Source: Halopiger xanaduensis SH-6 (lineage in GTDB: Archaea; Halobacteriota; Halobacteria; Halobacteriales; Natrialbaceae). Taken from it: a stretch of DNA of 64,000 nucleotides. The stretch covers positions 62,001-126,000 of the forward strand of contig NC_015658.1 of the NCBI RefSeq assembly GCF_000217715.1, in the 5' to 3' direction. A program made the position numbers and the translations under genes. The notes under the pieces were generated by a model. The model had not been told where the DNA came from. It ran no database searches and was given only the letters and a program-made list of their open reading frames with translations. Positions 1-64,000 of this stretch are shown here, one piece after another. Position 1 is the stretch's first letter. The number at the start of each line of letters is the position of its first letter.

Positions 1-66
1 AATCGGGAACTCTACGTCGTCGTTCGCGGCGGCGACGCACGCGTCAACACGATCCGACTCGAGTGA
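1..66 (+). CDS. C-terminal end of a truncated gene
   Basis: The first 21 codons of the window stay open in frame 1 and end in TGA at 64-66, so they are the tail of a gene that starts outside the window. The last residues form a hydrophobic strand followed by a polar end (LYVVVRGGD then NTIRLE). This resembles the final beta-strands of carbohydrate-binding beta-sandwich modules, but the piece is too short to assign. A gap of about 170 bp separates it from the GH31 gene; I see no terminator there. Confidence 0.45.
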   Translation, partial: NRELYVVVRGGDARVNTIRLE

Positions 67-237
67 TCGGTCGACGCTCGACGGCCGCCCGATCGAGACC
101 GCTCAGCCGGGTACGCCAGTGGCCGTCCGCTGCGAGGGGACGCTCTCGCCCCGCTCGTGTTCACCGAACCGACCGTCTTTTCGCGCGTACGTATTGGCAG
201 AGTAACAGTAAAGGGATCGGAGCACGCCTGTACGCGC

Positions 238-2718
238 ATGCAGTGTAAACTCCTGCGCTCGGAAGCCGACGGTCCGTGCATTCGGACCGCGGAGGGCATC
301 CTCAAACTACAGGTCGTCGACGACGCGATCGTCAGGGTCGTCGTCGGAAGCGAACCGCTCACCGAGCCGGCGACCGACAGCCCGATGATCGTCGAGCAGT
401 CCGGCGACGCCGACTGGTCGCTCGCCGAAACCGAGTCGACCATCTCCCTCGAGACCGCGGCGCTGCGGGTCGACCTCGAGAAAGACACCGGCGCGCTCAC
501 GTACCGGGACGCCGACGGCGACCGCCTCGTCCGGGAACCGAGCGACGGCGGCCGACGGCTGGATCCCGTCGACGTCGAGGCGATGGCCGGCGAGAACGCC
601 GCCTCGCCGCACGACACGCTCGACCGCGAGGCCTACGCGACGACGCTCGAACTCGAGTTTTCCGACGACGAGGCGATCTACGGGCTCGGCCAGCACGACG
701 ATGGCATCGCAAACTACCGTGGACACGACCAGCACCTCTACCAGCACAACACGAAGGTTGCGATGCCGGTCTTCGTCTCGACGCAGGGGTACGGCCTCCT
801 GTTCGACAGTTACTCGCTGTCGACGTTCCACGACGACCGCCACGGGACGTACTTCTGGTCGGAGTGCGTCGATGAACTCGATTTTTACGTCGTTTACGGG
901 CCGGCGTTCGACGAGATCGTCTCCGGCTTCCGCCAGCTTACGGGGACGGCGGCGATGCTCCCGAAGTGGTCCTACGGTTACGTCCAGTCGAAAGAGCGCT
1001 ACAAGAGCCAGGACGAACTGCTCGAGGTCGTCGACGAGTACCGCGACCGGGAGATCCCGATCGACTGCATCGTGCAGGACTGGCAGTACTGGCCCGACTC
1101 GACCGACGACGACCCCGACTTCGAAGAGTGGGGCGGTCCCGGGGGCGACTGGGGCCAGTGGGGACAGAAGTCCTTCGAGCCGGAGCGCTTCCCCGATCCC
1201 GACGCGCTGACCGAGAATCTCCACGAGCGCAACGTTCGGCTGATGATCTCCATCTGGCCGAACATGATCACCGGCGAGAACTACGAGGAGATGGCCGAAG
1301 CGGGCCACCTGCTCGACGATGGCGACCTCTCGGCGCCCGACAACGAGGTCAACTACTACGACGTCTTCGACGAGGACGCTCGCGAACTGTACTGGAAACA
1401 GGCCGACGAGGGACTGTTCTCACACGGCGTCGACGCCTGGTGGGCAGACTCGACGGAGCCGTACAACCCCGACTGGGGCCTCGAGCGCCCCCTCGAGCCC
1501 GCCCAGCGGCTCGCGTTGATCACGGGCGACTACAAGCAGGTCTTCGATCCGGCCTACATCAACGCGTACTCGCTGTATCAGGCGAAAGGGCTCTACGAAG
1601 GTCAGCGATCGACGACCGAAGACAAGCGCGTCCTCAACCTGACCCGCAGCGGCTATCCGGGCCAGCAGCGCTACGGCGCGATCACGTGGTCGGGCGACAT
1701 CGAGGCGACCTGGGACCGACTCGAGAAACAGCTCGCCGACGGCCTGCAGTTCACCGCGACCGGGAATCCGAAGTGGACGCTCGACATCGGCGCGTTCTTC
1801 GTCGAAGACAATACCGACGAGGAGTTCTACGCCAACGGCGACTTCAACGACGGCTACGAGGACCTCGGCTACCGTGAGCTCTACACTCGCTGGTTCCAGT
1901 TCGGTACCTTCCTGCCGCTGTTCCGTTCGCACGGGACGAACACGCCCCGCGAGATGTGGCGCTTCGGCGAACCGGGCGACCGGTTCTACGAGACGCTCGT
2001 GAAATTCGACGAACTGCGCTACCGCTTACTTCCCTACATCTACTCGCTGGCGGGCTGGGAGACCCACCGCGACTACACGATGTTCCGCCACCTCGCCTTC
2101 GACTTCCGCGAGGACGAGCGCGTTCACGACATCGCCGATCAGTTCATGTTCGGTCCGTCGCTGCTGGTCTGTCCGGTCACCGAACCGATGTACTACGGCC
2201 CCGACTCGACGCCCCTTGAGGGTCGGGCGAAGGCCCGCGAGGTCTACCTCCCCGAGGGAACCGAGTGGTACGACTTCTGGACCGGCGAGCGCTACGAAGG
2301 CGGGCAGACGATCATCGCGGATGCGCCCCTCGAGAAGCTCCCGCTGTTCGTCCGCGCCGGCAGCGTTCTGCCGATGGGGCCGGTCGTCCAGCACACTGAG
2401 GAGCGGCCCGACGCACCGTGGCACGTGCGCGTCTATCCCGGTCACGACGGCTCGTTCGACGTCTACGAGGATGCCGGCGACGGCTACGACTACGAGGACG
2501 GCGCCTACGCCGTCACACCCCTCGAGTGGGACGACGGCGCGAGCGAGCTCGCGGTCCGCGAGCGGGAGGGATCGTTCCCCGAGCTGGTCGAAACCAGAGA
2601 CCTGCACGTGGTTGTGGTCGACGGCGGCCAAGGCCGCGGGATCGGCGTCGACGAACACGAGCCGCAGGCGACGGTCACTTACGACGGGACCGAAACCAGC
2701 GTGACGATCGATCGGTAA
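238..2718 (+). CDS. GH31 family alpha-glycosidase (alpha-xylosidase / alpha-glucosidase type)
   Basis: Predicted retaining alpha-glycosidase that removes alpha-linked xylose or glucose from oligosaccharides. An N-terminal beta-sandwich (about residues 1-220) is followed by the GH31 barrel, entered by WSYGYVQSKERY. The nucleophile motif WWADSTEP places Asp404 as nucleophile, and TWSGDIEATW places Asp487 as acid/base. A beta-sandwich C-terminal part follows. There is no signal peptide, so the enzyme is probably cytosolic and acts on imported oligosaccharides. The frame is open from a GTG at 157, but the ATG at 238 gives the usual GH31 N-terminus, so I use it. Length is 826 aa, normal for the family. 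Alpha-xylosidase (xyloglucan) versus alpha-glucosidase activity cannot be decided from motifs alone. Confidence 0.88.
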   Translation: MQCKLLRSEADGPCIRTAEGILKLQVVDDAIVRVVVGSEPLTEPATDSPMIVEQSGDADWSLAETESTISLETAALRVDLEKDTGALTYRDADGDRLVREPSDGGRRLDPVDVEAMAGENAASPHDTLDREAYATTLELEFSDDEAIYGLGQHDDGIANYRGHDQHLYQHNTKVAMPVFVSTQGYGLLFDSYSLSTFHDDRHGTYFWSECVDELDFYVVYGPAFDEIVSGFRQLTGTAAMLPKWSYGYVQSKERYKSQDELLEVVDEYRDREIPIDCIVQDWQYWPDSTDDDPDFEEWGGPGGDWGQWGQKSFEPERFPDPDALTENLHERNVRLMISIWPNMITGENYEEMAEAGHLLDDGDLSAPDNEVNYYDVFDEDARELYWKQADEGLFSHGVDAWWADSTEPYNPDWGLERPLEPAQRLALITGDYKQVFDPAYINAYSLYQAKGLYEGQRSTTEDKRVLNLTRSGYPGQQRYGAITWSGDIEATWDRLEKQLADGLQFTATGNPKWTLDIGAFFVEDNTDEEFYANGDFNDGYEDLGYRELYTRWFQFGTFLPLFRSHGTNTPREMWRFGEPGDRFYETLVKFDELRYRLLPYIYSLAGWETHRDYTMFRHLAFDFREDERVHDIADQFMFGPSLLVCPVTEPMYYGPDSTPLEGRAKAREVYLPEGTEWYDFWTGERYEGGQTIIADAPLEKLPLFVRAGSVLPMGPVVQHTEERPDAPWHVRVYPGHDGSFDVYEDAGDGYDYEDGAYAVTPLEWDDGASELAVREREGSFPELVETRDLHVVVVDGGQGRGIGVDEHEPQATVTYDGTETSVTIDR

Positions 2719-2817
2719 ATCGCTCGCGATCGTCGACAGCTTTCGGCACTAGCCTCGACTATCATCGTTGCGGCAGCGCTCGGCCGGAGTATCACGAACG
2801 ACTGCAGTAGTCGATGA

Positions 2818-3582
2818 TCAGGAGTACGTAATGTTAAGTTCGATCACGTTCGTCGCCTGCTCGAGCAGCGACGGAATCTCTTCTTCGAGGCGGTCGCCCT
2901 GTACCCGGGTCGTCGGTCCCGAGATCGAGAGCGCGCCGAGGACGCGACCGCTGTCGCTGCGAATCGGTGCCGCGGCGCAACAGAGCCCCTCGAGTCGCTC
3001 CTCTCTGTCGAAGGCGACCCCCTGCTTGCGGACTTGCTCGAGTCGGGCGTAGAGCGCCTCCCGGTCCGTGATCGTGTTCTCGGTAATCTTCGGCAGCCCG
3101 TGCTGGTCGATGATCTCCTCGACGCGCTCTTCTGGCATATGTGCGAGGATCGCCTTTCCGAGCGCCGTACAGTGGAGATAGACCCGCGTGCCGACGTGGG
3201 CGTCGACCTCGACGGCGTCGTCGCCGGCGACGCGGTAGACGTAGGTCCCCCGACCGTGCTCCTCGACGAGGAGGTTTACTAGCTCTCCCTCTTTCTCGGC
3301 GATCTTGTCCATTTCCGGCCGGGCGATATCGTACAGGTCCCGCCGACTGCGGGCGTAGGCGCCCAGTTCCAGAAACCGAATGCCGACGTGAAACGTCGTC
3401 CCCTCCTTGACCACGTACTCCTCCTCCTCGAGCGTACTGAGATAATTGTGGACGTTGCTCTTGGGGAGATCGAGGTGCTCGGCAAGTTCCGTCACCCCGG
3501 CGCCGTCGAGTTCCTTGAGCGCCTCGATGATTCGAAACGTCGTTTTTGTCGATTTGATCGGGTTGGCCGCTTTTGGGGACAT
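2818..3582 (-). CDS. IclR family transcriptional regulator (copy 1)
   Basis: DNA-binding regulator with an N-terminal winged helix-turn-helix (about residues 10-75, including GVTELAEHLDLPKSNVHNYL) and a C-terminal IclR effector-binding domain (about 85-250, with TALGKAILAHMP and LGALSISGP). In haloarchaea this family often controls sugar and sugar-acid catabolism, as XacR does for pentoses in Haloferax. The frame is open to an ATG at 3603, but a minus-strand TATA (TATAAT around 3602-3607) fits a leaderless start at 3582, giving 254 aa. It faces divergently from the SDR / oxidoreductase region and has a perfect 17-bp palindrome just upstream of its TATA box, which suggests autoregulation. Effector unknown. 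It is a paralogue of the regulator at 57913-58680. Confidence 0.9.
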   Translation of the reverse strand: MSPKAANPIKSTKTTFRIIEALKELDGAGVTELAEHLDLPKSNVHNYLSTLEEEEYVVKEGTTFHVGIRFLELGAYARSRRDLYDIARPEMDKIAEKEGELVNLLVEEHGRGTYVYRVAGDDAVEVDAHVGTRVYLHCTALGKAILAHMPEERVEEIIDQHGLPKITENTITDREALYARLEQVRKQGVAFDREERLEGLCCAAAPIRSDSGRVLGALSISGPTTRVQGDRLEEEIPSLLEQATNVIELNITYS

Positions 3583-3618
3583 ACCATGGATATTGTTATC
3601 CATTATACAAAAACTTTG

Positions 3619-3635
3619 GTTTCACATTGTGAAAC
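3619..3635. promoter_or_regulatory. Candidate IclR operator, perfect 17-bp palindrome
   Basis: GTTTCACATTGTGAAAC is a perfect palindrome (8 bp arms, 1 bp centre). It sits about 10 bp upstream of the minus-strand TATA box of the IclR gene. IclR proteins bind palindromes of about this size, so self-regulation is the simplest reading (inference). Related, degenerate sites lie at 24180-24196 and 34715-34731 at the same distance from TATA boxes. Confidence 0.65.
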
Positions 3636-3770
3636 GATATATTATGGTCAGAACGGTCTACCGACTACCACGACTGACCGGCTCTATAACGGTATCGGCA
3701 GGTAAGAGGAGGATAACGCAGGTAGGTAATCTACGCCGTAGTGAGGCTCGAGCGTCCGGTCTCGAGGGTA

Positions 3771-3778
3771 GTTATATA
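3771..3778 (+). promoter_or_regulatory. TATA box for the SDR gene
   Basis: GTTATATA ends 24 bp before the ATG at 3802. This is the classic spacing for a leaderless archaeal transcript and is why I choose 3802 rather than the in-frame ATG at 3778, which overlaps the TATA box itself. Confidence 0.65.
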
Positions 3779-3801
3779 TGTCATCCCAACGTACGGTTCG
3801 T

Positions 3802-4608
3802 ATGGTCGGACGGACGACGTACGACTACCGCGGGGAATCGGCGGTCGTCACCGGTTCGACGAGCGGTATCGGCCGCGGCATCGCAAAAGCGTTCGCCGAA
3901 GCCGACGCGAACGTCGTCGTCAACGCGCGGACTGCGGACGACGTCGAGGAGACCGCTGCGAAACTCGACGAGTTGGGCGAGGGACGCGTTATCGGCGTCT
4001 CGGCGGATCTCTCCAGTCCCGACACGATCGACCGGCTCGTCGACCGGTCGATCGACGCGTTCGGCGAGATCACCGTCCTCGTCAACAACGCCGCGGTCTG
4101 GCCCGAGGAGGAGTCGATGGTGACGGCCTCCCTCGAGGACTGGGAGGCGGCGATGAACGTCAACGTTCGCGCGCAGTTTTACGCCTCGCAACGCGTCGCA
4201 CGGCACATGCTCGAACGTGATCTCGAGGGCGCGATCGTAAACGTGACGAGCCAGACGGGCGACCGGCGGACGGGCGGGCGCGGCCTGTACGGAACGTCGA
4301 AAACGGCGGTCAACGGGCTCACGTGGCGGATGGCACACGAGCTCGCGCAGGAGGGGATTCGAATGAACGCCGTCTCGACTGACGTCACCGAGTCCCGGCA
4401 GCTCCGGTACGAAGCCGAGCAGATCGCCGCGGCGAAGTCGGAGCGGACCGCCGAGGACGTGCTCGAGGAGTGGGGCGACGAACGGCCCCTGGGTCGACTC
4501 GGCCAGCCGCGAGACGTCGCCGACGCGGTCCTGTTCCTCTGTAGCGACGCCGCGTCGTACGTCGTCGGGACGATCGTCCGCGTCAGCGGCGGCGGGAACC
4601 TCCAGTAG
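3802..4608 (+). CDS. Short-chain dehydrogenase/reductase (SDR)
   Basis: Classical SDR of 268 aa that oxidises or reduces a hydroxyl/keto group with NAD(P). The nucleotide-binding motif TGSTSGIG is at residues 18-25, NNAA at 95-98, and the catalytic Ser150, Tyr163 and Lys167 (GLYGTSK) are intact. The C-terminal SGGG loop is typical of the family. Start 3802 is set by the TATA box at 3771-3778. It lies next to a Gfo/Idh/MocA oxidoreductase and an enolase-superfamily enzyme, so a sugar or sugar-acid dehydrogenase role is likely. KduD-like (keto-deoxy-uronate) or sugar 1-dehydrogenase activity are both possible; the substrate is not determinable from the sequence. It converges with the minus-strand gene that ends at 4677. 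Confidence 0.85.
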   Translation: MVGRTTYDYRGESAVVTGSTSGIGRGIAKAFAEADANVVVNARTADDVEETAAKLDELGEGRVIGVSADLSSPDTIDRLVDRSIDAFGEITVLVNNAAVWPEEESMVTASLEDWEAAMNVNVRAQFYASQRVARHMLERDLEGAIVNVTSQTGDRRTGGRGLYGTSKTAVNGLTWRMAHELAQEGIRMNAVSTDVTESRQLRYEAEQIAAAKSERTAEDVLEEWGDERPLGRLGQPRDVADAVLFLCSDAASYVVGTIVRVSGGGNLQ

Positions 4609-4676
4609 CGGTCCGAATTCGCCGCATCCGTTTCGATCCAGCTCCTCGAGTTCACTTCCCCTACTCACTGGACCCC

Positions 4677-5774
4677 TCACCACGAGGTCACGCGAACGTC
4701 TCGCAGCGGCCGTGCCAGCGGAATCTCGACCTGCCCTCCCGAGTGATGTGAGAGGTAGAGCCCGATGATGATCTCGAGCGACCGCGTCGCCTCGACTCCT
4801 GTCGACCCGTTTTCGGCCCGGCCCTCGAGCACGTCGACGATGTGGGCGGCGGCGTTTGCGAACGCGCGCTCGTAATCGTCCTCCCAGGTCCACGACCCCT
4901 CGATACCCGGAAGCGACGCTTCGACGTGCTCGCCGTCCTCGAGGCGCCAGTAGCGCCACTCGCCGTCGTCGTTGTTCAGATAGAGTTTCCCCGCGTCGCC
5001 GATAAACTGCAGCGTCATCGAGGAACTGTCGCGGGGGATCGTACAGTCGACGGTGACGAAGGTGTCGTCGTCCATCACGACGAAGCCGCCGCCGCCGGCG
5101 TCGTCGACCTCCCGGGCGGCCTCGAGATCGTCGACGGCCTCGTTGTCGCCGTTCACGTACCCTGAGACGGTCCTCGCGCGGGCGTCGAGGAGGTAGACGA
5201 GCGTGTCGAGCAGGTGCGTCGAGTTCCGGAGTAGCTCCATGCGGAACTGCGCGGTTACCGACAGCGGCTCGCCGAGAATTCCGTCCTCCTGGACGAGGGT
5301 GCGAAGCTGCTGGAGCTTCTCCGTGAAGCGAAACGAGTGGTTCACGAGCAGTTCGGTGTCCGTCTCCTCGCAGACCGTAACCATCTCGCGGGCGTCGGTG
5401 ACCGCTGAGGCGATCGGTTTCTCGCACCAGATGAGGTCGGGGTCGGCCGCCGACCGCGCCGCGTCTACGACGTGTCTGTGGTGGAGGTAGGAGGGCGTAC
5501 AGACCGAAACGATATCGAGCGATTCCGCCTCGAGCATCGCCTCGTGGCCGACGTACCGCCGACCGGGAGGAATCTCCCAGGCGTCGCCGAACTGCCCGAG
5601 TTTCGACTCGTCGACGTCCGTGATGGCGACGAGTTCGATCTCGTCTTGGGCGTCGAAACCGCCGGCGTGACTGGCCGTGATCTTCTCGCGGCCGATCCGT
5701 TCCTCGTCGTGCATGCCGAGAATGCCCATGCCGGCGATGCCGCCCGTCCCGATGATGCCTGCCGTATAGGTCAT
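4677..5774 (-). CDS. Gfo/Idh/MocA family sugar oxidoreductase
   Basis: NAD(P)-dependent sugar (derivative) dehydrogenase of 365 aa. The N-terminal Rossmann fold begins with GIIGTGGIAGMG, and the family EKP motif (WCEKPIAS) follows at about residue 115-120. The C-terminal part is the alpha/beta substrate domain of the family. It is the second gene of a two-gene minus-strand unit: only 6 bp separate it from the upstream enolase-superfamily gene (5781-6956), so the two are co-transcribed. The pair resembles the dehydrogenase-plus-dehydratase modules used in oxidative sugar breakdown (as with xylose dehydrogenase and xylonate dehydratase in Haloferax, although those dehydratases may differ). It is more divergent than the two closely similar paralogues at 23130 and 54290. 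Confidence 0.85.
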   Translation of the reverse strand: MTYTAGIIGTGGIAGMGILGMHDEERIGREKITASHAGGFDAQDEIELVAITDVDESKLGQFGDAWEIPPGRRYVGHEAMLEAESLDIVSVCTPSYLHHRHVVDAARSAADPDLIWCEKPIASAVTDAREMVTVCEETDTELLVNHSFRFTEKLQQLRTLVQEDGILGEPLSVTAQFRMELLRNSTHLLDTLVYLLDARARTVSGYVNGDNEAVDDLEAAREVDDAGGGGFVVMDDDTFVTVDCTIPRDSSSMTLQFIGDAGKLYLNNDDGEWRYWRLEDGEHVEASLPGIEGSWTWEDDYERAFANAAAHIVDVLEGRAENGSTGVEATRSLEIIIGLYLSHHSGGQVEIPLARPLRDVRVTSW

Positions 5775-5780
5775 CGGGGA

Positions 5781-6956
5781 TCACTCGTAGACGTGCAACT
5801 GGCCGGTCTGGTTCTCCTCGATGTAGTCCCAGTCGTAGTCGACGCCGAGCCCGGGGCCGTCCGGAACGGTGACGTGACCGTTCTCGTCGACGGTATCCAT
5901 CATGTCGGAGTACCCGCCCTCGTACACCGGCGGCTGCGTGTTCTGACACTCCGGGTGGACAAGCGCCATCTCGTAGTAGTTCGTGTTCCGCGTCGCCGCG
6001 ATACAGTGGCGCTGGGCCGGCCCCGGCGCGTGGAACTCGACGTCCAGTCCGAACGATTCGGCCATGTGGACGACCTTCATCGCACCCGTGATTCCCGCGT
6101 CGTACTCGGGATCCGCGCGGACGAAGTCGGTGCCGCCGTTCGCCACGAAATCGGCGTGGGACTCGAGCCCCCGAACGTGCTCCGTCTGGAGGATCGGCGT
6201 CTCGAGTTGCTCCCGGAGCTTCCGGTGGCCGTGCTGGGAGATACCGCCGTCCCGGTAGGGATCCTCGTACCAGAGGAAGCCGTGTTCGTCGAGCGCGCGA
6301 CCGACTTTGAGTGCATCGGCGAAGGTCTCGTACTCGCAGGCCGGATCGAACATGAGGTCCATTTCGTCGCCCACGCGCTCGCCGACCGCCTCGATCGACG
6401 CGATCTCGCGATCGAGGTCGCGACTCGCGTCGCTGCCGCCCCAGCCGTGAATCTTGTACCCCGGGAACCCGCGCTCGAGACACTCTTCGGCGAAGTCGGC
6501 GAACGCCTCGGGCGAGTCGAGGCCGCCGTTCTCGTCGCCGTGGTAGGTCGAAGCGTAGGCCGGGATCGACTCCCGGTAGGTCCCCAGCAGTTCGTGGATC
6601 GGCGCGTCGTAGTACTTCCCAGCGAAGTCCCACAGCGCAATGTCGACCGGTCCGATTCCCATCCGATCGTACTTTCGCAGGGCCCGTTTGATCTCGCTCC
6701 AGTGTTTCTCGCGCTCGAGCGGGTTCTTCCCGACGAGGTAGTCGGCGAACATGTTGATCTGGGCCGCGCCCGGCGAGTTCCCGCCGACGTACTCGCCGGC
6801 GATCCCCTCGTCGGTGTGGACCTTGATGCCGAACAGCTTCCGCCACGTCGTCTCGCCGGGCTCGTAGACGAGATTGAACCCGTGCTCGTCGGTCCCGATA
6901 TCCTCGAGCGGGTACTCGAATTCCCGACTTTCGATCCGCGTGATCGTCGGTGCCAT
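5781..6956 (-). CDS. Enolase-superfamily sugar-acid dehydratase, KxH type
   Basis: Member of the mandelate racemase / muconate-lactonizing branch of the enolase superfamily, 391 aa. Such enzymes abstract a proton alpha to a carboxylate and usually dehydrate an aldonate or aldarate. Visible active-site set: Lys168 and His170 (GYKIHG), metal ligands Asp204, Glu231 (YEDP) and Glu259 (TEH), and His309 (EFHAPG). The KxH pair instead of KxK sets it apart from the other three superfamily members in this window. First gene of a two-gene operon with the Gfo/Idh/MocA gene. A minus-strand TATA (from TATAAAATTCCC at 6981-6992) 25-30 bp upstream supports the ATG at 6956 as a leaderless start. The exact substrate is not assignable by eye. 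Confidence 0.85.
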   Translation of the reverse strand: MAPTITRIESREFEYPLEDIGTDEHGFNLVYEPGETTWRKLFGIKVHTDEGIAGEYVGGNSPGAAQINMFADYLVGKNPLEREKHWSEIKRALRKYDRMGIGPVDIALWDFAGKYYDAPIHELLGTYRESIPAYASTYHGDENGGLDSPEAFADFAEECLERGFPGYKIHGWGGSDASRDLDREIASIEAVGERVGDEMDLMFDPACEYETFADALKVGRALDEHGFLWYEDPYRDGGISQHGHRKLREQLETPILQTEHVRGLESHADFVANGGTDFVRADPEYDAGITGAMKVVHMAESFGLDVEFHAPGPAQRHCIAATRNTNYYEMALVHPECQNTQPPVYEGGYSDMMDTVDENGHVTVPDGPGLGVDYDWDYIEENQTGQLHVYE

Positions 6957-7914
6957 ACCACGTCATGTGGTAACCAGCACTATAAAATTCCCTGAAGGTG
7001 TAACTGCCGCAAGTGGACCGAATTCGTTATACGATAGTGAACGAACGTCCGATAAATTCGGTCCAACGTTCGTTTGGAACCGTTTCGCTCGATCGGTTCC
7101 GGCGGGTGACGACCGATACTGGCTGCTGCGGTCCCCGCAGTTGCCGCAGTACGTCTCGTCTTCAGCGTCGCCGCTATCCGATGTACTTTCGGTTCAGATA
7201 TAGTGAACGGAAGGCGGAGACTGGCCGTCGAGAGTTGTTTTTAGGGGTCGTTTTCCACATCGGCACTAACCGCTTTCCGTTTTCCCGTCGAACCGACTCG
7301 GAACCCGCCCAGCTCACGGCCCCTCGCGCCGCTCGTTGAACTTCGCTTCAACATCATTGAACAGTAGTTCGAGTGAAGATTTACACGTGGGATTTACAGG
7401 CGTATGGCTGTAACTCATCTGGCTCATATGCGGCTCTTCGACGATCGGCTGCCTGCGTCACGCGGTTATAGCTCACTACCTCGCCAACGAATATCTATTA
7501 TTTTTGTCTATTCTCCCTGAACATGATATATAACTGTCTAATTTGTCCTGTTCTAGTCTACTGATTGTTCACTCTCCTTCATGGAAAAATGAACTATAAG
7601 ATAGAGTAGGAATTGACGTCCAGGAGCCGACTCGAGGCTCTCGCAATCGCTCCGGCGTTTTCGACACGCAACACGGAAGCCGGCCGCTCAGTTGCTTACA
7701 GTGACTGTGTTTGAACGTTAGAAGTGTTCGTCGTTCGCTTTTCCCGCCGCAGCGACCCATTATATCTAGTGGAAAAATATAATAGATATTATCTGAAAAT
7801 GGGTAGTGGTAGCGATCCACAGCGTGCCACTGCCGGCGACTCTCCAGCAAGCAGCGATGCGGTAACAACGAGGAGTCTCCGGCGGGTCACGCACGGCGCT
7901 ATCGGTCGATACGC
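6957..7914. other. Long intergenic region between divergent genes
   Basis: About 960 bp between the enolase-superfamily gene (minus) and the GH81 gene (plus). No frame in it looks like a real protein. It holds the minus-strand TATA near 6981-6990, a 9-bp inverted repeat AACGAACGT / ACGTTCGTT (7040-7048 and 7066-7074), a second inverted repeat GTTGAA / TTCAAC (about 7335-7352), and an AT-rich stretch (about 7490-7610 and 7755-7800) that includes ATAATAGATATTAT at 7779-7792. This looks like an extended divergent promoter region. Confidence 0.5.
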
Positions 7915-10587
7915 ATGTACGACGAACGTCCGTCCGACGACGATGGAACCGACAGCAAACCGAACTCGAGCGACGTCTCGCGGCGAACCTACTGTAAACT
8001 GATCGGGGCTACCTCGGCCGCCGGTGCGATCGGCGCGACCGGCACGGTGAGCGCAAACGATCACGTGACGGTCGGGAACGGCAGCTACACGACGACGTTA
8101 CCCGCAGGTGCGGAGGCGCCGCAGGACGCTATTTGGGCGACGGCGAGCTTCAGCGACGAACCCGTTCCGACTAACGACTGGTGGTCGAGCCTGGTCTGGA
8201 ACGCGTTTTCGGAGAACATGTTCTCCCAGCCGCTCATGCTCCGGGCGGAAGAAGACGGCTTCCTCGTGAAGAACCCGACCGAGTGGATCGACGGCTCGAC
8301 GACGGTGATGGACAATCAGGGGCGCGATCTAACCATTGGACACACGGGTGCGGACAGTTTCGCGGACGCGCGCCTCGACGATCACGGCGACTGGTCGGTC
8401 GACGCGGTCTGGGGCGCCGGGACCGCAACGACGCTGCGCGCGACGTTCGCGCAGGGCTCCCCGTTCGTGTTCTGCGAGTACGCGGGCGGCGGCGCCGAGA
8501 TCACCTTCGACGCGGCGCCCGAAGTTTGGGCCGACGAGGGGAACGTCCTCGGCGTCACGATCGACGGCCACCATTACGGGCTCTTCGCGCCGTCCGGAAC
8601 GAGCTGGTCGGGCGTCGGCACCGACACGCTCGTCAACGACCTCGGCGGTGCGGGGTACTGCTCGGTCGCAGTCCTCCCCGAATCCGGCTTCCTCGAGACC
8701 GCCGAAACGTACGCGTACAACTTCGTCACCGACACCCGCGTCGACTGGGAGTACGACGAGGCGAACGCCGCGGTCCACACGACTTATACCTTCGAAACCG
8801 ACGACAAACCCGAAAGCGCGGCGACGGGGACGATCACCGCGTTGCATCCCCACCAGTGGAAGTACAGTGACGACGAGACGCTGGGACCGACCTACACGTC
8901 GCCCCGCGGGGAGATGCGCGTCGTCGCCGGGCCGTCATTCTCGACGACCTACGACTACGGCGGCATGCTGCCGTTCCTGCCGGACGAGGGGAGCTACGAC
9001 GTCGCGGAGCTACAGGGCTACATCCAGGAAATCGACACCTCGATCGAGGGGCCCGACACGTACAACGTCGGCAAGGACTACGGCCGCCTGGTCGAGAGCA
9101 AGGCGCTGGCCGAACAGTTCGGCCAGACCGGCAAGCGCGACGAAATCGTCGGCTCCCTGCGGAGTCACCTCGAGGGGTGGCTCCAGGCAGAGAGCGGCTC
9201 GGAGGAACTGTTCTACTACGACGATAACTGGGGGTCGCTGCTGGGCTATCCCGAGAGCCACGGGTCGGCCTCGTCGCTGTCCGACCACCACTTCCACTAC
9301 GGCTACTACGTCCGCGCAGCCGCCGAGATTGCGCGTACCGATCCCGGCTGGGCGGCCGACAGCGAGTGGGGCGGCATGGTCGAACACCTGATCCGCGACT
9401 ACGCGAACCCGAGCCGGGATGACGACATGTTCCCGTTTGCTCGAAACTTCAGTCCCTACTGCGGGCACTCTTGGGCGGAGGGCGGCGGCGCCGAGTTCGC
9501 CGACGGCAACAATCAGGAGTCGTCCTCCGAGGCACTCAACGCGTACGCGGCGATCATCGAGTGGGGCGAGTACACCGGCAATCAGGAACTGCGGGACTTC
9601 GGTATCTACCTCTACACGACCGAACTCCACGCCGTCCACGAGTACTGGTTCGACGCGGACGACGACAGCCATCCCGACTCGTGGGACTACGATACCGCCG
9701 GCATGGTGTGGGGTGGCGGCTACGCCTACGCGACCTGGTGGACCGCCGATGAGGAGGCGATCCACGGCATCAACTGGCTGCCGTTCGCCGGCTATTCGTT
9801 GCACCTCGGCTGGGACGATGCGGCGCCCGAGGCGAATTACAACGAACTCGTCGCGAACAAGGGAACCGACGAGTTCGACTACTGGCCGGACCTCATGTGG
9901 ATGTATCGGGCGTTTTCGGACAGTCAGGACGCCGTCGACAAGTTCGAAGCGCGGAAGAACAGTTATGAGGTCGAAGCCGGCCACACGCGCGCTCAGACGT
10001 ACCACTGGCTCTACAACCTCCACGAGATGGGTGCGCCGGACGGGACCGCCACCGCGGACACGCCGTTCTATCAGGTGTTCAGCGACGGCACCGAGCGCAC
10101 CTACGTCGCCTACAACGCCGACGACGCCGGCACGACGGTGACGTTCTCCGACGGGACCGAGCTGTACGTGCCCGCGAACTCGATGGCCACGTCCACCGGC
10201 GACGATACCGGCGGCGGAGACGGCGGCGACGGCGGAAACGGTGGCGACGGCGGTGACGGCGGCGATGGTGGCAACGATGGCGGAAACGACGGCGGCAGCG
10301 GCGAGCACACCTACTCCGGCGACGCCGGCGAGGGGTGGACTGCCACCGTTACCGACGACGGCACCGATAGCCACTGGGAGTTCGATCCGAACAATGCCGC
10401 CGAATGGGCCGATATCCAGTTCGACAACGGCAACGGCTGGATCGGCTACCGCATGACGGCCGACGGCGACGTCCACACCCACGTTCGAGACGCCTCCGAC
10501 GACGGTGACTCGATCGACGTCCGGTTCGTCTGGGACGACGGCGCCGGGACTCAGTACGTCTCCGACGCGTTCACCCACCAGTACTGA
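7915..10587 (+). CDS. Tat-exported GH81 endo-1,3-beta-glucanase
   Basis: Predicted secreted endo-beta-1,3-glucanase (laminarin/callose hydrolase), 890 aa. An N-terminal twin-arginine signal (SRRTYCKLIG followed by an Ala/Gly-rich segment ending near ANDHV, about residues 24-48) marks Tat export. The GH81 domain covers about residues 55-745: the family opening motif NDWWSSLVW, the region YDDNWGSLLGYPESHG, and the catalytic segment NNQESSSEA with Glu535 and Glu539. A Gly/Asp repeat linker (about 763-798) then joins a C-terminal domain of about 90 aa that is likely an accessory or binding module. It is transcribed away from the 7 kb intergenic region and is followed by a TrmB-type regulator. No TATA sits at the leaderless distance, so the start is slightly uncertain; an AT-rich element lies 120 bp upstream. 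Confidence 0.88.
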   Translation: MYDERPSDDDGTDSKPNSSDVSRRTYCKLIGATSAAGAIGATGTVSANDHVTVGNGSYTTTLPAGAEAPQDAIWATASFSDEPVPTNDWWSSLVWNAFSENMFSQPLMLRAEEDGFLVKNPTEWIDGSTTVMDNQGRDLTIGHTGADSFADARLDDHGDWSVDAVWGAGTATTLRATFAQGSPFVFCEYAGGGAEITFDAAPEVWADEGNVLGVTIDGHHYGLFAPSGTSWSGVGTDTLVNDLGGAGYCSVAVLPESGFLETAETYAYNFVTDTRVDWEYDEANAAVHTTYTFETDDKPESAATGTITALHPHQWKYSDDETLGPTYTSPRGEMRVVAGPSFSTTYDYGGMLPFLPDEGSYDVAELQGYIQEIDTSIEGPDTYNVGKDYGRLVESKALAEQFGQTGKRDEIVGSLRSHLEGWLQAESGSEELFYYDDNWGSLLGYPESHGSASSLSDHHFHYGYYVRAAAEIARTDPGWAADSEWGGMVEHLIRDYANPSRDDDMFPFARNFSPYCGHSWAEGGGAEFADGNNQESSSEALNAYAAIIEWGEYTGNQELRDFGIYLYTTELHAVHEYWFDADDDSHPDSWDYDTAGMVWGGGYAYATWWTADEEAIHGINWLPFAGYSLHLGWDDAAPEANYNELVANKGTDEFDYWPDLMWMYRAFSDSQDAVDKFEARKNSYEVEAGHTRAQTYHWLYNLHEMGAPDGTATADTPFYQVFSDGTERTYVAYNADDAGTTVTFSDGTELYVPANSMATSTGDDTGGGDGGDGGNGGDGGDGGDGGNDGGNDGGSGEHTYSGDAGEGWTATVTDDGTDSHWEFDPNNAAEWADIQFDNGNGWIGYRMTADGDVHTHVRDASDDGDSIDVRFVWDDGAGTQYVSDAFTHQY

Positions 10588-10661
10588 CCCCTCACGGCGC
10601 CGTCGGCGCTCGAGTCAGACGTTGCAAAAGACTGATTAATCGGTGCGCCAGTGATGCGGGC

Positions 10662-11804
10662 ATGGACAGGGATCCGCTGCGAGACGCGCTGCAGGACGCG
10701 GGATTGACCGCGTACCAGGCCGACGCCTACATCACGCTTCTCGAGCAGGGGATGATGCCGGCTGTGGAGGTCGCCAAGCAGTGTTCCGTCCCAGTATCGC
10801 AAATCTACGACGTTCTCCGCGCGCTCGAGGGGGAGGGGTACGTCGAAACGTTCGATCAGGACAAGCTTCACGCCCGCCCCAAGGAACCGATCGAAATTCT
10901 CAGCGAACTCCGCTCGCGCGGGAAGCTGATGAACAAAGCTGCGGACGCCATCGAGGACCGGTGGGAGCAACCGGCGATCAGCGAGCATACGGTCAGCGTC
11001 GTCAAGCACGAGGAGACAGTCGTCGACCGCGCACGCGATTTGATCCGCGACGCGGAGAGTTTCATCGAACTATCGGCGACCGTCGACCAGTTCCGGGCGC
11101 TCACGAACGCCCTGCAGGACGCCCGCGACCGCGGCGTCGTGATACGCGTCGCCGTCTACGGGACGGATCTGGAGGACCGGCTCGAGGATGTCGACCTCTC
11201 CGCGACGGTGTCGGAACTGCGCGCCTGCCGGATTCCGGGGCCGTTTCTCCTCGTCGCGGACCGCACCCGAACGTGTTTCACGCCGAACGACTGGGCGAAC
11301 CGGCCCTTCGGCGTCCTGATCGACGACTACATCCTCTCGTTTATCTTCCACTGGTACTTCCAGACCGGCGTCTGGGAACTCTGGGAGACGGTCTACGAGG
11401 ATACCGAGCCGCCCTTCCCCTACATGACCCTAGAGGAGTTCGTCCGCGACGTGGCGTCGCTGTGGCGCGACGGCGCTGATCTCGCGGTGACCATCGACGG
11501 GACGTGGGTCGAAACGAACGAGCCCTGTCAGATTACGGGTATCGTCGCTGATATCGCGTATCCGGGGATCTATCGTTCGGACGAGCACCCCTCGTTCGAG
11601 GACGTCGCCGGCTTCCTGCAACTGGAGGTCGCCGCCGACGGCGACCAATACAGTATCGGCGGGTGGGGCGCCGTCTACGAGGACGTCGAGGCGGTCCGCA
11701 TTACCCTCGAGGCAATCGAGTTCGAGGAGCCCTCGAGCGAGACTGGGGTCGACGTCGACGAGGCGCTCGAGGCGGACGCTGAGTCCGATTCCGAGGCCGA
11801 CTGA
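10662..11804 (+). CDS. TrmB family transcriptional regulator
   Basis: Sugar-responsive archaeal regulator of 380 aa. An N-terminal winged helix-turn-helix (about residues 5-75, LTAYQADAYITLL then PVSQIYDVLRALEGEGYV) is followed by a short helical linker, the central TrmB effector domain (about 110-260, related to PLD-like folds) and a C-terminal beta domain typical of long TrmB proteins. TrmB proteins sense sugars and control ABC transporters and sugar metabolism. A TATA-like element (TGATTAAT, 10633-10640) lies about 25 bp before the ATG, supporting this start. Its neighbours, GH81 and the Opp-type transporter, are plausible targets (inference). The C-terminus is very acidic. Confidence 0.88.
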   Translation: MDRDPLRDALQDAGLTAYQADAYITLLEQGMMPAVEVAKQCSVPVSQIYDVLRALEGEGYVETFDQDKLHARPKEPIEILSELRSRGKLMNKAADAIEDRWEQPAISEHTVSVVKHEETVVDRARDLIRDAESFIELSATVDQFRALTNALQDARDRGVVIRVAVYGTDLEDRLEDVDLSATVSELRACRIPGPFLLVADRTRTCFTPNDWANRPFGVLIDDYILSFIFHWYFQTGVWELWETVYEDTEPPFPYMTLEEFVRDVASLWRDGADLAVTIDGTWVETNEPCQITGIVADIAYPGIYRSDEHPSFEDVAGFLQLEVAADGDQYSIGGWGAVYEDVEAVRITLEAIEFEEPSSETGVDVDEALEADAESDSEAD

Positions 11805-11888
11805 TCGGGTCGTCAAGCCCGGCGAGTGCGTCGATTCCGTCGTTATGAACCGGTACCAAGAAGTGATCGCACTCGAGTGTGAGTACCA

Positions 11889-12128
11889 ATGGCGGACACG
11901 ATTACCGATCGGTTCTGGAAGACGATGCGCGAGTACCGCTCCGCGGTCGTGTTGCTGCTCGGTCTCGAGGCAGTCCTGCTCGTACTGTTGCTCGTGGCGC
12001 TGTGGCTCCAGCCGTCCGAGTCCGCATCGCGGACCGTCCTCGTCGCCGATTTCGTCCTCGTTGGTGTTGGATTTCTGGGGGCCGTCTACGTCCTGTATCG
12101 CTGTCGGCAGTATCGACCCGTCGACTAA
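11889..12128 (+). CDS. Small two-helix membrane protein
   Basis: Protein of 79 aa with an amphipathic N-terminus (ITDRFWKTMREYRS) and two predicted membrane segments (about residues 19-41 and 48-70). I recognise no family. It starts 84 bp after the TrmB gene and converges on the minus-strand ABC operon. Similar tiny two-helix proteins occur near 29755, 37855 and 50605. Function unknown. Confidence 0.6.
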   Translation: MADTITDRFWKTMREYRSAVVLLLGLEAVLLVLLLVALWLQPSESASRTVLVADFVLVGVGFLGAVYVLYRCRQYRPVD

Positions 12129-12197
12129 ACGTTGCTGAGTATTGCGACGCCAACACGATCCGTGAACCGCTGCCGAATAGAGAAAAGCAGCCGTCGG

Positions 12198-13283
12198 TTA
12201 TTCCTCGTCCAGTTGCGCGCCCTCGAGCGGCTCGCTCTCCCAATACTCGCCATCCTCCTCGAGGCGGAAGCAGGAGGCGCGGTGCGCTCGAGCGCCGTCG
12301 TCGACCGAGCGCACGTCGGGCGCCGTCATCTTGCAGTGTTCGGTTGCGTGCGGACACCGCGTGTGGAACCGACAGCCCGACGGCGGATCGACCGGATCGG
12401 GGATGTCGATCTCCCGAACTGGCGGTTCCGCGGCCCCCTCTTCGAGACTGAGTGACGGCGTCGCCCACTTTAGCACCTTCGTGTAGGGGTGCTGTGGATT
12501 CTGCAGCACCTCCTGTGCCTCTCCGAGTTCGACGAGTTCCCCGAGGTACATCACGCCGAGGCGCCCGCCGGCGTGCTCGGCCAGATAGCGGGCGTTCGAG
12601 AGGTCGTGCGAGATGAAGAGGAACGAGGTGTCGAACTGCTCCTGCAGGTCGAGCATCAGGTCCATCACTTCGACGCGCAGGGAGACGTCCAGCGCCGACA
12701 CCGCCTCGTCGGCCAGGATGAGATCCGGATTCATCAACAGCGCCCGCACGAGGGCGACGCGCTGTTTCTCTCCACCGGAAAGCTGGTGTGGATATCGCTG
12801 GGCGTAGTCGTGGGGCGGCGCCATGCCGACGCGCTCGAGCATCGCGAGGATCCGCGCCTCGCGGTCCTCGGGACCGAGGTCGGTTTGATACTTCTTCAGC
12901 GGCTCGGCGAGCGACGCCTCGACGGTTCGGTGCGGGTTCAGCGACGACCCGGGATCCTGGTGGATGATCTGGAGCGACCGCCGAATCTCGTCGTATGGGA
13001 TCGACGGGTTCGAGAAGCGTTTCTTGGCTTCCCAGACGTCCTGGCCGCGGTAGCTGACGGTACCGCCAGTCGGTCGCTGGAGGCCGACGGCCGCCTTGCC
13101 GAGCGTCGTCTTCCCGCTGCCGGACTCGCCGACGATCGCGACGACGTCGTTCTCGGGAATCTCGAGGTCGACGCTGTCGACCGCCCGAACGGTCCGGGGA
13201 TCCTCGAATGGGTTGAGCCCGTCCTCCGTCTCGAAGTGGACGTCGACGCCGTCCATCGAGACGACGGGTTCGTCGGTGCTCAT
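12198..13283 (-). CDS. Opp/Dpp-type ABC importer ATPase, OppF/DppF position
   Basis: ATP-binding subunit, 361 aa, of an importer for oligopeptide- or oligosaccharide-type substrates. Walker A GESGSGKT at about residues 52-59, signature LSGGEKQRVAL, Walker B ILADEAVSALD, and the C-terminal oligopeptide-transporter extension with conserved Cys (SGCRFHTRCP). Last gene of the five-gene minus-strand operon binding protein, permease B, permease C, ATPase D, ATPase F. Its ATG overlaps the stop of the upstream ATPase by 4 bp (ATGA), a sign of coupled translation. A much longer frame runs upstream, but that is read-through over the neighbouring gene. In archaea Opp-type systems often import oligosaccharides, which fits this region. 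Confidence 0.93.
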   Translation of the reverse strand: MSTDEPVVSMDGVDVHFETEDGLNPFEDPRTVRAVDSVDLEIPENDVVAIVGESGSGKTTLGKAAVGLQRPTGGTVSYRGQDVWEAKKRFSNPSIPYDEIRRSLQIIHQDPGSSLNPHRTVEASLAEPLKKYQTDLGPEDREARILAMLERVGMAPPHDYAQRYPHQLSGGEKQRVALVRALLMNPDLILADEAVSALDVSLRVEVMDLMLDLQEQFDTSFLFISHDLSNARYLAEHAGGRLGVMYLGELVELGEAQEVLQNPQHPYTKVLKWATPSLSLEEGAAEPPVREIDIPDPVDPPSGCRFHTRCPHATEHCKMTAPDVRSVDDGARAHRASCFRLEEDGEYWESEPLEGAQLDEE

Positions 13284-14341
13284 CCGTCCACCTCCGCGGT
13301 GAGTTCGATCTCGTCGGCGCGGTCGCGGTGGTGACAGGCGACGTCGTGGGTTTCCGTGACCGGCTCCATCGGCGGCTTCACCGTCGCGCAGTCCTCCGTC
13401 GAGATCGGACACCGCTGATGGTACGGACAGCCCGAGGGCACGTTGACCGGGTCGGGCGCCGATCCCTCGATCGGTCGCATCTCCTCGAGCGGGGAGTCGA
13501 TGTCTGGCGTCGAGTTCAACAGCGCCCGCGTGTACGGGTGGGTCGGCGACCGGAGGATCTCCTCGGTCCGGCCCACCTCCGCGAGTTCGAACGCGTAGAG
13601 GACGCCGATGCGGTCCGCCAGTTTCGTCACGAGCGGCAGATCGTGGGTGATAAACACCATGGTCAGGTCGTACTTGTCCCGCAGATCGTCGAGCAGGCTG
13701 ACGATCGATCGCTGCATCAGCAGGTCCAGCGCCGCCGTCGGCTCGTCCATCACCAGTACTTCGGGCTCGAGGACGAGCGAGAGCGCGATCAGCGCTCGTT
13801 GTTTCATCCCGCCCGAGAGCTCGTGCGGGTACGAATCGAGCACCCGGTCGGGGTCGAGATAGAGGTCGGCGAGGAGTTCCCGCGTCCGTTCCATCCCGTC
13901 CTCGACGTCGTAGTCGTGGGCCTCGAGCGTCTCCGCGAAGTGGCCCCGAAGCGTCAGCGTCGGGTTGAACGACGAGAGCGCGCCCTGGAACACCATCGAG
14001 ATTTCCTCCCAGCGAAGCTGCCGGAGCCGGTCGTCCGAGAGCTCGAGGACGTCGACTTCCCGACCGTCCGTCGGTCGGTAGGTGATCGTTCCCGAAGTGA
14101 CGCCGGGATCGACGACGGCGTCCAGCAGCGCGGACGCGAACATCGATTTCCCGGACCCGGACTCGCCGACGACGCCGATGATCTCGTTGCGCTCGACGTC
14201 GATGTCGAGGCCGTTGAGCACTGTCGACGTTCCCCGATCCATATGGAACTCGACGGTGAGGTCGCGACACGTGAGGACCGCGTCGGATCGAGACTCGGTC
14301 GCAACGGCGTCCGATTCCGAGTGATCGATACGGCCGCTCAT
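13280..14341 (-). CDS. Opp/Dpp-type ABC importer ATPase, OppD/DppD position
   Basis: ATP-binding subunit of 353 aa. Walker A GESGSGKS is at residues 59-66, the signature is LSGGMKQRAL, Walker B is LVMDEPTAALD, and the C-terminal oligopeptide extension (SGCPYHQRCP) is present. It pairs with the DppF-type ATPase downstream, with which it shares a 4-bp stop/start overlap; its own ATG overlaps the stop of permease C by 4 bp. It is closely similar in order and motifs to the N-terminal half of the fused ATPase at 32361-34571, so the two importers are paralogous. Confidence 0.93.
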   Translation of the reverse strand: MSGRIDHSESDAVATESRSDAVLTCRDLTVEFHMDRGTSTVLNGLDIDVERNEIIGVVGESGSGKSMFASALLDAVVDPGVTSGTITYRPTDGREVDVLELSDDRLRQLRWEEISMVFQGALSSFNPTLTLRGHFAETLEAHDYDVEDGMERTRELLADLYLDPDRVLDSYPHELSGGMKQRALIALSLVLEPEVLVMDEPTAALDLLMQRSIVSLLDDLRDKYDLTMVFITHDLPLVTKLADRIGVLYAFELAEVGRTEEILRSPTHPYTRALLNSTPDIDSPLEEMRPIEGSAPDPVNVPSGCPYHQRCPISTEDCATVKPPMEPVTETHDVACHHRDRADEIELTAEVDG

Positions 14342-15405
14342 CGGATCCCACCTCCGGTCCCGGCTGTCGCTGCAGCGCTGCCACCGGCCTCGGTCGACTC
14401 GTCGTCCGATCCCGTGGTCGAGGCGTGTCGAGCGCGAACGCGCGGGTTGAACATTCGATCGGTCCCCTGCGAGAACAGGATCAGCCCGAACGACAGCAGG
14501 GTGATCGTCGCCAGCGGCGCGATCAGCCAGTGGGCCATCGACGCCACGTGCATGGCGCCGCCGCTGACCGCCTGGTCGATCATGACGCCCCAGTTGACGA
14601 CGCTGTCGTACGGCAATACCCCCAGGAAGTACAGGCCGACCGATGCGAAGATGACCTGTCTCGCGGCGTTGACGAACGTGATCAGTACGTACGGCATGAT
14701 GTTCGGAAGGATGTCTTTGACGATGATCGACGGCGTCGAGAGCCCCATCGCCTGGGACGCCTCGACGTAGGAGTGGCGGCTGATCGACAGCACTTGCGAG
14801 CGAATCTCGCGGGCCAGCCCCGCCCAGACGTTGACCGTCAGGATTAGCCCCGTGACGATCGGGTTCTGGGGCTCGAGCAGTGCGGCGAGGATGACGATCA
14901 GCGGGAGCCCCGGAATGGTCATCACGATGTCCGTGACGAGCGAGAGCACCCGGTCGGTCCGACCGCCGGAGTAGCCCGCGACCGTCCCGACGGTGACGCC
15001 CATGACCGTCACGAACAGGCCGCCGGCCGCGATCATCTGCAGCATCGACGGCGTCGCGTGAACAATCTGGGCGAGGATGTCCCGGCCGAGGTTGTCGGTC
15101 CCGAGAGGGTACGCCAGCCCCTCGGCGAGCGGCGCGACCGACCGCGGCCCCTGGTTGGTTCGCGGTTCCTTGTAGAGCGCCGGGCCGATCAGCCCGAGGA
15201 TCACGTACAGCAGAATGATCCCGGCGCCGATGCGGGCGCGGCGCACGCTCCAGACGATTCGGCCCGGCGCGAGGAGCCAGCGGTCGACCAGCCGCTGGTA
15301 CCGCTCTTTCCGGGTGAGCGTCGTTTCGGAGACGGCTTCGAAGGCGTCGCCGTCGTCGATCGCGTGCAGCGGCTCCGTTCCCGTCCGCTCGCTCCGTTCG
15401 CTCAT
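14338..15405 (-). CDS. Opp/Dpp-type ABC importer permease C
   Basis: Inner-membrane permease of 355 aa. A long cytosolic N-terminus (about 60 aa) precedes the first membrane helix (ARIGAGIILLYVILGLIGPALY), then the extracytoplasmic loop with the family motif PLGTDNLGRD, five further helices and the EAA loop (EASQAMGLSTPSI). It dimerises with permease B. The start overlaps the last base of permease B and is preceded on the minus strand by a good Shine-Dalgarno sequence (GGAGGTGA), as expected for an internal operon gene. Confidence 0.93.
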   Translation of the reverse strand: MSERSERTGTEPLHAIDDGDAFEAVSETTLTRKERYQRLVDRWLLAPGRIVWSVRRARIGAGIILLYVILGLIGPALYKEPRTNQGPRSVAPLAEGLAYPLGTDNLGRDILAQIVHATPSMLQMIAAGGLFVTVMGVTVGTVAGYSGGRTDRVLSLVTDIVMTIPGLPLIVILAALLEPQNPIVTGLILTVNVWAGLAREIRSQVLSISRHSYVEASQAMGLSTPSIIVKDILPNIMPYVLITFVNAARQVIFASVGLYFLGVLPYDSVVNWGVMIDQAVSGGAMHVASMAHWLIAPLATITLLSFGLILFSQGTDRMFNPRVRARHASTTGSDDESTEAGGSAAATAGTGGGIR

Positions 15406-16430
15406 CAGTGCTCACCTCCCCGCGTCTGCGCTCGCGGATCGATGATCCCGTACGTCAGGTCGGCGATGTAGACGCCGAGCACGACGGCGACGGTCATCAC
15501 GAGGAACACGCCCATCATGAGCGGGTAGTCGCGAGCCTCGAGGCCCTCGATCATGTAGTAGCCCACGCCGGGGTAGGTAAACACCTGCTCGAGGATGACG
15601 CTGCCGCCCAGCGCGAAGCCGATCGCGATCAGCAGGGCCGTGTACAGCGGCAGGACGGCGTTGCGCCCGACGTACCGCGTCGCGATCCGGCGTTCGGAGA
15701 GGCCGCGGAGCCGCGCGACGCGCAGGTAGTCCTCGCCGAGTATCTGGATGCTGTTGCCCCGCATCCGCAGCGCCCAGCCGCCGGCCGCGACGACCGTATA
15801 GGAGGCGATCAGCAACGCGGCGTGCCAGACCGCGTCCCCGAGGAACGCGAGCGTCTGGAGCGGCTCGAGCAGCGCGACGGTCGGGTCCATCTCGGTCGAG
15901 TAGCGGCCGCCGGTCGGGAACAGCTCGAACCGGTAGCCGAGGAACCAGATCAGCAGGATTCCGACGATGTAGTTCGGGATCGAGTTGAACAGGATCGAGC
16001 CGACGGAGAAGCCGTTGTCGAAGTAGCTGCCCTCCTTGTAGGCCATCATGGCGCCGAGCGAGACGCCGATAGCGAAGGAGAGCAACAGCGCGGTCGCCAT
16101 CGTGAAGATCGTCCACGGGAGCGCCTCCGCGATGATCTCGGCGACGGGAACGCCCTCGTTGATCGACTCGCCGAGGTCGCCCTGCAACAGCCCGGTCACG
16201 TAGTTGATGTACTGTTCGTGCAGCGGCGCGTCGGGAATCACGTTGAGCTTGCGCTCGACGCGGTGGTCGATCTCGGCCTGCGTCATCTGCGGATTGTTCT
16301 GGATGAGCTCGGCCCGATAGGCGTCGGCGGGGTTGCCGGGCATCAGCCGAAGCAGGAAAAACGCGAGGCTCATCACCGACACCACCGTGACGATCGCCTG
16401 CAGCGTGCGTTCGACGTAGTATCGTTGCAT
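15405..16430 (-). CDS. Opp/Dpp-type ABC importer permease B
   Basis: Inner-membrane permease of 341 aa of the DppB/OppB type: an N-terminal helix (YYVERTLQAIVTVVSVMSLAFFLLRLMPGNP region; residues about 4-31), the typical large loop containing QYINYVTGLLQGDLGES, then five helices with an EAA-type loop (RVARLRGLSERRI). It starts 18 bp after the binding-protein gene and ends where permease C begins. It is paralogous to the permease at 30057-31061. Confidence 0.93.
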   Translation of the reverse strand: MQRYYVERTLQAIVTVVSVMSLAFFLLRLMPGNPADAYRAELIQNNPQMTQAEIDHRVERKLNVIPDAPLHEQYINYVTGLLQGDLGESINEGVPVAEIIAEALPWTIFTMATALLLSFAIGVSLGAMMAYKEGSYFDNGFSVGSILFNSIPNYIVGILLIWFLGYRFELFPTGGRYSTEMDPTVALLEPLQTLAFLGDAVWHAALLIASYTVVAAGGWALRMRGNSIQILGEDYLRVARLRGLSERRIATRYVGRNAVLPLYTALLIAIGFALGGSVILEQVFTYPGVGYYMIEGLEARDYPLMMGVFLVMTVAVVLGVYIADLTYGIIDPRAQTRGGEH

Positions 16431-16448
16431 GTGTTCGACTTGGCCGCG

Positions 16449-18242
16449 CTACTCCTCCTTCGCGACGAGCTTTCCGATCCGGGGGAGGTACGTCGTCGGA
16501 TACTTGACCGATGCATCGGGATCGGAGTCGTCGACGACGCTGAAGTTTTCGGTCGCGACGAAACACTGATCGACCTTCTCCTGGATCGGCAGCTGCGGCA
16601 GGTCGTAGTTGAAGGCCCACGCCAGTTCGTTGATCTTCTGTCGGGTCTCCTCGGCGTCTTGATCCATCCCGACCAGTTCCTCGAACTCGGGGGCGAACTC
16701 GAGGGTCTCGGTTTCGCCGTCGGGATCGCCGATCGGGGGCAACTCGATCGATTCGGAGTAGTTGTAGACGTTCTTCGCGTCGGCGCTGTTCAAGTTCCAG
16801 TTTAAGGTGTGGTAGGGATACGTCCAGCCGTCGGACCACCAGAACCCGGCGATATCGAAGCCGGTATCGCCGTAGAGGTCCTGACCGAAGTAGACGCCGT
16901 CGTCCCGGGTCACGAGGTTCGTCTGAACGCCGAAGTCCTGCAGGTGCTGGTTGATCGTGATCGCGGCGTCGACCCACTCGTTCCAGGCGGCGGGCACCTT
17001 GAACTCGAAGGTCAGCGTCTCGCCGTCCGCGTCGACCCAGGTCCCGTCCTCACGGGAGAAGCCGGCCGACTCGAGCAGTTCGGTCGCCCGCTCGGTGTTG
17101 TTTCCGGCGTAGTCCTCGAACGCGTCGGGATCGTCGAGCCACTCAGCGGCCGAGTCATCGAAGTTGCCGACGATGCCAGTGGGCGTCCCCACGGGTGCCT
17201 TCGCGTCACCGCCGCCCGCCGAGTTCTCCGCGACGACTTCCCGATCGACGACGTGGGCGATCGCCTTCCGGACCTCGCGCTGCCCGAAGTGTTTGTGGTC
17301 GTGGTCGAACGCGATCGACAGCCCCCAGTTTGCGGGCTGTTGGATCTCGACGACGTGGTCCGGGAACGACGCCATGATGTCCGGCGAGGTGAAGATGTTG
17401 TGTAGGGCGTCGACCGAGCCGCCTCGCAGGGCCTGCCAGGCCTGCTCGTTCCCGTCGATAAATCGGAATCGGTACTCGGCGAAGTTGACGTCGTCCGCCC
17501 AGTGGGAGTCCTCGAACTTCGTGGTGACGAGTTCCTGTTCCCCGGAGCTATCGTACTGGAACGGACCCGTCCCGATCGGTTCCTCGGGCGCGAAATCCGC
17601 CAGCGCCGTCGATTCGGGATCGTTCTCGAGTTCCTCGAGGATATCCTGATACTGCTCGGCCGGCGTATCCAGCTCCATGTTCTGGATCGAGTTGAGGAAG
17701 ACCGGCTCGGAGACGTCGGCCTCGAGTCCGACCTCGACGGTCGTGTCGTCGACAGCTTCGACGTTCTCGACCGAGGTGAAGTTCCCGATCGGATGGTTGT
17801 CGTACAGCGAGATGTGGAGCTTTCGGACGAGGTCCTCCGCCGTGGCGTCCTCGCCGTTGTGCCACGTCAGGTCGTCCTGCAGCGTCAGCGTCGCCGCGTC
17901 GTCGCCGACCTCCCAGTCGGCGAGCGCTCCCTCGGCGAACTCGCCGGTCGTCGCCCGGAAGTACACCAGCTGGTCGAAGACGACGAACCCTGGCCGATCC
18001 GGATAGTTGCTGTCGTTCGCGGCGTTCCACTGCATGTCGTCGGGAAGGACCGACGTCGGCGCGGTGAAGGTCCGCTCGGTCATCGGCTCGTCGCCGGTGA
18101 TCTCCCCGCCGGTGTCGTCGGCCTCGTCGTCGCTGCCGCCGGCACACCCTGCGAGCGCCGCTGCCCCCGCTGTGCCGGTGATATGTAAGATCCGTCGCCG
18201 TGATGCCTCTCCGCCGGTGGATAGCACTCTCTCTGGTGCCAT
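16449..18242 (-). CDS. Opp/Dpp-type extracellular solute-binding lipoprotein (SBP family 5)
   Basis: Substrate-binding protein of 597 aa that captures the solute outside the cell. A twin-arginine motif (SRRRILH) leads into an Ala/Gly-rich segment and a lipobox LAGC with Cys33, so it should be Tat-exported and lipid-anchored. The remainder is an SBP_bac_5 fold (TWHNGEDATAEDL, IGTGPFQYD, EVRKAIAHVVDRE). First gene of the operon. A minus-strand AT-rich TATA (within 18268-18285) fits a leaderless start at 18242. Such proteins bind peptides or oligosaccharides; the flanking glycosidases favour an oligosaccharide (inference). Divergent from the GH3 gene at 18414. Confidence 0.92.
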   Translation of the reverse strand: MAPERVLSTGGEASRRRILHITGTAGAAALAGCAGGSDDEADDTGGEITGDEPMTERTFTAPTSVLPDDMQWNAANDSNYPDRPGFVVFDQLVYFRATTGEFAEGALADWEVGDDAATLTLQDDLTWHNGEDATAEDLVRKLHISLYDNHPIGNFTSVENVEAVDDTTVEVGLEADVSEPVFLNSIQNMELDTPAEQYQDILEELENDPESTALADFAPEEPIGTGPFQYDSSGEQELVTTKFEDSHWADDVNFAEYRFRFIDGNEQAWQALRGGSVDALHNIFTSPDIMASFPDHVVEIQQPANWGLSIAFDHDHKHFGQREVRKAIAHVVDREVVAENSAGGGDAKAPVGTPTGIVGNFDDSAAEWLDDPDAFEDYAGNNTERATELLESAGFSREDGTWVDADGETLTFEFKVPAAWNEWVDAAITINQHLQDFGVQTNLVTRDDGVYFGQDLYGDTGFDIAGFWWSDGWTYPYHTLNWNLNSADAKNVYNYSESIELPPIGDPDGETETLEFAPEFEELVGMDQDAEETRQKINELAWAFNYDLPQLPIQEKVDQCFVATENFSVVDDSDPDASVKYPTTYLPRIGKLVAKEE

Positions 18243-18413
18243 GTACTCCTGCCGGTACCGTCTCGTATTTTAAATAATTTTCGGAAAACATAACAGTTGT
18301 TTATACCGTTCGCGCGTTTCGCCCGCACACATCGTTATTACGCCTCCTCGAGGCCTCAAACGTCCGCTTACGAGGGATACACTTATTATCGTCCTGCGTG
18401 GATCCCTACATCC

Positions 18414-20639
18414 ATGACGAGCGAGGTTCGGTATCTAGATCCGTCGCTGTCGATCGACGAGCGCGTCGCCGACCTCCTCGAGCGGATGACCCTCGAGGAG
18501 AAGATCGGGCAACTGGCCGGGTCCTACGTCGGGGTTCTGGACGAGGGACTCCACGACGTCGACGACGTTATCGATGAGATCGACGAGTACCACATCGGGG
18601 CCGTCGCTCCCTTCGGTTGGGGCGGGTCGCCGAACGAGTCGGTCGACGAGGCCGTCGACGCGGCGCGCCGGCTCCAGCAACACGCCGTCGAAGAGACCCG
18701 CCTCGGGATCCCGCTTTTGTTCGCCTCGGATGCGATCCACGGTCACGCCTACATCAAGGAGGCGACCGTCTTCCCGAACGCGCTCGGCGCGGCGGCGACG
18801 TGGAGTCCCGACCTGATCGAGCGAACCGCCGAGATCACGGCGGCGGAACTGCGTGCGACCGGTGCCGCACAGAACTACAGCCCGACGTGCGACGTCGTTC
18901 GCGATCCCCGATGGGGGCGGACCGGCGAAACGTTCGGCGAGAGTCCGTACCTCGTCGGACAACTGGCCGCCAGCAAAGTTCGGGGATATCAGGGCGACGA
19001 CCTCGAGGGAGATAGCGTGCTCGCGACGGCCAAGCACTTCCCGGCCTACGGGGTCCCCGCACGCGGCGAGGACGCCGCGCCGGTCGACGTCTCCTCGCAC
19101 ACGCTCCGCAACGTACTCTTGCCGCCCTTCGAGGACGCACTGGACGAAGACGTCGGCTCGGTGATGCCCTGTTACAACTCGGTCGACGGGGAGCCGGCAC
19201 ACGGCTCCAGTCGCTACCTGACCGACCTCCTCCGCGAGGAACTCGAGTTCGACGGCGTCGTCGTCTCGGACTGGAACGGAATCGCGCAGTTGCACGAGGA
19301 ACACCGGACAGCGGGGACGCCGCTCGAGGCGGCCCGTCAGACCCACAGCGCAGGGCTGGATATCGGTTCGGTCGCCGGCGGCGAACACGCGGGACACGTC
19401 CAGGAACTGGTCGAGCAGGGCGCCCTGTCCGAAGAGGTAATCGAGGCTAGCGCCGAGCGAGTACTGCGGGCGAAGTTCGCGCTCGGCCTCTTCGAAGATC
19501 CGTACCCGGACGACGACGCCGCGGAGGCACTCGGCACACCGGACCACCTCAATGTCGCCCGCGAGACCGTCCGCAAGTCGCTGACGCTGCTGCAAAACGA
19601 AGAGGATCTGCTCCCGCTCGAGGACGCCGACGAGGTGTTCGTCACCGGACCGAACGCCGACGCGATCGTCCACCAGAACGGCGGCTGGAGCTGTAACGCC
19701 GACGAGGGCGTCCCCGGGACGACGATCCTCGAGGGAATCGCCGACGTCGCCGACGAGACGACCGTCACCTACGAACCCGGCAGCGGGATCAACGCGCCCG
19801 TCGATATCGACGCCGCCGCGGAGCGAGCGGCCGAGGCCGACGTCGCCGTGATCGCCCTCGGCGAGGACTGGTACCTCCATGAATTCGGTCCCTCCGCGGA
19901 GACCGACGGCGAGACAGGCGAGTTCCCGACCCGGAACGAACTCTCGTTGCCCGATGCCCAGCGCGATCTCGTCGACGCAGTGTCGGCGACCGGAACGCCG
20001 GTCGTCGCGGTGCTGGTGACCGGCCGCCCGCTGGCTATCGAGGAGTTGGCCGACGACGTCCCGGCGATTCTCATGGCGTACTATCCGGGGCGCGTCGGCG
20101 GCGGGATGATCGCGAAGGTCCTGTTCGGCCAGGCCGAGCCCGGCGGCCGGCTCCCGATTTCGATGCCGCGATCGGCGGCCGATCTACCGACGTACTTCAA
20201 CTACCTGCCGCATCCACACCCGATCGGTTCCGACGAACACCCGTCCTCGTACGACCCGCTGTTCGAGTTCGGCCACGGACTGAGTTACACCACTCTCGAG
20301 TACGAAGCGATCGACCTGTCCGACGACGCGATCGCGCCGGGTGAGGACGTCACGGTCCGCGTCACGGTGGCCAACACCGGCGACCGACACGGCAGCGAGG
20401 TCGTCCAGGCGTTCGGCCGCGACGAGTTCAGTTCGGTCGTGACGCCCGTTCGCGAACTGTGGGCCTTCGAGCGCGTCGAACTCGAGCCCGGCGAGCGAAC
20501 GACGGTCGAACTTCGCATCGATCCGGACGAACTCGGCCTGTTCGACCGCTCGAACGACGGCCGTCGCGACGACGGTCGCCTACAGCTTATCGTCGAGGAC
20601 CGGACGTTCGATCTCGAGGCCCGTCCGCAGCGCGAATAG
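18414..20639 (+). CDS. GH3 family beta-glycosidase (copy 1)
   Basis: Beta-glucosidase/beta-xylosidase type hydrolase, 741 aa, without a signal peptide and so probably cytosolic. N-terminal GH3 barrel with MTLEEKIGQL, the substrate-binding stretch RWGRTGETFGE, KHF, and the nucleophile Asp286 in VVSDWNG. The alpha/beta sandwich domain follows, and the C-terminal fibronectin-III-like domain ends the protein. The frame is open from 18297, but TTATTA at 18383-18388 is 26-31 bp before the ATG at 18414, so I take the leaderless start. It sits divergently next to the Opp-type binding protein and likely hydrolyses the beta-linked oligosaccharides that it delivers (inference). Confidence 0.92.
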   Translation: MTSEVRYLDPSLSIDERVADLLERMTLEEKIGQLAGSYVGVLDEGLHDVDDVIDEIDEYHIGAVAPFGWGGSPNESVDEAVDAARRLQQHAVEETRLGIPLLFASDAIHGHAYIKEATVFPNALGAAATWSPDLIERTAEITAAELRATGAAQNYSPTCDVVRDPRWGRTGETFGESPYLVGQLAASKVRGYQGDDLEGDSVLATAKHFPAYGVPARGEDAAPVDVSSHTLRNVLLPPFEDALDEDVGSVMPCYNSVDGEPAHGSSRYLTDLLREELEFDGVVVSDWNGIAQLHEEHRTAGTPLEAARQTHSAGLDIGSVAGGEHAGHVQELVEQGALSEEVIEASAERVLRAKFALGLFEDPYPDDDAAEALGTPDHLNVARETVRKSLTLLQNEEDLLPLEDADEVFVTGPNADAIVHQNGGWSCNADEGVPGTTILEGIADVADETTVTYEPGSGINAPVDIDAAAERAAEADVAVIALGEDWYLHEFGPSAETDGETGEFPTRNELSLPDAQRDLVDAVSATGTPVVAVLVTGRPLAIEELADDVPAILMAYYPGRVGGGMIAKVLFGQAEPGGRLPISMPRSAADLPTYFNYLPHPHPIGSDEHPSSYDPLFEFGHGLSYTTLEYEAIDLSDDAIAPGEDVTVRVTVANTGDRHGSEVVQAFGRDEFSSVVTPVRELWAFERVELEPGERTTVELRIDPDELGLFDRSNDGRRDDGRLQLIVEDRTFDLEARPQRE

Positions 20640-21067
20640 ATCTACCTCGTCTCGAGGCCGCTCGAGTCGACCCTGTTTCTTCTTCGCTGGATACCCGTTA
20701 CCCGTTCCTGCGTCCTGTAGACTGGCTCGAAACACTCGAGCGACGGCGCTATCGCTAAATACGCTCCAGAAGTGCTGTTGTCCGTCCTGTGGCTCTTGAT
20801 ACGTATTCTTACAGTTTTTCGTTTCTCGAGATGACGGAGAGAATCGCCATGCGACGGCACCGTAGATAGATAAGCTATCTGTTTAATCTACAACCAGTAA
20901 ACAAGTATCGGACAGATCATCTCTGTCGTTCGAGATCGAGTGAAATCGATTACAATAGTATGAGTGTAAAATAAGTTAGGCGGAGTCAGTACGAGACGCT
21001 ATCGCAAAACGCCGGTTGCGTTCGATCCGAACGACGAGAGGGGCGAACGGATCGTTTTGTCCGGTCG
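20640..21067. other. Intergenic region between convergent genes with nested inverted repeats
   Basis: About 430 bp between the ends of the GH3 gene (plus) and the 636-aa gene (minus). No coding frame is convincing. AGATAG/CTATCT (20864-20880) is nested inside GTAGAT/ATCTAC (20862-20891), followed by AT-rich DNA to about 20980. A T-run (TTTTTCGTTT near 20813-20822) could end the GH3 transcript. Confidence 0.4.
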
Positions 21068-22978
21068 TTATTGCTTACGCCGGTCCGAACGATCCCACGG
21101 GAACGCGTACGTCGGGTCGTTGACGAACCGCTCGAGGTCGGCGGTCAGCGAGATACGGGTACCGCTGGGAAGGTCCACTCGAACTGCGTTCGATTCGGGG
21201 CGGTGCTCCTCGCCGTCGGTCCGGACGGTCGCGAACTCGTGTTCGCCGTAGGCGCCGGCCTGGACGATCAGTTCGCGCTCCCGGCTGCCGCCGTTGATGA
21301 GCGTCAGATCGACGCCCGCATCGGTTACGTCCTCGACGAGCGCACTGACGCCCTCGGGGAGCCCCGGCCGACGATGGTCGGCGTCGAAGTGGCGCACCTG
21401 CGCCATCACCAGTCCGCCGTAGTAGACCGGCTGGGGCGCGCCCATCGTCAACTGGAGTAGTCCGCGGTGGAAGACGGGGTTTCGATCCCGGAGGTAGTCC
21501 TCGTCGACGTCCGTCGGGGCACCGCTCTCTTCGCGCATGATCTCGAGTTGCTGGTACACTCGGCTGTGGCTCGCCTCGAGGATGCGCTCGGGGTAGTCCG
21601 GGAACTCGCCGTCGAGGTACGCGAGCCACGCGTACTCGCTGCCGGCGCCGTGCTTGTTGGAGGCCCGAGGATCGACTCGCGTCCAGTCGCGCTTGCCCCA
21701 GTCGCGCAGCCGACGGATGCGCTCGCGGTCGTCGTCGTCCATCGACATGTACCAGAGGTGGACGGCGTAGGGATCGTCCCGGTGGGGCTTGAACTCGTAC
21801 CAGCCGTCCCGCCACAGCACCTCGCCGTCGTCCTCCGTGAGCACGCCCGATGCGTCGTAGTGGTAGTCGCCGGGGTCGCCGTACTTGTGCGGGATGTAGA
21901 GCGTGTCGTGGACGGCGTCCGAACTGACCTCGATCCCGTTCTTGATCAGGGCCTCGAGCTGCGAGCGGGGGAACTCGAGGTGCTCGCGATCGCCGGTCAG
22001 GAGGACGGCGTTCTCCGCCGCGACTGTCGGACCAATGCCGATGTAGTGCCAGCCGCCCCACGACCAGCCGTAGTAGCCGCCGTACCACTTGCCGCCCGTG
22101 TACTCGCCGATCTCGCCCGAGCGGCCGACGTTATCGGGGATGATCCCGCCGTTTTCGGCGGTGCGCTCGCGCCAGGCTTCGAGGTATTCCGTGACCCACT
22201 CTCGATACCGGTCGTCGCCGGTGTGGAGGTAGGCGTTGGTCATCAGGCTCGTCACGTTGAGGTTCAGCGGGATGTCGCCCTTCGCGCAGCGCTCGTTGAG
22301 CACCTCGAACAGCCGCTCCTCGTTGGCGGGATCGAGCAGGTCGGCAGCCTCGTCGAACTCGAGGTCGCGCCAGGGGAGCCCGTGGCTGGCCCACCGGTAG
22401 TCGGCGCCGTAGGGGTGGTGCTCGTAGGCCGCAAAGTCGCAGTAGTCTGGTCCCATGCTCCCGTTCATCGGCCCGCGGACGAGCCGTTTCTCGCCGTCGT
22501 AGTTGTTCACGTCGGCGTCGTCGGAGTAGAGGCCGGCGAACCGCTCGGCGCGTTCGACGACGGTCTCGTCGTCCGGCGACGCCAGTCCCATATTGTACGT
22601 GTAGAGGTTCCCCTCGCCCATGTGGAACCAGTCGCGACACTGCTCGAACTCGTCGACGACCATCGGATGGCCGAAGGGGGTCTCGGTCTCGCTCCCGCGG
22701 CGCAGCGCGGCCTCGTAGGCTTCGCGAGCCTGCTCGAGCAGCCGTTCGTCGCCGCCCATCGCGTACACGAGCGGCCAGTTGTAGAACCCCTCGACGACGT
22801 CGTCGAAGCCGTCGACGCCGGTGTGTCCTTCGGGCGGCCACAGCGGCTCGCCGTCGTCGTCGAAGTAGTCCTCGACGAACCGATCGACCGCGCTCTCGAG
22901 GAGGGTAAACAGGTCCCGCTGGCGAACGGCCCAGTCCGGCGGGGTCGAAACGGCGGTCGTCGCGGTGAGTTCGGTCAC
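21068..22978 (-). CDS. Large conserved-looking cytosolic protein, possible alpha/alpha-barrel carbohydrate enzyme
   Basis: Acidic protein of 636 aa, no signal peptide. It is rich in Trp, Tyr and Gly, with repeating helix-loop patterns such as NWPLVYAMGGDERLLEQARE, EQCRDWFHMGEGNLYTY, and GGYYGWSWGGWHYIGIG. Such patterns are common in (alpha/alpha)6-barrel glycosidases and lyases. The last 110 residues look like a beta-sandwich. I do not recognise a CAZy family. Context (GH3, Gfo/Idh/MocA, pectate lyase) argues for a role in oligosaccharide breakdown; removal of unsaturated uronates would fill a gap in the pathway, but that is only a hypothesis. The start codon appears to be GTG. A GTTCCC-type palindrome lies 57 bp upstream. 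It is followed downstream by the convergent GH3 gene. Confidence 0.75.
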   Translation of the reverse strand: MTELTATTAVSTPPDWAVRQRDLFTLLESAVDRFVEDYFDDDGEPLWPPEGHTGVDGFDDVVEGFYNWPLVYAMGGDERLLEQAREAYEAALRRGSETETPFGHPMVVDEFEQCRDWFHMGEGNLYTYNMGLASPDDETVVERAERFAGLYSDDADVNNYDGEKRLVRGPMNGSMGPDYCDFAAYEHHPYGADYRWASHGLPWRDLEFDEAADLLDPANEERLFEVLNERCAKGDIPLNLNVTSLMTNAYLHTGDDRYREWVTEYLEAWRERTAENGGIIPDNVGRSGEIGEYTGGKWYGGYYGWSWGGWHYIGIGPTVAAENAVLLTGDREHLEFPRSQLEALIKNGIEVSSDAVHDTLYIPHKYGDPGDYHYDASGVLTEDDGEVLWRDGWYEFKPHRDDPYAVHLWYMSMDDDDRERIRRLRDWGKRDWTRVDPRASNKHGAGSEYAWLAYLDGEFPDYPERILEASHSRVYQQLEIMREESGAPTDVDEDYLRDRNPVFHRGLLQLTMGAPQPVYYGGLVMAQVRHFDADHRRPGLPEGVSALVEDVTDAGVDLTLINGGSRERELIVQAGAYGEHEFATVRTDGEEHRPESNAVRVDLPSGTRISLTADLERFVNDPTYAFPWDRSDRRKQ

Positions 22979-23034
22979 GGTTCGATCGCCTCCGTTCGCT
23001 GATCGCCTCTCGAGCGCCGTCGCCTCTCACAGTG

Positions 23035-23051
23035 GTTCCCGAGACGGGAAC
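23035..23051. promoter_or_regulatory. 17-bp palindrome GTTCCC-N5-GGGAAC (site A)
   Basis: GTTCCCGAGACGGGAAC, with 7-bp perfect arms, lies between the Gfo/Idh/MocA gene and the 636-aa gene, 57 bp upstream of the latter. One of four perfect copies in intergenic DNA of this window; see also 24646, 42288 and 58714. Likely a regulator operator (inference). Confidence 0.65.
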
Positions 23052-23129
23052 GAAGCGATTGCGGCGCCCCGGTCGCTTCGGGATACCGTGTGCTCGCCGG
23101 TGCAATGAATCGGATTGGTCGCTGCATCG

Positions 23130-24137
23130 TTACTCTCGAGTGCCGTACTCGACGTCGACCCACTGGTCGGTTCGGGCCGCTTTCTCCAGGGCAAACGTGA
23201 TATCCAGCGCCTTACGCGCCTCCTCGGGCGGGATCATCGGCTCGCGGTCGTCGCGGATCGCCGCGACGAAGTCCCGAACCTGCCCGGCGATGCCCGTTCC
23301 CATGTGGAAGGGTTCGAGCGTCGCCTCGGCGCCGGATTTCGTCTCGAACAGGTCGAGTTCGTCTTCGTGCCACTTGAACGATCCCTCGGTTCCGTGGAGG
23401 TTCAATGAGAGTCGTTCCTCGGGATACATCGCCGTCGTCCCCGTGATCTGGCCGTAGCCGCCGTTCGCGAACTCGACGCTCGCGACGGCGGTGTCCGGAA
23501 CCTCGACGTCGTGGTGGACGGTATCGAGTTCGGCGGCGACTCGCTCGATTTCGCCGGCCGTCCACTGGAGGAGGTCGATGCCGTGGAGGGCCTGCGTGAG
23601 GAGCACTCCGCCGTCGAGGTCGGTCGTCCCGTGCCACCCGACGTCTTCGTAGTAGGACGGGTCCCGGTGCCACTTCACTTCCACCTCGCCGAGGACCAGA
23701 TCACCGAGTTGACCGTCGGCGACGACCTCGTGGGCGAACTGCGGCCCGCCGTACAGCCGCCGCTGGAAGATTCCGCCCAGCGTGATCCCCTCGCGCTCGC
23801 AGACGTCGATCAGCTGGTCGACGCGCTCGCGCGTGATCTCGAGCGGCTTCTCGCAGAGGATGTCCACGCCCGCTTCGGCGAGGTCCGAGACGATCTCGAG
23901 GTGGGTGCCGTTCGGCGTACAGACGCTGACGATGTCGAGGTCGGCGTCGACCGCCATCTCGGCGGGATCCGTGTACCAGGCGACGTCGTACGCGTCCGCG
24001 AACGACCGGGCGATCCCCTCGTCGATGTCGGCACAGGCGACGAGCGTCGCGTCCTCGATGTCTTCGACGGCGTCCGCGTGGTTTTCTCCCATGCCGGCAC
24101 ACCCGACGACTCCATACCGAAAGTCACTAGCTGCCAT
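23130..24137 (-). CDS. Gfo/Idh/MocA family sugar oxidoreductase (copy 2)
   Basis: NAD(P)-dependent dehydrogenase-type protein of about 335 aa. Rossmann motif GVVGCAGMGENHAD at the N-terminus, EKP motif (CEKPLEI) near residue 95-100, and the C-terminal substrate domain with GTTDLDGGVLLTQALHGIDLL. It is strongly similar along its length to the protein at 54290-55279 (shared GGIFQRR, DGG, and GTGxxGQVRDFxxAIRxDREP stretches), so the two arose by duplication. In-frame TTG and ATG codons exist at 24149 and 24143; the TATA at 24163-24170 (minus) best fits 24137 or 24143. The last 150 bp before the next gene contain a GTTCCC-type palindrome. Confidence 0.85.
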   Translation of the reverse strand: MAASDFRYGVVGCAGMGENHADAVEDIEDATLVACADIDEGIARSFADAYDVAWYTDPAEMAVDADLDIVSVCTPNGTHLEIVSDLAEAGVDILCEKPLEITRERVDQLIDVCEREGITLGGIFQRRLYGGPQFAHEVVADGQLGDLVLGEVEVKWHRDPSYYEDVGWHGTTDLDGGVLLTQALHGIDLLQWTAGEIERVAAELDTVHHDVEVPDTAVASVEFANGGYGQITGTTAMYPEERLSLNLHGTEGSFKWHEDELDLFETKSGAEATLEPFHMGTGIAGQVRDFVAAIRDDREPMIPPEEARKALDITFALEKAARTDQWVDVEYGTRE

Positions 24138-24162
24138 TGACATGCACAAGCGAGTAGCAGGG

Positions 24163-24196
24163 ATTTATAGATTGTGCTGCGTTCACATTGCGTACG
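24163..24196 (-). promoter_or_regulatory. Promoter of the Gfo/Idh/MocA gene with an IclR-1-type site
   Basis: Minus-strand TATA box CTATAAAT is at 24163-24170. Nine bases further upstream, 24180-24196 reads CGTTCACATTGCGTACG, an imperfect palindrome that shares TTCACATTG and the centre with the perfect IclR-1 palindrome at 3619-3635 (11 of 17 bases). Confidence 0.45.
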
Positions 24197-24909
24197 TACT
24201 ACACTGGCGATCGTCGCTGAGCCGGTCTCTCCACCGACGAAATGGAACACAGGCTCCCGAACGCGACCCCTTCCAAGCCTGTAACCTCGAGCACGCCAGC
24301 GGCCTCGACCGCTACTTCGAACGGCACCTCGATGTTCCCCACAGCGGAACTAGCGGCCGAAAATCTGGCTGCCGTTGGAGGGCAGAAATACTCGAGTCGC
24401 CCCATTCGGCGTCGAACGAGCGCTACTCGTGCGTGTTACGGCTTGTCCGTCCGCACGCCCGAAGGGGCCCGACGACGGGGCCGATTGATCGGAACGGTGC
24501 TTTGTCGTTCTATTACAACCATACTATCGTAATCCTTCTGTGCTCGATCCGGATATCGGTCGCACTGCTATCGCTACTCTCGGTCGATGAACCGGTTTTT
24601 ATCGGTGAGAGTACTTCAGTCGTCGATACTCGATATAGCTACAGGGTTCCCCAGACGGGAACGAAGGTAATAGCCGACACGGCCATCGAAGCGTCGCGGC
24701 GGCCCGAACCGGTTCGGCGGCCAGATTCGGCGCGGATCGGACGGGCGTCAGCGAATTTCTCGTTCCGCGATCGGGAATAGCACCGTCGGTCCCGACCACC
24801 TGACCTGACGAACGCAGGCCACGAACGGCGGGACCATCGTCGTCGGACCATCGTCAATGGACATCCCTCCTCGAGCCGCCGATACTGGTCGAGACGCGAA
24901 TCGACGCCG
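24197..24909. other. Long intergenic region, no convincing gene
   Basis: About 710 bp between the promoter of the Gfo/Idh/MocA gene and the end of the minus-strand GH3 gene. None of its frames has haloarchaeal-like composition or a recognisable family. It contains an AT-rich patch (about 24500-24540), a T-run followed by ATC (24593-24602), and a GTTCCC-type palindrome with an adjacent minus-strand TATA-like sequence at 24632-24662. It may carry a regulatory transcript or a second, distal promoter for the downstream genes. Confidence 0.4.
24646..24662. promoter_or_regulatory. 17-bp palindrome GTTCCC-N5-GGGAAC (site B) with adjacent TATA-like box
   Basis: GTTCCCCAGACGGGAAC differs by one base from site A at 23035, and both are followed by CGAAG-type flanks. 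On the minus strand it is followed after 6 bp by GCTATATC (24632-24639), the same operator-TATA order as at the IclR-2 promoter. No gene starts within 450 bp on that strand. Confidence 0.55.
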
Positions 24910-27237
24910 TTACTCGACGCGCGTCTCGCTGAAGAAGCGGTTTCCACTGGCGGGAACGAGCCGCTTCTCGCCGCCGATCTCGACGGCGGCTGCCGCTCGG
25001 ATGTCAGCAGCAGAGTGGCCGACCCGAAGCTCGTACTCGCCGGGGTGGGCGGTCAGTTCTTCCGTTTCGTCGAGGAAGGCGAGCTGCGCCGCACCGAGTT
25101 CGACCGTGACGCGAGTCCGCTCGCCCGGTTCGAGGAAGACCCGTTCGAAGGCGCGCAGTTGCTGGACGGGCCGCGCGAGCGGCGGGTTCTGCGCGTGAGT
25201 GTACCACTGGACGACCTCGTGGCCGGCATGGTCGCCGACGTTTTCGACCGTCACGCTCGCTTCGATCGTCCCTGCGGGGCCGACCTCGTCAGCCGCGAGC
25301 TCGACATCGCCGTACACGAACGTCGTGTAGCTTTCGCCGTGGCCGAACGGGAAGAGCGCATCGCCGGGCGCGTAGACGTAATCACCGCTGACCGCGTTGG
25401 GATTGCGGTTGTAGTTGATCGGCAGCTGTCCGGCGTCGCGGGGAAGCGATACCGGGAGGCGGCCGCTCGGATTGTGGTCGCCGACCAGCACGTCCGCGAT
25501 TCCGGCACCGCCCTCCTCGCCCGGCAACCACGCGTGGGCGATCGTCGGCACGGATTCGGCGACGTCGGTCAGCGCGTGGGGCTTCCCGCTCACGACGACG
25601 GCGACGACCGGCGTGTCCGTCTCTGCGACGGCCTCGAGGAGTCGTTCTTGGACGCCGGGGAGCCCGAGATCGGTGACGTCGCGCCCCTCGCCGCTGGTCG
25701 AGATCGTCGGCCGGTGGACGCGGTCGTCGTCGGCGTCGCTGAAGTCGATCGTCGAGTTCGCCCCGACGAACGCGACGGCCACGTCCACGTTTTCGACCGC
25801 CGCGACCGCCTCGTCGATGCCGTCGGTTGACGGGCCGGTGAGCGTACACCCCGGCGCGTGCGCGACGGCGTCGGACCCGAAGCGATCCTCGAGCGCCGAC
25901 AGCGGCGAGACGATGTCGATCCCGGCGTCCGCGTCGTCGAGTTCGGGGAAGTGGGCGAGGTAGGCGTAGTCGCCGAGCAGCCCCTCCGTCGCGTCAGCCT
26001 TCGGCCCGATCGCGGCGATCGAGTCGACGTCCGCGGGGTCGATCGGGAGAACGTCGGCCTCGTCCTGCAGGAGCGTCACCGACTCGCGGGCGGCCCGCCG
26101 CGCGAGCGCCCGCTGGTCGTCGGTCTCGAAGGCGTCCTCGACCGCGTCGGGATCGACGGGGTCGGCCTCGAACAGTCCCTTTCGGAACTTGGTGCGGAGC
26201 ACGCGGCGGACGGACTCGTCGACCGTCTCCGCTGCGATCGTCCCGTCGTCGACGGCTGCGACGAGTTCCTCGTAGGCGTCGATGCTCGAGAGTTCGACGT
26301 CGATCCCCGCCTCGAGCGCCATGATCGCCGCCTCGCGGTCGTCGTCGGCCACTTCGTGCTCGCTGCGCAGTTTCGTGACCGTCCCGTAGTCGGCGACGAC
26401 GACGCCGTCGAAGCCCCACCGCTCGCGCAGCAGTTCCGTGAGCAAGTAGCGAGAACTCCCGCAGGGGACGCCGTCGAGGTCGTGGTAGGCGTTCATCACC
26501 GATTCGGCGCCGGCCGCTTTCACGGCGGCCTCGAAGGGGAACAGGTGCTCGCGGAGCGCACGCGGGCCGAGCGAGACGGACGCGCGGTTCTTTCCGCCCG
26601 AGGGCGCGCCGTGGCCCACGAAGTGTTTGAGCGTCGCCGAGATTCCTTCCTCGGGGCCGTCACCCTGCAGCCCCGACACGTACGCGCAGGCCATCCGGGC
26701 GACGAGGTACTGGTCCTCGCCGAAGGTCTCCTCGGTCCGCCCCCATCGGTGATCGCGCGCGAGATCCAGCACCGGCGAGAGCGCGTGGACCGCGCCGATC
26801 GCCCGCAACTGCGTGCGGATCTCCGTCGTGATCTCTTCGACCAGATCGGGCGACCACGTGCTCGCGAGCCCGATCGACTGCGGGAACGTCGTCCCGCCGG
26901 GACCCATGTAGCCGCTGAGACACTCCTCGTGGGGGGCTGCGGGAATTCCCAGGCGAGTCTCGGCGAGGATCCCCTGTGCCGCGTTCGCGACTTCCGCGGC
27001 ATCGCGCGGCGAGAGGTTCCCCTCGCCGCCGATGCGGGTGATCTGGCCGGTGCCGCCCGCGAGGACCTCCTCTGCCCGCTCGCGGTCGAACTCGCCGTCG
27101 GAGAGCAGTTCCGAGGCCGGGATCGACCCTAGCTGGGCGACCTTCTCCTCGAGAGTCATCCGCTCGAGCAGGTCGTCGGTGCGCCGCGCGGGCGACAGCG
27201 ACGGATCTCGATACGCCGGTCTGGTATCGTCTGGCAT
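24910..27237 (-). CDS. GH3 family beta-glycosidase (copy 2)
   Basis: Beta-glycosidase of 775 aa, probably cytosolic as no signal is seen. The barrel carries MTLEEKVAQL, DHRWGRTEETFGED and KHF, with nucleophile Asp283 in VVVADYG. An alpha/beta sandwich (IAAIGPKAD onward) and a C-terminal fibronectin-III-like domain follow. The ETRLGIPAAPHEECLSG substrate loop resembles GH3 beta-xylosidase/beta-glucosidase members of the xylan-active type, so its substrate likely differs from that of copy 1. The frame is open to 27282, but the ATG at 27237 gives the normal start for the family (MPDDTRPAYRDP). It shares a 200-bp divergent promoter region with the first pectate lyase. Confidence 0.9.
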   Translation of the reverse strand: MPDDTRPAYRDPSLSPARRTDDLLERMTLEEKVAQLGSIPASELLSDGEFDRERAEEVLAGGTGQITRIGGEGNLSPRDAAEVANAAQGILAETRLGIPAAPHEECLSGYMGPGGTTFPQSIGLASTWSPDLVEEITTEIRTQLRAIGAVHALSPVLDLARDHRWGRTEETFGEDQYLVARMACAYVSGLQGDGPEEGISATLKHFVGHGAPSGGKNRASVSLGPRALREHLFPFEAAVKAAGAESVMNAYHDLDGVPCGSSRYLLTELLRERWGFDGVVVADYGTVTKLRSEHEVADDDREAAIMALEAGIDVELSSIDAYEELVAAVDDGTIAAETVDESVRRVLRTKFRKGLFEADPVDPDAVEDAFETDDQRALARRAARESVTLLQDEADVLPIDPADVDSIAAIGPKADATEGLLGDYAYLAHFPELDDADAGIDIVSPLSALEDRFGSDAVAHAPGCTLTGPSTDGIDEAVAAVENVDVAVAFVGANSTIDFSDADDDRVHRPTISTSGEGRDVTDLGLPGVQERLLEAVAETDTPVVAVVVSGKPHALTDVAESVPTIAHAWLPGEEGGAGIADVLVGDHNPSGRLPVSLPRDAGQLPINYNRNPNAVSGDYVYAPGDALFPFGHGESYTTFVYGDVELAADEVGPAGTIEASVTVENVGDHAGHEVVQWYTHAQNPPLARPVQQLRAFERVFLEPGERTRVTVELGAAQLAFLDETEELTAHPGEYELRVGHSAADIRAAAAVEIGGEKRLVPASGNRFFSETRVE

Positions 27238-27437
27238 ACCAATGCGCGTGTCATCGATCGTGAAAAGTACTCCGGTCGTCACGACTCGAGGAACAGCGAG
27301 GGGCGAGTCCGCTACGACGGGAACGTAGAACCTCTAGAAGCGGCTCGCGGCACCGTTAGCAGAAATAACCGCTCGTGATAGTCACCGGCAAAAGACTTAT
27401 CAAATAAATCGTGATACTGTCGGCTCGGTGCGAGCCA
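27238..27437. promoter_or_regulatory. Divergent promoter region, GH3 / PL1
   Basis: About 200 bp between divergent genes. On the plus strand, TTATCAAATAAAT (27397-27409) is about 30 bp before the PL1 ATG and acts as its TATA region; just upstream is GTGATAGTCAC (27375-27385), a short palindrome. CTACG-ACGGGAA-CGTAG (27312-27328) is another palindrome and includes one ACGGGAAC half-site of the GTTCCC motif. Confidence 0.45.
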
Positions 27438-29564
27438 ATGACACAGCACAGACGCGCGTTTCTGCGCACGATCGGAGCGGGGAGTCTCGGCATCGCCGCG
27501 GGCGCGGCGATCAGTAACACCGCAGCGGCGGCGACGGTTATCACGATGGAAGGCGGCGGTGCGGACATCTGGAGCACCGAAGACGCCTTCCACTACTACT
27601 ACCAGTCGCTCGCCGGCGACTTCGACGTCGTCGTCCACAGCCTCGGCGTCGAGAACACGGATCCGTGGGCCAAAGGCGGGCTCATGGTTCGGGACTCGCT
27701 TTCGGCCGACGCGGCCAACGCGATGGTCCGGCACCGACCCAACGGCGAAGCGTCGCTCCAGTGGCGATCCGACGCCGGGGCCGAGTCCGACAGCATGGAC
27801 GCGATCCAGGCGGACTGGCTACGGCTCCGACGCAGCGGTGCGACGATCGAGGCATACGGCTCCCCCGACGGCGAGAACTGGACCGACCTCGGAACGCTCG
27901 AGGGCGACGACGTCGCCCTCGGAGACGAGGTTTACGTCGGACTGGCCGTCACGAGCCACGACACTGGCACGCTCGGAACGGCGACGTTCAAAGACCTCGA
28001 GGGGCTCTCGCTCGAGGAAATGACGAACCGGGATATCGGCGACGTCGAAGTCTCGGGCAGCGTCTCGACCGAGGAGGGCGTTCCCTTCGCTTCGACGGGC
28101 GAGGCGACCGACGTCACGGCGGACGGCGGTACCCTTCACGGAACGCTCGACGATCTCGGCGGCGCCGACGCGGCCGACTGTTACTTCGAGTATCGGGAGG
28201 TCCCGCGCGAGTCCTGGCAGCGAACGGACGCACAGACGCTCTCGGAGTCCGGATCGTTCAGCGCCGAGGTTTCGGGGCTCGACACCCGCCGCTACTACGA
28301 GTTCCGCGCGGCCGTCGAGGCCGGCGACGGCGACGAGGCCGTCGGCTCGACTGTACAGTTCGCGACGCCGAGCGAGTCGAACGGCTCCGGCGGCGACGGC
28401 GGGCCGGAGAGCAAGTCGCACTTCGAGCCCGACGACGGGTTCGCGACCGCCGCCGAGTGGCTCGACGACGAGACGCCGATCGTCACGGTCCGCGAACCCG
28501 CGCGGCGCCAACTGCGGGCCGCGCTGCAGGTCGACGGCCCTCGCCTCGTCGTCTTCGAGACCAGCGGCACGATCGACCTCGGCGCTCGCACGCTCGAGAT
28601 TCCGAACGACGAGTGTTACGTCGCGGGCCAGACCGCGCCGTCGCCGGGGATCACGCTGATCCGCGGCGGCCTCTACGTCGAGGCAGACGACTGCGTCGTC
28701 CAGCACATCCGCGTTCGACCGGGCGACGCCGACCAGGACGTCGGCTGGGAACCCGACGCCATGCACACGGGCGACGACACGGAAAACAACGTCATCGATC
28801 ACTGCACGGCGACGTGGGGGATCGACGAGAACCTCTCGGTCGGCTACGACACGAAAGATACGACGCTTTCGAACTGTCTGATCGCCGAACCGCTCAACGA
28901 CGCCACGCACCCGAAGGGACCGCACGGCTACGGGACCCTCGTCGGCGACGGCGCCGAGAACGTCGCCATCCTCGGCAGCGTGTACGCGTACAACGTCGAC
29001 CGGAATCCGCGGCTGAAGGAGGGAACCGAGACGGTCCTCGTCAACAATCTCATCCACCACTACAAGGACGGCGTCTGGATGGATCCGGACACGGACGCCA
29101 GCATCGAGGGCAACGTCTTCGAGCAACCGCAGAGCGACCAGCCTAACGTCTTCGGGGACGGCGAGGCCTTCGTCTCCGACAACATCCCGTACTGGGACGA
29201 CGACCGCGAGATGGTCGGCGACGGCATCACCGAACTCGAGGAGCGGCCCCTCTGGCCCGACGATCTCGAGGCGATGCCGGCCGCGAAGACCCGGTGGCAC
29301 AACCTCGCGAACGTCGGCGCTCGACCGGCCGATCGAACCGAACACGACTGGCGGCTCATCAAAGACGTCTGGACCGGCGACGGCGAACGGATCGACAGTC
29401 AGGAGGAGGTCGGCGGCTATCCGGACCTGCCCGAGAACACGCACGAACTGCGCGTCCCCGAGAGCGGGACCCGCGCGTGGCTCCGCTCGTGGACCCGTCG
29501 CGTCGAAGCCGGCCGGTCGCACGGGGCCGGTCGGTCGCCGTCGAAACCCGGCCGTCACGAGTAA
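27438..29564 (+). CDS. Tat-exported pectate-lyase-like enzyme (PL1 type, copy 1)
   Basis: Secreted multi-domain protein of 708 aa expected to cleave pectate by beta-elimination. N-terminal Tat signal (HRRAFLRTIGAGSLG, ending in the AAAA region about residue 30). Residues about 33-200 form a concanavalin/DUF1349-like beta-sandwich (HYYYQSLAGDFDVVV, GLMVRDS). A fibronectin-III-like domain (about 215-311) and a Gly-rich linker follow. Then a right-handed beta-helix (about 328-690) with PL1-type stretches: PRLVVFETSGTIDL, AGQTAPSPGITL, DHCTATWGIDENLSVGYD, and NNLIHH. The start follows from the ATG at 27438 and the TATA at 27397-27409. It is a full-length paralogue of 43821-45977 but ends differently. 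Activity on pectate versus related polymers is inferred. Confidence 0.85.
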   Translation: MTQHRRAFLRTIGAGSLGIAAGAAISNTAAAATVITMEGGGADIWSTEDAFHYYYQSLAGDFDVVVHSLGVENTDPWAKGGLMVRDSLSADAANAMVRHRPNGEASLQWRSDAGAESDSMDAIQADWLRLRRSGATIEAYGSPDGENWTDLGTLEGDDVALGDEVYVGLAVTSHDTGTLGTATFKDLEGLSLEEMTNRDIGDVEVSGSVSTEEGVPFASTGEATDVTADGGTLHGTLDDLGGADAADCYFEYREVPRESWQRTDAQTLSESGSFSAEVSGLDTRRYYEFRAAVEAGDGDEAVGSTVQFATPSESNGSGGDGGPESKSHFEPDDGFATAAEWLDDETPIVTVREPARRQLRAALQVDGPRLVVFETSGTIDLGARTLEIPNDECYVAGQTAPSPGITLIRGGLYVEADDCVVQHIRVRPGDADQDVGWEPDAMHTGDDTENNVIDHCTATWGIDENLSVGYDTKDTTLSNCLIAEPLNDATHPKGPHGYGTLVGDGAENVAILGSVYAYNVDRNPRLKEGTETVLVNNLIHHYKDGVWMDPDTDASIEGNVFEQPQSDQPNVFGDGEAFVSDNIPYWDDDREMVGDGITELEERPLWPDDLEAMPAAKTRWHNLANVGARPADRTEHDWRLIKDVWTGDGERIDSQEEVGGYPDLPENTHELRVPESGTRAWLRSWTRRVEAGRSHGAGRSPSKPGRHE

Positions 29565-29754
29565 CGGCCGCGGAACTGTAACCCGACCGGAACTGACTCG
29601 AGACGCCCTATTCTTTCGCTGCACCGCGTTCGCGTACCGATCGCGATCGAAGTGCTTGCTGCCGGATCTCGTTCGCAGACGCATGCCGGGCGAGGACCGT
29701 AACCGCGGTTCATACCGGATAAACGTTTAATATCCCGTGGCTGGATTCCCGACT

Positions 29755-29952
29755 ATGGGACTGCTGCAATCCGCCTCGAGGCTCCTGTTCGGGATCGACG
29801 TCCTCTTCTTGCTCTTGCTCGGGTTCTCGTTCATCTACATCGAACCCGGCACGGGACCGTTCGTCGTGGCGACGCTGACGCTCGTTCCGATCGGTTTGAC
29901 GCTCGTCGGTAGCCTAATCGTGCTGTACACCGGCTGGGAGCCGTTCGAATAA
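29755..29952 (+). CDS. Small two-helix membrane protein
   Basis: Protein of 65 aa with two hydrophobic segments (about residues 11-32 and 38-60), the first rich in Leu and Phe. TTTAATAT at 29725-29732 lies 23-30 bp before this ATG, supporting a leaderless start here rather than at the GTG at 29737. No family recognised. It lies just upstream of the second Opp-type importer, but has its own promoter. Confidence 0.6.
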   Translation: MGLLQSASRLLFGIDVLFLLLLGFSFIYIEPGTGPFVVATLTLVPIGLTLVGSLIVLYTGWEPFE

Positions 29953-30013
29953 CCGGTCGATGTCCCGGACCGAACGGTCACGTTTGTACTAGATTATCCG
30001 TTATAGATGGGAT

Positions 30014-30046
30014 ACATTAATTAGGGTAGTCACACAACCATGTGTG
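30014..30046 (+). promoter_or_regulatory. Promoter and CACACA/TGTGTG palindrome of the second Opp operon
   Basis: ATTAATTA (about 30016-30023) is the TATA region. CACACA-ACCA-TGTGTG (30031-30046) is a perfect palindrome with a 4-bp centre and would overlap the transcription start, a common place for a repressor site. Confidence 0.4.
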
Positions 30047-30056
30047 CAACGATACC

Positions 30057-31061
30057 ATGCCAAACATAGGTTGGCGAATCCGTCGAATCGGACAATCAGT
30101 GTTCACGCTGTGGGCGGTGTTGACGCTGACGTTCGTTCTGGTTCGGCTGTTACCCGGGAATCCGATGGGCGCGATGATAGAGCAGTTGATCCAACAGGGC
30201 GTCAATCCGGCTCGCGCTCGCGAGCTCGTCTCGATGCGGTTGAGCGTCGATCCGAACAAGCCGATTCCGCTCGCGTACGCCGATTATATGGCCAACATGC
30301 TCCAGGGTAATCTGGGAATGTCGATGTACTACTCGGAGCCGGTCGTCGATATTATCGCGCGGGCGCTCCCCTGGACGCTGTTCGTGTTGAGCTGGTCGCT
30401 TTTCATCAGTTTCTTCCTCGGCGTCGTCGTCGGGGCGCTGATGGCCTACTGGGAGGGCGGCAAGCTCGACGTCGGACTCACGTCGTGGGCGATCATGATG
30501 GGGTCGATCCCCTACTACGTGCTCGCGCTCTTGCTGTTGATCTTCTGCGCCTACCGGTGGGGGATCTTCCCGACGAGCGGTCGCCAACCGACCGGCGTCC
30601 CGCCCGGGTTCAACTGGGCGTACATCTCCGGCATCGTCCACCACGCCGCGCTGCCGGTGATGTCGATGCTGGTCGCGTCGGGCGTCGCCTCGCTCGGCAT
30701 GCGCGGGAACAGTATTCGCGTTCTCGGCGAGGATTACCTCCGCGTGGCGCGGCTGCGCGGGCTCTCCGATCTGACGATCTCGACGCAGTACGTCGCCCGC
30801 AACGCCGTGCTCCCGATGTACACGGCGTTCCTGATCAGCATCGGCGAGATGTTCGGCGGCTCCGTGGTCTTGGAGCAGGTGTTCTCCTACCGCGGCCTCG
30901 GCTGGTACATGCTGTCCGCCACCTACCAGCGCGACTATCCGCTGATGATGGGCATGTTCACCGTCATTACGATCGCGGTCGTCATCGCGCTGCTGATCGC
31001 CGACCTCACGTACTCGTTCGTGGATCCGCGAGCGGGAGGGCAGGAGAGTGAATCGTACTGA
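30057..31061 (+). CDS. Opp/Dpp-type ABC importer permease B (second importer)
   Basis: Inner-membrane permease of 334 aa: first helix (residues about 10-32, FTLWAVLTLTFVLVRLLPGN), a loop containing YADYMANMLQGNLGMSM, five more helices, and the EAA loop RVARLRGLSDLTIS. It is homologous to 15405-16430. The frame also opens at a GTG at 30042, which the TATA position would allow; the ATG at 30057 matches the usual N-terminus, so the start is slightly uncertain. First gene of the order permease B, permease C, fused ATPase. A 159-bp gap with two GC-rich hairpins separates it from permease C. Confidence 0.92.
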   Translation: MPNIGWRIRRIGQSVFTLWAVLTLTFVLVRLLPGNPMGAMIEQLIQQGVNPARARELVSMRLSVDPNKPIPLAYADYMANMLQGNLGMSMYYSEPVVDIIARALPWTLFVLSWSLFISFFLGVVVGALMAYWEGGKLDVGLTSWAIMMGSIPYYVLALLLLIFCAYRWGIFPTSGRQPTGVPPGFNWAYISGIVHHAALPVMSMLVASGVASLGMRGNSIRVLGEDYLRVARLRGLSDLTISTQYVARNAVLPMYTAFLISIGEMFGGSVVLEQVFSYRGLGWYMLSATYQRDYPLMMGMFTVITIAVVIALLIADLTYSFVDPRAGGQESESY

Positions 31062-31070
31062 ACCGCGGGC

Positions 31071-31125
31071 GGCCGGACTGCCGGCCCCCGTCCGACAGCC
31101 CTCGAGCGCGAGCGCGTTCGAGGGC
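31071..31125 (+). terminator. Two tandem GC-rich hairpins inside the importer operon
   Basis: GGCCGG-ACTG-CCGGCC (31071-31086) lies 9 bp after the permease B stop codon. A second hairpin with 8-bp arms GCCCTCGA / TCGAGGGC (31098-31105 and 31118-31125) follows. There is no T-tract, so attenuation or transcript processing between the two permease genes is as likely as true termination. Confidence 0.35.
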
Positions 31126-31220
31126 CACTCGCAACGCCAGCACGAAACGCCACACATGACGCAGGTTACGACCCGAACCAAGCCGCGCGACTCGAGCGCG
31201 GCCGTGACGGAGGTGAACCG

Positions 31221-32348
31221 ATGACGAACCGGAACGACGACTCGACGGCCACGAGCGACGGTGCGGACCCGTTCGCCGACTGGGAGGAACCGGACCGAGA
31301 CCGGGACGCGGACGCGCGGACGGACGGCGGCAACGTGAGCTCCCCGTTCGAAGTCGTCTCGGAGTACGAGGAATCTCGCGGCGATCGGCTCCGAAAACTG
31401 TACGACACCTACGTCTATGCGCCGATCGCCATCATCTGGCGCGACTGGCGGGCGCGGATCGGCTTCACCATCATCATGTTTTACCTCCTGATGGGCATCG
31501 TCGGTCCGTACCTGATCGAACCGACCCAGGTGACGGAGGGGCCGGCGCTGGTCCAACCGTTCGAGAGCTGGGAGTACCCCCTCGGGACGGACAAGATGGG
31601 TCGGGACCTGCTGTCCCAGACGGTCCACTCGACCTCGACGATCCTCAAGATGATCGCGTCGGGCGCTCTGGTCACCGTCGCCGTCGGCACCCTCATCGGC
31701 GGCGTCGCGGGGTACAAGGGCGGCGCGACCGACACGGTCCTGAGTTCGATCACGGACGTCTTCATCAATCTTCCAGGGTTCCCGCTCGTGATGATTCTGG
31801 CCGCGCTGTTGCCCGTCGGCGACAACCCGTACATGGTCGGCGTGCTGCTGAGCGTCGGCGCGTGGGGCGGCCTCGCACGGGCGATCCGCTCGCAGGTGCT
31901 TACCATCCGCCACGAGTCGTACGTCGAGGCGGCCCGCGGAATGGGCATCCCCACCCACCGCATCGTATTCAAGGAGATCATCCCGCAGCTGATGCCGTAC
32001 GTGGTGATCAACCTCACGAACGCCGCCCGGCGCGTCATCTTCGAGGCGGTCGCGCTGTACTACCTCGCCATCTTGCCGTTCTCCTCCTCGAGTGTGAACT
32101 GGGGCGTCATGCTCAACCAGGCGTACCAGGAGGGGGCCTACTACACGGCCGGCGCGCTCCACTGGTTTATCGTCCCGATGGTGACCATCATCGGCATCTC
32201 GATCGGCCTGATCCTGCTCGGCCAGTCGCTCGACCGCGTCTTCAACCCGCGCGTCCGTGCCCGTCACGAGAAGACGACTGGCGAGGGCGGCGAGCCGGAC
32301 GCCGACGAACCGGAAGAACAGAACACGAACGTCGTCGGTGGAATCTAA
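31221..32348 (+). CDS. Opp/Dpp-type ABC importer permease C (second importer)
   Basis: Inner-membrane permease of 375 aa with a long acidic cytosolic N-terminus (about 75 aa), a first helix in IGFTIIMFYLLMGIVGPYL, the family loop PLGTDKMGRD, further helices and the EAA loop (EAARGMGIPTHRI). A clear Shine-Dalgarno sequence (GGAGGTGA) lies a few bases before the ATG, which fits an internal operon gene. Paralogous to 14338-15405. Only 12 bp separate it from the fused ATPase gene. Confidence 0.93.
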   Translation: MTNRNDDSTATSDGADPFADWEEPDRDRDADARTDGGNVSSPFEVVSEYEESRGDRLRKLYDTYVYAPIAIIWRDWRARIGFTIIMFYLLMGIVGPYLIEPTQVTEGPALVQPFESWEYPLGTDKMGRDLLSQTVHSTSTILKMIASGALVTVAVGTLIGGVAGYKGGATDTVLSSITDVFINLPGFPLVMILAALLPVGDNPYMVGVLLSVGAWGGLARAIRSQVLTIRHESYVEAARGMGIPTHRIVFKEIIPQLMPYVVINLTNAARRVIFEAVALYYLAILPFSSSSVNWGVMLNQAYQEGAYYTAGALHWFIVPMVTIIGISIGLILLGQSLDRVFNPRVRARHEKTTGEGGEPDADEPEEQNTNVVGGI

Positions 32349-32360
32349 CTACCCGAACCA

Positions 32361-34571
32361 ATGACCGTTTCACAAACCTCACAACCCGAACTCGACCGCA
32401 GTATCGAGACGACAGACCCGATTCTCGAAGTGCGAAACGCGTCCGTCACGTTCGATATGAACCGCGGCCAGTCGCGGGTCCTCGACGACGTCGATATCGA
32501 CATCGAACGCAACGAGGTCTTAGGAATCGTCGGCGAGAGCGGCAGCGGCAAGTCGATGCTCGCGTCGGCGCTGCTCGACGCCGTCGTCGATCCGGGACTG
32601 CTCAGCGGCGAGATCACGTACCGTCCACCCGACGGCGACCCGATAGACGTCCTCGAGCTCGACAAAGACGAACTCAAGGAGTTCCGCTGGGAGGAGGTCT
32701 CGATGGTCTTCCAGGGGGCGATGAGTTCGTTCAATCCCGTTCGGAAGATCCGCACCCACTTCGTCGAGACGCTGAGCGCCCACGATTACAACGTCGAAGA
32801 GGGGATGCGACGCACCCGCGGCATCCTCGAGGACCTCTACCTCGATCCCGACCGAGTGCTCAGTTCGTACCCCCACGAACTCTCCGGCGGGATGAAACAG
32901 CGGGCGCTGATCGCGCTCTCGCTCGTCCTCGAGCCCGAAGTATTGGTGATGGACGAGCCGACCGCCGCGCTCGACCTGCTGATGCAGCGGTCGATCATCT
33001 CGCTGCTCGAGGAGATCAAGGAGCAGTACGACCTGACGATCGTGTTCATCACCCACGACCTGCCGCTGGTCGCGGATATCGCGGATCGGGTCGGGGTGCT
33101 GTACGCCTTCGAGTTCGTCGAACTCGGCCCGACCGACGAGATCCTCGAGGATCCTGCGCACCCGTACACGCGGCTCCTCCTCAAGTCGACGCCGAACCTC
33201 GCCGCACCGATCGAATCGATGCGTCCGGTCGAGGGGAGCGCACCGGACCCGGTGAGCGTTCCGTCCGGCTGTTCGTTCCACCCCCGGTGTCCGATCGGCG
33301 ACTCGGCGTGCGAGGTCGACGCGCCCGGGCCGTACGACGTCAACGACGATCACCACGTCCACTGCCACTACTGGGAGGAGGCCACCGAACGGATCTCGAT
33401 GGACACCGACGTCGAGTCGGCAGAAGACGACGACCTGATCGGCATGGACGACTCGAGCGTCACCGGGCGGACGCGGTCGCGCTCGTCGCGGACCGGCGAG
33501 CCGGTGGTGTCGCTCGACGACGTCGAGGTCCACTTCGAGACGGAAGGCGGCTTCCTCGACGTGTTCTCCGATTCCGACGTCGTCAAAGCCGTCGACGGCA
33601 TTTCGTTCGACATCTACGAGAACGACGTGGTCGTTCTCGTCGGCGAATCCGGCTGCGGGAAGACGACGCTCGGCAAGACCGCCATCGGGCTGCAGGAGCC
33701 CACCGGCGGCAGCGTCCGCTACCGCGGCCACGACATCTGGGACGTGAAGGCGAACGGCAGCGAGGAGACGAGCTGGGCGGAGATCCGCCGGTCGCTGCAG
33801 ATCGTCCACCAGGACCCCGGCAGCGCGCTGAATCCCAACCGCCGCGTTCGCCAGTCGCTCGAGGAGCCTCTCAGGCGCTGGAACAAGGAACTCGACGGCA
33901 ACGACCGAAAGCAGCGGATCTTGAGCCTGCTCGAGCACGTCGGCATGACGCCGCCAGAAGATTACATCGAACGCTACCCGCACCAACTGTCGGGCGGCGA
34001 GCAGCAGCGCGTCGCCCTGATCCGCGCGATGTTGATGAATCCGGAGGTCATCCTCGCGGACGAGCCGGTCTCGGCGCTGGACGTCTCCCTGCGCGTCGAG
34101 ATGATGGACCTGATGATCAAGCTGCAGGACACCTTCGACACGTCGTACCTGTTCGTCTCGCACGACCTCTCGAACGCCCGCTACATCACGGAGAAGACGG
34201 GCGGTCGGATCGGCGTCGTCTACCTGGGCGAACTCGTCGAGATCGGGCCGCCGGAACAGATCATCCACAACCCGCAGCATCCCTACACGAAGGCGCTGCG
34301 GTGGGCGACGCCGGAACTCGATCCCGAGGAGGAACGGGCCGAGGAAGCGCCGATCCGCGAGATCGACATCCCCGACCCGACGAATCCGCCGAGCGGCTGT
34401 CGCTACCACACCCGCTGTCCGGAGGCTCGAGAGGTCTGCCGGACCGAACGACCGGACGCGTACAGCGGGTCCGACGACGACCTCCACGAGGTGACGTGCT
34501 TCCGCGCGCTCGAGGACCACGAGTACTGGACCAGCGAGCCGATCACTGACGACGGCGGCGCGCCCGAGTAA
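32361..34571 (+). CDS. Fused double ATPase of the second Opp/Dpp-type importer (DppD-DppF fusion)
   Basis: Single chain of 736 aa with two complete ABC ATPases. Half 1 (about residues 20-340) has Walker A GESGSGKS at 58-65, LSGGMKQRAL and VMDEPTAALD, plus an oligopeptide-type Cys extension. An acidic linker (about 350-380, EDDDLIGMDDSS) follows. Half 2 (about 380-725) has GESGCGKT near 428-435, LSGGEQQRVAL and LADEPVSALD, and its own Cys extension. In the first importer the same two functions are separate overlapping genes (13280-14341 and 12198-13283). A frameshift or sequencing artefact is unlikely, because the linker reads smoothly and both halves are complete. It energises import by permeases B and C. 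Confidence 0.92.
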   Translation: MTVSQTSQPELDRSIETTDPILEVRNASVTFDMNRGQSRVLDDVDIDIERNEVLGIVGESGSGKSMLASALLDAVVDPGLLSGEITYRPPDGDPIDVLELDKDELKEFRWEEVSMVFQGAMSSFNPVRKIRTHFVETLSAHDYNVEEGMRRTRGILEDLYLDPDRVLSSYPHELSGGMKQRALIALSLVLEPEVLVMDEPTAALDLLMQRSIISLLEEIKEQYDLTIVFITHDLPLVADIADRVGVLYAFEFVELGPTDEILEDPAHPYTRLLLKSTPNLAAPIESMRPVEGSAPDPVSVPSGCSFHPRCPIGDSACEVDAPGPYDVNDDHHVHCHYWEEATERISMDTDVESAEDDDLIGMDDSSVTGRTRSRSSRTGEPVVSLDDVEVHFETEGGFLDVFSDSDVVKAVDGISFDIYENDVVVLVGESGCGKTTLGKTAIGLQEPTGGSVRYRGHDIWDVKANGSEETSWAEIRRSLQIVHQDPGSALNPNRRVRQSLEEPLRRWNKELDGNDRKQRILSLLEHVGMTPPEDYIERYPHQLSGGEQQRVALIRAMLMNPEVILADEPVSALDVSLRVEMMDLMIKLQDTFDTSYLFVSHDLSNARYITEKTGGRIGVVYLGELVEIGPPEQIIHNPQHPYTKALRWATPELDPEEERAEEAPIREIDIPDPTNPPSGCRYHTRCPEAREVCRTERPDAYSGSDDDLHEVTCFRALEDHEYWTSEPITDDGGAPE

Positions 34572-34714
34572 CGAGGCCGGCTCTCCTCAGTTGCCCGGCG
34601 CCCGTTCTCTGGGCCCGGACAGTAGCGCGGTCCGTGTGCCCCCTTGAGGACTTCTCGAGCACCGCGAAGCGGCGCGTCTCGCCGGTGAGGGGCAGCATCG
34701 TCTACCCTTCGATT

Positions 34715-34748
34715 CTCTCGCATTGTGACTGATGATTAATTATATATA
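34715..34748 (+). promoter_or_regulatory. Promoter of the second binding protein with an IclR-1-type site
   Basis: TATATATA (34741-34748) is centred about 27 bp before the ATG at 34771. Nine bases upstream, 34715-34731 reads CTCTCGCATTGTGACTG; its core TCGCATTGTGA is palindromic apart from one base pair and shares CATTGTGA with the palindrome at 3619-3635 (11 of 17 bases overall). Confidence 0.5.
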
Positions 34749-34770
34749 CCTCCATTATCAATTGGGTGGT

Positions 34771-36624
34771 ATGCCAGATCCTACCAATAGGTACAGCAGC
34801 GCACGGAGTCGGCGAGACATCCTCAAGGCTGGTGCGGTCGGTGGCACTGCACTAATCGCGGGCTGTAGTGGCGGCGGCAACGGAAACACCACTGGAAACG
34901 GCGGTGGCGGTGGTGGTGGTGGCGGCGACGATTCGCGACTCACCTACTTCGATCCGGTCGGCGATCCGCCGGGCCAGCGTCACTTCAACCCGTGGAACCC
35001 CTCACAGACCGGCTGCTGGCATCCGGGCGCGAACGTCTTCGACCGGCTCGCGATCCACTCTCCGGCGACCAACGAGGCGTTCCCCATCATCGCCAACAGC
35101 TGGGAGATGACCGACGATACGACGCTCGAGACGGAACTGAGCGACGAGTGGACGTGGCACAACGGCGATCCGGTCGTCGCGCAGGACTGGGCGATGCAGT
35201 GGGAGATGGAGATCGCGATCTCGACGGCCGGCGACGGCGACAACCCGACGCCGATGGAGGAGATCGAGGTTGTCGACGATCACTTCCTGCGGATCAACCT
35301 GAACACGGAACTGTCGGAGATCTTCGCCGTTCAGAACACGATCGGCTGGTACCACGGCGACATCGGTCGCGGCATCTACACCAAACACGACGACGACCAG
35401 TGGAGCGAGTGGCACGACCAACTGTTGAACTCGGAGGGCGACGAACTGGACTCGGTCATCGAAGAAATTACGACCTCGAGCTATCCCAACGTCGAGGACG
35501 CGATCGGTCAGGGTCCGTTTCAGGTCTCGGAGGTCGGAGACGATGTCATCTTGATGGAGAAGTACGAGGATCACCCCCGCGCCGACGACATCAACTTCGA
35601 CGAGTTCGAGCTCTGGGTGTCCGGCGACGTCGGCGAACGCGTGCAGCCGTACGCCAACGGGATCGTCGACGCCGTTCCGGGCGGGTATCCGGTCCCGGAG
35701 AGTCAACGGAACCAGCTTCCCGACACCCACTCGCTGTACCGGGAAGCGCGGACCGCAAACTCCCTGATTTGCTTCAATTGCGGGCACGAAGTAGAGGGGT
35801 ACGACTCCGCGGTCTCGAACGAAAACGTTCGAAAGGCGATCGCCCACATTTACGACAAGCAACAGACCGAAGGCCTTCTGCAGGGCGTCAAGCAGCTGTT
35901 CGACGGCCCGCCGTGTCGAATTCCGGGGCCGACGATCGAAGAGGGGAGCCACCCCTCCACGGAGTGGATCCAGGACTTCCCCCGGTACGGCCAGAACGAC
36001 ACCGAGCGCGCGGCGGAACTGCTCCGTCAGGAAGGGTACGAGCAGGACAGCGGCGAGTGGCTGAATCCCGACGGCGAGCGCTTCGAGCTCAACATCCTGA
36101 ACCCGGCAGAGCAGGAGCACCTGCAGGTGCTCATCCAGAACTTGGAGGACTTCGGGATCGCGGTCGAGGCCGAGAACGTCGACGACGCGACGATGAACGA
36201 GCGGCGACAGAACGGCGAGTACGACATCATCCCCGACGGCTCCTCGGCCAACGGCGTCTTCGCCATGTGGTCGCCCGGTCTCATCGTCGACTGGATCTCG
36301 CAGCTTACCAACTACGAACCCGAGGCCGAAATCCCGATGCCCGTCGGCGATCCGGAGGGTTCCAGCGGGACGAAGACGATCAACATCGCCGACCACGTCG
36401 AGCAGTGGATGGCAACCGACGACGAAGAGTACCACAAGGAGCTGACGTGGTGGTGGAACCAGACGCTGCCCGAGTACGAGGCGCTGTACGAACCCGACGC
36501 CGCCGCGCTCAACACGGCGCACTTCGAGTTCGACGGCGTGCCGGACACGATCGTCGACGGCGTCGACGACGCGCTGTACATCGCGCCCAAGCTCGAGGAG
36601 GGAACGCTGCGATACAAGGAGTAA
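34771..36624 (+). CDS. Opp/Dpp-type extracellular solute-binding lipoprotein (second importer)
   Basis: Substrate-binding protein of 617 aa. Tat motif SRRDILKAG, then a lipobox IAGC (Cys32) and a Gly-rich flexible linker (residues about 33-55) tie it to the outer face of the membrane. The rest is an SBP_bac_5 fold (TWHNGDPVVAQDWAMQWEME, ENVRKAIAHIYDKQQ). A TATA box at 34741-34748 sets the leaderless start at 34771, so it has its own promoter although it follows the fused ATPase gene by only 200 bp. That is a usual way to make more binding protein than transporter. Sequence similarity to the first binding protein (16449) is limited, so a different ligand is likely. Confidence 0.9.
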   Translation: MPDPTNRYSSARSRRDILKAGAVGGTALIAGCSGGGNGNTTGNGGGGGGGGGDDSRLTYFDPVGDPPGQRHFNPWNPSQTGCWHPGANVFDRLAIHSPATNEAFPIIANSWEMTDDTTLETELSDEWTWHNGDPVVAQDWAMQWEMEIAISTAGDGDNPTPMEEIEVVDDHFLRINLNTELSEIFAVQNTIGWYHGDIGRGIYTKHDDDQWSEWHDQLLNSEGDELDSVIEEITTSSYPNVEDAIGQGPFQVSEVGDDVILMEKYEDHPRADDINFDEFELWVSGDVGERVQPYANGIVDAVPGGYPVPESQRNQLPDTHSLYREARTANSLICFNCGHEVEGYDSAVSNENVRKAIAHIYDKQQTEGLLQGVKQLFDGPPCRIPGPTIEEGSHPSTEWIQDFPRYGQNDTERAAELLRQEGYEQDSGEWLNPDGERFELNILNPAEQEHLQVLIQNLEDFGIAVEAENVDDATMNERRQNGEYDIIPDGSSANGVFAMWSPGLIVDWISQLTNYEPEAEIPMPVGDPEGSSGTKTINIADHVEQWMATDDEEYHKELTWWWNQTLPEYEALYEPDAAALNTAHFEFDGVPDTIVDGVDDALYIAPKLEEGTLRYKE

Positions 36625-36881
36625 CTGCCGATCTGACGACCGCACGAACCACCCTGTCCGACTGGAGCCCGCCTGCTGCGAACGCCGATCGAACGTGATG
36701 GCACCGTCGAAGCGGGCAACTCGCGATTCAGCGAATCCGTCTTTTCGCGACCGCCAAAACGTTGCTCCAGCCGCCGGTGCATCTCTCAGTACGTTCCGGA
36801 TGCAGCACACCCGGCGATATCACCTCACGTTCCGGTCAGACGGATCCGTCGTTCGATCGTGCTTCCTGCAGGTCGGTCCGA

Positions 36882-37685
36882 TCAGGACGGCGAGTCCCAC
36901 TCGAGGCCCTTGCCGACCGCCGCGAGCCCGCCGTCGACCTCGAGGTTCGTCCCGGTGATAAACGAGGCGTCGTCCGACGCCAGAAATCGGATCGCATCGG
37001 CGACTTCTCGCGGCGCTGCGGCGCGTTTCAGGATTCCGGGGCCGTCGGCGTGGGGCGCGGTCTTCTCGTCGAAGAACGCCGCCGCTTCGTCCTCGTCGTC
37101 CGGCAGGTGGTAGTCGGTGATGACCCAGCCGGGCGAGACGGCGTTGACGCGGATCCCGTCGGGAGCGTGGTCGCAGGCCATATCTTTCGTCATGGAGACG
37201 AGCGCGCCCTTGGTGGCGTCGTACTGGGACCAGTCGGGCCGCGCGACTTCGGCCCCGTTCGAGGCCACGTTGACGATCGCGCCGCCGTCCATGTGCGGAA
37301 TCAGGTGTTTCGCACAGAAGGCCGCACCCTCGAGGTTCACGCCGAGGATCCGATCCCAGCTTTCCGTGTCGGCCTCGGTGACGGGCCCGGGATCGACGCG
37401 AACCCCGGCGTTGTTGACCAGTACGTCGACCCCGCCGAAGCGGTCGACGACGGTTTCTGCCATCTCCTCGACGGCCGCTTCGTCGGCGACGTCCGCTTCG
37501 ATGGCGATCGCTTCCCGGCCGGTCTGCTCCGTTACGTCCGCGGCGGTCGCCTCGGCCGCATCGCCGTCCCAGTCGACGGCGACGACCGACGCGCCCGCCT
37601 CGGCGAGTCGGAGACAGGTTGCTTCGCCGATTCCCGCACCGCCGCCGGTAACGACGGCGACCGCATCTGCCAGCGTCTCTGACAT
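36882..37685 (-). CDS. Short-chain dehydrogenase/reductase (SDR)
   Basis: Classical SDR of 267 aa. Cofactor motif TGGGAGIG (13-20), acidic Asp38 after strand 2 (VVAVDWDGD), which favours NAD over NADP, NNAG at 91-94 and catalytic Ser142, Tyr155 and Lys159 (QYDATKG). The 3' end shows an LEVDGG loop. A TATA-like box (minus strand, around 37709-37716) supports the ATG at 37685. Its neighbours are the uronate and galactarolactone enzymes and the second importer, so it probably oxidises or reduces a sugar or keto-deoxy-sugar-acid intermediate (inference). Confidence 0.85.
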   Translation of the reverse strand: MSETLADAVAVVTGGGAGIGEATCLRLAEAGASVVAVDWDGDAAEATAADVTEQTGREAIAIEADVADEAAVEEMAETVVDRFGGVDVLVNNAGVRVDPGPVTEADTESWDRILGVNLEGAAFCAKHLIPHMDGGAIVNVASNGAEVARPDWSQYDATKGALVSMTKDMACDHAPDGIRVNAVSPGWVITDYHLPDDEDEAAAFFDEKTAPHADGPGILKRAAAPREVADAIRFLASDDASFITGTNLEVDGGLAAVGKGLEWDSPS

Positions 37686-37854
37686 ACCGTCTCACACATC
37701 GGTGCGTCCAATAATAGCTTCGGCGCTCGCGTCGACTATGGGACGGTCGCGAGCACTGAACGGCAATCCACGGCACCCGGTCATCTATTGCGGGCGTCGC
37801 AGCAGCGCGCCGAAATCGCTCGAGTCGACGGCTGTCAGAATCGGTTGAGGTGCG

Positions 37855-38079
37855 TCACTGGTACGACCACCAGATGATCGCGTACGCCGTCGCACCGACG
37901 ATCGTCAACGCCGTTCCCCAGACCGCGAGTATCGCCGCCCACACGCCGGTCTGGAGGACGAAGCCTGTCAGGAGTAACAGGACTCCCATCGCGAGGATGA
38001 CCAGCGATACCGAGTTCTGAATGAGTCCGAGCCCCTGGCGGACCGGTTCTGGAACGGATGCCCGTTGGATCGTCGACAT
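37855..38079 (-). CDS. Small two-helix membrane protein
   Basis: Protein of 74 aa with two predicted membrane helices (about residues 23-45 and 48-70) and a short basic N-terminus. GATATAAAT at about 38103-38111 (a minus-strand TATA) supports the start at 38079. A hairpin GTCGGT-CTGT-ACCGAC (38140-38155) separates it from the upstream uronate-dehydrogenase-like gene. No family recognised. Confidence 0.6.
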   Translation of the reverse strand: MSTIQRASVPEPVRQGLGLIQNSVSLVILAMGVLLLLTGFVLQTGVWAAILAVWGTALTIVGATAYAIIWWSYQ

Positions 38080-38169
38080 TGTATCCGTTACTACGTCATT
38101 CCGATATAAATTGATTGGGGAACGATACCTATTCTCGTGGTCGGTCTGTACCGACTCGGATTACCCGGC

Positions 38170-39009
38170 TTACTCCGGCGGCGCGTCCCACTCCTCGCCG
38201 TCGTCCTGCGGATCGTAGCCGATCCGGGCCCGAGCGTGCTCGAGGTCGAACCACCGTCGGCGGTTGTCGCTGACGCCGTGGAAGACGTCGAAGGCGACGT
38301 CGTCGTCCTGTAGACAGCAGTCGATCTGGTGGGCGAAGTCCCGACGGGACTGCCACATCGCCTTCATCCGCGCGACCCAGCGCTCGTACTCGTCGCTGCC
38401 GCGCTCCCAGTCGCCCTCGTCGACGCCCTGCTCGGCGTCCCCGTAGGGGTGGTCGTACTCGCTCGAGTTGACCGTACAGATCCGCAGCGCGTAGAACTGC
38501 TTCGGGTACTCGTAGTCCTCGACGTAGTACCGGCCGAGGTCCTCGCCGAAGCTCTTCGAGGCGCCGTAGTAGGAGTCCGGCCGCACCGGGTCGGTGTGGT
38601 CGAGCACGAGGTCGTGGTCGCGCCCGTAGATCTCGGGGGCGTTCTCGAGTTCGTACATGCCCATCACGTGGTTGGTCGACCCGAAGACGATCGACTCGAC
38701 TTCCGCCTCGCGGGCGGCCTCGAGGACGTTGTACATGCCGATGATGTTGGGTTTGAAGACGTCGTGCCAGTCGCCCTCCGCGCTGGGGAACGCGGCGAGG
38801 TGGACGATCGCGTCCTGGCCCTCGCAGGCCTCGCGAAACGTCTCGTAGTCGCTGATATCGCCGACGACGGTGTCGTAGCCGCCGTAGGGATGATCGTCGG
38901 GGCGGTCCGAACGGTTGTAGTACGTGAAGTCGTACTCCTCGCGGTCGTGCAGGTGGTCGATGATCGCCGTACCGCAGCGACCGTAGGACCCGGTCACAAG
39001 GACGTCCAT
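38170..39009 (-). CDS. NAD-dependent epimerase-fold dehydrogenase, uronate-dehydrogenase-like
   Basis: Extended SDR of 279 aa. Rossmann motif TGSYGRCG (6-13), SSNH-like STNH (111-114), catalytic Tyr148 and Lys152 (YYGASK), and the C-terminal signature SDNRRRWFDLEHAR, all of which resemble bacterial uronate dehydrogenase (Udh), which oxidises galacturonate or glucuronate to the aldaro-lactone. The next gene upstream on the same strand is cycloisomerase-like, the partner of Udh in the oxidative uronate route. In haloarchaea the same fold also serves as an unusual glucose-6-phosphate dehydrogenase (Azf), which is the main alternative. The TATA at about 39030-39038 (minus) supports the start at 39009. 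Confidence 0.8.
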   Translation of the reverse strand: MDVLVTGSYGRCGTAIIDHLHDREEYDFTYYNRSDRPDDHPYGGYDTVVGDISDYETFREACEGQDAIVHLAAFPSAEGDWHDVFKPNIIGMYNVLEAAREAEVESIVFGSTNHVMGMYELENAPEIYGRDHDLVLDHTDPVRPDSYYGASKSFGEDLGRYYVEDYEYPKQFYALRICTVNSSEYDHPYGDAEQGVDEGDWERGSDEYERWVARMKAMWQSRRDFAHQIDCCLQDDDVAFDVFHGVSDNRRRWFDLEHARARIGYDPQDDGEEWDAPPE

Positions 39010-39081
39010 ACCAGGTATCGATGCAGTATGCCTATTAAATTGGTGGGTTCGATGGACCGGCCCGCCGCTCTTGGGAGCCGG

Positions 39082-40218
39082 TTACTCGTCGGCGCGGTAC
39101 CGCGCCAGCGCGGCCTCGTCGATCGAAACTCCCAGACCGGGCTCCTGGGGAACCTCGAGCACGCCGCCGGCGGGGTCGAACGGCTCCTCGAGCAGTTCGC
39201 TGCGCAGCGGGTTGGTGCTGCGGTCGAACTCCACGAGCATCGGCTCGGGCACGTTTCGGGTGTGGGGGTAGTCCGAGACGCTGGCGGCGAACTGGATCGC
39301 GGCGGCCATGCCGACGGCGCTGTTCCAGATGTGAGGCCTGACGGCGACGTTCTCCGTCGAGGCCATGTCGGCGATCAGCCGGGCCTCCGAGAGGCCGCCG
39401 CAGCGGCCGAGGTTCGGCTGGACGATGTCGACCTGCCGGTCGTCGATCAACTGCTTGAAATCGAACCGGCCGTAGTGGGCTTCTCCCGCTGCCAGCGGGA
39501 CGTCGACCTTCGCTTTCACGTCCCGGTAGCCAGACGGGTTCTCCGGCGGCACCGGCTCCTCGATCCAGGCGACGTCGTACTCGGCGATCGCGTTCGCCGT
39601 CTTGATCGCCTGGTGCGGCCGATAGTTCCCGTTCATGTCGACCATGAGCGTCCCGTCGTCGCCGAGGACCTCGCGGGCGACGCGGACCCGTTCGACGTCG
39701 GTCTCGGGATCGGCGCCGATCTTGATCTTGGCGGCGGTGAACCCCTCCTCGACCGCCTCTTGAATCGGCTCCTCGAGCGGCCGGTCTTCGGCCGTGTAGT
39801 ACATCGTCGAGGCGTAGGGGGTCAGCGTCTCGCGCTCGCGGCCGCCGAGCAGCCGGTGGATCGGCCGGCCCACCGACTTCCCGACGATGTCCCAGCAGGC
39901 GACGTCGATCGCGCTCAGCGCGCTCTGGACGAAGACGTCGCCGCCGAAGTGGTACGGATCGGTGTAGGAGCCGTCGGCCAGCGACTCGACGTCGAACGGG
40001 TCCATGCCGATCACGTCGTCCCGGAACAGTTCGTCGATCGTCGCCGCGGCGATCGATCCGGGTGCGAACGCCTCGCCCCAGCCGACGAGTCCGTCGTCGG
40101 TCTCGAGGCGGACGAGCGTAGTTGCACGGGTTCGACCGAATCCGCGGGCGTCGCCGAGGCCGCGCCCCTCGGGTAACTCGTGTTCGAGCGGAATCGTCTC
40201 GAGTGACGTGATTTCCAT
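39082..40218 (-). CDS. Galactarolactone-cycloisomerase-like enolase-superfamily enzyme
   Basis: Enolase-superfamily enzyme of 378 aa that resembles Agrobacterium galactarolactone cycloisomerase (Gci) all along its length, including the end (PLVEFDR-type EFDRSTNPLRSELL and PGLGVSIDEAALARYR). Active-site residues are Lys164 and Lys166 (AKIKIG), Asp195, Glu221, Glu247 as metal ligands, and His297 (RPHIWN). Gci opens the galactarolactone formed by uronate dehydrogenase to a keto-deoxy-hexarate. It lies upstream of the Udh-like gene on the same strand with 72 bp between them. A TATA-like AGCTATTTC (around 40240-40248, minus) supports the start at 40218. Of the four superfamily members here, this is the best assigned. 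Confidence 0.82.
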   Translation of the reverse strand: MEITSLETIPLEHELPEGRGLGDARGFGRTRATTLVRLETDDGLVGWGEAFAPGSIAAATIDELFRDDVIGMDPFDVESLADGSYTDPYHFGGDVFVQSALSAIDVACWDIVGKSVGRPIHRLLGGRERETLTPYASTMYYTAEDRPLEEPIQEAVEEGFTAAKIKIGADPETDVERVRVAREVLGDDGTLMVDMNGNYRPHQAIKTANAIAEYDVAWIEEPVPPENPSGYRDVKAKVDVPLAAGEAHYGRFDFKQLIDDRQVDIVQPNLGRCGGLSEARLIADMASTENVAVRPHIWNSAVGMAAAIQFAASVSDYPHTRNVPEPMLVEFDRSTNPLRSELLEEPFDPAGGVLEVPQEPGLGVSIDEAALARYRADE

Positions 40219-40446
40219 GTGCTACCGAGTGGCGCCCGCCCCGAAATAGCTTGCGCTGACGGCGCTTTCGTCGCCGAGACGGCCGGGACGGTCGCAGCCG
40301 AGACTCGAGCCTGCGGATCAGTGTCGATCCTCGCCGTTTCCGCGACGGTTCGCCTCGGAACGTACTCGACGTCCGCCGCGGATTCGTGGACGACCGGCAC
40401 CGGTGCTTCTATGAGGCCGCCCGTTCTCGCTTCCGCTCGTACCGAA

Positions 40447-41136
40447 ATGCCGTCAGCACCGATTACCGTCCACCTGATCGGAGATTCGACCGCGGCCGAG
40501 AAAGAACCAGACGCCCGACCCGAAACGGGGTGGGGAACGCCCTTTGCCGACCGGTTCGACGAGTCGGTGACCGTGGAAAACTACGCCCGAAACGGCCGTA
40601 GCACCCGCACCTTCTTGGAGGAAGGCCGCTGGGAGCCCGTTGTACGCGACCTCGCCGAGACCCACTACGTGTTCGTCCAGTTCGGGCACAACGACGAGGT
40701 CCCCTCCAAGGAACAGTACACTCCCCCGGACGCGTTCGTCGCCAACCTCGAGAAATTCGTCGACGAGACCCTCGACTGCGGGGCGAAACCGGTGTTGCTC
40801 ACGCCTATCGCCCGTCGCCACTTCGACGAGGCCGGCGAGCTAGAGGACACGCATGCGGAGTATTCGGAACTGACGCGATCCGTCGCACGGGAGCGCGACG
40901 TGCCGCTCATCGATGCGGACGAACGGAGTCAATCGCTCCTGCGCGAACTGGGGCCCGAGGAGTCGAAATCGCTCTACCTTCACCTGTCGCCGGACGAGCA
41001 CCCGAACTATCCCGACGGCGCAACCGACGATACGCACTTCAGCGAGCGCGGCGCTCGGCGGATGGCCGACCTCGTCCTCGAGGGGATCGACGACTTGGGG
41101 CTCGAGTTGGCCGCTCGAGTCGTCCGAGACGAGTAG
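40447..41136 (+). CDS. SGNH/GDSL acetylesterase, CE12 rhamnogalacturonan-acetylesterase-like
   Basis: SGNH hydrolase of 229 aa with all four blocks: GDST with Ser14, Gly in RNGRST, GHND (80-83) and DDTHFSERGA near residue 205. The overall pattern is that of CE12 enzymes that remove acetyl groups from rhamnogalacturonan or pectin. No signal peptide is visible, so it probably acts on imported oligosaccharides in the cytoplasm. The frame is open upstream to 40219, and an in-frame ATG at 40411 is also possible; I use 40447 because it puts the GDS block at the usual distance from the N-terminus. Divergent from the cycloisomerase-like gene. Confidence 0.8.
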   Translation: MPSAPITVHLIGDSTAAEKEPDARPETGWGTPFADRFDESVTVENYARNGRSTRTFLEEGRWEPVVRDLAETHYVFVQFGHNDEVPSKEQYTPPDAFVANLEKFVDETLDCGAKPVLLTPIARRHFDEAGELEDTHAEYSELTRSVARERDVPLIDADERSQSLLRELGPEESKSLYLHLSPDEHPNYPDGATDDTHFSERGARRMADLVLEGIDDLGLELAARVVRDE

Positions 41137-41262
41137 CGGTAGACGAACGCAGTGTGGCCAGTCTGCTGTCCCCTCGTGTAGCGCCGTCGACCCGTCTTGG
41201 GGACTGGGCAACGATATCGGCAGTACGTTTAAGCGCGTGGTCGTCCGTAACACGGATGTGAC

Positions 41263-42189
41263 ATGCCAGCGACTAGCTTACACGATCAGTTTCGAGACGT
41301 CGCGTTTACGACAGCCGTCCCGTTCAGTCGGGACCGGACGGACGTACGGTACGACGCGCTCGCGGACAACGTCTCGCAGCTGTACGAGGCGGGCGCGCGG
41401 CTGTTCATTCCCTGCGGGAACACCGGCGAGTACTACGCCCTGACCGACGACGAGCGGATCGACGTCGTCGAGAGCCACGTCGAGGCGACCGGCGACGAGG
41501 CCACGATCGTCGGCGGGGCGGCGGGGAACGTCCCCGAAGTGACCGCCCTCGCGGAGGCTTACGAGGCGGTCGGAGCCGACGCGGTCATGGTGATGCACCC
41601 CGATCACACCTACGCGCACGAGTCGGGCCTCCTCGAGTACTACGACCGGATCTGCGACGCGACCGATCTCGGGGTCGTCGTCTACAAGCGCGGCCCCGAA
41701 CTAACGCGGGACGTGCTCGCGGAACTGAGCGAGCGCGAGGCAGTCGTCGCGATCAAATTCGCCGACGACGACGTAAAGGAGTTCTCCCAGACGGTCGACG
41801 ACGCCGACGGCGACGTGACCTGGCTCAACGGGATCGCCGAACGGTACGCCCTCTCCTTCGCGATCGAGGGCGCCGAGGGCTATACGACCGGCGTCGGTAA
41901 CTTCGTTCCCGAAGTGACCCTCGAACTGTACGACGCGATCCGAGCCGAAGAGTGGGACCGCGCCCGCGACCTCCAGCAGCTGTTGCGCCCGCTCGAGGAC
42001 ATCCGCGAGGAATCCGGGACCGAAAACGACCTCGCGGCTGCGAACAACGTTCCCGTCGTCAAACACGGGATGGATCTGGCGGGGTACGAGGGCGGCCCGG
42101 TTCGTCGACCGCTCGTCGAGCTCCCCGACGACGACAAGGCCCGCGTCGAGGATCAGTACGCGACGATCGACGCGGCTGACCCGTACTGA
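41263..42189 (+). CDS. DHDPS/NAL-family lyase, KdgD-like (keto-deoxy-glucarate dehydratase candidate)
   Basis: Class I aldolase-fold enzyme of 308 aa. Schiff-base Lys165 (VVAIKFAD), Tyr141 (VVYKRG) and the GNTGE motif near residue 52-56 are intact. The pattern GNTGEYYALTDDE and the following VMVMHPDHTYAHESGLL recall 5-dehydro-4-deoxyglucarate dehydratase (KdgD), which turns the cycloisomerase product into 2-oxoglutarate semialdehyde. A keto-deoxy-sugar-acid aldolase is the alternative. A TATA-like TTTAAG (41228-41233) lies about 30 bp before the ATG, supporting the start. It follows the CE12-like gene on the same strand by 126 bp but has its own promoter. Paralogous to 49540-50484. Confidence 0.85.
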   Translation: MPATSLHDQFRDVAFTTAVPFSRDRTDVRYDALADNVSQLYEAGARLFIPCGNTGEYYALTDDERIDVVESHVEATGDEATIVGGAAGNVPEVTALAEAYEAVGADAVMVMHPDHTYAHESGLLEYYDRICDATDLGVVVYKRGPELTRDVLAELSEREAVVAIKFADDDVKEFSQTVDDADGDVTWLNGIAERYALSFAIEGAEGYTTGVGNFVPEVTLELYDAIRAEEWDRARDLQQLLRPLEDIREESGTENDLAAANNVPVVKHGMDLAGYEGGPVRRPLVELPDDDKARVEDQYATIDAADPY

Positions 42190-42694
42190 GACGATTCAGC
42201 CGAACGCAACGCGTCTCGCGAGCGCGTCGTCGCCGCGCTGACTCCTGAGTTGGCGCTCACCCTGTGCGACTCGAGATATCCACAAATGTTCCCCTGTGGG
42301 GAACTCTCTGGTTGCGACAGCAGGGGTCGTGCATCGCTCTCGGATACTCAGCCGAACCGAACCGTTGTTTGCACGCTCGTTTACTGGACGTGATTGTTAC
42401 TCCCTCACATTCTTCTGTTCCCGTCTGGCGAATTTTCCTCGTAGAGGCTGATAGAAGCCATTTTGCGGACCAAACTGGTGAAATAGCGTCCCAAATCAGT
42501 CGGTTCTATCGGCTTTCCCAGCAATTACTTACGTGCGTACATCTGTAACGTTCGCAAGTCGGGAACCGTCGGCGGTGCGCGGCCCGTCTCATCGGCGCGG
42601 TCGACCCGCACGGGGACGGGTGTGCCCTCGTTCAACCCCTCTCGTCAAACTCGGAGCCGAATCTTTTTCACGATTACCGCCGAGTTCACGTCGT
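42190..42694. other. Intergenic region with one perfect and two degenerate GTTCCC palindromes
   Basis: About 500 bp between the KdgD-like gene and the ThuA-like gene, no coding frame accepted. A perfect palindrome sits at 42288-42304; related degenerate 17-mers are at 42417-42433 (GTTCCCGTCTGGCGAAT) and 42550-42566 (GTTCGCAAGTCGGGAAC), spaced 129 and 133 bp apart. A T-rich TATA-like stretch (ATCTTTTT, 42661-42668) precedes the ThuA-like start. Confidence 0.45.
42288..42304. promoter_or_regulatory. 17-bp palindrome GTTCCC-N5-GGGAAC (site C)
   Basis: GTTCCCCTGTGGGGAAC has perfect 7-bp arms and a 3-bp centre. It shares CCTGTGGGGAAC with a degenerate half-site at 59162-59178. It lies 100 bp after the KdgD-like gene and 390 bp before the ThuA-like gene. 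Confidence 0.6.
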
Positions 42695-43423
42695 ATGACC
42701 CATCGAATCACGGTCTGGAACGAGAACGTCCACGAGCAGGAGAGCGAGGACGTCGCCGAACGGTATCCGAACGGTATCCACGGCGCCATCGCCGACGCCC
42801 TCGAGGCCGAGGGTAGAACCGTCCAAACGGCGACGCTGCAGGAACCGGAACACGGACTCACCGAGGACGTCCTCGCCGAAACCGACGTGCTGGTCTGGTG
42901 GTCCCACTGCGCGAACGACGAGGTGAGCGACGAGGTCACCGAGCGCGTCGTCGACCGCGTCCACGAGGGAATGGGGTTCGTTCCGGTCCACTCCGGGAAG
43001 AACTCGAAGCCGTTCAAGCGGCTGATGGGGACGACCTGTAACATCAAGTACCGCCACGGCGGCGAGACCGAGCGGATCTGGGTCGCCGATCCCGGACACC
43101 CGATCGCCGACGGTCTCCCCGAATCGTTCGAGGTGCCGTCGACGGAGATGTACGGCGAACCCTACGATATTCCGGAACCCGACCGCACCGTCTTCATCTC
43201 CTGGTTCGAGGGCGGCGAGGTGTTCCGTTCGGGCATCTGCTATCGGCGCGGCCGCGGGCGCATCTTCGCGTTCCGCCCCGGCCACGAGGAGTACCCGATC
43301 TTCTACCAGGACGAGATCCGGCGGGTGCTCGACAACGCCGTCGAGTGGGCGGCGCCGACCGAGGGGAGCGACGCGGTGTGGGGCGAAGCCGAACCGCTCG
43401 AGGAACTCGACAGCGGGTACTGA
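42695..43423 (+). CDS. ThuA-like domain protein
   Basis: Protein of 242 aa with a ThuA-like, glutamine-amidotransferase-type fold: an early VWNENVHEQ strand, a VLVWWSHC strand-turn, a [10 protein letters not shown] strand, and [16 protein letters not shown] near the end. ThuA proteins occur in sugar (trehalose) catabolic operons and are often linked to Gfo/Idh/MocA oxidation of disaccharides; their exact reaction is not settled. The frame is open from 42533, but the ATG at 42695 has a TATA-like stretch 27-34 bp upstream and gives the normal N-terminus. It ends only 12 bp before the remnant of a pectate lyase gene. Confidence 0.82.
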
Positions 43424-43435
43424 CCCGCGTCGACC

Positions 43436-43524
43436 CGCTCGCTGAACGGCCCCGTTCGGGCCTGCGCGACTGGGTCGACCAGTGGGCCATCTCGGTCGAG
43501 GACCCGAACGCCAGTCCGCCCTGA
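43436..43524 (+). pseudogene. Remnant of the 3' end of a PL1 pectate lyase gene
   Basis: About 89 bp match the 3' end of the intact pectate lyase gene (45889-45977). From 43456, 22 codons followed by TGA match the last 22 codons of that gene with three residue changes; the DNA differs at only about three of 68 positions. A one-base deletion lies just before this stretch, and nothing upstream matches the rest of the lyase. It looks like a scar of a lost or displaced second PL1 gene, or of a recombination that brought in the ThuA-like gene. Confidence 0.75.
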
Positions 43525-43820
43525 CCGACTGACGAGGCCCGACTGTCGATCCGCGGTCGCCGATGCATGCGAGCTGAACGGTTGGTCACGTCGCAGTCGA
43601 CCACTGATCGACACCCGTCACGCGCCGTCTGAACGGGGTTCCGCGATCATCCCCCTCTCCCAGTCGGTCTCGGGCGGTCTCGTAGTTGGGACGGAGCCGA
43701 TCGGGGTTTCCATTGAAGTCACAGTCACCTGTGACAACCACCAGAACAAAATTAATTTTGTATATATTTCTAGAATAAATTTATTAAAAGTGAAATTATA
43801 CTGTCTAGTGGTGGTTCACA
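43525..43820 (+). promoter_or_regulatory. AT-rich promoter region of the second pectate lyase
   Basis: The last 80 bp before the gene are unusually AT-rich. They contain a perfect palindrome CAAAATTAATTTTG (43747-43760), TATATATTT (about 43761-43769), and an ATTATA element (about 43795-43800) at leaderless distance from the ATG. Upstream lies GTCACA-GTCACC-TGTGAC (43718-43735), an inverted repeat resembling half-sites of the IclR-1 palindrome. No gene is seen in the rest. Confidence 0.45.
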
Positions 43821-45977
43821 ATGGCTAACCACGACAGACGTACGTTTATCCGGGCCCTCGGGCTCGGCGCGACAGGCGCAGTGGCATCGACCTACGCGAC
43901 CGGCAGCGTTGCGGCAGCGACCACGATCACCATCGAGGGCGCCGGCTACGACATCTGGAACGCCAGAGACGAGTTCCACTATTACTACACGGAAGTCGAC
44001 GGCGACTTCGACGTCACCGTCCGCATCGATAGCCTGGAAAACACCGACGACTGGGCGCGCGCGGGGCTGATGGTCCGCCAGACGCTGAACGACGACGCCG
44101 AACACGCGATGATCCGCAAGACGCCCGGCAACGAGACGTCCTTCCAGTGGCGGTCGGACGACGGCAACGACGCCGAAAGCACGACCTCGGGTGGAACCGG
44201 GGAGGCCGAGACGTCCGGCGGCACGATGCAGGCCACCTGGCAGCGCCTCGTCCGCAGCGGCGACACCATCGAGGCGTACGGCTCGACTGACGGGTCGAAC
44301 TGGACGCTGATAGCGGACATCTCGCCCGGCGAGATCGACTTCGCCGGCAGCGCGTACGTGGGCCTCGCCGTCTGCAGCCACAACGAGGGGACGCTGACGA
44401 CGGCGGAGTTCTCGAACCTCTCGGGGCTCTCACCGAGCGACAATCAGGACATCGGCACTGTCGAGGTCGGCGGGAGCGTCTCGACCGGCAGCGGCGACGG
44501 CGGTGGCGGCAGCGGCGACACGGACCCGGTGGTGTCGACGGGGTCGGCGTCGAGCGTCGATTCGTCGTCGGCGACGCTCTCGGGGGGCCTGGACGACCTC
44601 GGCGGGGCGTCGTCGGCCGACGTGGGCTTCGAGTATCGGGAGACCGGCGGGAACTGGAGTGCGACGGCGACGCAGTCGCGGTCGTCGACGGGAAGCTTCA
44701 GCGAGGACGTCTCCGGGCTCGCCAGCGGGACGGACTACGAGTTCCGGGCGACGGTCGCGGCGAGCGACGGCGACAGTGACACCGGGTCGACGAACTCGTT
44801 CACGACCTCGGACGACAGCGGCAACGGCGGCACGTCTGGGGATGGAGCGTACTTCGACTTGTCGGACGGGTTCGCGTCGCCCTCGTGGTTCGACGACAGC
44901 GTGTCCGTCCATCGCGTGCAGAACGCCACTCGGAGCGAACTGGCGAACGCGGTTCAGGGAAGCGGCCCGCGATTGGTCGTCTTCGAGACTTCGGGGACGA
45001 TCGACCTCGACGGCGACGAACTGGAGGTCACCGCTGACCAGTGCTGGATCGCCGGGCAGACCGCCCCTTCGCCGGGTATCACGCTCACACAGGGCCTGTT
45101 CCAGGTCAACGCGGACGACGTCGTCGTCCAACACCTCCGCTCGCGGGTCGGGCCCGGTGACAGCGGCAACATTCAGGGCAACGACTCGTTCAACAGCGCC
45201 GACGGCACGCAAAACGTCATCTTCGACCACTGTACGGCCTCGTGGGGCGTCGACGAGTGCATGTCCGTCGGCTACGACTCGACCGACACGACGCTCTCGA
45301 ACTGCCTCGTCTACGAGGGCCTGTACGATCCATACGGGAACGGCGAGGACCACAACTACGCGACGCTGATCGGCGACGGCGCCGACAACGTCGCGCTACT
45401 GGGCAACGTCTGGGCGAAGACACGCGGCCGCGTCCCCAGACTGAAGAGCGGCACGCGTAGCGTCGTCGCCAACAACGTGATGTACTTCTTCAACGAGGCG
45501 ACGAACATGGACGGCGACACGGAGGCGTCCATCGTCGGCAACCTCTACATCCCCCAGGACCTCGAGGACACCGCTATCGAGGGCGGCAACGCCTACCTCG
45601 AGGACAACGTCACGGACCCGAGTTCGACGCCACTTACCGGTGGGACCTCGGAGCTGTCGAGTCGGCCCCTCTGGCCGAGCGGCCTGTCGGCGATGTCTTC
45701 GGGGGATGTCGAGAGCCACAACATGAACTACGCCGGCGCGCGACCGGCCGACCGAACGAGCAACGACTCGCGGATCGTCTCCGAGATTCAGGACCGCGCG
45801 GGCGACGCGTACACCGACTCGCCCTACGACTACTGGGTCGCCGACCACGAGGAGGTCGGCGGCTATCCGCAACTGCCGGAGAACACCCACTCGCTGAACG
45901 TCCCCAGTTCGGGCCTGCGCGACTGGATCGACCAGTGGGCCCTCGCGGTCGAGGACCCGAACGCCAGTCCGCCGTAG
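43821..45977 (+). CDS. Tat-exported pectate-lyase-like enzyme (PL1 type, copy 2)
   Basis: Secreted enzyme of 718 aa with the same architecture as copy 1: Tat signal (DRRTFIRALGLGATG, Ala-rich cleavage area near residue 33), an N-terminal concanavalin/DUF1349-like beta-sandwich (about 35-212), Gly/Ser linker, fibronectin-III-like domain (about 230-325), second linker, and a beta-helix (about 345-717). Key lyase stretches are PRLVVFETSGTIDL, AGQTAPSPGITL, DHCTASWGVDECMSVGYD and RVPRLKSGTR. It has an acidic C-terminus like that left in the remnant at 43436-43524. Expected to cut pectate or pectin-like polymers outside the cell. The ATG at 43821 has an AT-rich TATA at the right distance. Confidence 0.86.
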   Translation: MANHDRRTFIRALGLGATGAVASTYATGSVAAATTITIEGAGYDIWNARDEFHYYYTEVDGDFDVTVRIDSLENTDDWARAGLMVRQTLNDDAEHAMIRKTPGNETSFQWRSDDGNDAESTTSGGTGEAETSGGTMQATWQRLVRSGDTIEAYGSTDGSNWTLIADISPGEIDFAGSAYVGLAVCSHNEGTLTTAEFSNLSGLSPSDNQDIGTVEVGGSVSTGSGDGGGGSGDTDPVVSTGSASSVDSSSATLSGGLDDLGGASSADVGFEYRETGGNWSATATQSRSSTGSFSEDVSGLASGTDYEFRATVAASDGDSDTGSTNSFTTSDDSGNGGTSGDGAYFDLSDGFASPSWFDDSVSVHRVQNATRSELANAVQGSGPRLVVFETSGTIDLDGDELEVTADQCWIAGQTAPSPGITLTQGLFQVNADDVVVQHLRSRVGPGDSGNIQGNDSFNSADGTQNVIFDHCTASWGVDECMSVGYDSTDTTLSNCLVYEGLYDPYGNGEDHNYATLIGDGADNVALLGNVWAKTRGRVPRLKSGTRSVVANNVMYFFNEATNMDGDTEASIVGNLYIPQDLEDTAIEGGNAYLEDNVTDPSSTPLTGGTSELSSRPLWPSGLSAMSSGDVESHNMNYAGARPADRTSNDSRIVSEIQDRAGDAYTDSPYDYWVADHEEVGGYPQLPENTHSLNVPSSGLRDWIDQWALAVEDPNASPP

Positions 45978-46056
45978 CGAATCGACGCGGAACGAACGAC
46001 CGCGGCTGCGGCGTAGCGACTGCTGATTGGCCGCGGCGAGGGTGAGCGACCGCCGC

Positions 46057-47229
46057 TCACCGCTCGCCGACGCTGCCGTCCGCTCGGTGACCGGGCGAGC
46101 GATCGAAGCCGAGATCCGTCCCCGCCCGTTCCCGAACGCGGTCCTCGTCGATGTCGACGCCGAGTCCCGGTCCGTCGGGAAGCTCGAGAGAGCCGTCGGT
46201 CGGTTCGAAAATCTCGCCGTTGTCGACGTAGGCCAGCGCGTCGGCGTCGTCGACGATCACCTGCTCCTGGATCAACGCGTTCGGCGCGGCCGCGTCGACG
46301 TGCAGCGACGCCGCCAGCGCCAGGGGGCCGATCGGACAGTGCGGAGCGATCGAGACGTCGTACGTTTCGGCCGCGTCCGCGATCTTTTTCGTCTCGGTGA
46401 TCCCGCCCGCGCTCGAGATGTCGGGCTGGACGATATCGACCGCGTCCGCCTCGAGGAGCGGGCGGAAGTCCCACCGCGTATAGAGCCGTTCGCCCGCCGC
46501 GATCGGCGCCGTCGTCGCCTCGGCGACCCGCGCGAATTCTCGATCCTGTTCGGGCGTCACCGGCTCCTCGATGAACATCGGCTCGAACTCCTCGAGCGCC
46601 GTCGCCAGCCGCCGGGCCATCGCCTTCGAGGCGCGGCCGTGGAAATCGAGCGCGACGTCGACGTCGGGGCCGACCGCCTCGCGAACCGCGCCGACGATCT
46701 CGCGCGCCCGCTCGACGGTCGCGGGGGTATCGACCGGCTCGAGGCCGCCCGTCGGCACGAGTTTGACGGCGTCGTATCCGGCTTCGACGTGTTCTCGGGC
46801 CTCCGTAGCCGCGGCGGCCGCCGGATCCGAGACGTCGTCGCCGTGAGCCCTGACGTGGTGATAGAGGCGGATCCGATCCCTGGCCGCGCCGCCGAGGAGG
46901 TCGTAGACCGGCATGTCGGCCTCTTTCCCCTTCAGGTCCCACAGCGCCTCGTCGATGCCGGCGATGGCGCTCATGTGGACCGGGCCGCCCCGGTAGAAGC
47001 TGCTCCGGTACATCGCCTGCCAGCAATACTCGATGCGGCTCGGGTCCTCGCCGAGGACGTACTGGTGCATCAGCTGGTCGACCGCGCTCCGCGTCGCCGG
47101 CTCGCTGTCGCCCGCGAAGTGCCACTTGGTGTAGACCTCGCCCCACCCGACCCGGCCGTCGCTCGTCTCGAGTTTGAGGAACTGCCACCGCGGCGGCACT
47201 GCGAAGAGCTCGTAATCAGTTACGCGCAT
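46057..47229 (-). CDS. Galactonate-dehydratase-like enolase-superfamily enzyme
   Basis: Enolase-superfamily enzyme of 390 aa that follows E. coli D-galactonate dehydratase (DgoD) closely: PPRWQFLK at the N-terminus, FYRGGPVHMSAIAGIDEALWD, LDFHGR with Asp195 and the base His197, FIEEP, AGERLYTRWDF, and APHCPIGPLALAASLH with His297. DgoD-type enzymes dehydrate galactonate to 2-keto-3-deoxygalactonate; galactose is present in pectin side chains, so that fits. Alternatively it could act on another aldonate (for example arabinonate or rhamnonate). The frame extends to 47349, but the ATG at 47229 matches the family start. It is divergent from the LLM gene and shares its promoter region. Confidence 0.84.
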   Translation of the reverse strand: MRVTDYELFAVPPRWQFLKLETSDGRVGWGEVYTKWHFAGDSEPATRSAVDQLMHQYVLGEDPSRIEYCWQAMYRSSFYRGGPVHMSAIAGIDEALWDLKGKEADMPVYDLLGGAARDRIRLYHHVRAHGDDVSDPAAAAATEAREHVEAGYDAVKLVPTGGLEPVDTPATVERAREIVGAVREAVGPDVDVALDFHGRASKAMARRLATALEEFEPMFIEEPVTPEQDREFARVAEATTAPIAAGERLYTRWDFRPLLEADAVDIVQPDISSAGGITETKKIADAAETYDVSIAPHCPIGPLALAASLHVDAAAPNALIQEQVIVDDADALAYVDNGEIFEPTDGSLELPDGPGLGVDIDEDRVRERAGTDLGFDRSPGHRADGSVGER

Positions 47230-47312
47230 CCGATCGGTGATGCGACCGGTCGGGCCTTGAACGTACCGCCGCGATCGTGACGGATATAAAATATAACCGA
47301 AAATGTAAGTAC

Positions 47313-47325
47313 GTGCTGATCGCAC
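47313..47325. promoter_or_regulatory. GTGC-N5-GCAC palindrome, LLM promoter (copy 1)
   Basis: GTGCTGATCGCAC lies 16 bp before the ATG of the LLM gene, between the presumed TATA region and the start. The identical sequence lies at 59324-59336 in front of the second LLM gene, 15 bp before its ATG. Confidence 0.6.
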
Positions 47326-47341
47326 TGTCGTATCGGAACAC

Positions 47342-48334
47342 ATGAGCATGAAGTTCGGAATTTTCCCCGTCGAAGGCGGACAGTCGTGGGACGGCGTCGT
47401 CGAGCACTGTCAGCTCGCCGAGGACGTCGGCTTCGAGTCTTGCTGGGTTAACGACCATCAAGCGACCGAGGGTGACAACTACTGGCCGTCGCCGCTGACG
47501 CGGCTGACCAGCATCGGCACCGGCACCGAGGAACTCGAGCTCGTCACGTCGGTATTGATCCTCCCGCTGTATCACCCGCTGCACGTGGCACAGCGAGCGG
47601 CGATGCTCGATAACATCTCGAACGGGCGGCTCACGCTGGGCGTCGGCCTCGGCTACGTCGAGGAGGAGTTCGACGCGTTCGACGTGCCGATGGACGAGCG
47701 CGCCGGGCGAATGATCGAAGGGCTGCGCTTCCTCGACGAGTTCCTCTCGTCGGACGAGCCTATCACCTTCGACTGCCCGTTCTTCTCGGTCGAAGACTGG
47801 CAGCCGTTGCCGCCGACGGTCCAGCAACCCCGTCCTGACCTGTGGGTCGGCGGCTGGGGCGACAAACAGATCGCGCGCTCGGTGAAGTTCAGCGACGCCT
47901 GGGTACCCGGCGTCGTCGCCGACCTCGGCATCGTCGAAGATCGCAAGGAACAGCAGCGCGAGCACATTGAAGACAGCGACCAGGATTGGAACGAGATCGA
48001 ACATCCGTTGATGCGTGAGGCGGTCATCGCTGAAACCGAAGAGGAGGTCATGGAACGCAAGGAGTACGTCCATCGCACCTACATCGACGAGTACGGCGGC
48101 GAGTTCTCGCACCCGCTGATGACCGCCGATTCCGTCGAGGACTTCGAGGAACTGGCCGACGACCGATTCATCTACGGGACGCCCGAGCAGATCGTCGAGC
48201 AGATCGAGTCGATTGGAGAACGATTCCCGTTGGACCACCTTGCGCTTCGATTCCACCACTCCGGGATGCCCAAGGACCTCGTCGAGGACCAGATCCGGCT
48301 GTTCGGCGAGGAAGTCATCCCCGAGTTCGAGTAG
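47342..48334 (+). CDS. Luciferase-like monooxygenase family (LLM) flavin/F420-dependent oxidoreductase, copy 1
   Basis: LLM-class protein of 330 aa with the usual barrel features: FGIFPVEGGQSWDG at the first strand, VNDHQATEGDNYW, LPLYHPLHVAQRAAMLDNISNGRLTLGVG, and a C-terminal GTPEQIVEQIE segment. Family members use FMN or F420 with many substrates. It is nearly identical to the protein at 59352 (five differences in 328 aligned residues), while the DNA differs at many silent positions. Divergent from the galactonate-dehydratase-like gene. No pathway role can be read from the sequence; a sugar or aldehyde oxidoreductase is possible. Confidence 0.88.
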   Translation: MSMKFGIFPVEGGQSWDGVVEHCQLAEDVGFESCWVNDHQATEGDNYWPSPLTRLTSIGTGTEELELVTSVLILPLYHPLHVAQRAAMLDNISNGRLTLGVGLGYVEEEFDAFDVPMDERAGRMIEGLRFLDEFLSSDEPITFDCPFFSVEDWQPLPPTVQQPRPDLWVGGWGDKQIARSVKFSDAWVPGVVADLGIVEDRKEQQREHIEDSDQDWNEIEHPLMREAVIAETEEEVMERKEYVHRTYIDEYGGEFSHPLMTADSVEDFEELADDRFIYGTPEQIVEQIESIGERFPLDHLALRFHHSGMPKDLVEDQIRLFGEEVIPEFE

Positions 48335-48361
48335 CGACGGTACCGTCCCAATTTCTGCTGC

Positions 48362-49390
48362 TCACAGCGCGTCGCCGACGAACGGCCACACGGCGTCCGG
48401 ATAGAACCGGTGGGCGCCCGAGGCGACGGTCAGGTTGCACGCCTTGGCCGCGTCGGCCGCCGCGTAGATTTCCGTCAGTTCGTCGAACGCGCGTCTCGTT
48501 CCTTCGACCGGAAAAATCGGATCCTCGTCGCCGGTGACGACCGCGAGCGGTCGCGGGGCGATCGCTCCCGCAATATCCCACATCTCGCCGACGCGGCGAA
48601 TCCCGGGGACGTAGTTACACTCGCAGTGGTCGATGGCGACGATCGACTCGTCGAACGTACAGAAGTACGAGTTCACCGCGACCGGCGCCAACCGATCGTC
48701 GAGTGCCGCGGCGAACATGGCGGCTGCGGCGCCGCCCGAGTGACCGACGATGCCGATCCGCTCGGCGTCCAGCGCCGACTGGCGCTCGACGAACTCGAGC
48801 AACTGCAGGATGTCCCAGGCTCGTTCGCCGGCGAGCGTCCGCCCGAACAGTTGCGCGACCTTCTGCAATCGCGTACACGATCGGTAGCCGTCGGCGTCTG
48901 GCTCCGGCCCGGCGAGGTCGCCGAACGCGCGCATATCCGGTGCGAGAGCCGCGTACCCCCGTTTTACGGCTTGTCGGGCGAAGTCCCGCCGCTCCTCGAC
49001 GATCTCGGGTCGATCGTCGGGGACCTCGCCGACGGCGAGCGCGCGGCCGTCCTCGCAGTGGCCGTGAATCGCGAGGACGACCGGGTACGGCGGCTCGCCC
49101 CCGTCGGGAAGTAGCAGGTCGAACGGCACGCGAAAGTCGGGTTCCGTCCGGACGTGCCAGGTCTGGCGCTCGTACCCGTCTTTCGTCTCGGTTGCGAGCC
49201 GTTCCGGATCGGGCTCGGACGATCCGGTCGCTCGAATCGCGGGAAAGCCGAGCACCGACGCCAGTTCTTCCCGGATGGCGTCCTGCCAGGCCGCAAACGC
49301 GGCACCCGTTTGGCCCTCGTAGCCGTACTCGTGTGTCGGCCCCCCGTCGAGTCGCTCGAGGTACTGCTGTATCTCGTGAGACGCTGTCAT
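48362..49390 (-). CDS. Alpha/beta hydrolase, acetyl-xylan-esterase / Abhydrolase_7-like
   Basis: Serine hydrolase of 342 aa with nucleophile Ser218 in GHSGG, acid Asp290 in VTGDEDPIF and His327 in GAHRFYP. The large central domain with LPDGGEPPYPVVLAIHGH and CEDGRA resembles Abhydrolase_7/acetyl-esterase-type proteins found beside plant-polysaccharide genes. No signal peptide, so cytosolic. A role in removing acetyl or other esters from imported oligosaccharides is plausible (inference). It converges closely (27 bp) with the LLM gene and is divergent from the DHDPS-family gene. The frame extends to 49534, but the ATG at 49390 gives the normal start. Confidence 0.8.
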   Translation of the reverse strand: MTASHEIQQYLERLDGGPTHEYGYEGQTGAAFAAWQDAIREELASVLGFPAIRATGSSEPDPERLATETKDGYERQTWHVRTEPDFRVPFDLLLPDGGEPPYPVVLAIHGHCEDGRALAVGEVPDDRPEIVEERRDFARQAVKRGYAALAPDMRAFGDLAGPEPDADGYRSCTRLQKVAQLFGRTLAGERAWDILQLLEFVERQSALDAERIGIVGHSGGAAAAMFAAALDDRLAPVAVNSYFCTFDESIVAIDHCECNYVPGIRRVGEMWDIAGAIAPRPLAVVTGDEDPIFPVEGTRRAFDELTEIYAAADAAKACNLTVASGAHRFYPDAVWPFVGDAL

Positions 49391-49539
49391 TCCGTGCCGC
49401 CACAACGATGCGGACTCACTTACCCGTTGTCCTGACGGCTGTCTCCGGCTGGTATCGAACCGAATCGATCGACTCAAGGACGGCCTAGACGATCCACGTA
49501 AGCGATGGGTTTTTACCAGTTGCGACATATTCACAGTCT

Positions 49540-50484
49540 ATGCCGTTGTCAGCCGACCAGGTACGGGACCGACTCCGCGGTGTAGCCGTTGGCTTGCTCA
49601 CACCGTTCGACGACGACCTCGAGATCGAACACGAGAAGCTGGCCGAGAACGCCCGGACACTCTACGACGAGGGCGTTCAAACCTTCCTCGCGACTGCGAA
49701 CATCAGCGAGTATCACTCCCTCTCGACGAACGAACGCGTCGCCGTCGCGGAGACGAGCGTCGACGCGCTCCCCGACGACGCCTGCGTCCTCGCCGGCGTC
49801 GGCGGGAGCACGAGCCACGCGCAGGAACTGATTCGCGCCTACGACGACGTCGGCGTCGACGCGATGATGATCATGCCGCCGGATCACACGTACATCCACG
49901 AGCAGGGGCTGCTCGAGTACTACCGCGAACTCGACTCGGCGACGGACACGCCGCTGGTGCCGTACGTGCGCGGCTTCGATCCGTCCGTCGACTACCTCGC
50001 CGGACTGACGCGCGTAGACGGCGTCGTCGGGATCAAGTACGCGCTCGAGGATCCCGTCAAACTCGGCGCGGGCGTCAACGCCGGCGCGGACGACGTGGTC
50101 TGGGTCGACGGACTGGCGGAGCCGTTCGCCGTCTCGTTCTGGGCCGAAGGTGCCGAAGGCTTCTCCGCCGGCGTGAGCAACTTCCGGCCCGAAATCGGCC
50201 TCGAGTTGTACGAGGCGCTCTCGGACGGCGACTGGGAGCGCGCCCGAAAACTGCGAGATATCTGCCTTCCCTACCAGAACTTCCGCGGCGAAACGGGCCA
50301 GGACAACGAGATTCCGGGCGCAATCAGCGTCTCGGCGGTCAAGAAGGGCCTCGAACTCGCCGGGCTCAACGCCGGCGGCGGCGCCGTCCGCGAGCCGATC
50401 CGTCCGCTCTCGGCCGAGGAAGAGCGTCGCGCAGAGGACCTCTACCGACAACTCGAGGACGACGTCGAGTCGCTCATCGAGTGA
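49540..50484 (+). CDS. DHDPS/NAL-family lyase or dehydratase (copy 2)
   Basis: Class I aldolase-fold enzyme of 314 aa; Schiff-base Lys166 (GVVGIKYALED) and Tyr142 (PYVRG) are present. Compared with the paralogue at 41263, the GxTGE motif that positions the carboxylate of keto-acid substrates is altered to ANISEY (53-58), so substrate and perhaps mechanism differ. Candidate roles are a keto-deoxy-galactonate (KDGal) aldolase or a second keto-deoxy-aldarate dehydratase; the galactonate-dehydratase-like gene lies 2.3 kb upstream. TTTTTAC (49508-49514) lies 26-32 bp upstream of the ATG, so a leaderless start fits. Confidence 0.82.
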   Translation: MPLSADQVRDRLRGVAVGLLTPFDDDLEIEHEKLAENARTLYDEGVQTFLATANISEYHSLSTNERVAVAETSVDALPDDACVLAGVGGSTSHAQELIRAYDDVGVDAMMIMPPDHTYIHEQGLLEYYRELDSATDTPLVPYVRGFDPSVDYLAGLTRVDGVVGIKYALEDPVKLGAGVNAGADDVVWVDGLAEPFAVSFWAEGAEGFSAGVSNFRPEIGLELYEALSDGDWERARKLRDICLPYQNFRGETGQDNEIPGAISVSAVKKGLELAGLNAGGGAVREPIRPLSAEEERRAEDLYRQLEDDVESLIE

Positions 50485-50604
50485 TCCTGTAGAAGCAGCG
50501 GGCCAGACGCCGTCGGGATGGCGTCGGCGCCGCTAATCGACTGACCGCGGTAGTCGATACCTGCTAGTGAACAGCTATTTAGCGATTCGTTGAAACCTGT
50601 CTCT

Positions 50605-50841
50605 ATGGCCATCACGAAACACGACGGCATCCTGCTCGTGTACAACCTCGGCGTCACGATCACTACGGGCTACGTCGTCCAACAGTTGGACGTTACGTCC
50701 CGGGCCGAACTCGTACTCAGCGCCTTCGTCATCGCGCTCGTCTGGACGATCTACTTCAAGTTTGCCATGGTCGAACGGATCGCGGACCATCCCCGATTCG
50801 CGGGCGACGAGGACGACGCTGCGGCGGGATCGTCGGGCTGA
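50605..50841 (+). CDS. Small two-helix membrane protein
   Basis: Protein of 78 aa with two hydrophobic stretches (about residues 10-26 and 36-55) and an acidic C-terminus. TATTTAG (50576-50582) is 23-29 bp upstream of the ATG, supporting 50605 rather than the in-frame TTG at 50590. No family recognised. Confidence 0.6.
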   Translation: MAITKHDGILLVYNLGVTITTGYVVQQLDVTSRAELVLSAFVIALVWTIYFKFAMVERIADHPRFAGDEDDAAAGSSG

Positions 50842-50936
50842 TCGCCCCCGCCGTACCCGGTGGTCAATTCTCGAGACGGATCGAGTAGACGGCCGACCAG
50901 CCATATTTAGTGGCTTCGCCGTTGTACTCGGACGTA

Positions 50937-52649
50937 ATGACCGCACAGGACGATCCCTCGGGGCGGGCCCGACCCGGCAGCGAACAGCTGTACGACGCGC
51001 TGGTCGACGCCGGGATCGACCTCCTCGTGGGCCTACCCGGCACGCAGACGCTGCCGCTGGATCGGACCGTCGAACGCCGCGACGACATCCGGTACGTGAT
51101 GGCCCGCCACGAGACCGCGATTCCCCACGTCGCCTGGGGGTACTACGAGGCCGGCGGCGGCGTGGCGGCGACGTTGACCGTGCCAGGCCCGGGCGACACG
51201 AACGCGATGCACGGCCTGAAAAACGCGCTCGAGGATCGCGTCCCGATAGTACACATCGCCGCGGACGCCGACCCCGCCGATCGCGGGAAGGGGCCGATCC
51301 ACGAGATCGAACCCGACACGTTCGACAACGTCGTCAAGGAAAACGTCTCGGTCGAGCGCCCGCTCGAGTTCCACCGGGCCGTCCGCTCGGGGATCGAAAC
51401 CGCGCTGACGCCGCCGCGGGGTCCGGTTCGGCTCGGCGTCCCGAAGTCGTTGCTCGAGGGGGAGTTTCGATCGCCACGAGTGACCGTCGACCCGCCCGCA
51501 AGCCAGTTCGAGGGCGATGCCGAGTATCGAACCGCAGCACGGTTGCTCGCCGAGGCGGATCGGCCGGTCGTCTATCTCGGCGTCGGCGCCCGCCGCACGT
51601 GCGACCCGGTCGCGGTCCGCGACCTCGTCGAGCGGCTGAACGCGCCCGTGGTCGCCTCCTACAAGGGCAAGGGCGTCTTTCCGGAAGACGACCCGCGCTG
51701 GCTCGGCGTCACCGGCAGTCACCTTCCGGCGGGTGCGAGACGGACGCTCGAGGCGGCGGACGTCGTCCTCGCGCTCGGCGCTCGCTTCGACGGCGTGACG
51801 ACCGACGATTGGTCGATTCCGTTCGGCGAGACGCTCGTGCACGCCTCCGCCGACTCGGCGTGGATCGACAACACCTACGAGTCAGATGTCGCGATCGTCG
51901 ACGATGCCGGTACCGCGGTCGAGTGGATTCGTGACGGGCTCGAGTCCGAATCCGCCGCTGCAAACGCGGGCAACGGCTGGGACGGCCGTGAAATCGGCGA
52001 CCGAGTTCAGTCGGAGTACGAAGCACGGCTCCGCGACCGCGGGCTCCTCGCGGACGACGAGCCGATCGCGACGGCCGGCGTTCTCCGTACGCTACGGGAG
52101 GCACTTCCGCGAGAGTCCATCGTGACGACCGACATCGGCGGCTTCCGGCTGTGGGCCAAGCAGAACTTCGCGGCCTACGAGCCGGAGGGCTACATTTCCG
52201 CAGGCTCGTGGGCGGGAATGGGCGTCGGCGTGCCCGCGGCGATCGGCGCGGCGTTCGCCCAACCGGATCGGCCGGTCGTCGCGCTGACCGGCGACGGCGG
52301 CGCCATGATGTGTCTGCAGGAACTGCACACGGCGGCCGCCGACGACCTCGACGTGCTCGCGATCTGCTTCAACAACGCGGACTACGGCATCATCAGCAAA
52401 TCGCCAGAGATCGATCGGTACACCGAAGGCCACCGGTTCGACTGGTCCTCGCCCGACTTCCCCGCCATCGCGGAAGGGTTCGGTTGCCGCGGCGAGACCG
52501 TCCGAACGCTCGAGGGCCTCGAGGAGGCGGTCGACGAGGCGTTGTCGCGGAACGGACCGGAACTGATCGATGTCCGCGTCGATCAGGACGAGCCGACGGC
52601 CGGGGCCGCCGCCGAATACGATTCCGAGCTGCCGATTCGGGACGGATAG
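50937..52649 (+). CDS. ThDP-dependent enzyme, acetolactate-synthase / benzoylformate-decarboxylase-like
   Basis: Thiamine-diphosphate enzyme of 570 aa with three domains: PYR (about 15-180) with catalytic Glu59 in RHETAIPH, a central domain (about 200-330), and a PP domain (about 380-550) with GDGGAMMCLQEL and ICFNN, which bind ThDP and Mg. It lacks the marks of a true biosynthetic ALS regulatory partner nearby and sits in a catabolic island, so a decarboxylase or keto-acid lyase role seems likelier than branched-chain biosynthesis (inference). The TATA at 50902-50908 (ATATTTA) supports the ATG at 50937. Confidence 0.85.
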   Translation: MTAQDDPSGRARPGSEQLYDALVDAGIDLLVGLPGTQTLPLDRTVERRDDIRYVMARHETAIPHVAWGYYEAGGGVAATLTVPGPGDTNAMHGLKNALEDRVPIVHIAADADPADRGKGPIHEIEPDTFDNVVKENVSVERPLEFHRAVRSGIETALTPPRGPVRLGVPKSLLEGEFRSPRVTVDPPASQFEGDAEYRTAARLLAEADRPVVYLGVGARRTCDPVAVRDLVERLNAPVVASYKGKGVFPEDDPRWLGVTGSHLPAGARRTLEAADVVLALGARFDGVTTDDWSIPFGETLVHASADSAWIDNTYESDVAIVDDAGTAVEWIRDGLESESAAANAGNGWDGREIGDRVQSEYEARLRDRGLLADDEPIATAGVLRTLREALPRESIVTTDIGGFRLWAKQNFAAYEPEGYISAGSWAGMGVGVPAAIGAAFAQPDRPVVALTGDGGAMMCLQELHTAAADDLDVLAICFNNADYGIISKSPEIDRYTEGHRFDWSSPDFPAIAEGFGCRGETVRTLEGLEEAVDEALSRNGPELIDVRVDQDEPTAGAAAEYDSELPIRDG

Positions 52650-52709
52650 ACGCTCGATCGCCGCGTCGGCGACACAACGTTTATGTCCGTACTCCGGGAT
52701 AATCGGACG

Positions 52710-54260
52710 ATGACAGTGCCTGACACGGACCGGTTCGACATCCGCGAGTACGGCGCGATCAGCGACTCGGACGATCCCGCGACCGACGCGATCCAGACGG
52801 CGCTCGACGAGTGCGCCGAGACCGGCGGGACCGTGTACGTTCCGGCCGGCCGGTTCCGCACGGGCCCGCTTCGGATCGGCGATCGAACGACGCTCCATCT
52901 GGATCCCGGCGCGACGCTGACGTTCGTCGGCGACTACGACGCGTTCCCCACGGTAGAAAGCCGGTGGGAGGGCTGGAACCAGTACGGCTTTCACCCCTGT
53001 CTGTGGGTTACCGACGCCGAGAACGTCGAGATCAGCGGCCGCGGCACGATCGACGGCAACGGGCAGTACTGGTGGCAGTTCTACGGCGCCGACGACGACG
53101 AACTCCCCGAGGGCCTGCGCGAGCGCCTCGCGGAGTTCAACGGGAAAAACGACAAGGCGGACGACGTCAGCTCCTTCACGCTCCGCCCGCCGCTGTTCCA
53201 GATTTCCGAGTCCGAGAACGTCACCGTCTCGGGCGTCACCCTCCAGAACTCGCCGTTCTGGAACACGCACGTCGTCTACTCCGAGAACGTGACGATCTCC
53301 GACGTCAACGTCCTCAATCCCGCGGAGGGCGCGCCCAACGGCGACGGGATCGACATCGACTCCTCGCGGTACGTCCGGATCAGCGACGCGTACATCAACG
53401 CCGGCGACGACGCGATCTGCATCAAGTCCGGGAAGAACGCTGAGGGCCGCGAGGTCGGTGAACCCGCCTCGCAGATCACCGTCACGAACTGCACCGTCGA
53501 GGCCGGCCACGGCGGCGTCGTCATCGGCAGCGAGATGTCCGGCGACGTCCGCGACGTCGCGGTCACCAACTGCACCTTCACCGACACCGACCGCGGCGTC
53601 CGAATCAAGACCCAGCGCGACCGCGGCGGCGTCGTTGAGGACCTCCGGTTCGACAACATCGTCATGCGGCGAATCGCCTCCCCGTTCACCATCAACGGCT
53701 ACTACTTCACCCCGCTGGACAGCGAGCCCGAACCGGTCGACGAGGGGACGCCGATGGTCCGCAACGTCACATTCAGCAATATCACCGCCCGCAACGTCGA
53801 GACGGCCGGCTTCTTCGCCGGGCTCCCCGAGCAGTACTTCGAGGGCATCGAGTTCGACAACGTCCGGATCGACGCAACGCGGCCGCTCGACGCGACTGAC
53901 CTCGACCCCGCAATGGCTTCGGGCTACGAGCAGACCCACGGGCTGTTCTGCAAGTCGATTGCCGACATCTCCTTCAACGACGTCCGTATCCGGACGGCCG
54001 ACGGCCCGGCGATGCGGTTCGTCGACACCGAGTCGGTCACCGTCGACGGCCTGCAGGTTCCGGACGATCAGGACGCGCCGATCGTCTCCCTCGAGAACGT
54101 CGATCGAACGCGAATCCGCGGCTGTGCGCCCGACGGCGAGTCGCCGTTCGTGCGGGCGACCGGCGAGACCGGAAGGATCGAACTCGCGGGTAACTACGGC
54201 GACCTAGCCGAGGACGTCGAGATCGACGAAGAAAGCGACGCGACGCTCGAGTCGTTCTGA
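52710..54260 (+). CDS. GH28 family polygalacturonase-like enzyme, cytosolic
   Basis: Right-handed beta-helix hydrolase of 516 aa with the four GH28 motifs: NGD (210-212, with PNGDGID), DD (233-234, AGDDAI), GHG (266-268) and RIK (298-300). It hydrolyses galacturonic-acid polymers or oligomers, or related rhamnogalacturonan. No signal peptide or twin arginine is seen (N-terminus MTVPDTDRFDIREYG), so it should work on imported oligosaccharides. CAACGTTTATG around 52675-52685 serves as the TATA region for the ATG at 52710. It follows the ThDP gene by 60 bp. Exo-acting on oligogalacturonides is likely for a cytosolic GH28 (inference). Confidence 0.9.
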   Translation: MTVPDTDRFDIREYGAISDSDDPATDAIQTALDECAETGGTVYVPAGRFRTGPLRIGDRTTLHLDPGATLTFVGDYDAFPTVESRWEGWNQYGFHPCLWVTDAENVEISGRGTIDGNGQYWWQFYGADDDELPEGLRERLAEFNGKNDKADDVSSFTLRPPLFQISESENVTVSGVTLQNSPFWNTHVVYSENVTISDVNVLNPAEGAPNGDGIDIDSSRYVRISDAYINAGDDAICIKSGKNAEGREVGEPASQITVTNCTVEAGHGGVVIGSEMSGDVRDVAVTNCTFTDTDRGVRIKTQRDRGGVVEDLRFDNIVMRRIASPFTINGYYFTPLDSEPEPVDEGTPMVRNVTFSNITARNVETAGFFAGLPEQYFEGIEFDNVRIDATRPLDATDLDPAMASGYEQTHGLFCKSIADISFNDVRIRTADGPAMRFVDTESVTVDGLQVPDDQDAPIVSLENVDRTRIRGCAPDGESPFVRATGETGRIELAGNYGDLAEDVEIDEESDATLESF

Positions 54261-54289
54261 TCACGACCCGCACTCGAAGGTGTCGCGCG

Positions 54290-55279
54290 TTAGGTGTGGT
54301 CCTGCAGCTCCCGCACTTCGTCCACGTCGACCGGTCGACCCAGCTCCGCCGACGCGTACGACGCGAGAACGACTTCCACGGCTTTACGGGCGTCCCGACT
54401 GTTGACGATCGGCTCCCTGTCCTCTCTGATCGCCTCGATGAAGTCTCGAACCTGTCCCTCGAGCCCCGTTCCCGTCGGCGGCTCGATCAGGTCCGGCTCG
54501 ACTTCCTCGTCCTCGAGGACGAACGTTCCGGAGTTGTACGATCCCTTCGTCCCGTTTAGTTCGACGCGGTCCTCGCCGCCGCGGACGGCGGTCGTCGCCT
54601 CGATGACGCCGCGCGCGCCGTTTTTGCACTCGAGGGAGACGACCGCGAGGTCCTCGCACTCCATCTCGTGGGCGACCGTTTCAGTTTCGGCAGAGACGCG
54701 CTCGATGCCGCCGGTCAGCCAGTCGAGCAGATCGACGAAGTGGATCGCCTGCTGGATGAGGGCGCCGCCGTCGAGGTCCCGCTGCCCGTGCCAGTGGTCG
54801 TCGTAGTAGCTCTGGGGGCGGTACCACTTCACGGTCGTATCGGCGAGGATCAGGTCGCCGAATCGACCTTCTTCGACCCACCGGCGAGCGGTCCACCGCT
54901 CCGGCGTGAACCGCCGCTGGAAGATCCCGCCGAGTCGAACGCCGTTGCGATCGGCCGCCTCGATCATCTCGTCGACGCGGTCGATGTACACGTCCAGCGG
55001 CTTCTCGCAGAGGACGTGGAGTCCGGCCTCGGCGGCGTCGACCGCGATCTCGGCGTGGGTTCCCGACGGCGTACAGATGCTGACGGCGTCCAACTCTTCG
55101 GCCTCGAACATCTCTCGATGGTCGGTGTAGCCGGTCGCGTCGTACTCGTCCGCGAACGGTGCGATCGATTCTTCGCTGCGCGCCGTGCCGGCGACGACTT
55201 CTGCGCCGTCGATCGATTCGACGGCTGCCGCATGGTTACTCCCGAATCCCGACGCACCGACGATTCCGTACTCGAGCAT
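54290..55279 (-). CDS. Gfo/Idh/MocA family sugar oxidoreductase (copy 3)
   Basis: Dehydrogenase-type protein of 329 aa: Rossmann GIVGASGFGSNHAA, EKP motif (CEKPLDV) near residue 95-97, and a substrate domain with HGQRDLDGGALIQQAIHFVDLLDW. Long stretches match 23130-24137 (GGIFQRRF, GTGLEGQVRDFIEAIREDREP), so it is a recent paralogue. A minus-strand TATA (AAAATTAAAG, about 55302-55311) fits the ATG at 55279. Converges with the GH28 gene (29 bp). An oxidoreductase acting on uronate-type substrates is possible, given the context. Confidence 0.86.
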   Translation of the reverse strand: MLEYGIVGASGFGSNHAAAVESIDGAEVVAGTARSEESIAPFADEYDATGYTDHREMFEAEELDAVSICTPSGTHAEIAVDAAEAGLHVLCEKPLDVYIDRVDEMIEAADRNGVRLGGIFQRRFTPERWTARRWVEEGRFGDLILADTTVKWYRPQSYYDDHWHGQRDLDGGALIQQAIHFVDLLDWLTGGIERVSAETETVAHEMECEDLAVVSLECKNGARGVIEATTAVRGGEDRVELNGTKGSYNSGTFVLEDEEVEPDLIEPPTGTGLEGQVRDFIEAIREDREPIVNSRDARKAVEVVLASYASAELGRPVDVDEVRELQDHT

Positions 55280-55425
55280 ACGATAGGCAACAGTTCGCTC
55301 GTACTTTAATTTTCGTCGGCACGCTGGGATTACGGTTCGTGTCTCAAGTGATGGTGTCTCGAGCGACAGCGGCTCACGGGCACACGATGTCAAGTTTTAT
55401 TCCGGCGGCCGTGCCACTACTCCCC

Positions 55426-55860
55426 ATGGAGTCGTTCGAAGCCGACGACGGACACGTCATCGTCCGTCTCGACCGCGGCGATCTCGCACTGGAATCGATC
55501 GAAACCGCCTGCGACGAGCACGACGTCGACACCGGCGCCGTCGTCACCGGCATCGGCACCTTCAGCAACCTGAACATCCACTACGTCGACCGCACCGATC
55601 TGCCCGACGACCAGGCGGACCGGAACGTCGACCTGCAACTCGAGGGCGCCTGGGAGGTGACCGACATCAACGGCGTGATCGCCGACGGCGAACCGCACCT
55701 CCACGTGACGGCGTTCGACGGCGAGCGCACGGTCGGCGGCCATCTCGAGGACGGCTGCGAGATCAACGTCCTCGGCGAAGTGACGATCCGAAAGATCGAC
55801 GGGCTCGAATTAGAACGTCGACCTGGCGAGCGGAACGTCTCACAGCTCCGGCAGCGGTAG
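55426..55860 (+). CDS. PPC/DUF296 domain protein
   Basis: Protein of 144 aa that matches the PPC (DUF296) trimeric fold in outline: a strand-rich N-terminus VIVRLDRGD, the stretch GAVVTGIGTFSNL, HLHVTAF, and GGHLEDGCEI. Such domains occur in archaea as stand-alone proteins of unknown role and in plants as part of AT-hook DNA-binding proteins. TTTTATTCC (about 55394-55402) provides the TATA region for a leaderless ATG at 55426. It faces the minus-strand F420-reductase-like gene (16 bp apart). Function unknown. Confidence 0.8.
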   Translation: MESFEADDGHVIVRLDRGDLALESIETACDEHDVDTGAVVTGIGTFSNLNIHYVDRTDLPDDQADRNVDLQLEGAWEVTDINGVIADGEPHLHVTAFDGERTVGGHLEDGCEINVLGEVTIRKIDGLELERRPGERNVSQLRQR

Positions 55861-55876
55861 GTCTGACACACGACAC

Positions 55877-56572
55877 CTAGTGGAACGTCACGCAGACGTT
55901 CTCCATGTCGTCGTTGTACCGCGCGAGGTTAATCAATAGCGGCGTCAACGCCTCGACCTCGGTCGCGTTGGTGAGTGGACCGACGTCGAGCGGGCGGAGG
56001 CCGCGGATCGAGTCCGCGATCGTCGCGACCGTCTCCTTGGCGTCCTCGTCGTCGCCGAGCAGCAGCGTGTCCGTCTCGATCTCTACGTCCAGATCGGCGA
56101 GTCGTTCGCCCGAGAGATTCGTGAACGCGCCGACGACGGGGACGTCGTCCGGCGCGACGTCGGCGATCATCTCGATAACGCTGCCCGCCGACGGCGGGTG
56201 GTAGTGGAGGCCGTCCTCGTCGCGCTGCATGCCGACCGCGGGACTAACGAGGATCGTTTCGTCGTCGAGTCCCGGTGCGATGGTTTCGACGGTCTCGTCG
56301 GCGTAGTACGGCGGAATCGAGAGCACGACGACGTCCGCATCGGCCGCGGCGTCGACGTTTTCGGCCGCCCCGAGGTGCGGTTCGACGCCGCGGTCGCGCA
56401 GTCGGGATCGGTAGTCCTCGGCCGCCTCGCTGGCCTTTCGCTCGTCGCGCGAACCGATCGTCAGCGCGTAGTCCGAATCGCGTCCCAACCGAAGCGCGAG
56501 CGCTCGGCCGATCTCTCCGGTACCGCCCAGGAGTGCGATCTCCGTCTCGGTAGTCGTAGCGTTGGTCGTCAT
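55877..56572 (-). CDS. F420:NADP-oxidoreductase-like protein
   Basis: Protein of 231 aa with the compact Rossmann fold of coenzyme F420-dependent NADP reductases: LLGGTGEIGRALALRLG at the N-terminus, GSRDERKASEAA (NADP-ribose phosphate-binding region) and VVLSIPP. The C-terminal part with TNATEVEALTPLLIN is also typical. It transfers hydride between NADPH and F420. It lies 10 bp from the end of the enolase-superfamily gene on the same strand (downstream of it), so the two are probably co-transcribed. Two LLM-type proteins, some of which are F420-dependent, flank this cluster at 47 and 59 kb. Confidence 0.82.
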   Translation of the reverse strand: MTTNATTTETEIALLGGTGEIGRALALRLGRDSDYALTIGSRDERKASEAAEDYRSRLRDRGVEPHLGAAENVDAAADADVVVLSIPPYYADETVETIAPGLDDETILVSPAVGMQRDEDGLHYHPPSAGSVIEMIADVAPDDVPVVGAFTNLSGERLADLDVEIETDTLLLGDDEDAKETVATIADSIRGLRPLDVGPLTNATEVEALTPLLINLARYNDDMENVCVTFH

Positions 56573-56582
56573 CGGTGGATTG

Positions 56583-57827
56583 TCAGGCGTCGTCGTAGTG
56601 GAATTCGGTCCAGGGGCCGTCCCTGAACGGGTACTGTTCGATCACGTCCTCGTTTAGCTCGACGCCGAGGCCGGGCTCGTCGGACACCGACAGCACGCCG
56701 CCGGTGATGTCGGGCTGTCCCTCGATCAGATCGAACGCGAGATCGAACGGGTACATCCCGGGATCCACCTCGGTGTCGAACAGCGGATCGTCCTCGAAGA
56801 CGGGGTACTCCACGAGCGTCGCCTCCGGGGCCGCCGCGACGAGGTGCGCGTTCGCGGCGAGGCCGATCCACGTCCCGAAGTTGTGCGGGACGAACTCGAG
56901 GTCGTCCCGGCCCGCGCAGAGTTCTACCGCCTCCCGGCAGCCGGTAAAGCCCTCGTGGTGGCGGACGTCGCCCTGCAGGAAGTCCACGGCGCCGGTTTCG
57001 CCGAGCGCGACCAATCCTGCGGCCGACTCCTCGCTTTCGCCGCCCGCGAGCGGCGCACCGGTCGCGGCGAGGTCGACGTACCCCTCGTGGTCGTCGGGCT
57101 CGACCGGTTCCTCGATCCAGTAGGCGTCGTGCTCGTCGGCGTGGACGACCAGATCGCGGACCGTCTCGCGGTCGTAGCCCTCGCGGAGTTTCCACCAGGT
57201 GTGGACGTCGAGCATGATCTCGATGTCGTCGACGCCCTCGGCGAGCCGTTCGACGGTTTCGCGGTCGCCCTCGGGACCGATTCCGGGGCGGTACTTGTAG
57301 CCGAAAAAGCCCAGTTCCTCGAGCACCTGCGCCTGCTCGACGTAGCCGTCGGGCTCCATGTACATCCCCGCGCTGGCGTAGAGGTCGAGTTCGGTCGTCG
57401 GCGTCGAGTCGTATTCGTCCGCGAGCAGCTCGTACACCGGCGCGCCGCGGCGCTTCCCCGCAATATCGTACAGCGCGACGTCGATCGCCGAGATCGCCTC
57501 GATCAGATCGCCGTCGGGAACGTCGCTCCCGCGGAGCAGGTCGTGGGCCGCTGCGATTTCGTCTATCGTTTCGCCCTCGAGCGCGTCGGCGACGGGTCCC
57601 TCAACGACGTCGGCAAACGTTCCCTGCGAGTCGCCCTCGAAGTACTCGGTCATGGCGGAACTGCTCGCGCCGGCCGTTGCGATTCCCCGCAGGCCGTCCC
57701 TGGTTTCGACGACGACCAGCACGACGTCTCGTTTCCGAAGCCGTCGCACGCCGCCGTGGAACGGCCGCTCCTGTACCGGGTCGATCGGCGACGAGAGGGC
57801 GTAGCCTCTCACTGCTGCGATCTCCAT
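56583..57827 (-). CDS. Enolase-superfamily sugar-acid dehydratase, KxR type
   Basis: Enolase-superfamily enzyme of 414 aa. Active-site pattern: Lys178 and Arg180 (GYKYRPG), Asp207 and His209 (LDVHTWW), Glu239/Glu240 (WIEEP), Glu264 (GGESEES), and His315 (VPHNFGTW). The KxR pair and the DVH metal ligand distinguish it from the other three superfamily members. It probably dehydrates or isomerises a sugar acid; I cannot name the substrate. First gene of a two-gene minus unit with the F420-reductase-like gene. GATTTATACTG (minus, about 57848-57858) is the TATA region for the ATG at 57827. Confidence 0.82.
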   Translation of the reverse strand: MEIAAVRGYALSSPIDPVQERPFHGGVRRLRKRDVVLVVVETRDGLRGIATAGASSSAMTEYFEGDSQGTFADVVEGPVADALEGETIDEIAAAHDLLRGSDVPDGDLIEAISAIDVALYDIAGKRRGAPVYELLADEYDSTPTTELDLYASAGMYMEPDGYVEQAQVLEELGFFGYKYRPGIGPEGDRETVERLAEGVDDIEIMLDVHTWWKLREGYDRETVRDLVVHADEHDAYWIEEPVEPDDHEGYVDLAATGAPLAGGESEESAAGLVALGETGAVDFLQGDVRHHEGFTGCREAVELCAGRDDLEFVPHNFGTWIGLAANAHLVAAAPEATLVEYPVFEDDPLFDTEVDPGMYPFDLAFDLIEGQPDITGGVLSVSDEPGLGVELNEDVIEQYPFRDGPWTEFHYDDA

Positions 57828-57912
57828 ACCGAAGCCATCCGCATCTATCAGTATAAATCATGCGAGCAGCGTCAAGAATCGTCCGGATCTACGAGGCGAC
57901 GAGAGACTACCT

Positions 57913-58680
57913 CTACGAGAACTTCGTGTTGAGTTCGATCACGTTCGCGGCGCGCTGGACGTAGTCCGAGAGTTCGCCGTGGAGGCGCTCGTCGGTAAAC
58001 CGGCTCGAGGGGCCGGAGACGCTGATCGCACCCAGCACCTTCTCCCCCTTCCGAACGGGTGCGGCGACGCAGCGCAGGCCGTTGATGTTCTCCTCGTCGT
58101 CGATTCCGTAGCCGCGGTCGCGGATCGCCTCGAGGTCCTCGTAGAACTCCTCCGGGGTCGTGATCGTGTTGCGCGTCTGTGCGACGAACTCGGTCTCCGC
58201 GACGATCTCCTCGACGCGTTCGCGGGGGAGGTACGCGCAGATGGTCTTGCCGAGCGAGGTCGAGTAGATCGGCTGCTGCGTGCCGACGCTCGAGGCGGTT
58301 TCGACCGCGCCGTCCCCGGCCGCCTTGCAGAGGTACGACACCCGGTTGTGTTCCTCGATGCCGAACTGTGCGATCTCGCCGGTCTCTTCCGCAAGCGTCT
58401 CGACTTCGCTCCGAATGACGTCGTAGTTCCCGACCTGCTCGCGAACGTGCTGGGCCATCCCGAGGATCTGGAGACTGAGGCGATACTGGCCGTCTTCTCG
58501 GACGACGATTTCGAGTTCCTCGAGCGTCCCCAGATGACTGTGGATCGTACTCTTGGAGTGACCGAGCTCGTTCGCGATCTCCGTGACGCCGGCGCCGTTC
58601 TTCCGTTGCAGCGCATCGATTATGTTGAACGCGATCTGCACCGACCGGATCGTCCGGCCCGTTTCACGTTGTGGTACCAT
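57913..58680 (-). CDS. IclR family transcriptional regulator (copy 2)
   Basis: Regulator of 255 aa with a winged helix-turn-helix (about 15-70, GVTEIANELGHSKSTIHSHL) and a C-terminal effector domain (about 85-250, SLGKTICAYLPRERV, LGAISVSGPSSRF). Paralogue of the regulator at 2818. A minus-strand TATA (CTTATTAG, 58703-58710) fits a leaderless start at 58680, and a perfect 17-bp palindrome of the GTTCCC type lies only 3 bp further upstream, so this protein is the best candidate to bind the GTTCCC motif found elsewhere in the window (inference). Targets likely include the genes next to the other copies of the motif. Confidence 0.9.
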   Translation of the reverse strand: MVPQRETGRTIRSVQIAFNIIDALQRKNGAGVTEIANELGHSKSTIHSHLGTLEELEIVVREDGQYRLSLQILGMAQHVREQVGNYDVIRSEVETLAEETGEIAQFGIEEHNRVSYLCKAAGDGAVETASSVGTQQPIYSTSLGKTICAYLPRERVEEIVAETEFVAQTRNTITTPEEFYEDLEAIRDRGYGIDDEENINGLRCVAAPVRKGEKVLGAISVSGPSSRFTDERLHGELSDYVQRAANVIELNTKFS

Positions 58681-58713
58681 ATCTCAATGATTAATCGGAC
58701 TCCTAATAAGTTT

Positions 58714-58730
58714 GTTCCCGTTACGGGAAC
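58714..58730. promoter_or_regulatory. 17-bp palindrome GTTCCC-N5-GGGAAC (site D, IclR-2 promoter)
   Basis: GTTCCCGTTACGGGAAC has 8-bp perfect arms and sits directly upstream of the minus-strand TATA of the IclR-2 gene. The strongest member of the family and the one that suggests autoregulation. Confidence 0.7.
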
Positions 58731-58852
58731 TCGAACCGCGAGCAAACGGACCGTAGCGCTGCGCAACTCGAGGTAACCATCGGCGGCCGACACTCGTAAT
58801 CGATGCCGGTCGGTTTCGCGCATGCCGTCGAAAACTCGAAGCTTTCAATTAC

Positions 58853-58869
58853 GTTCTCGATAGGGGAAC
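58853..58869. promoter_or_regulatory. Degenerate 17-bp GTTCCC-type site
   Basis: GTTCTCGATAGGGGAAC differs from the GTTCCC-N5-GGGAAC pattern at one base. On the minus strand it is followed directly by a TATA-like TAATTGAA, in the same order as site D. Confidence 0.45.
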
Positions 58870-59323
58870 GAACCCCAACCGAGTCGAACGGAACCGGGTT
58901 CGCTCGGCCGCGTTCGAACTACCCGGTTAACGACCACCCCACCCGTTCTGTCACATTCTCCCGTTTATCGTTCGCCCTTCCCGAACGCCGAGTCACACAC
59001 CGTCACGCCGGCGTTTGGAGTAACACGGATGCCACCGATACACCCATATTTACAACTGTACGTTAGTAAATACAAGGCGCCGTGCGTACTCGATGAGTGA
59101 CCGATCGAACGACTGTGTTCGCCATGACCGGACGGCTCGTGGAGTCGACGGGATGACTATTCGAATCCTGTGGGGAACGCTCCCGTTTTCGAATCTGTGT
59201 CTCGGATCGACAACCGAACGAACGCGCTCGTGCTCGACCGCCGTTTTCCCTGGCCGTCGGAACTGTTGAGTGAGGTCGCCTTTCGACGCATGCAGTATTC
59301 CACACAACAGAAGATGTAAATAG

Positions 59324-59336
59324 GTGCTGATCGCAC
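59324..59336. promoter_or_regulatory. GTGC-N5-GCAC palindrome, LLM promoter (copy 2)
   Basis: GTGCTGATCGCAC, identical to that at 47313-47325. The shared segment runs from ATGTAA (59314) through CACTGTC (59340) and then diverges until the ATG. Confidence 0.6.
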
Positions 59337-59351
59337 TGTCCCATCGTACGT

Positions 59352-60338
59352 ATGAAATTCGGGATCTTCCCCGTCGAAGGCGGACAGTCGTGGGACGGCG
59401 TCGTCGAGCACTGTCAGCTCGCCGAGGACGTCGGCTTCGAATCCTGCTGGGTCAACGATCACCAGGCCACTGAAGGCGAGAACTACTGGCCGTCGCCGCT
59501 GACGCGGCTGACTAGCATCGGCACCGGCACCGAGGAGCTCGAGCTCGTCACGTCGGTGCTCATTCTGCCGCTCTACCACCCGCTGCACGTGGCACAGCGC
59601 GCGGCGATGCTCGACAACATCTCGAACGGGCGACTCACGCTCGGCGTGGGACTCGGCTACGTCGAGGAGGAGTTCGACGCGTTCGACGTGCCGATGGACG
59701 AGCGCGCCGGGCGAATGATCGAAGGGCTTCGCTTCCTCGACGAGTTCCTCTCGTCGGACGAGCCTATCACTTTCGACTGCCCGTTCTTCTCGGTCGAAGA
59801 CTGGCAGCCGCTGCCGCCGACGGTCCAGCAGCCCCGTCCTGACCTGTGGGTCGGCGGCTGGGGCGACAAACAGATCGCGCGCTCGGTGAAGTTCAGCGAC
59901 GCCTGGGTGCCCGGCGTCGTCGCCGACCTCGGAATCGTCGAAGATCGAAAGGAACAGCAGCGCGAACACATCGAGGACAGCGACCAGAGTTGGGAGGAAA
60001 TCGAGCACCCGCTGATGCGTGAAGCGGTCATCGCCGAAACTGAGGAAGAAGTGATGGAACGCAAGGAGTACGTCCACCGCACGTACATCGACGAGTACGG
60101 CGGCGAGTTCTCGCACCCGCTGATGACCGCCGACTCGGTCGAGGACTTCGAAGAACTGGCCGACGACCGGTTCATCTACGGGACGCCCGAGCAGATCGTC
60201 GAGCAGATCGAGTCGATGCAGGAGCGGTTCCCGCTGGACCACCTCGCGCTCCGATTCCACCACTCCGGGATGCCCAAGGACCTCGTCGAGGATCAGATCC
60301 GGCTGTTCGGCGAGGAAGTCATCCCCGAGTTCGAGTAG
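59352..60338 (+). CDS. Luciferase-like monooxygenase family (LLM) oxidoreductase, copy 2
   Basis: LLM-class protein of 328 aa, nearly identical to copy 1 at 47342: five substitutions (in GENYW, DQSWEE and ESMQERF stretches) and two fewer N-terminal residues. Silent positions differ much more, so selection holds the protein constant. It starts with MKFGIFPVEG. Its promoter is partly shared with copy 1. The 3' flank diverges right after the stop codon. Function unknown; it lies beside the second IclR regulator and the CUT1-type importer. Confidence 0.88.
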   Translation: MKFGIFPVEGGQSWDGVVEHCQLAEDVGFESCWVNDHQATEGENYWPSPLTRLTSIGTGTEELELVTSVLILPLYHPLHVAQRAAMLDNISNGRLTLGVGLGYVEEEFDAFDVPMDERAGRMIEGLRFLDEFLSSDEPITFDCPFFSVEDWQPLPPTVQQPRPDLWVGGWGDKQIARSVKFSDAWVPGVVADLGIVEDRKEQQREHIEDSDQSWEEIEHPLMREAVIAETEEEVMERKEYVHRTYIDEYGGEFSHPLMTADSVEDFEELADDRFIYGTPEQIVEQIESMQERFPLDHLALRFHHSGMPKDLVEDQIRLFGEEVIPEFE

Positions 60339-60940
60339 CGCCGCACTCGCGGCCTCGGCACGATTTCGGGTATTCGTCGCCTGTCCGTTACGCGTCGTCC
60401 GAACGGCACGATCGATTCTCGCAGCTGCGCACCGCGTCCTGTTGGACGGCTGGGTTCGTCGGTGCCAGTCGCTGACGCTCTTTCGACCGTCCCGTACCGC
60501 TGTGCCGACCGATCCCCGACGACGAACCCGACCGTCCGTCACGAGTGCGAGTACTCGTCATCCTCTCGGCGCCTCGCGCCACCTTGCGTCGACTCTCAAC
60601 TGTTCATCCCACTCTCGAGAACGCACCACGACGAGAACTCCGTTCGTCTCCGTGTCCGGCGAGAGCGGACTTTCCGGTTTCAGATGTAGACAAACGCAAA
60701 TTTCTACGCCGTATCGCTGGTGCGAACGCGTACTTATAGAACAGATTTAGCTGTTCGTTATTTTGAGACGGCCGATGCTGTCGTGCACGAATACGACTAT
60801 CGTCCATTCGGTAACGCCGGATACGTAGAATATACTGAGTAATAAATGGTTGATGATCGATAGTGTAAATCGAAAGACAGCGTCGCATCTATAATGAACA
60901 AAAGGCAATATTTATATAATGGTCTACTCATTTACCGCTC
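60339..60940. other. Intergenic region before the CUT1 importer
   Basis: About 600 bp between the LLM gene and the CUT1 binding-protein gene. No coding frame fits. The last 60 bp are AT-rich; TTTATATA (60911-60918) lies 23-30 bp before the ATG at 60941 and is its TATA box. Confidence 0.5.
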
Positions 60941-62443
60941 ATGGATGAGAGAGCCAATCATGGGTCTTCGAAAAAACCACGGAACAAGCGCCAGATCTCT
61001 CGTCGACGAGTCCTTTCGGCGACCGGAGCAGCCGGTGTCGCAGGATTCGCCGGCTGTATCAACAGCGGCGGTGGCGGCGGAAACGGCGATTCCGGCGGAC
61101 TGGACATCGGCGAGTACGACGGCGAGGAAGTAACCCTCGAGTACGCGACGGCTCCCCTGTTCGGCGACATCCAGGACGAACTGGTTGAGTCGATGCATAA
61201 TGCCGGCCTGCCGGAGAACATTTCGGTCGAGTTCTCGACGGGCGTCTGGGGCGCGGACGATCAGCAGGACCGGTACACGCAGATTCTGCAGGCCGGACAG
61301 TCCACGCCCGACATCATGCTGACGAACTTCTCGTACACGTCGGCGTTCGCGCCGCGGGGCTGGCTGGTCGACCTGAACGAAGCGCTGCCGCAGGAGAAAC
61401 TCGACGAGCTCGAGAGCGACTACCACCAGACGATGGTCGACTCGATGCGGTGGGAGGGCGGCCTCTACGGGATTCCGCAGTTCGTCGACATTCCGGCGAT
61501 CCTCTACCGCAAGGACTACGTCGAAAACGCGGGCTACGACCCCGAGGGTGAAAACTGGGCGACGGAACCGATGACGTGGAGCGAGTTCTCCGAAATCGTC
61601 AGCGACACGGTCGAGGAAAACGACCTCGATCACGGATACACGCTGACGCTCAACCAGCGAACGATCGCCCACCAGACCGGCTACGAGAAGCTCGTCACGA
61701 TGGGCGGGAACTACTTCGGCGACATGGAGAACCAGCACGGCCCCATCGGCGACCGGCCGATCACGGTCGACGACGAGCCGGTCGTCGAAACGCTTCGCCT
61801 GCTCCGGACGTTCATGCACGGCTCCGACGACGAGTACGCGCTCGAGGACATTTCCGGCGGCATTCTGCCGTCCGAGGCGCTCGGCTGGGACACCCAGCCC
61901 TCCCAGGAGTCGTTCCAGGCCGGCCAGGCGGCCTTCCACCGGAACTGGTCGTACGCCATCGCCCAGTTTGCGGGCGAGGACGCCTTCGGCGAAGACCTCG
62001 GCGTCATGCCGTTCCCCTACGGCGTTTCCAAGGAGGAAGCGAAGTACGAGGGGACCGGCGGGACGAACGCGACGCTCGGCGGCTGGCACCTGTCGCTGAA
62101 CCCGAACTCCGAAAATCTGGCCGCAGCCGTCGAACTGATACAGGCGATGACGTCCGACCAGTTCTACCTCGACATCTTCGAACTCACGGGATCCACGCCC
62201 CCGAAGCCGGAACTGTACGAGTCGGACCAGGCCGAGGAGGTTCCCATCATGAACCGGTACCTCGACACGCTTCGCCTCCAGTCGGAGAATCAGTGGGTCC
62301 ACCCGATCAACGCGATCTGGGACTCCCAGTCGGAGGCGATCGCCGACGAGTTCACCGCCTGTCTCGAGCAGGAGCAGTCCCCCGAAGAGGCCGCCGCAGC
62401 GGCCCAGGAAGCCGTCGAAGAAATCGAACAGACGGAAGCGTAA
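60941..62443 (+). CDS. CUT1-type extracellular sugar-binding lipoprotein (SBP family 1)
   Basis: Binding protein of 500 aa for a sugar or oligosaccharide ABC importer. Twin-arginine motif SRRRVLSATG, hydrophobic region and a lipobox with Cys39 (FAGC), then a Gly-rich linker. The mature part is an SBP family 1 fold (DIMLTNFSYTSAFAPRGWLVDL, PQFVDIPAILYRKDYVE, GTGGTNATLGGWHLSLN). The C-terminus is very acidic (QEAVEEIEQTEA). TATA at 60911-60918 sets the leaderless ATG. First of three genes of the importer; the ATPase is not in the window. Confidence 0.9.
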   Translation: MDERANHGSSKKPRNKRQISRRRVLSATGAAGVAGFAGCINSGGGGGNGDSGGLDIGEYDGEEVTLEYATAPLFGDIQDELVESMHNAGLPENISVEFSTGVWGADDQQDRYTQILQAGQSTPDIMLTNFSYTSAFAPRGWLVDLNEALPQEKLDELESDYHQTMVDSMRWEGGLYGIPQFVDIPAILYRKDYVENAGYDPEGENWATEPMTWSEFSEIVSDTVEENDLDHGYTLTLNQRTIAHQTGYEKLVTMGGNYFGDMENQHGPIGDRPITVDDEPVVETLRLLRTFMHGSDDEYALEDISGGILPSEALGWDTQPSQESFQAGQAAFHRNWSYAIAQFAGEDAFGEDLGVMPFPYGVSKEEAKYEGTGGTNATLGGWHLSLNPNSENLAAAVELIQAMTSDQFYLDIFELTGSTPPKPELYESDQAEEVPIMNRYLDTLRLQSENQWVHPINAIWDSQSEAIADEFTACLEQEQSPEEAAAAAQEAVEEIEQTEA

Positions 62444-62556
62444 CCGTGTCCCGATACGATCCGATCCCGTCCGTCCCCGCCGAATCGAGGACCGGTCGAC
62501 GGGCACCGTCGCTCGAGCATCGAACGTAAACGCACACTCGAACCCACACACATCCA

Positions 62557-63516
62557 ATGAAAAAGAAGGTACTCAACGCACTCTCGCCGATCCTCTACCG
62601 GATCGAACGGTTAGACGAGGATAAGTACGGCTACCTCCTCATCGGGCCGATGCTGTTCGTCCTCTCGGCCCTCGCGTTCTATCCGTTGCTCCGGACGTTC
62701 TGGGTCTCGCTGCACAGCGACGACCTCCGGGGAACGTATCCGGTCGGCGAGTTCAGCGGCTTCGACACGTACTCCGCCATACTGAGCGGAGAGATGGACA
62801 TTATCCTCAGCGACCCGTTCTTCAGCCTGAGCAACCCCCTCTCGAGCGCGCTCGGCGTGACGCTTTTCATCACAGCCGTGAGCGTCACGATCGGGACCCT
62901 GCTCGGACTGGGGATGGCGCTGATCCTCAACAAGGAGTTCCGCGGCCGCGCGGTCGCTCGGATGATCGTCCTCCTGCCGTGGTCGATCCCGATCGTCATC
63001 CAGGGGATGATCTTCTACCTCCTGTTCCAGCCGTCGATCAGCTTCCTCGTCGATCCGCTCCACAGCCTCGGGCTGTTCTCGTCGAACCCGCTCGTGAGCA
63101 CGCGCGATTCGATTGTGATCGTGACGCTGATCGACATCTGGCGGAAGGTCCCGTTCATCGCATTGATCATCCTCGCCGGACTCGCGAGCGTCGATCAGAG
63201 TCTCTACAACGTCGCCAGAGTCGCCGGCGCCTCGAAGTGGCAGCAGTTCCGGCTAATCACGCTGCCGCTGATCAAGCCCGTCGTCCTGATCGGGATGATC
63301 TTCTACACGATCAGCTCGATGAAGGTCTATGGCGTCGTCGAGGCGTCGACCGGGTGTAGCACCGTTCCGACGTTGTCTTGTCTTGTCGTCGATACGTTCC
63401 GCATGCAGCGGTGGGCGACGGCCTCCGCGATCGCGTTCCTGACGGCGCTGCTCATCGCGGGGATCATCATGTTCTACCTCATCAACTTCCGCAGCGAGGT
63501 GGGAACCAATGAGTAA
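62557..63516 (+). CDS. CUT1-type ABC permease, MalF position
   Basis: Membrane permease of 319 aa with six helices: the first (GYLLIGPMLFVLSALAFYPL, about residues 28-50), further helices near VTLFITAVSVTIGTLLGLGMALIL and IVLLPWSIPIVIQGMIFYLL, and the EAA loop ARVAGASKWQQFRLITLPL. Homologous to MalF/UgpA. Its stop overlaps the start of the next permease by 8 bp, showing tight coupling. It is separated from the binding-protein gene by 113 bp. Confidence 0.92.
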   Translation: MKKKVLNALSPILYRIERLDEDKYGYLLIGPMLFVLSALAFYPLLRTFWVSLHSDDLRGTYPVGEFSGFDTYSAILSGEMDIILSDPFFSLSNPLSSALGVTLFITAVSVTIGTLLGLGMALILNKEFRGRAVARMIVLLPWSIPIVIQGMIFYLLFQPSISFLVDPLHSLGLFSSNPLVSTRDSIVIVTLIDIWRKVPFIALIILAGLASVDQSLYNVARVAGASKWQQFRLITLPLIKPVVLIGMIFYTISSMKVYGVVEASTGCSTVPTLSCLVVDTFRMQRWATASAIAFLTALLIAGIIMFYLINFRSEVGTNE

Positions 63517-64000
63517 CGCCGGACAGGCGGACTCCCGAAGCACCGTCGGTCGCATCGTCGACCTGCTCATCCGCAACCCGTACGACAGCTACAGGCTCCT
63601 GTTCTACGTCGGGCTGACGTCGTTCATCATCGTGACGCTGTTCCCGTTCTACTGGTTGCTGGTCCTCGCGATCACGCCGCAGGATCGCCTGTACGGCATG
63701 GGCGTTCTCCCCGAAGGGACGAACGTCGGGGTGTTCCTCGAGGTCTTCCAACGCGTGCCGCTGCACCACTACATCTTCAACAGCCTCGTCATCGCGACGC
63801 TGACCGTCATCGTCTGCCTCGTGCTCGGCAGCCTGGCCGGCTACGCGTTCGGCCGCGTCGACTTCCGCGGGAAAGCGCCGCTAATGTTGCTGCTGCTGGT
63901 CGTCTCGTACTTCCCGGGGATCGCGTTTCTCATCCCGCTGTACGAGATGCTGACGGGGTCGCTTACCATCGGCATCTTCCAGACGCCCGACCTCTACAAC
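63509..64000 (+). CDS. CUT1-type ABC permease, MalG position (incomplete)
   Basis: The ATG at 63509 opens a frame that stays open to the window end (164 codons). It starts MSNAGQADS, then shows two clear membrane helices (residues about 32-54 FYVGLTSFIIVTLFPFYWLL, 90-112) and LAGYAFGRVDF, typical of MalG/UgpE permeases. It overlaps the MalF-like gene by 8 bp. The remainder, including the EAA loop, is outside the window. Confidence 0.9.
   Translation, partial: MSNAGQADSRSTVGRIVDLLIRNPYDSYRLLFYVGLTSFIIVTLFPFYWLLVLAITPQDRLYGMGVLPEGTNVGVFLEVFQRVPLHHYIFNSLVIATLTVIVCLVLGSLAGYAFGRVDFRGKAPLMLLLLVVSYFPGIAFLIPLYEMLTGSLTIGIFQTPDLYN

Follow-up and report, generated by a model that had tools for sequence, protein, structure and literature searches.

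How a haloarchaeon might use the galacturonate of pectin is the question raised by this locus. Pectinase genes of haloarchaea have been reported in the open-access literature without reported growth on pectin; neither pectin nor polygalacturonate supported growth of isolates carrying GH28 and PL genes (PMC9726719), and one isolate showed marginal or no growth on galacturonate (PMC12343721). In bacteria, the oxidative uronate pathway of Agrobacterium tumefaciens and Shinella proceeds by Udh, Gli, Gci, KdgD and KGSADH (PMC6353982). We consider it likely that a gene cluster in the 64-kb window (the whole stretch of DNA analysed) is an archaeal version of this pathway serving pectin breakdown; as judged from its genes, it would most likely oxidise galacturonate to 2-oxoglutarate.

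Gene content and conservation of the cluster

The following features, named hereafter by their first coordinate, are relevant:

27438..29564, + strand: second PL1-like pectate lyase, secreted; PelZ model 237 bits, twin-arginine N-terminus
30042..36624, + strand: ABC transporter of the dipeptide type with two permeases and fused ATPases (Pfam), and binding protein; proposed oligogalacturonide importer
36882..37685, - strand: SDR, substrate unassigned; belongs to the conserved cluster
38170..39009, - strand: Udh-like SDR, 279 aa; candidate uronate dehydrogenase from a haloarchaeal clade whose active-site loop carries an insertion
39082..40218, - strand: Gci-like enolase-superfamily protein, 378 aa; candidate galactarolactone cycloisomerase
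40447..41136, + strand: CE12-type SGNH/GDSL esterase, 229 aa; GDSL Pfam domains, partial PaeY match
41263..42189, + strand: KdgD-like DHDPS-family protein, 308 aa; candidate keto-deoxy-hexarate dehydratase/decarboxylase
43821..45977, + strand: PL1-like pectate lyase, secreted; PelZ model 189 bits, twin-arginine N-terminus
46057..47349, - strand: galactonate dehydratase, DgoD type; NF010624 482 bits, cut-off 311
49540..50484, + strand: second KdgD-like DHDPS-family protein, 314 aa; commoner conserved partner of Udh/Gci
52683..54260, + strand: GH28, PF00295 167 bits; proposed cytoplasmic galacturonidase
56583..57827, - strand: second enolase-superfamily protein, function unassigned; kept beside Gci, weak dehydratase models only
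57913..58680, - strand: IclR-family regulator, KdgR/BhcR-like; conserved in many Udh loci

A preliminary description of the locus had named the Udh-, Gci- and KdgD-like genes, and domain and profile searches of their open reading frames match these families. The CE12-type esterase indeed lies between the Gci-like and KdgD-like genes; its frame, 40219-41136 (+), opens with GTG, the ATG at 40447 being the likelier start, and its product is 81% identical to that of an H. turkmenica gene annotated as rhamnogalacturonan acetylesterase. The division of labour proposed for the pectinases, with PL1 outside and GH28 inside the cell, agrees with the N-termini of both PL1-like lyases, whose scores remain below the PelZ cut-off of 840, and with the lack of a signal peptide in the GH28 protein, for which PglA and alpha-galacturonidase are the best models. 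The DgoD-type galactonate dehydratase probably serves pectin side-chain galactose. Elsewhere in the window, a 636-aa protein at 21068 had no match in Pfam, NCBIfam or PDB.

Many of these genes travel together. Copies of SDR 36882, 70-83% identical, stand beside PPC, KGSADH and Udh genes and the dpp transporter in other loci (L077, L093, L094, L098, L105, L156, L157), in other genera SDR/Udh genes are accompanied by the ABC transporter genes, conserved at 58-78%, and 66-78% identical copies of 56583 occur in many Gci loci. Among 36 sampled loci with a Udh-like gene at least 60% identical, a Gci gene was present within 10 kb of it in 15 (0.2 expected), a KGSA dehydrogenase in 14 (0.5 expected) and a DHDPS gene of the 49540 type in 17 (0.3 expected). 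The linkage of Udh-like, Gci-like, DHDPS and KGSA dehydrogenase genes thus recurs across genera, far above chance; Udh-like loci devoid of Gci are also common in the sample. The gene order had been described as that of bacteria, which is refuted: Shinella displays Gli-Gci-KdgD-KduD-KduI with a divergent Udh, Comamonas keeps kdgD apart from the rest, and haloarchaea have an order of their own, KGSADH-Udh-[USP]-Gci-DHDPS.

Co-occurrence with pectinases was counted in 292 haloarchaeal genomes by protein searches that scored the best 6-8 candidates per genome. A Gci-like gene was found in 20 of 21 genomes with GH28 and in 10 of 271 without it (Fisher P of 1e-22, which overstates independence because the counted genomes are related). 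Each of the 30 Gci-carrying genomes also possesses a Udh-like gene at least 64% identical and a DHDPS gene of one or both types; the 49540 type is present in 29.

Candidate enzymes from galactarolactone to 2-oxoglutarate

The top PDB match of 39082, the candidate second enzyme, is the Gci of A. tumefaciens (4ggb; 250 bits, full length), a Shinella Gci-type query retrieves 39082 first (266 bits; next protein of the genome 182 bits), and the protein is a reciprocal best match of bacterial Gci, with which it shares 39-41% identity. The Lys-x-Lys motif, the Asp/Glu/Glu metal ligands and the catalytic His are retained, while two histidines in the active-site region of bacterial Gci are replaced (His197 by Gly, His249 by Tyr); Gly and Tyr hold these sites throughout the sampled haloarchaeal clade, apart from one member with Phe at the second.

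The KdgD step has two candidates, both of which display 26-30% identity to bacterial KdgD. Of the four DHDPS proteins of the genome, 41263 is the one that bacterial KdgD matches best, and it retains the Schiff-base Lys, the catalytic Tyr, the Arg of 'YxR' and the equivalent of Thr54, which in KdgD serves binding of the C6 carboxylate (PMC13398020); on the KdgD model TIGR03249 it reaches 133 bits, below the curated cut-off of 374. In 49540 the Lys and Tyr are kept and Ile occupies the position of Thr54. The KdgD-like role assigned earlier to 41263 is supported by its catalytic residues, with the revision that the better conserved partner is 49540, which lies outside the interval first described. 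The two types can replace each other at the same position within a single genus: in one genome of the Haloprofundus group the 49540 type is located beside Gci, where a congener holds the 41263 type (L077 vs L156). An identity as KdaD was rejected for both proteins, as the catalytic Glu is missing and the Tyr kept.

The final semialdehyde dehydrogenase had been placed outside the window, to be sought elsewhere in the genome, and both points were borne out. No aldehyde dehydrogenase is encoded in the 64 kb; the genome contains eight, seven on C3 and one at C1:294745, and two of the chromosomal (C3) proteins are 2,5-dioxovalerate (KGSA) dehydrogenases (886 and 857 bits, curated cut-off of NF052305 750). 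In H. turkmenica, Halostagnicola and Haloprofundus the KGSA dehydrogenase adjoins Udh, with 864 bits in H. turkmenica and 841 in Haloprofundus against the same cut-off.

As these end enzymes are common to pentose pathways, the cluster could alternatively be an oxidative module for another aldose or aldonate, e.g. a side-chain sugar of pectin such as a pentose or an L-sugar, with 38170 as aldose dehydrogenase, 39082 as aldonate dehydratase or anhydro-sugar cycloisomerase, and DHDPS and KGSA dehydrogenase finishing a C5-type pathway. The frequent loci that combine Udh-like, DHDPS and KGSADH genes without Gci would suit such a module, as would the Ile of 49540 in place of the carboxylate-binding Thr; 41263, however, retains this Thr, and the residues that speak against KdaD apply to both proteins. 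Moreover, haloarchaeal pentose-type loci are built differently, from KGSADH, a dehydratase of the FAH family and another kind of SDR (L003 type) by an arabinofuranosidase gene, and both chromosomal KGSADH copies in this genome likewise adjoin FAH-family genes. Together with the near-exclusive tie to GH28, this makes the module for another sugar unlikely; a pentose pathway in particular was judged unlikely from what surrounds the L003-type SDR and from the genomic setting of FAH-family dehydratases.

From searches for UxaC and KduI and from gene context, it is quite improbable that galacturonate is instead handled by an isomerase route of UxaC and downstream enzymes, leaving the window genes to glucuronate or a minor substrate. 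The genome does possess a UxaC above the cut-off (526 vs 387 bits), and a glucuronate isomerase route was predicted for H. turkmenica (PMC3102087), but the gene is part of the main chromosome, where pentose-type loci lie on either side of it, away from the pectinases, KduI was not found in a search of the genome, and GH28 and PL genes are accompanied by Gci/Udh rather than UxaC. The chromosomal UxaC is a candidate parallel uronate route; therefore galacturonate use may not depend on the oxidative route alone.

The Udh-like protein

Protein 38170 is less simple to place. The five top PDB folds for its structure model (pLDDT 95) are uronate dehydrogenases, a search that cannot tell Udh from Azf because no Azf structure was among the matches listed, and the SDR residues Thr112/Tyr148/Lys152 are kept along with Asn113/His114. 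When bacterial Udh is searched against this genome, Azf ranks first (99 bits) and 38170 third (60 bits), so that within the genome 38170 is not the reciprocal best match of bacterial Udh. It falls outside the clade of bacterial Udh, into a third clade, which is haloarchaeal, with an active-site-loop insertion of ~23-26 residues (loop 46 aa vs 20-23).

An identity of 38170 as Azf, the NAD-dependent glucose-6-phosphate dehydrogenase, which according to the preliminary description would overturn the pathway, is extremely improbable: Azf is its best NCBIfam model (185-192 bits) and the genome's own Azf is 44% identical to it, but the curated cut-off of NF041293 is 400, that genuine Azf reaches 475 bits at C3:1118966, and 38170 displays NSSEYDH in place of the NLTX2H motif linked to G6P (PMC8506132), with a loop 23 residues longer than that of Azf.

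By its sequence, 38170 is neither Azf nor a straightforward Udh and represents a third clade, made up of haloarchaeal proteins; it fits the description of an uncharacterised 'group 2' of haloarchaeal SDRs (PMC8506132). Since it stands outside the bacterial Udh clade, its putative Udh role rests on context, and the clade may also act on other substrates, given how often Udh-like loci lack Gci.

Proposed route and comparison with known systems

The oxidative pathway first proposed for the locus is thus favoured by the linkage, the GH28 co-occurrence, the reciprocal match of Gci, the residues of KdgD, and a KGSA dehydrogenase encoded elsewhere in this genome and next to Udh in related ones, and weakened by a 38170 that is no Udh orthologue by sequence, a Gci lacking two bacterial histidines, the presence of UxaC and the failure of isolates with such pectinase genes to grow on pectin or polygalacturonate. 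What is established comprises the family membership of the genes, their linkage, the GH28 co-occurrence and the catalytic residues; we infer all reactions, galacturonate rather than glucuronate as substrate, transport and expression. Pectate would be cut outside the cell by Tat-secreted PL1 lyases, the oligogalacturonides imported by the dipeptide-type ABC transporter and D-galacturonate released in the cytoplasm by GH28. SDR 38170 would oxidise it with NAD(P)+ to galactarolactone, which 39082 would open and dehydrate to 3-deoxy-2-keto-hexarate; dehydration and decarboxylation by 41263 and/or 49540 would yield 2-oxoglutarate semialdehyde, and a chromosomal 2,5-dioxovalerate dehydrogenase, common to pentose catabolism here, would form 2-oxoglutarate.

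More generally, we lean towards the view that haloarchaea have a complete oxidative galacturonate pathway of their own, usually plasmid-borne beside pectinases, in which the first enzyme, a uronate dehydrogenase with 23-26 residues inserted in its substrate loop, would be a third functional branch of the Udh/Azf family and the KdgD step would be filled interchangeably by two DHDPS clades. The cluster supplies named candidate genes for haloarchaeal galacturonate oxidation, the most complete clusters being those of H. turkmenica, Halostagnicola larsenii, Haloprofundus and Halovivax. If true, this would provide a function for the 'group 2' SDRs, sequence-space neighbours of archaeal glucose-6-phosphate dehydrogenase.

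In the largely open-access literature covered by the search, no archaeal oxidative galacturonate route was found. For H. turkmenica, pectinases and a glucuronate isomerase route were described (Anderson et al. 2011, PMC3102087), the oxidative galacturonate route not being found in that text; plasmid pHTUR02 of this species carries an orthologous cluster that includes genes for PL1, pectinesterase and CE12. Azf of Haloferax volcanii belongs to the same extended-SDR family as 38170 and differs in motif and loop as given above. The haloarchaeal oxidative pentose pathway would share the final 2,5-dioxovalerate dehydrogenase with the proposed route, but employs a FAH-family dehydratase and another SDR in place of DHDPS-family enzymes. 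With the bacterial oxidative uronate pathway, the cluster shares the enzyme family at each step except Gli, for which no gene was recognised in the haloarchaeal cluster, as well as the predicted end product, the clustering of genes and the link to pectin. It differs from that of A. tumefaciens and Shinella in a Udh-like protein that belongs to a different clade and has an insertion in its loop, in the divergence of Gci, with its two histidine changes, and of the KdgD-like proteins, in a KGSADH that in this genome is encoded in trans, and in PL1, GH28 and CE12 genes that lie inside the cluster itself.

Gene arrangement and replicon

The window covers bases 62001-126000 of contig C1, which measures 437 kb in a genome of 4.36 Mb and four contigs. 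The genes named in the preliminary description were all recovered with their coordinates in the ORF listing, and domain and profile matches upheld their assignment to extended SDR, enolase superfamily, GDSL esterase and DHDPS family. Designated by their start positions, they form two divergent units:

Minus strand: Gci-like gene (39082) and Udh-like SDR gene (38170)
Plus strand: CE12-type esterase gene (40447), KdgD-like gene (41263) and onward

As listed, the esterase ORF starts with GTG at 40219 and abuts the Gci start; ATG 40447 is likely its true start, and if the esterase begins there, about 230 bp separate the two units. Both PL1-like lyases (27438, 43821) possess twin-arginine N-termini and inspection of the GH28 N-terminus (52683) revealed none, so that the proposed location of PL1 outside and GH28 inside the cell was borne out.

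Since most orthologous clusters in the genomes named here are carried by large plasmids, C1 is probably a plasmid too. The left part of the window (238-29564) displays GH31, GH81, two GH3 genes and a TrmB regulator, and therefore several polysaccharides may be targeted from the same replicon.

Co-occurrence and accompanying genes

In 292 haloarchaeal genomes, for each of which the top 6-8 candidates were scored in protein searches, Gci was present in 30, spread over 17 genera, and GH28 in 21. Gci occurred in 20 of the 21 GH28 genomes (Fisher 1e-22) and linkage of Udh-like loci within 10 kb far exceeded chance expectation; as the genomes are related, the P values overstate independence. In each of the 30 Gci genomes, a Udh-like gene with 64% identity or more was found.

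Further genes accompany the cluster. An LLM-class F420-type oxidoreductase (47342-48334) is 94-95% identical to pectin-cluster copies of other genera (L071, L171), while its flanking genes show only about 80% identity to their counterparts there. Close by are another LLM gene (59352) and a gene resembling F420/NADPH oxidoreductases (55877), npdG and cofC also occur in the Haloprofundus cluster, and an F420-dependent step within pectin catabolism is suggested. A 636-aa protein (21068-22978) had no matches in Pfam, NCBIfam or PDB; parts of it are 37-67% conserved beside DHDPS, ThuA or GH28 genes at four other Gci loci (L102, L158, L159, L163). Directly upstream of the GH28 gene, a thiamine-diphosphate enzyme (50937-52649) is acetolactate-synthase-like and under all cut-offs shown.

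Identity of the three enzymes

For the Gci-like protein 39082, the best full-length structure match was Agrobacterium Gci (4ggb), and a Shinella Gci-type query from a canonical bacterial cluster placed it first of eleven enolase-superfamily matches (266 vs 182 bits). In a tree, the haloarchaeal clade groups with bacterial Gci and PDB 5olc at modest support (84). The protein retains the metal ligands, the Lys-x-Lys motif and the catalytic His and lacks two histidines that bacterial Gci has close to the active site; 39082 is by inference more plausibly a cycloisomerase than an open-chain dehydratase. A second enolase-superfamily protein (56583-57827) accompanies Gci in many clusters with 66-78% conservation; none of the curated models fits it, and it could be a galactarate dehydratase acting alongside Gci.

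Four DHDPS-family proteins are encoded in the genome. Two lie outside the window, and of these, one is the genome's best DHDPS match (314 bits) and probably DapA. The remaining two, 41263 and the second KdgD-like protein 49540, share 40% identity. According to a 2026 study distinguishing KdgD from KdaD (PMC13398020), a KdaD identity was rejected, as the KdaD Glu is found in neither and both have Tyr; Lys and Tyr are retained in both, Thr54 is present in 41263 and replaced by Ile in 49540. Bacterial KdgD is matched more closely by 41263; 49540 is the better conserved partner, present in 29 of 30 Gci genomes. In the exception, Haloprofundus halobius (G100), a 41263-type gene occupies the slot in which its congener (G056) has the 49540 type, and this exchange suggests the same function for both types. 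A further DHDPS-like protein (L172:5212-6147), with homologues in the pectin clusters L071, L075, L076, L096 and L148, is about 26% identical to 41263 and 49540 and has the catalytic Tyr changed to Phe.

The Udh-like protein 38170 found its best PDB matches in uronate dehydrogenases, by sequence and by fold (structure model pLDDT 95). Azf was its best curated model, but an Azf identity was rejected on a score of 192 bits, where the cut-off is 400, a missing NLTX2H motif, which was linked to glucose-6-phosphate binding in Haloferax Azf (PMC8506132), and an Azf of 475 bits on contig C3; a third relative (L003) is also present. In its features, 38170 agrees with the published account of an uncharacterised haloarchaeal 'group 2' beside Azf that has an insertion in the NLTX2H-motif loop (PMC8506132), as it lacks the motif and has a longer loop; between the RI strand and the conserved Trp-x-Ser it counts 46 residues, whereas bacterial Udh has 20 and Azf 23. 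Because bacterial Udh searched against the genome scored 99 bits with Azf, 63 with L003 and 60 with 38170, and 38170 falls in a tree within a haloarchaeal clade separate from both bacterial Udh and Azf, its proposed role as Udh does not follow from sequence alone and rests on genomic context. An MBL-fold hydrolase adjoining Udh in H. turkmenica (L171:21533-22384) and Halostagnicola larsenii (L190:21050-21901) is a candidate for the lactonase that would act on the Udh product; in H. turkmenica, a further gene (L171:26330-27418) belongs to a lactonase family.

The last step and relation to known pathways

The last enzyme, KGSA dehydrogenase, had been noted as absent from the window, and a search elsewhere in the genome yielded two chromosomal aldehyde dehydrogenases exceeding the haloarchaeal 2,5-dioxovalerate dehydrogenase cut-off. 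Both adjoin FAH-family genes of the pentose type, and the enzyme is here probably common to pentose catabolism and the proposed galacturonate route. On pHTUR02 of H. turkmenica, as well as in Haloprofundus halobius, a gene adjoining Udh exceeds the same cut-off, and in Halostagnicola larsenii the aldehyde dehydrogenase beside Udh is 85% identical to its H. turkmenica counterpart; these three therefore hold the full gene set in one place.

Evidence against the route comes from isolates with GH28 and PL genes, for which pectin, polygalacturonate and rhamnogalacturonan all failed to support growth (PMC9726719), from a Natrarchaeobius strain with marginal or no growth on galacturonate (PMC12343721), and from the one PL-bearing locus covered (L094) of Natronoglomus mannanivorans AArc-m2/3/4, where Udh-like and 49540-type genes are present and Gci is absent. 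The glucuronate isomerase UxaC is located on the main contig (C3:3105699-3107048, L150) among GH3, transporter and pentose-type genes, and KduI was not found in the genome.

Pectinases of H. turkmenica were described together with an isomerase route that would serve glucuronate (Anderson et al., 2011); a text search of that work found no oxidative galacturonate route, and the open-access literature searched yielded no report of one in archaea. The cluster probably represents a new version of the already known oxidative uronate pathway.
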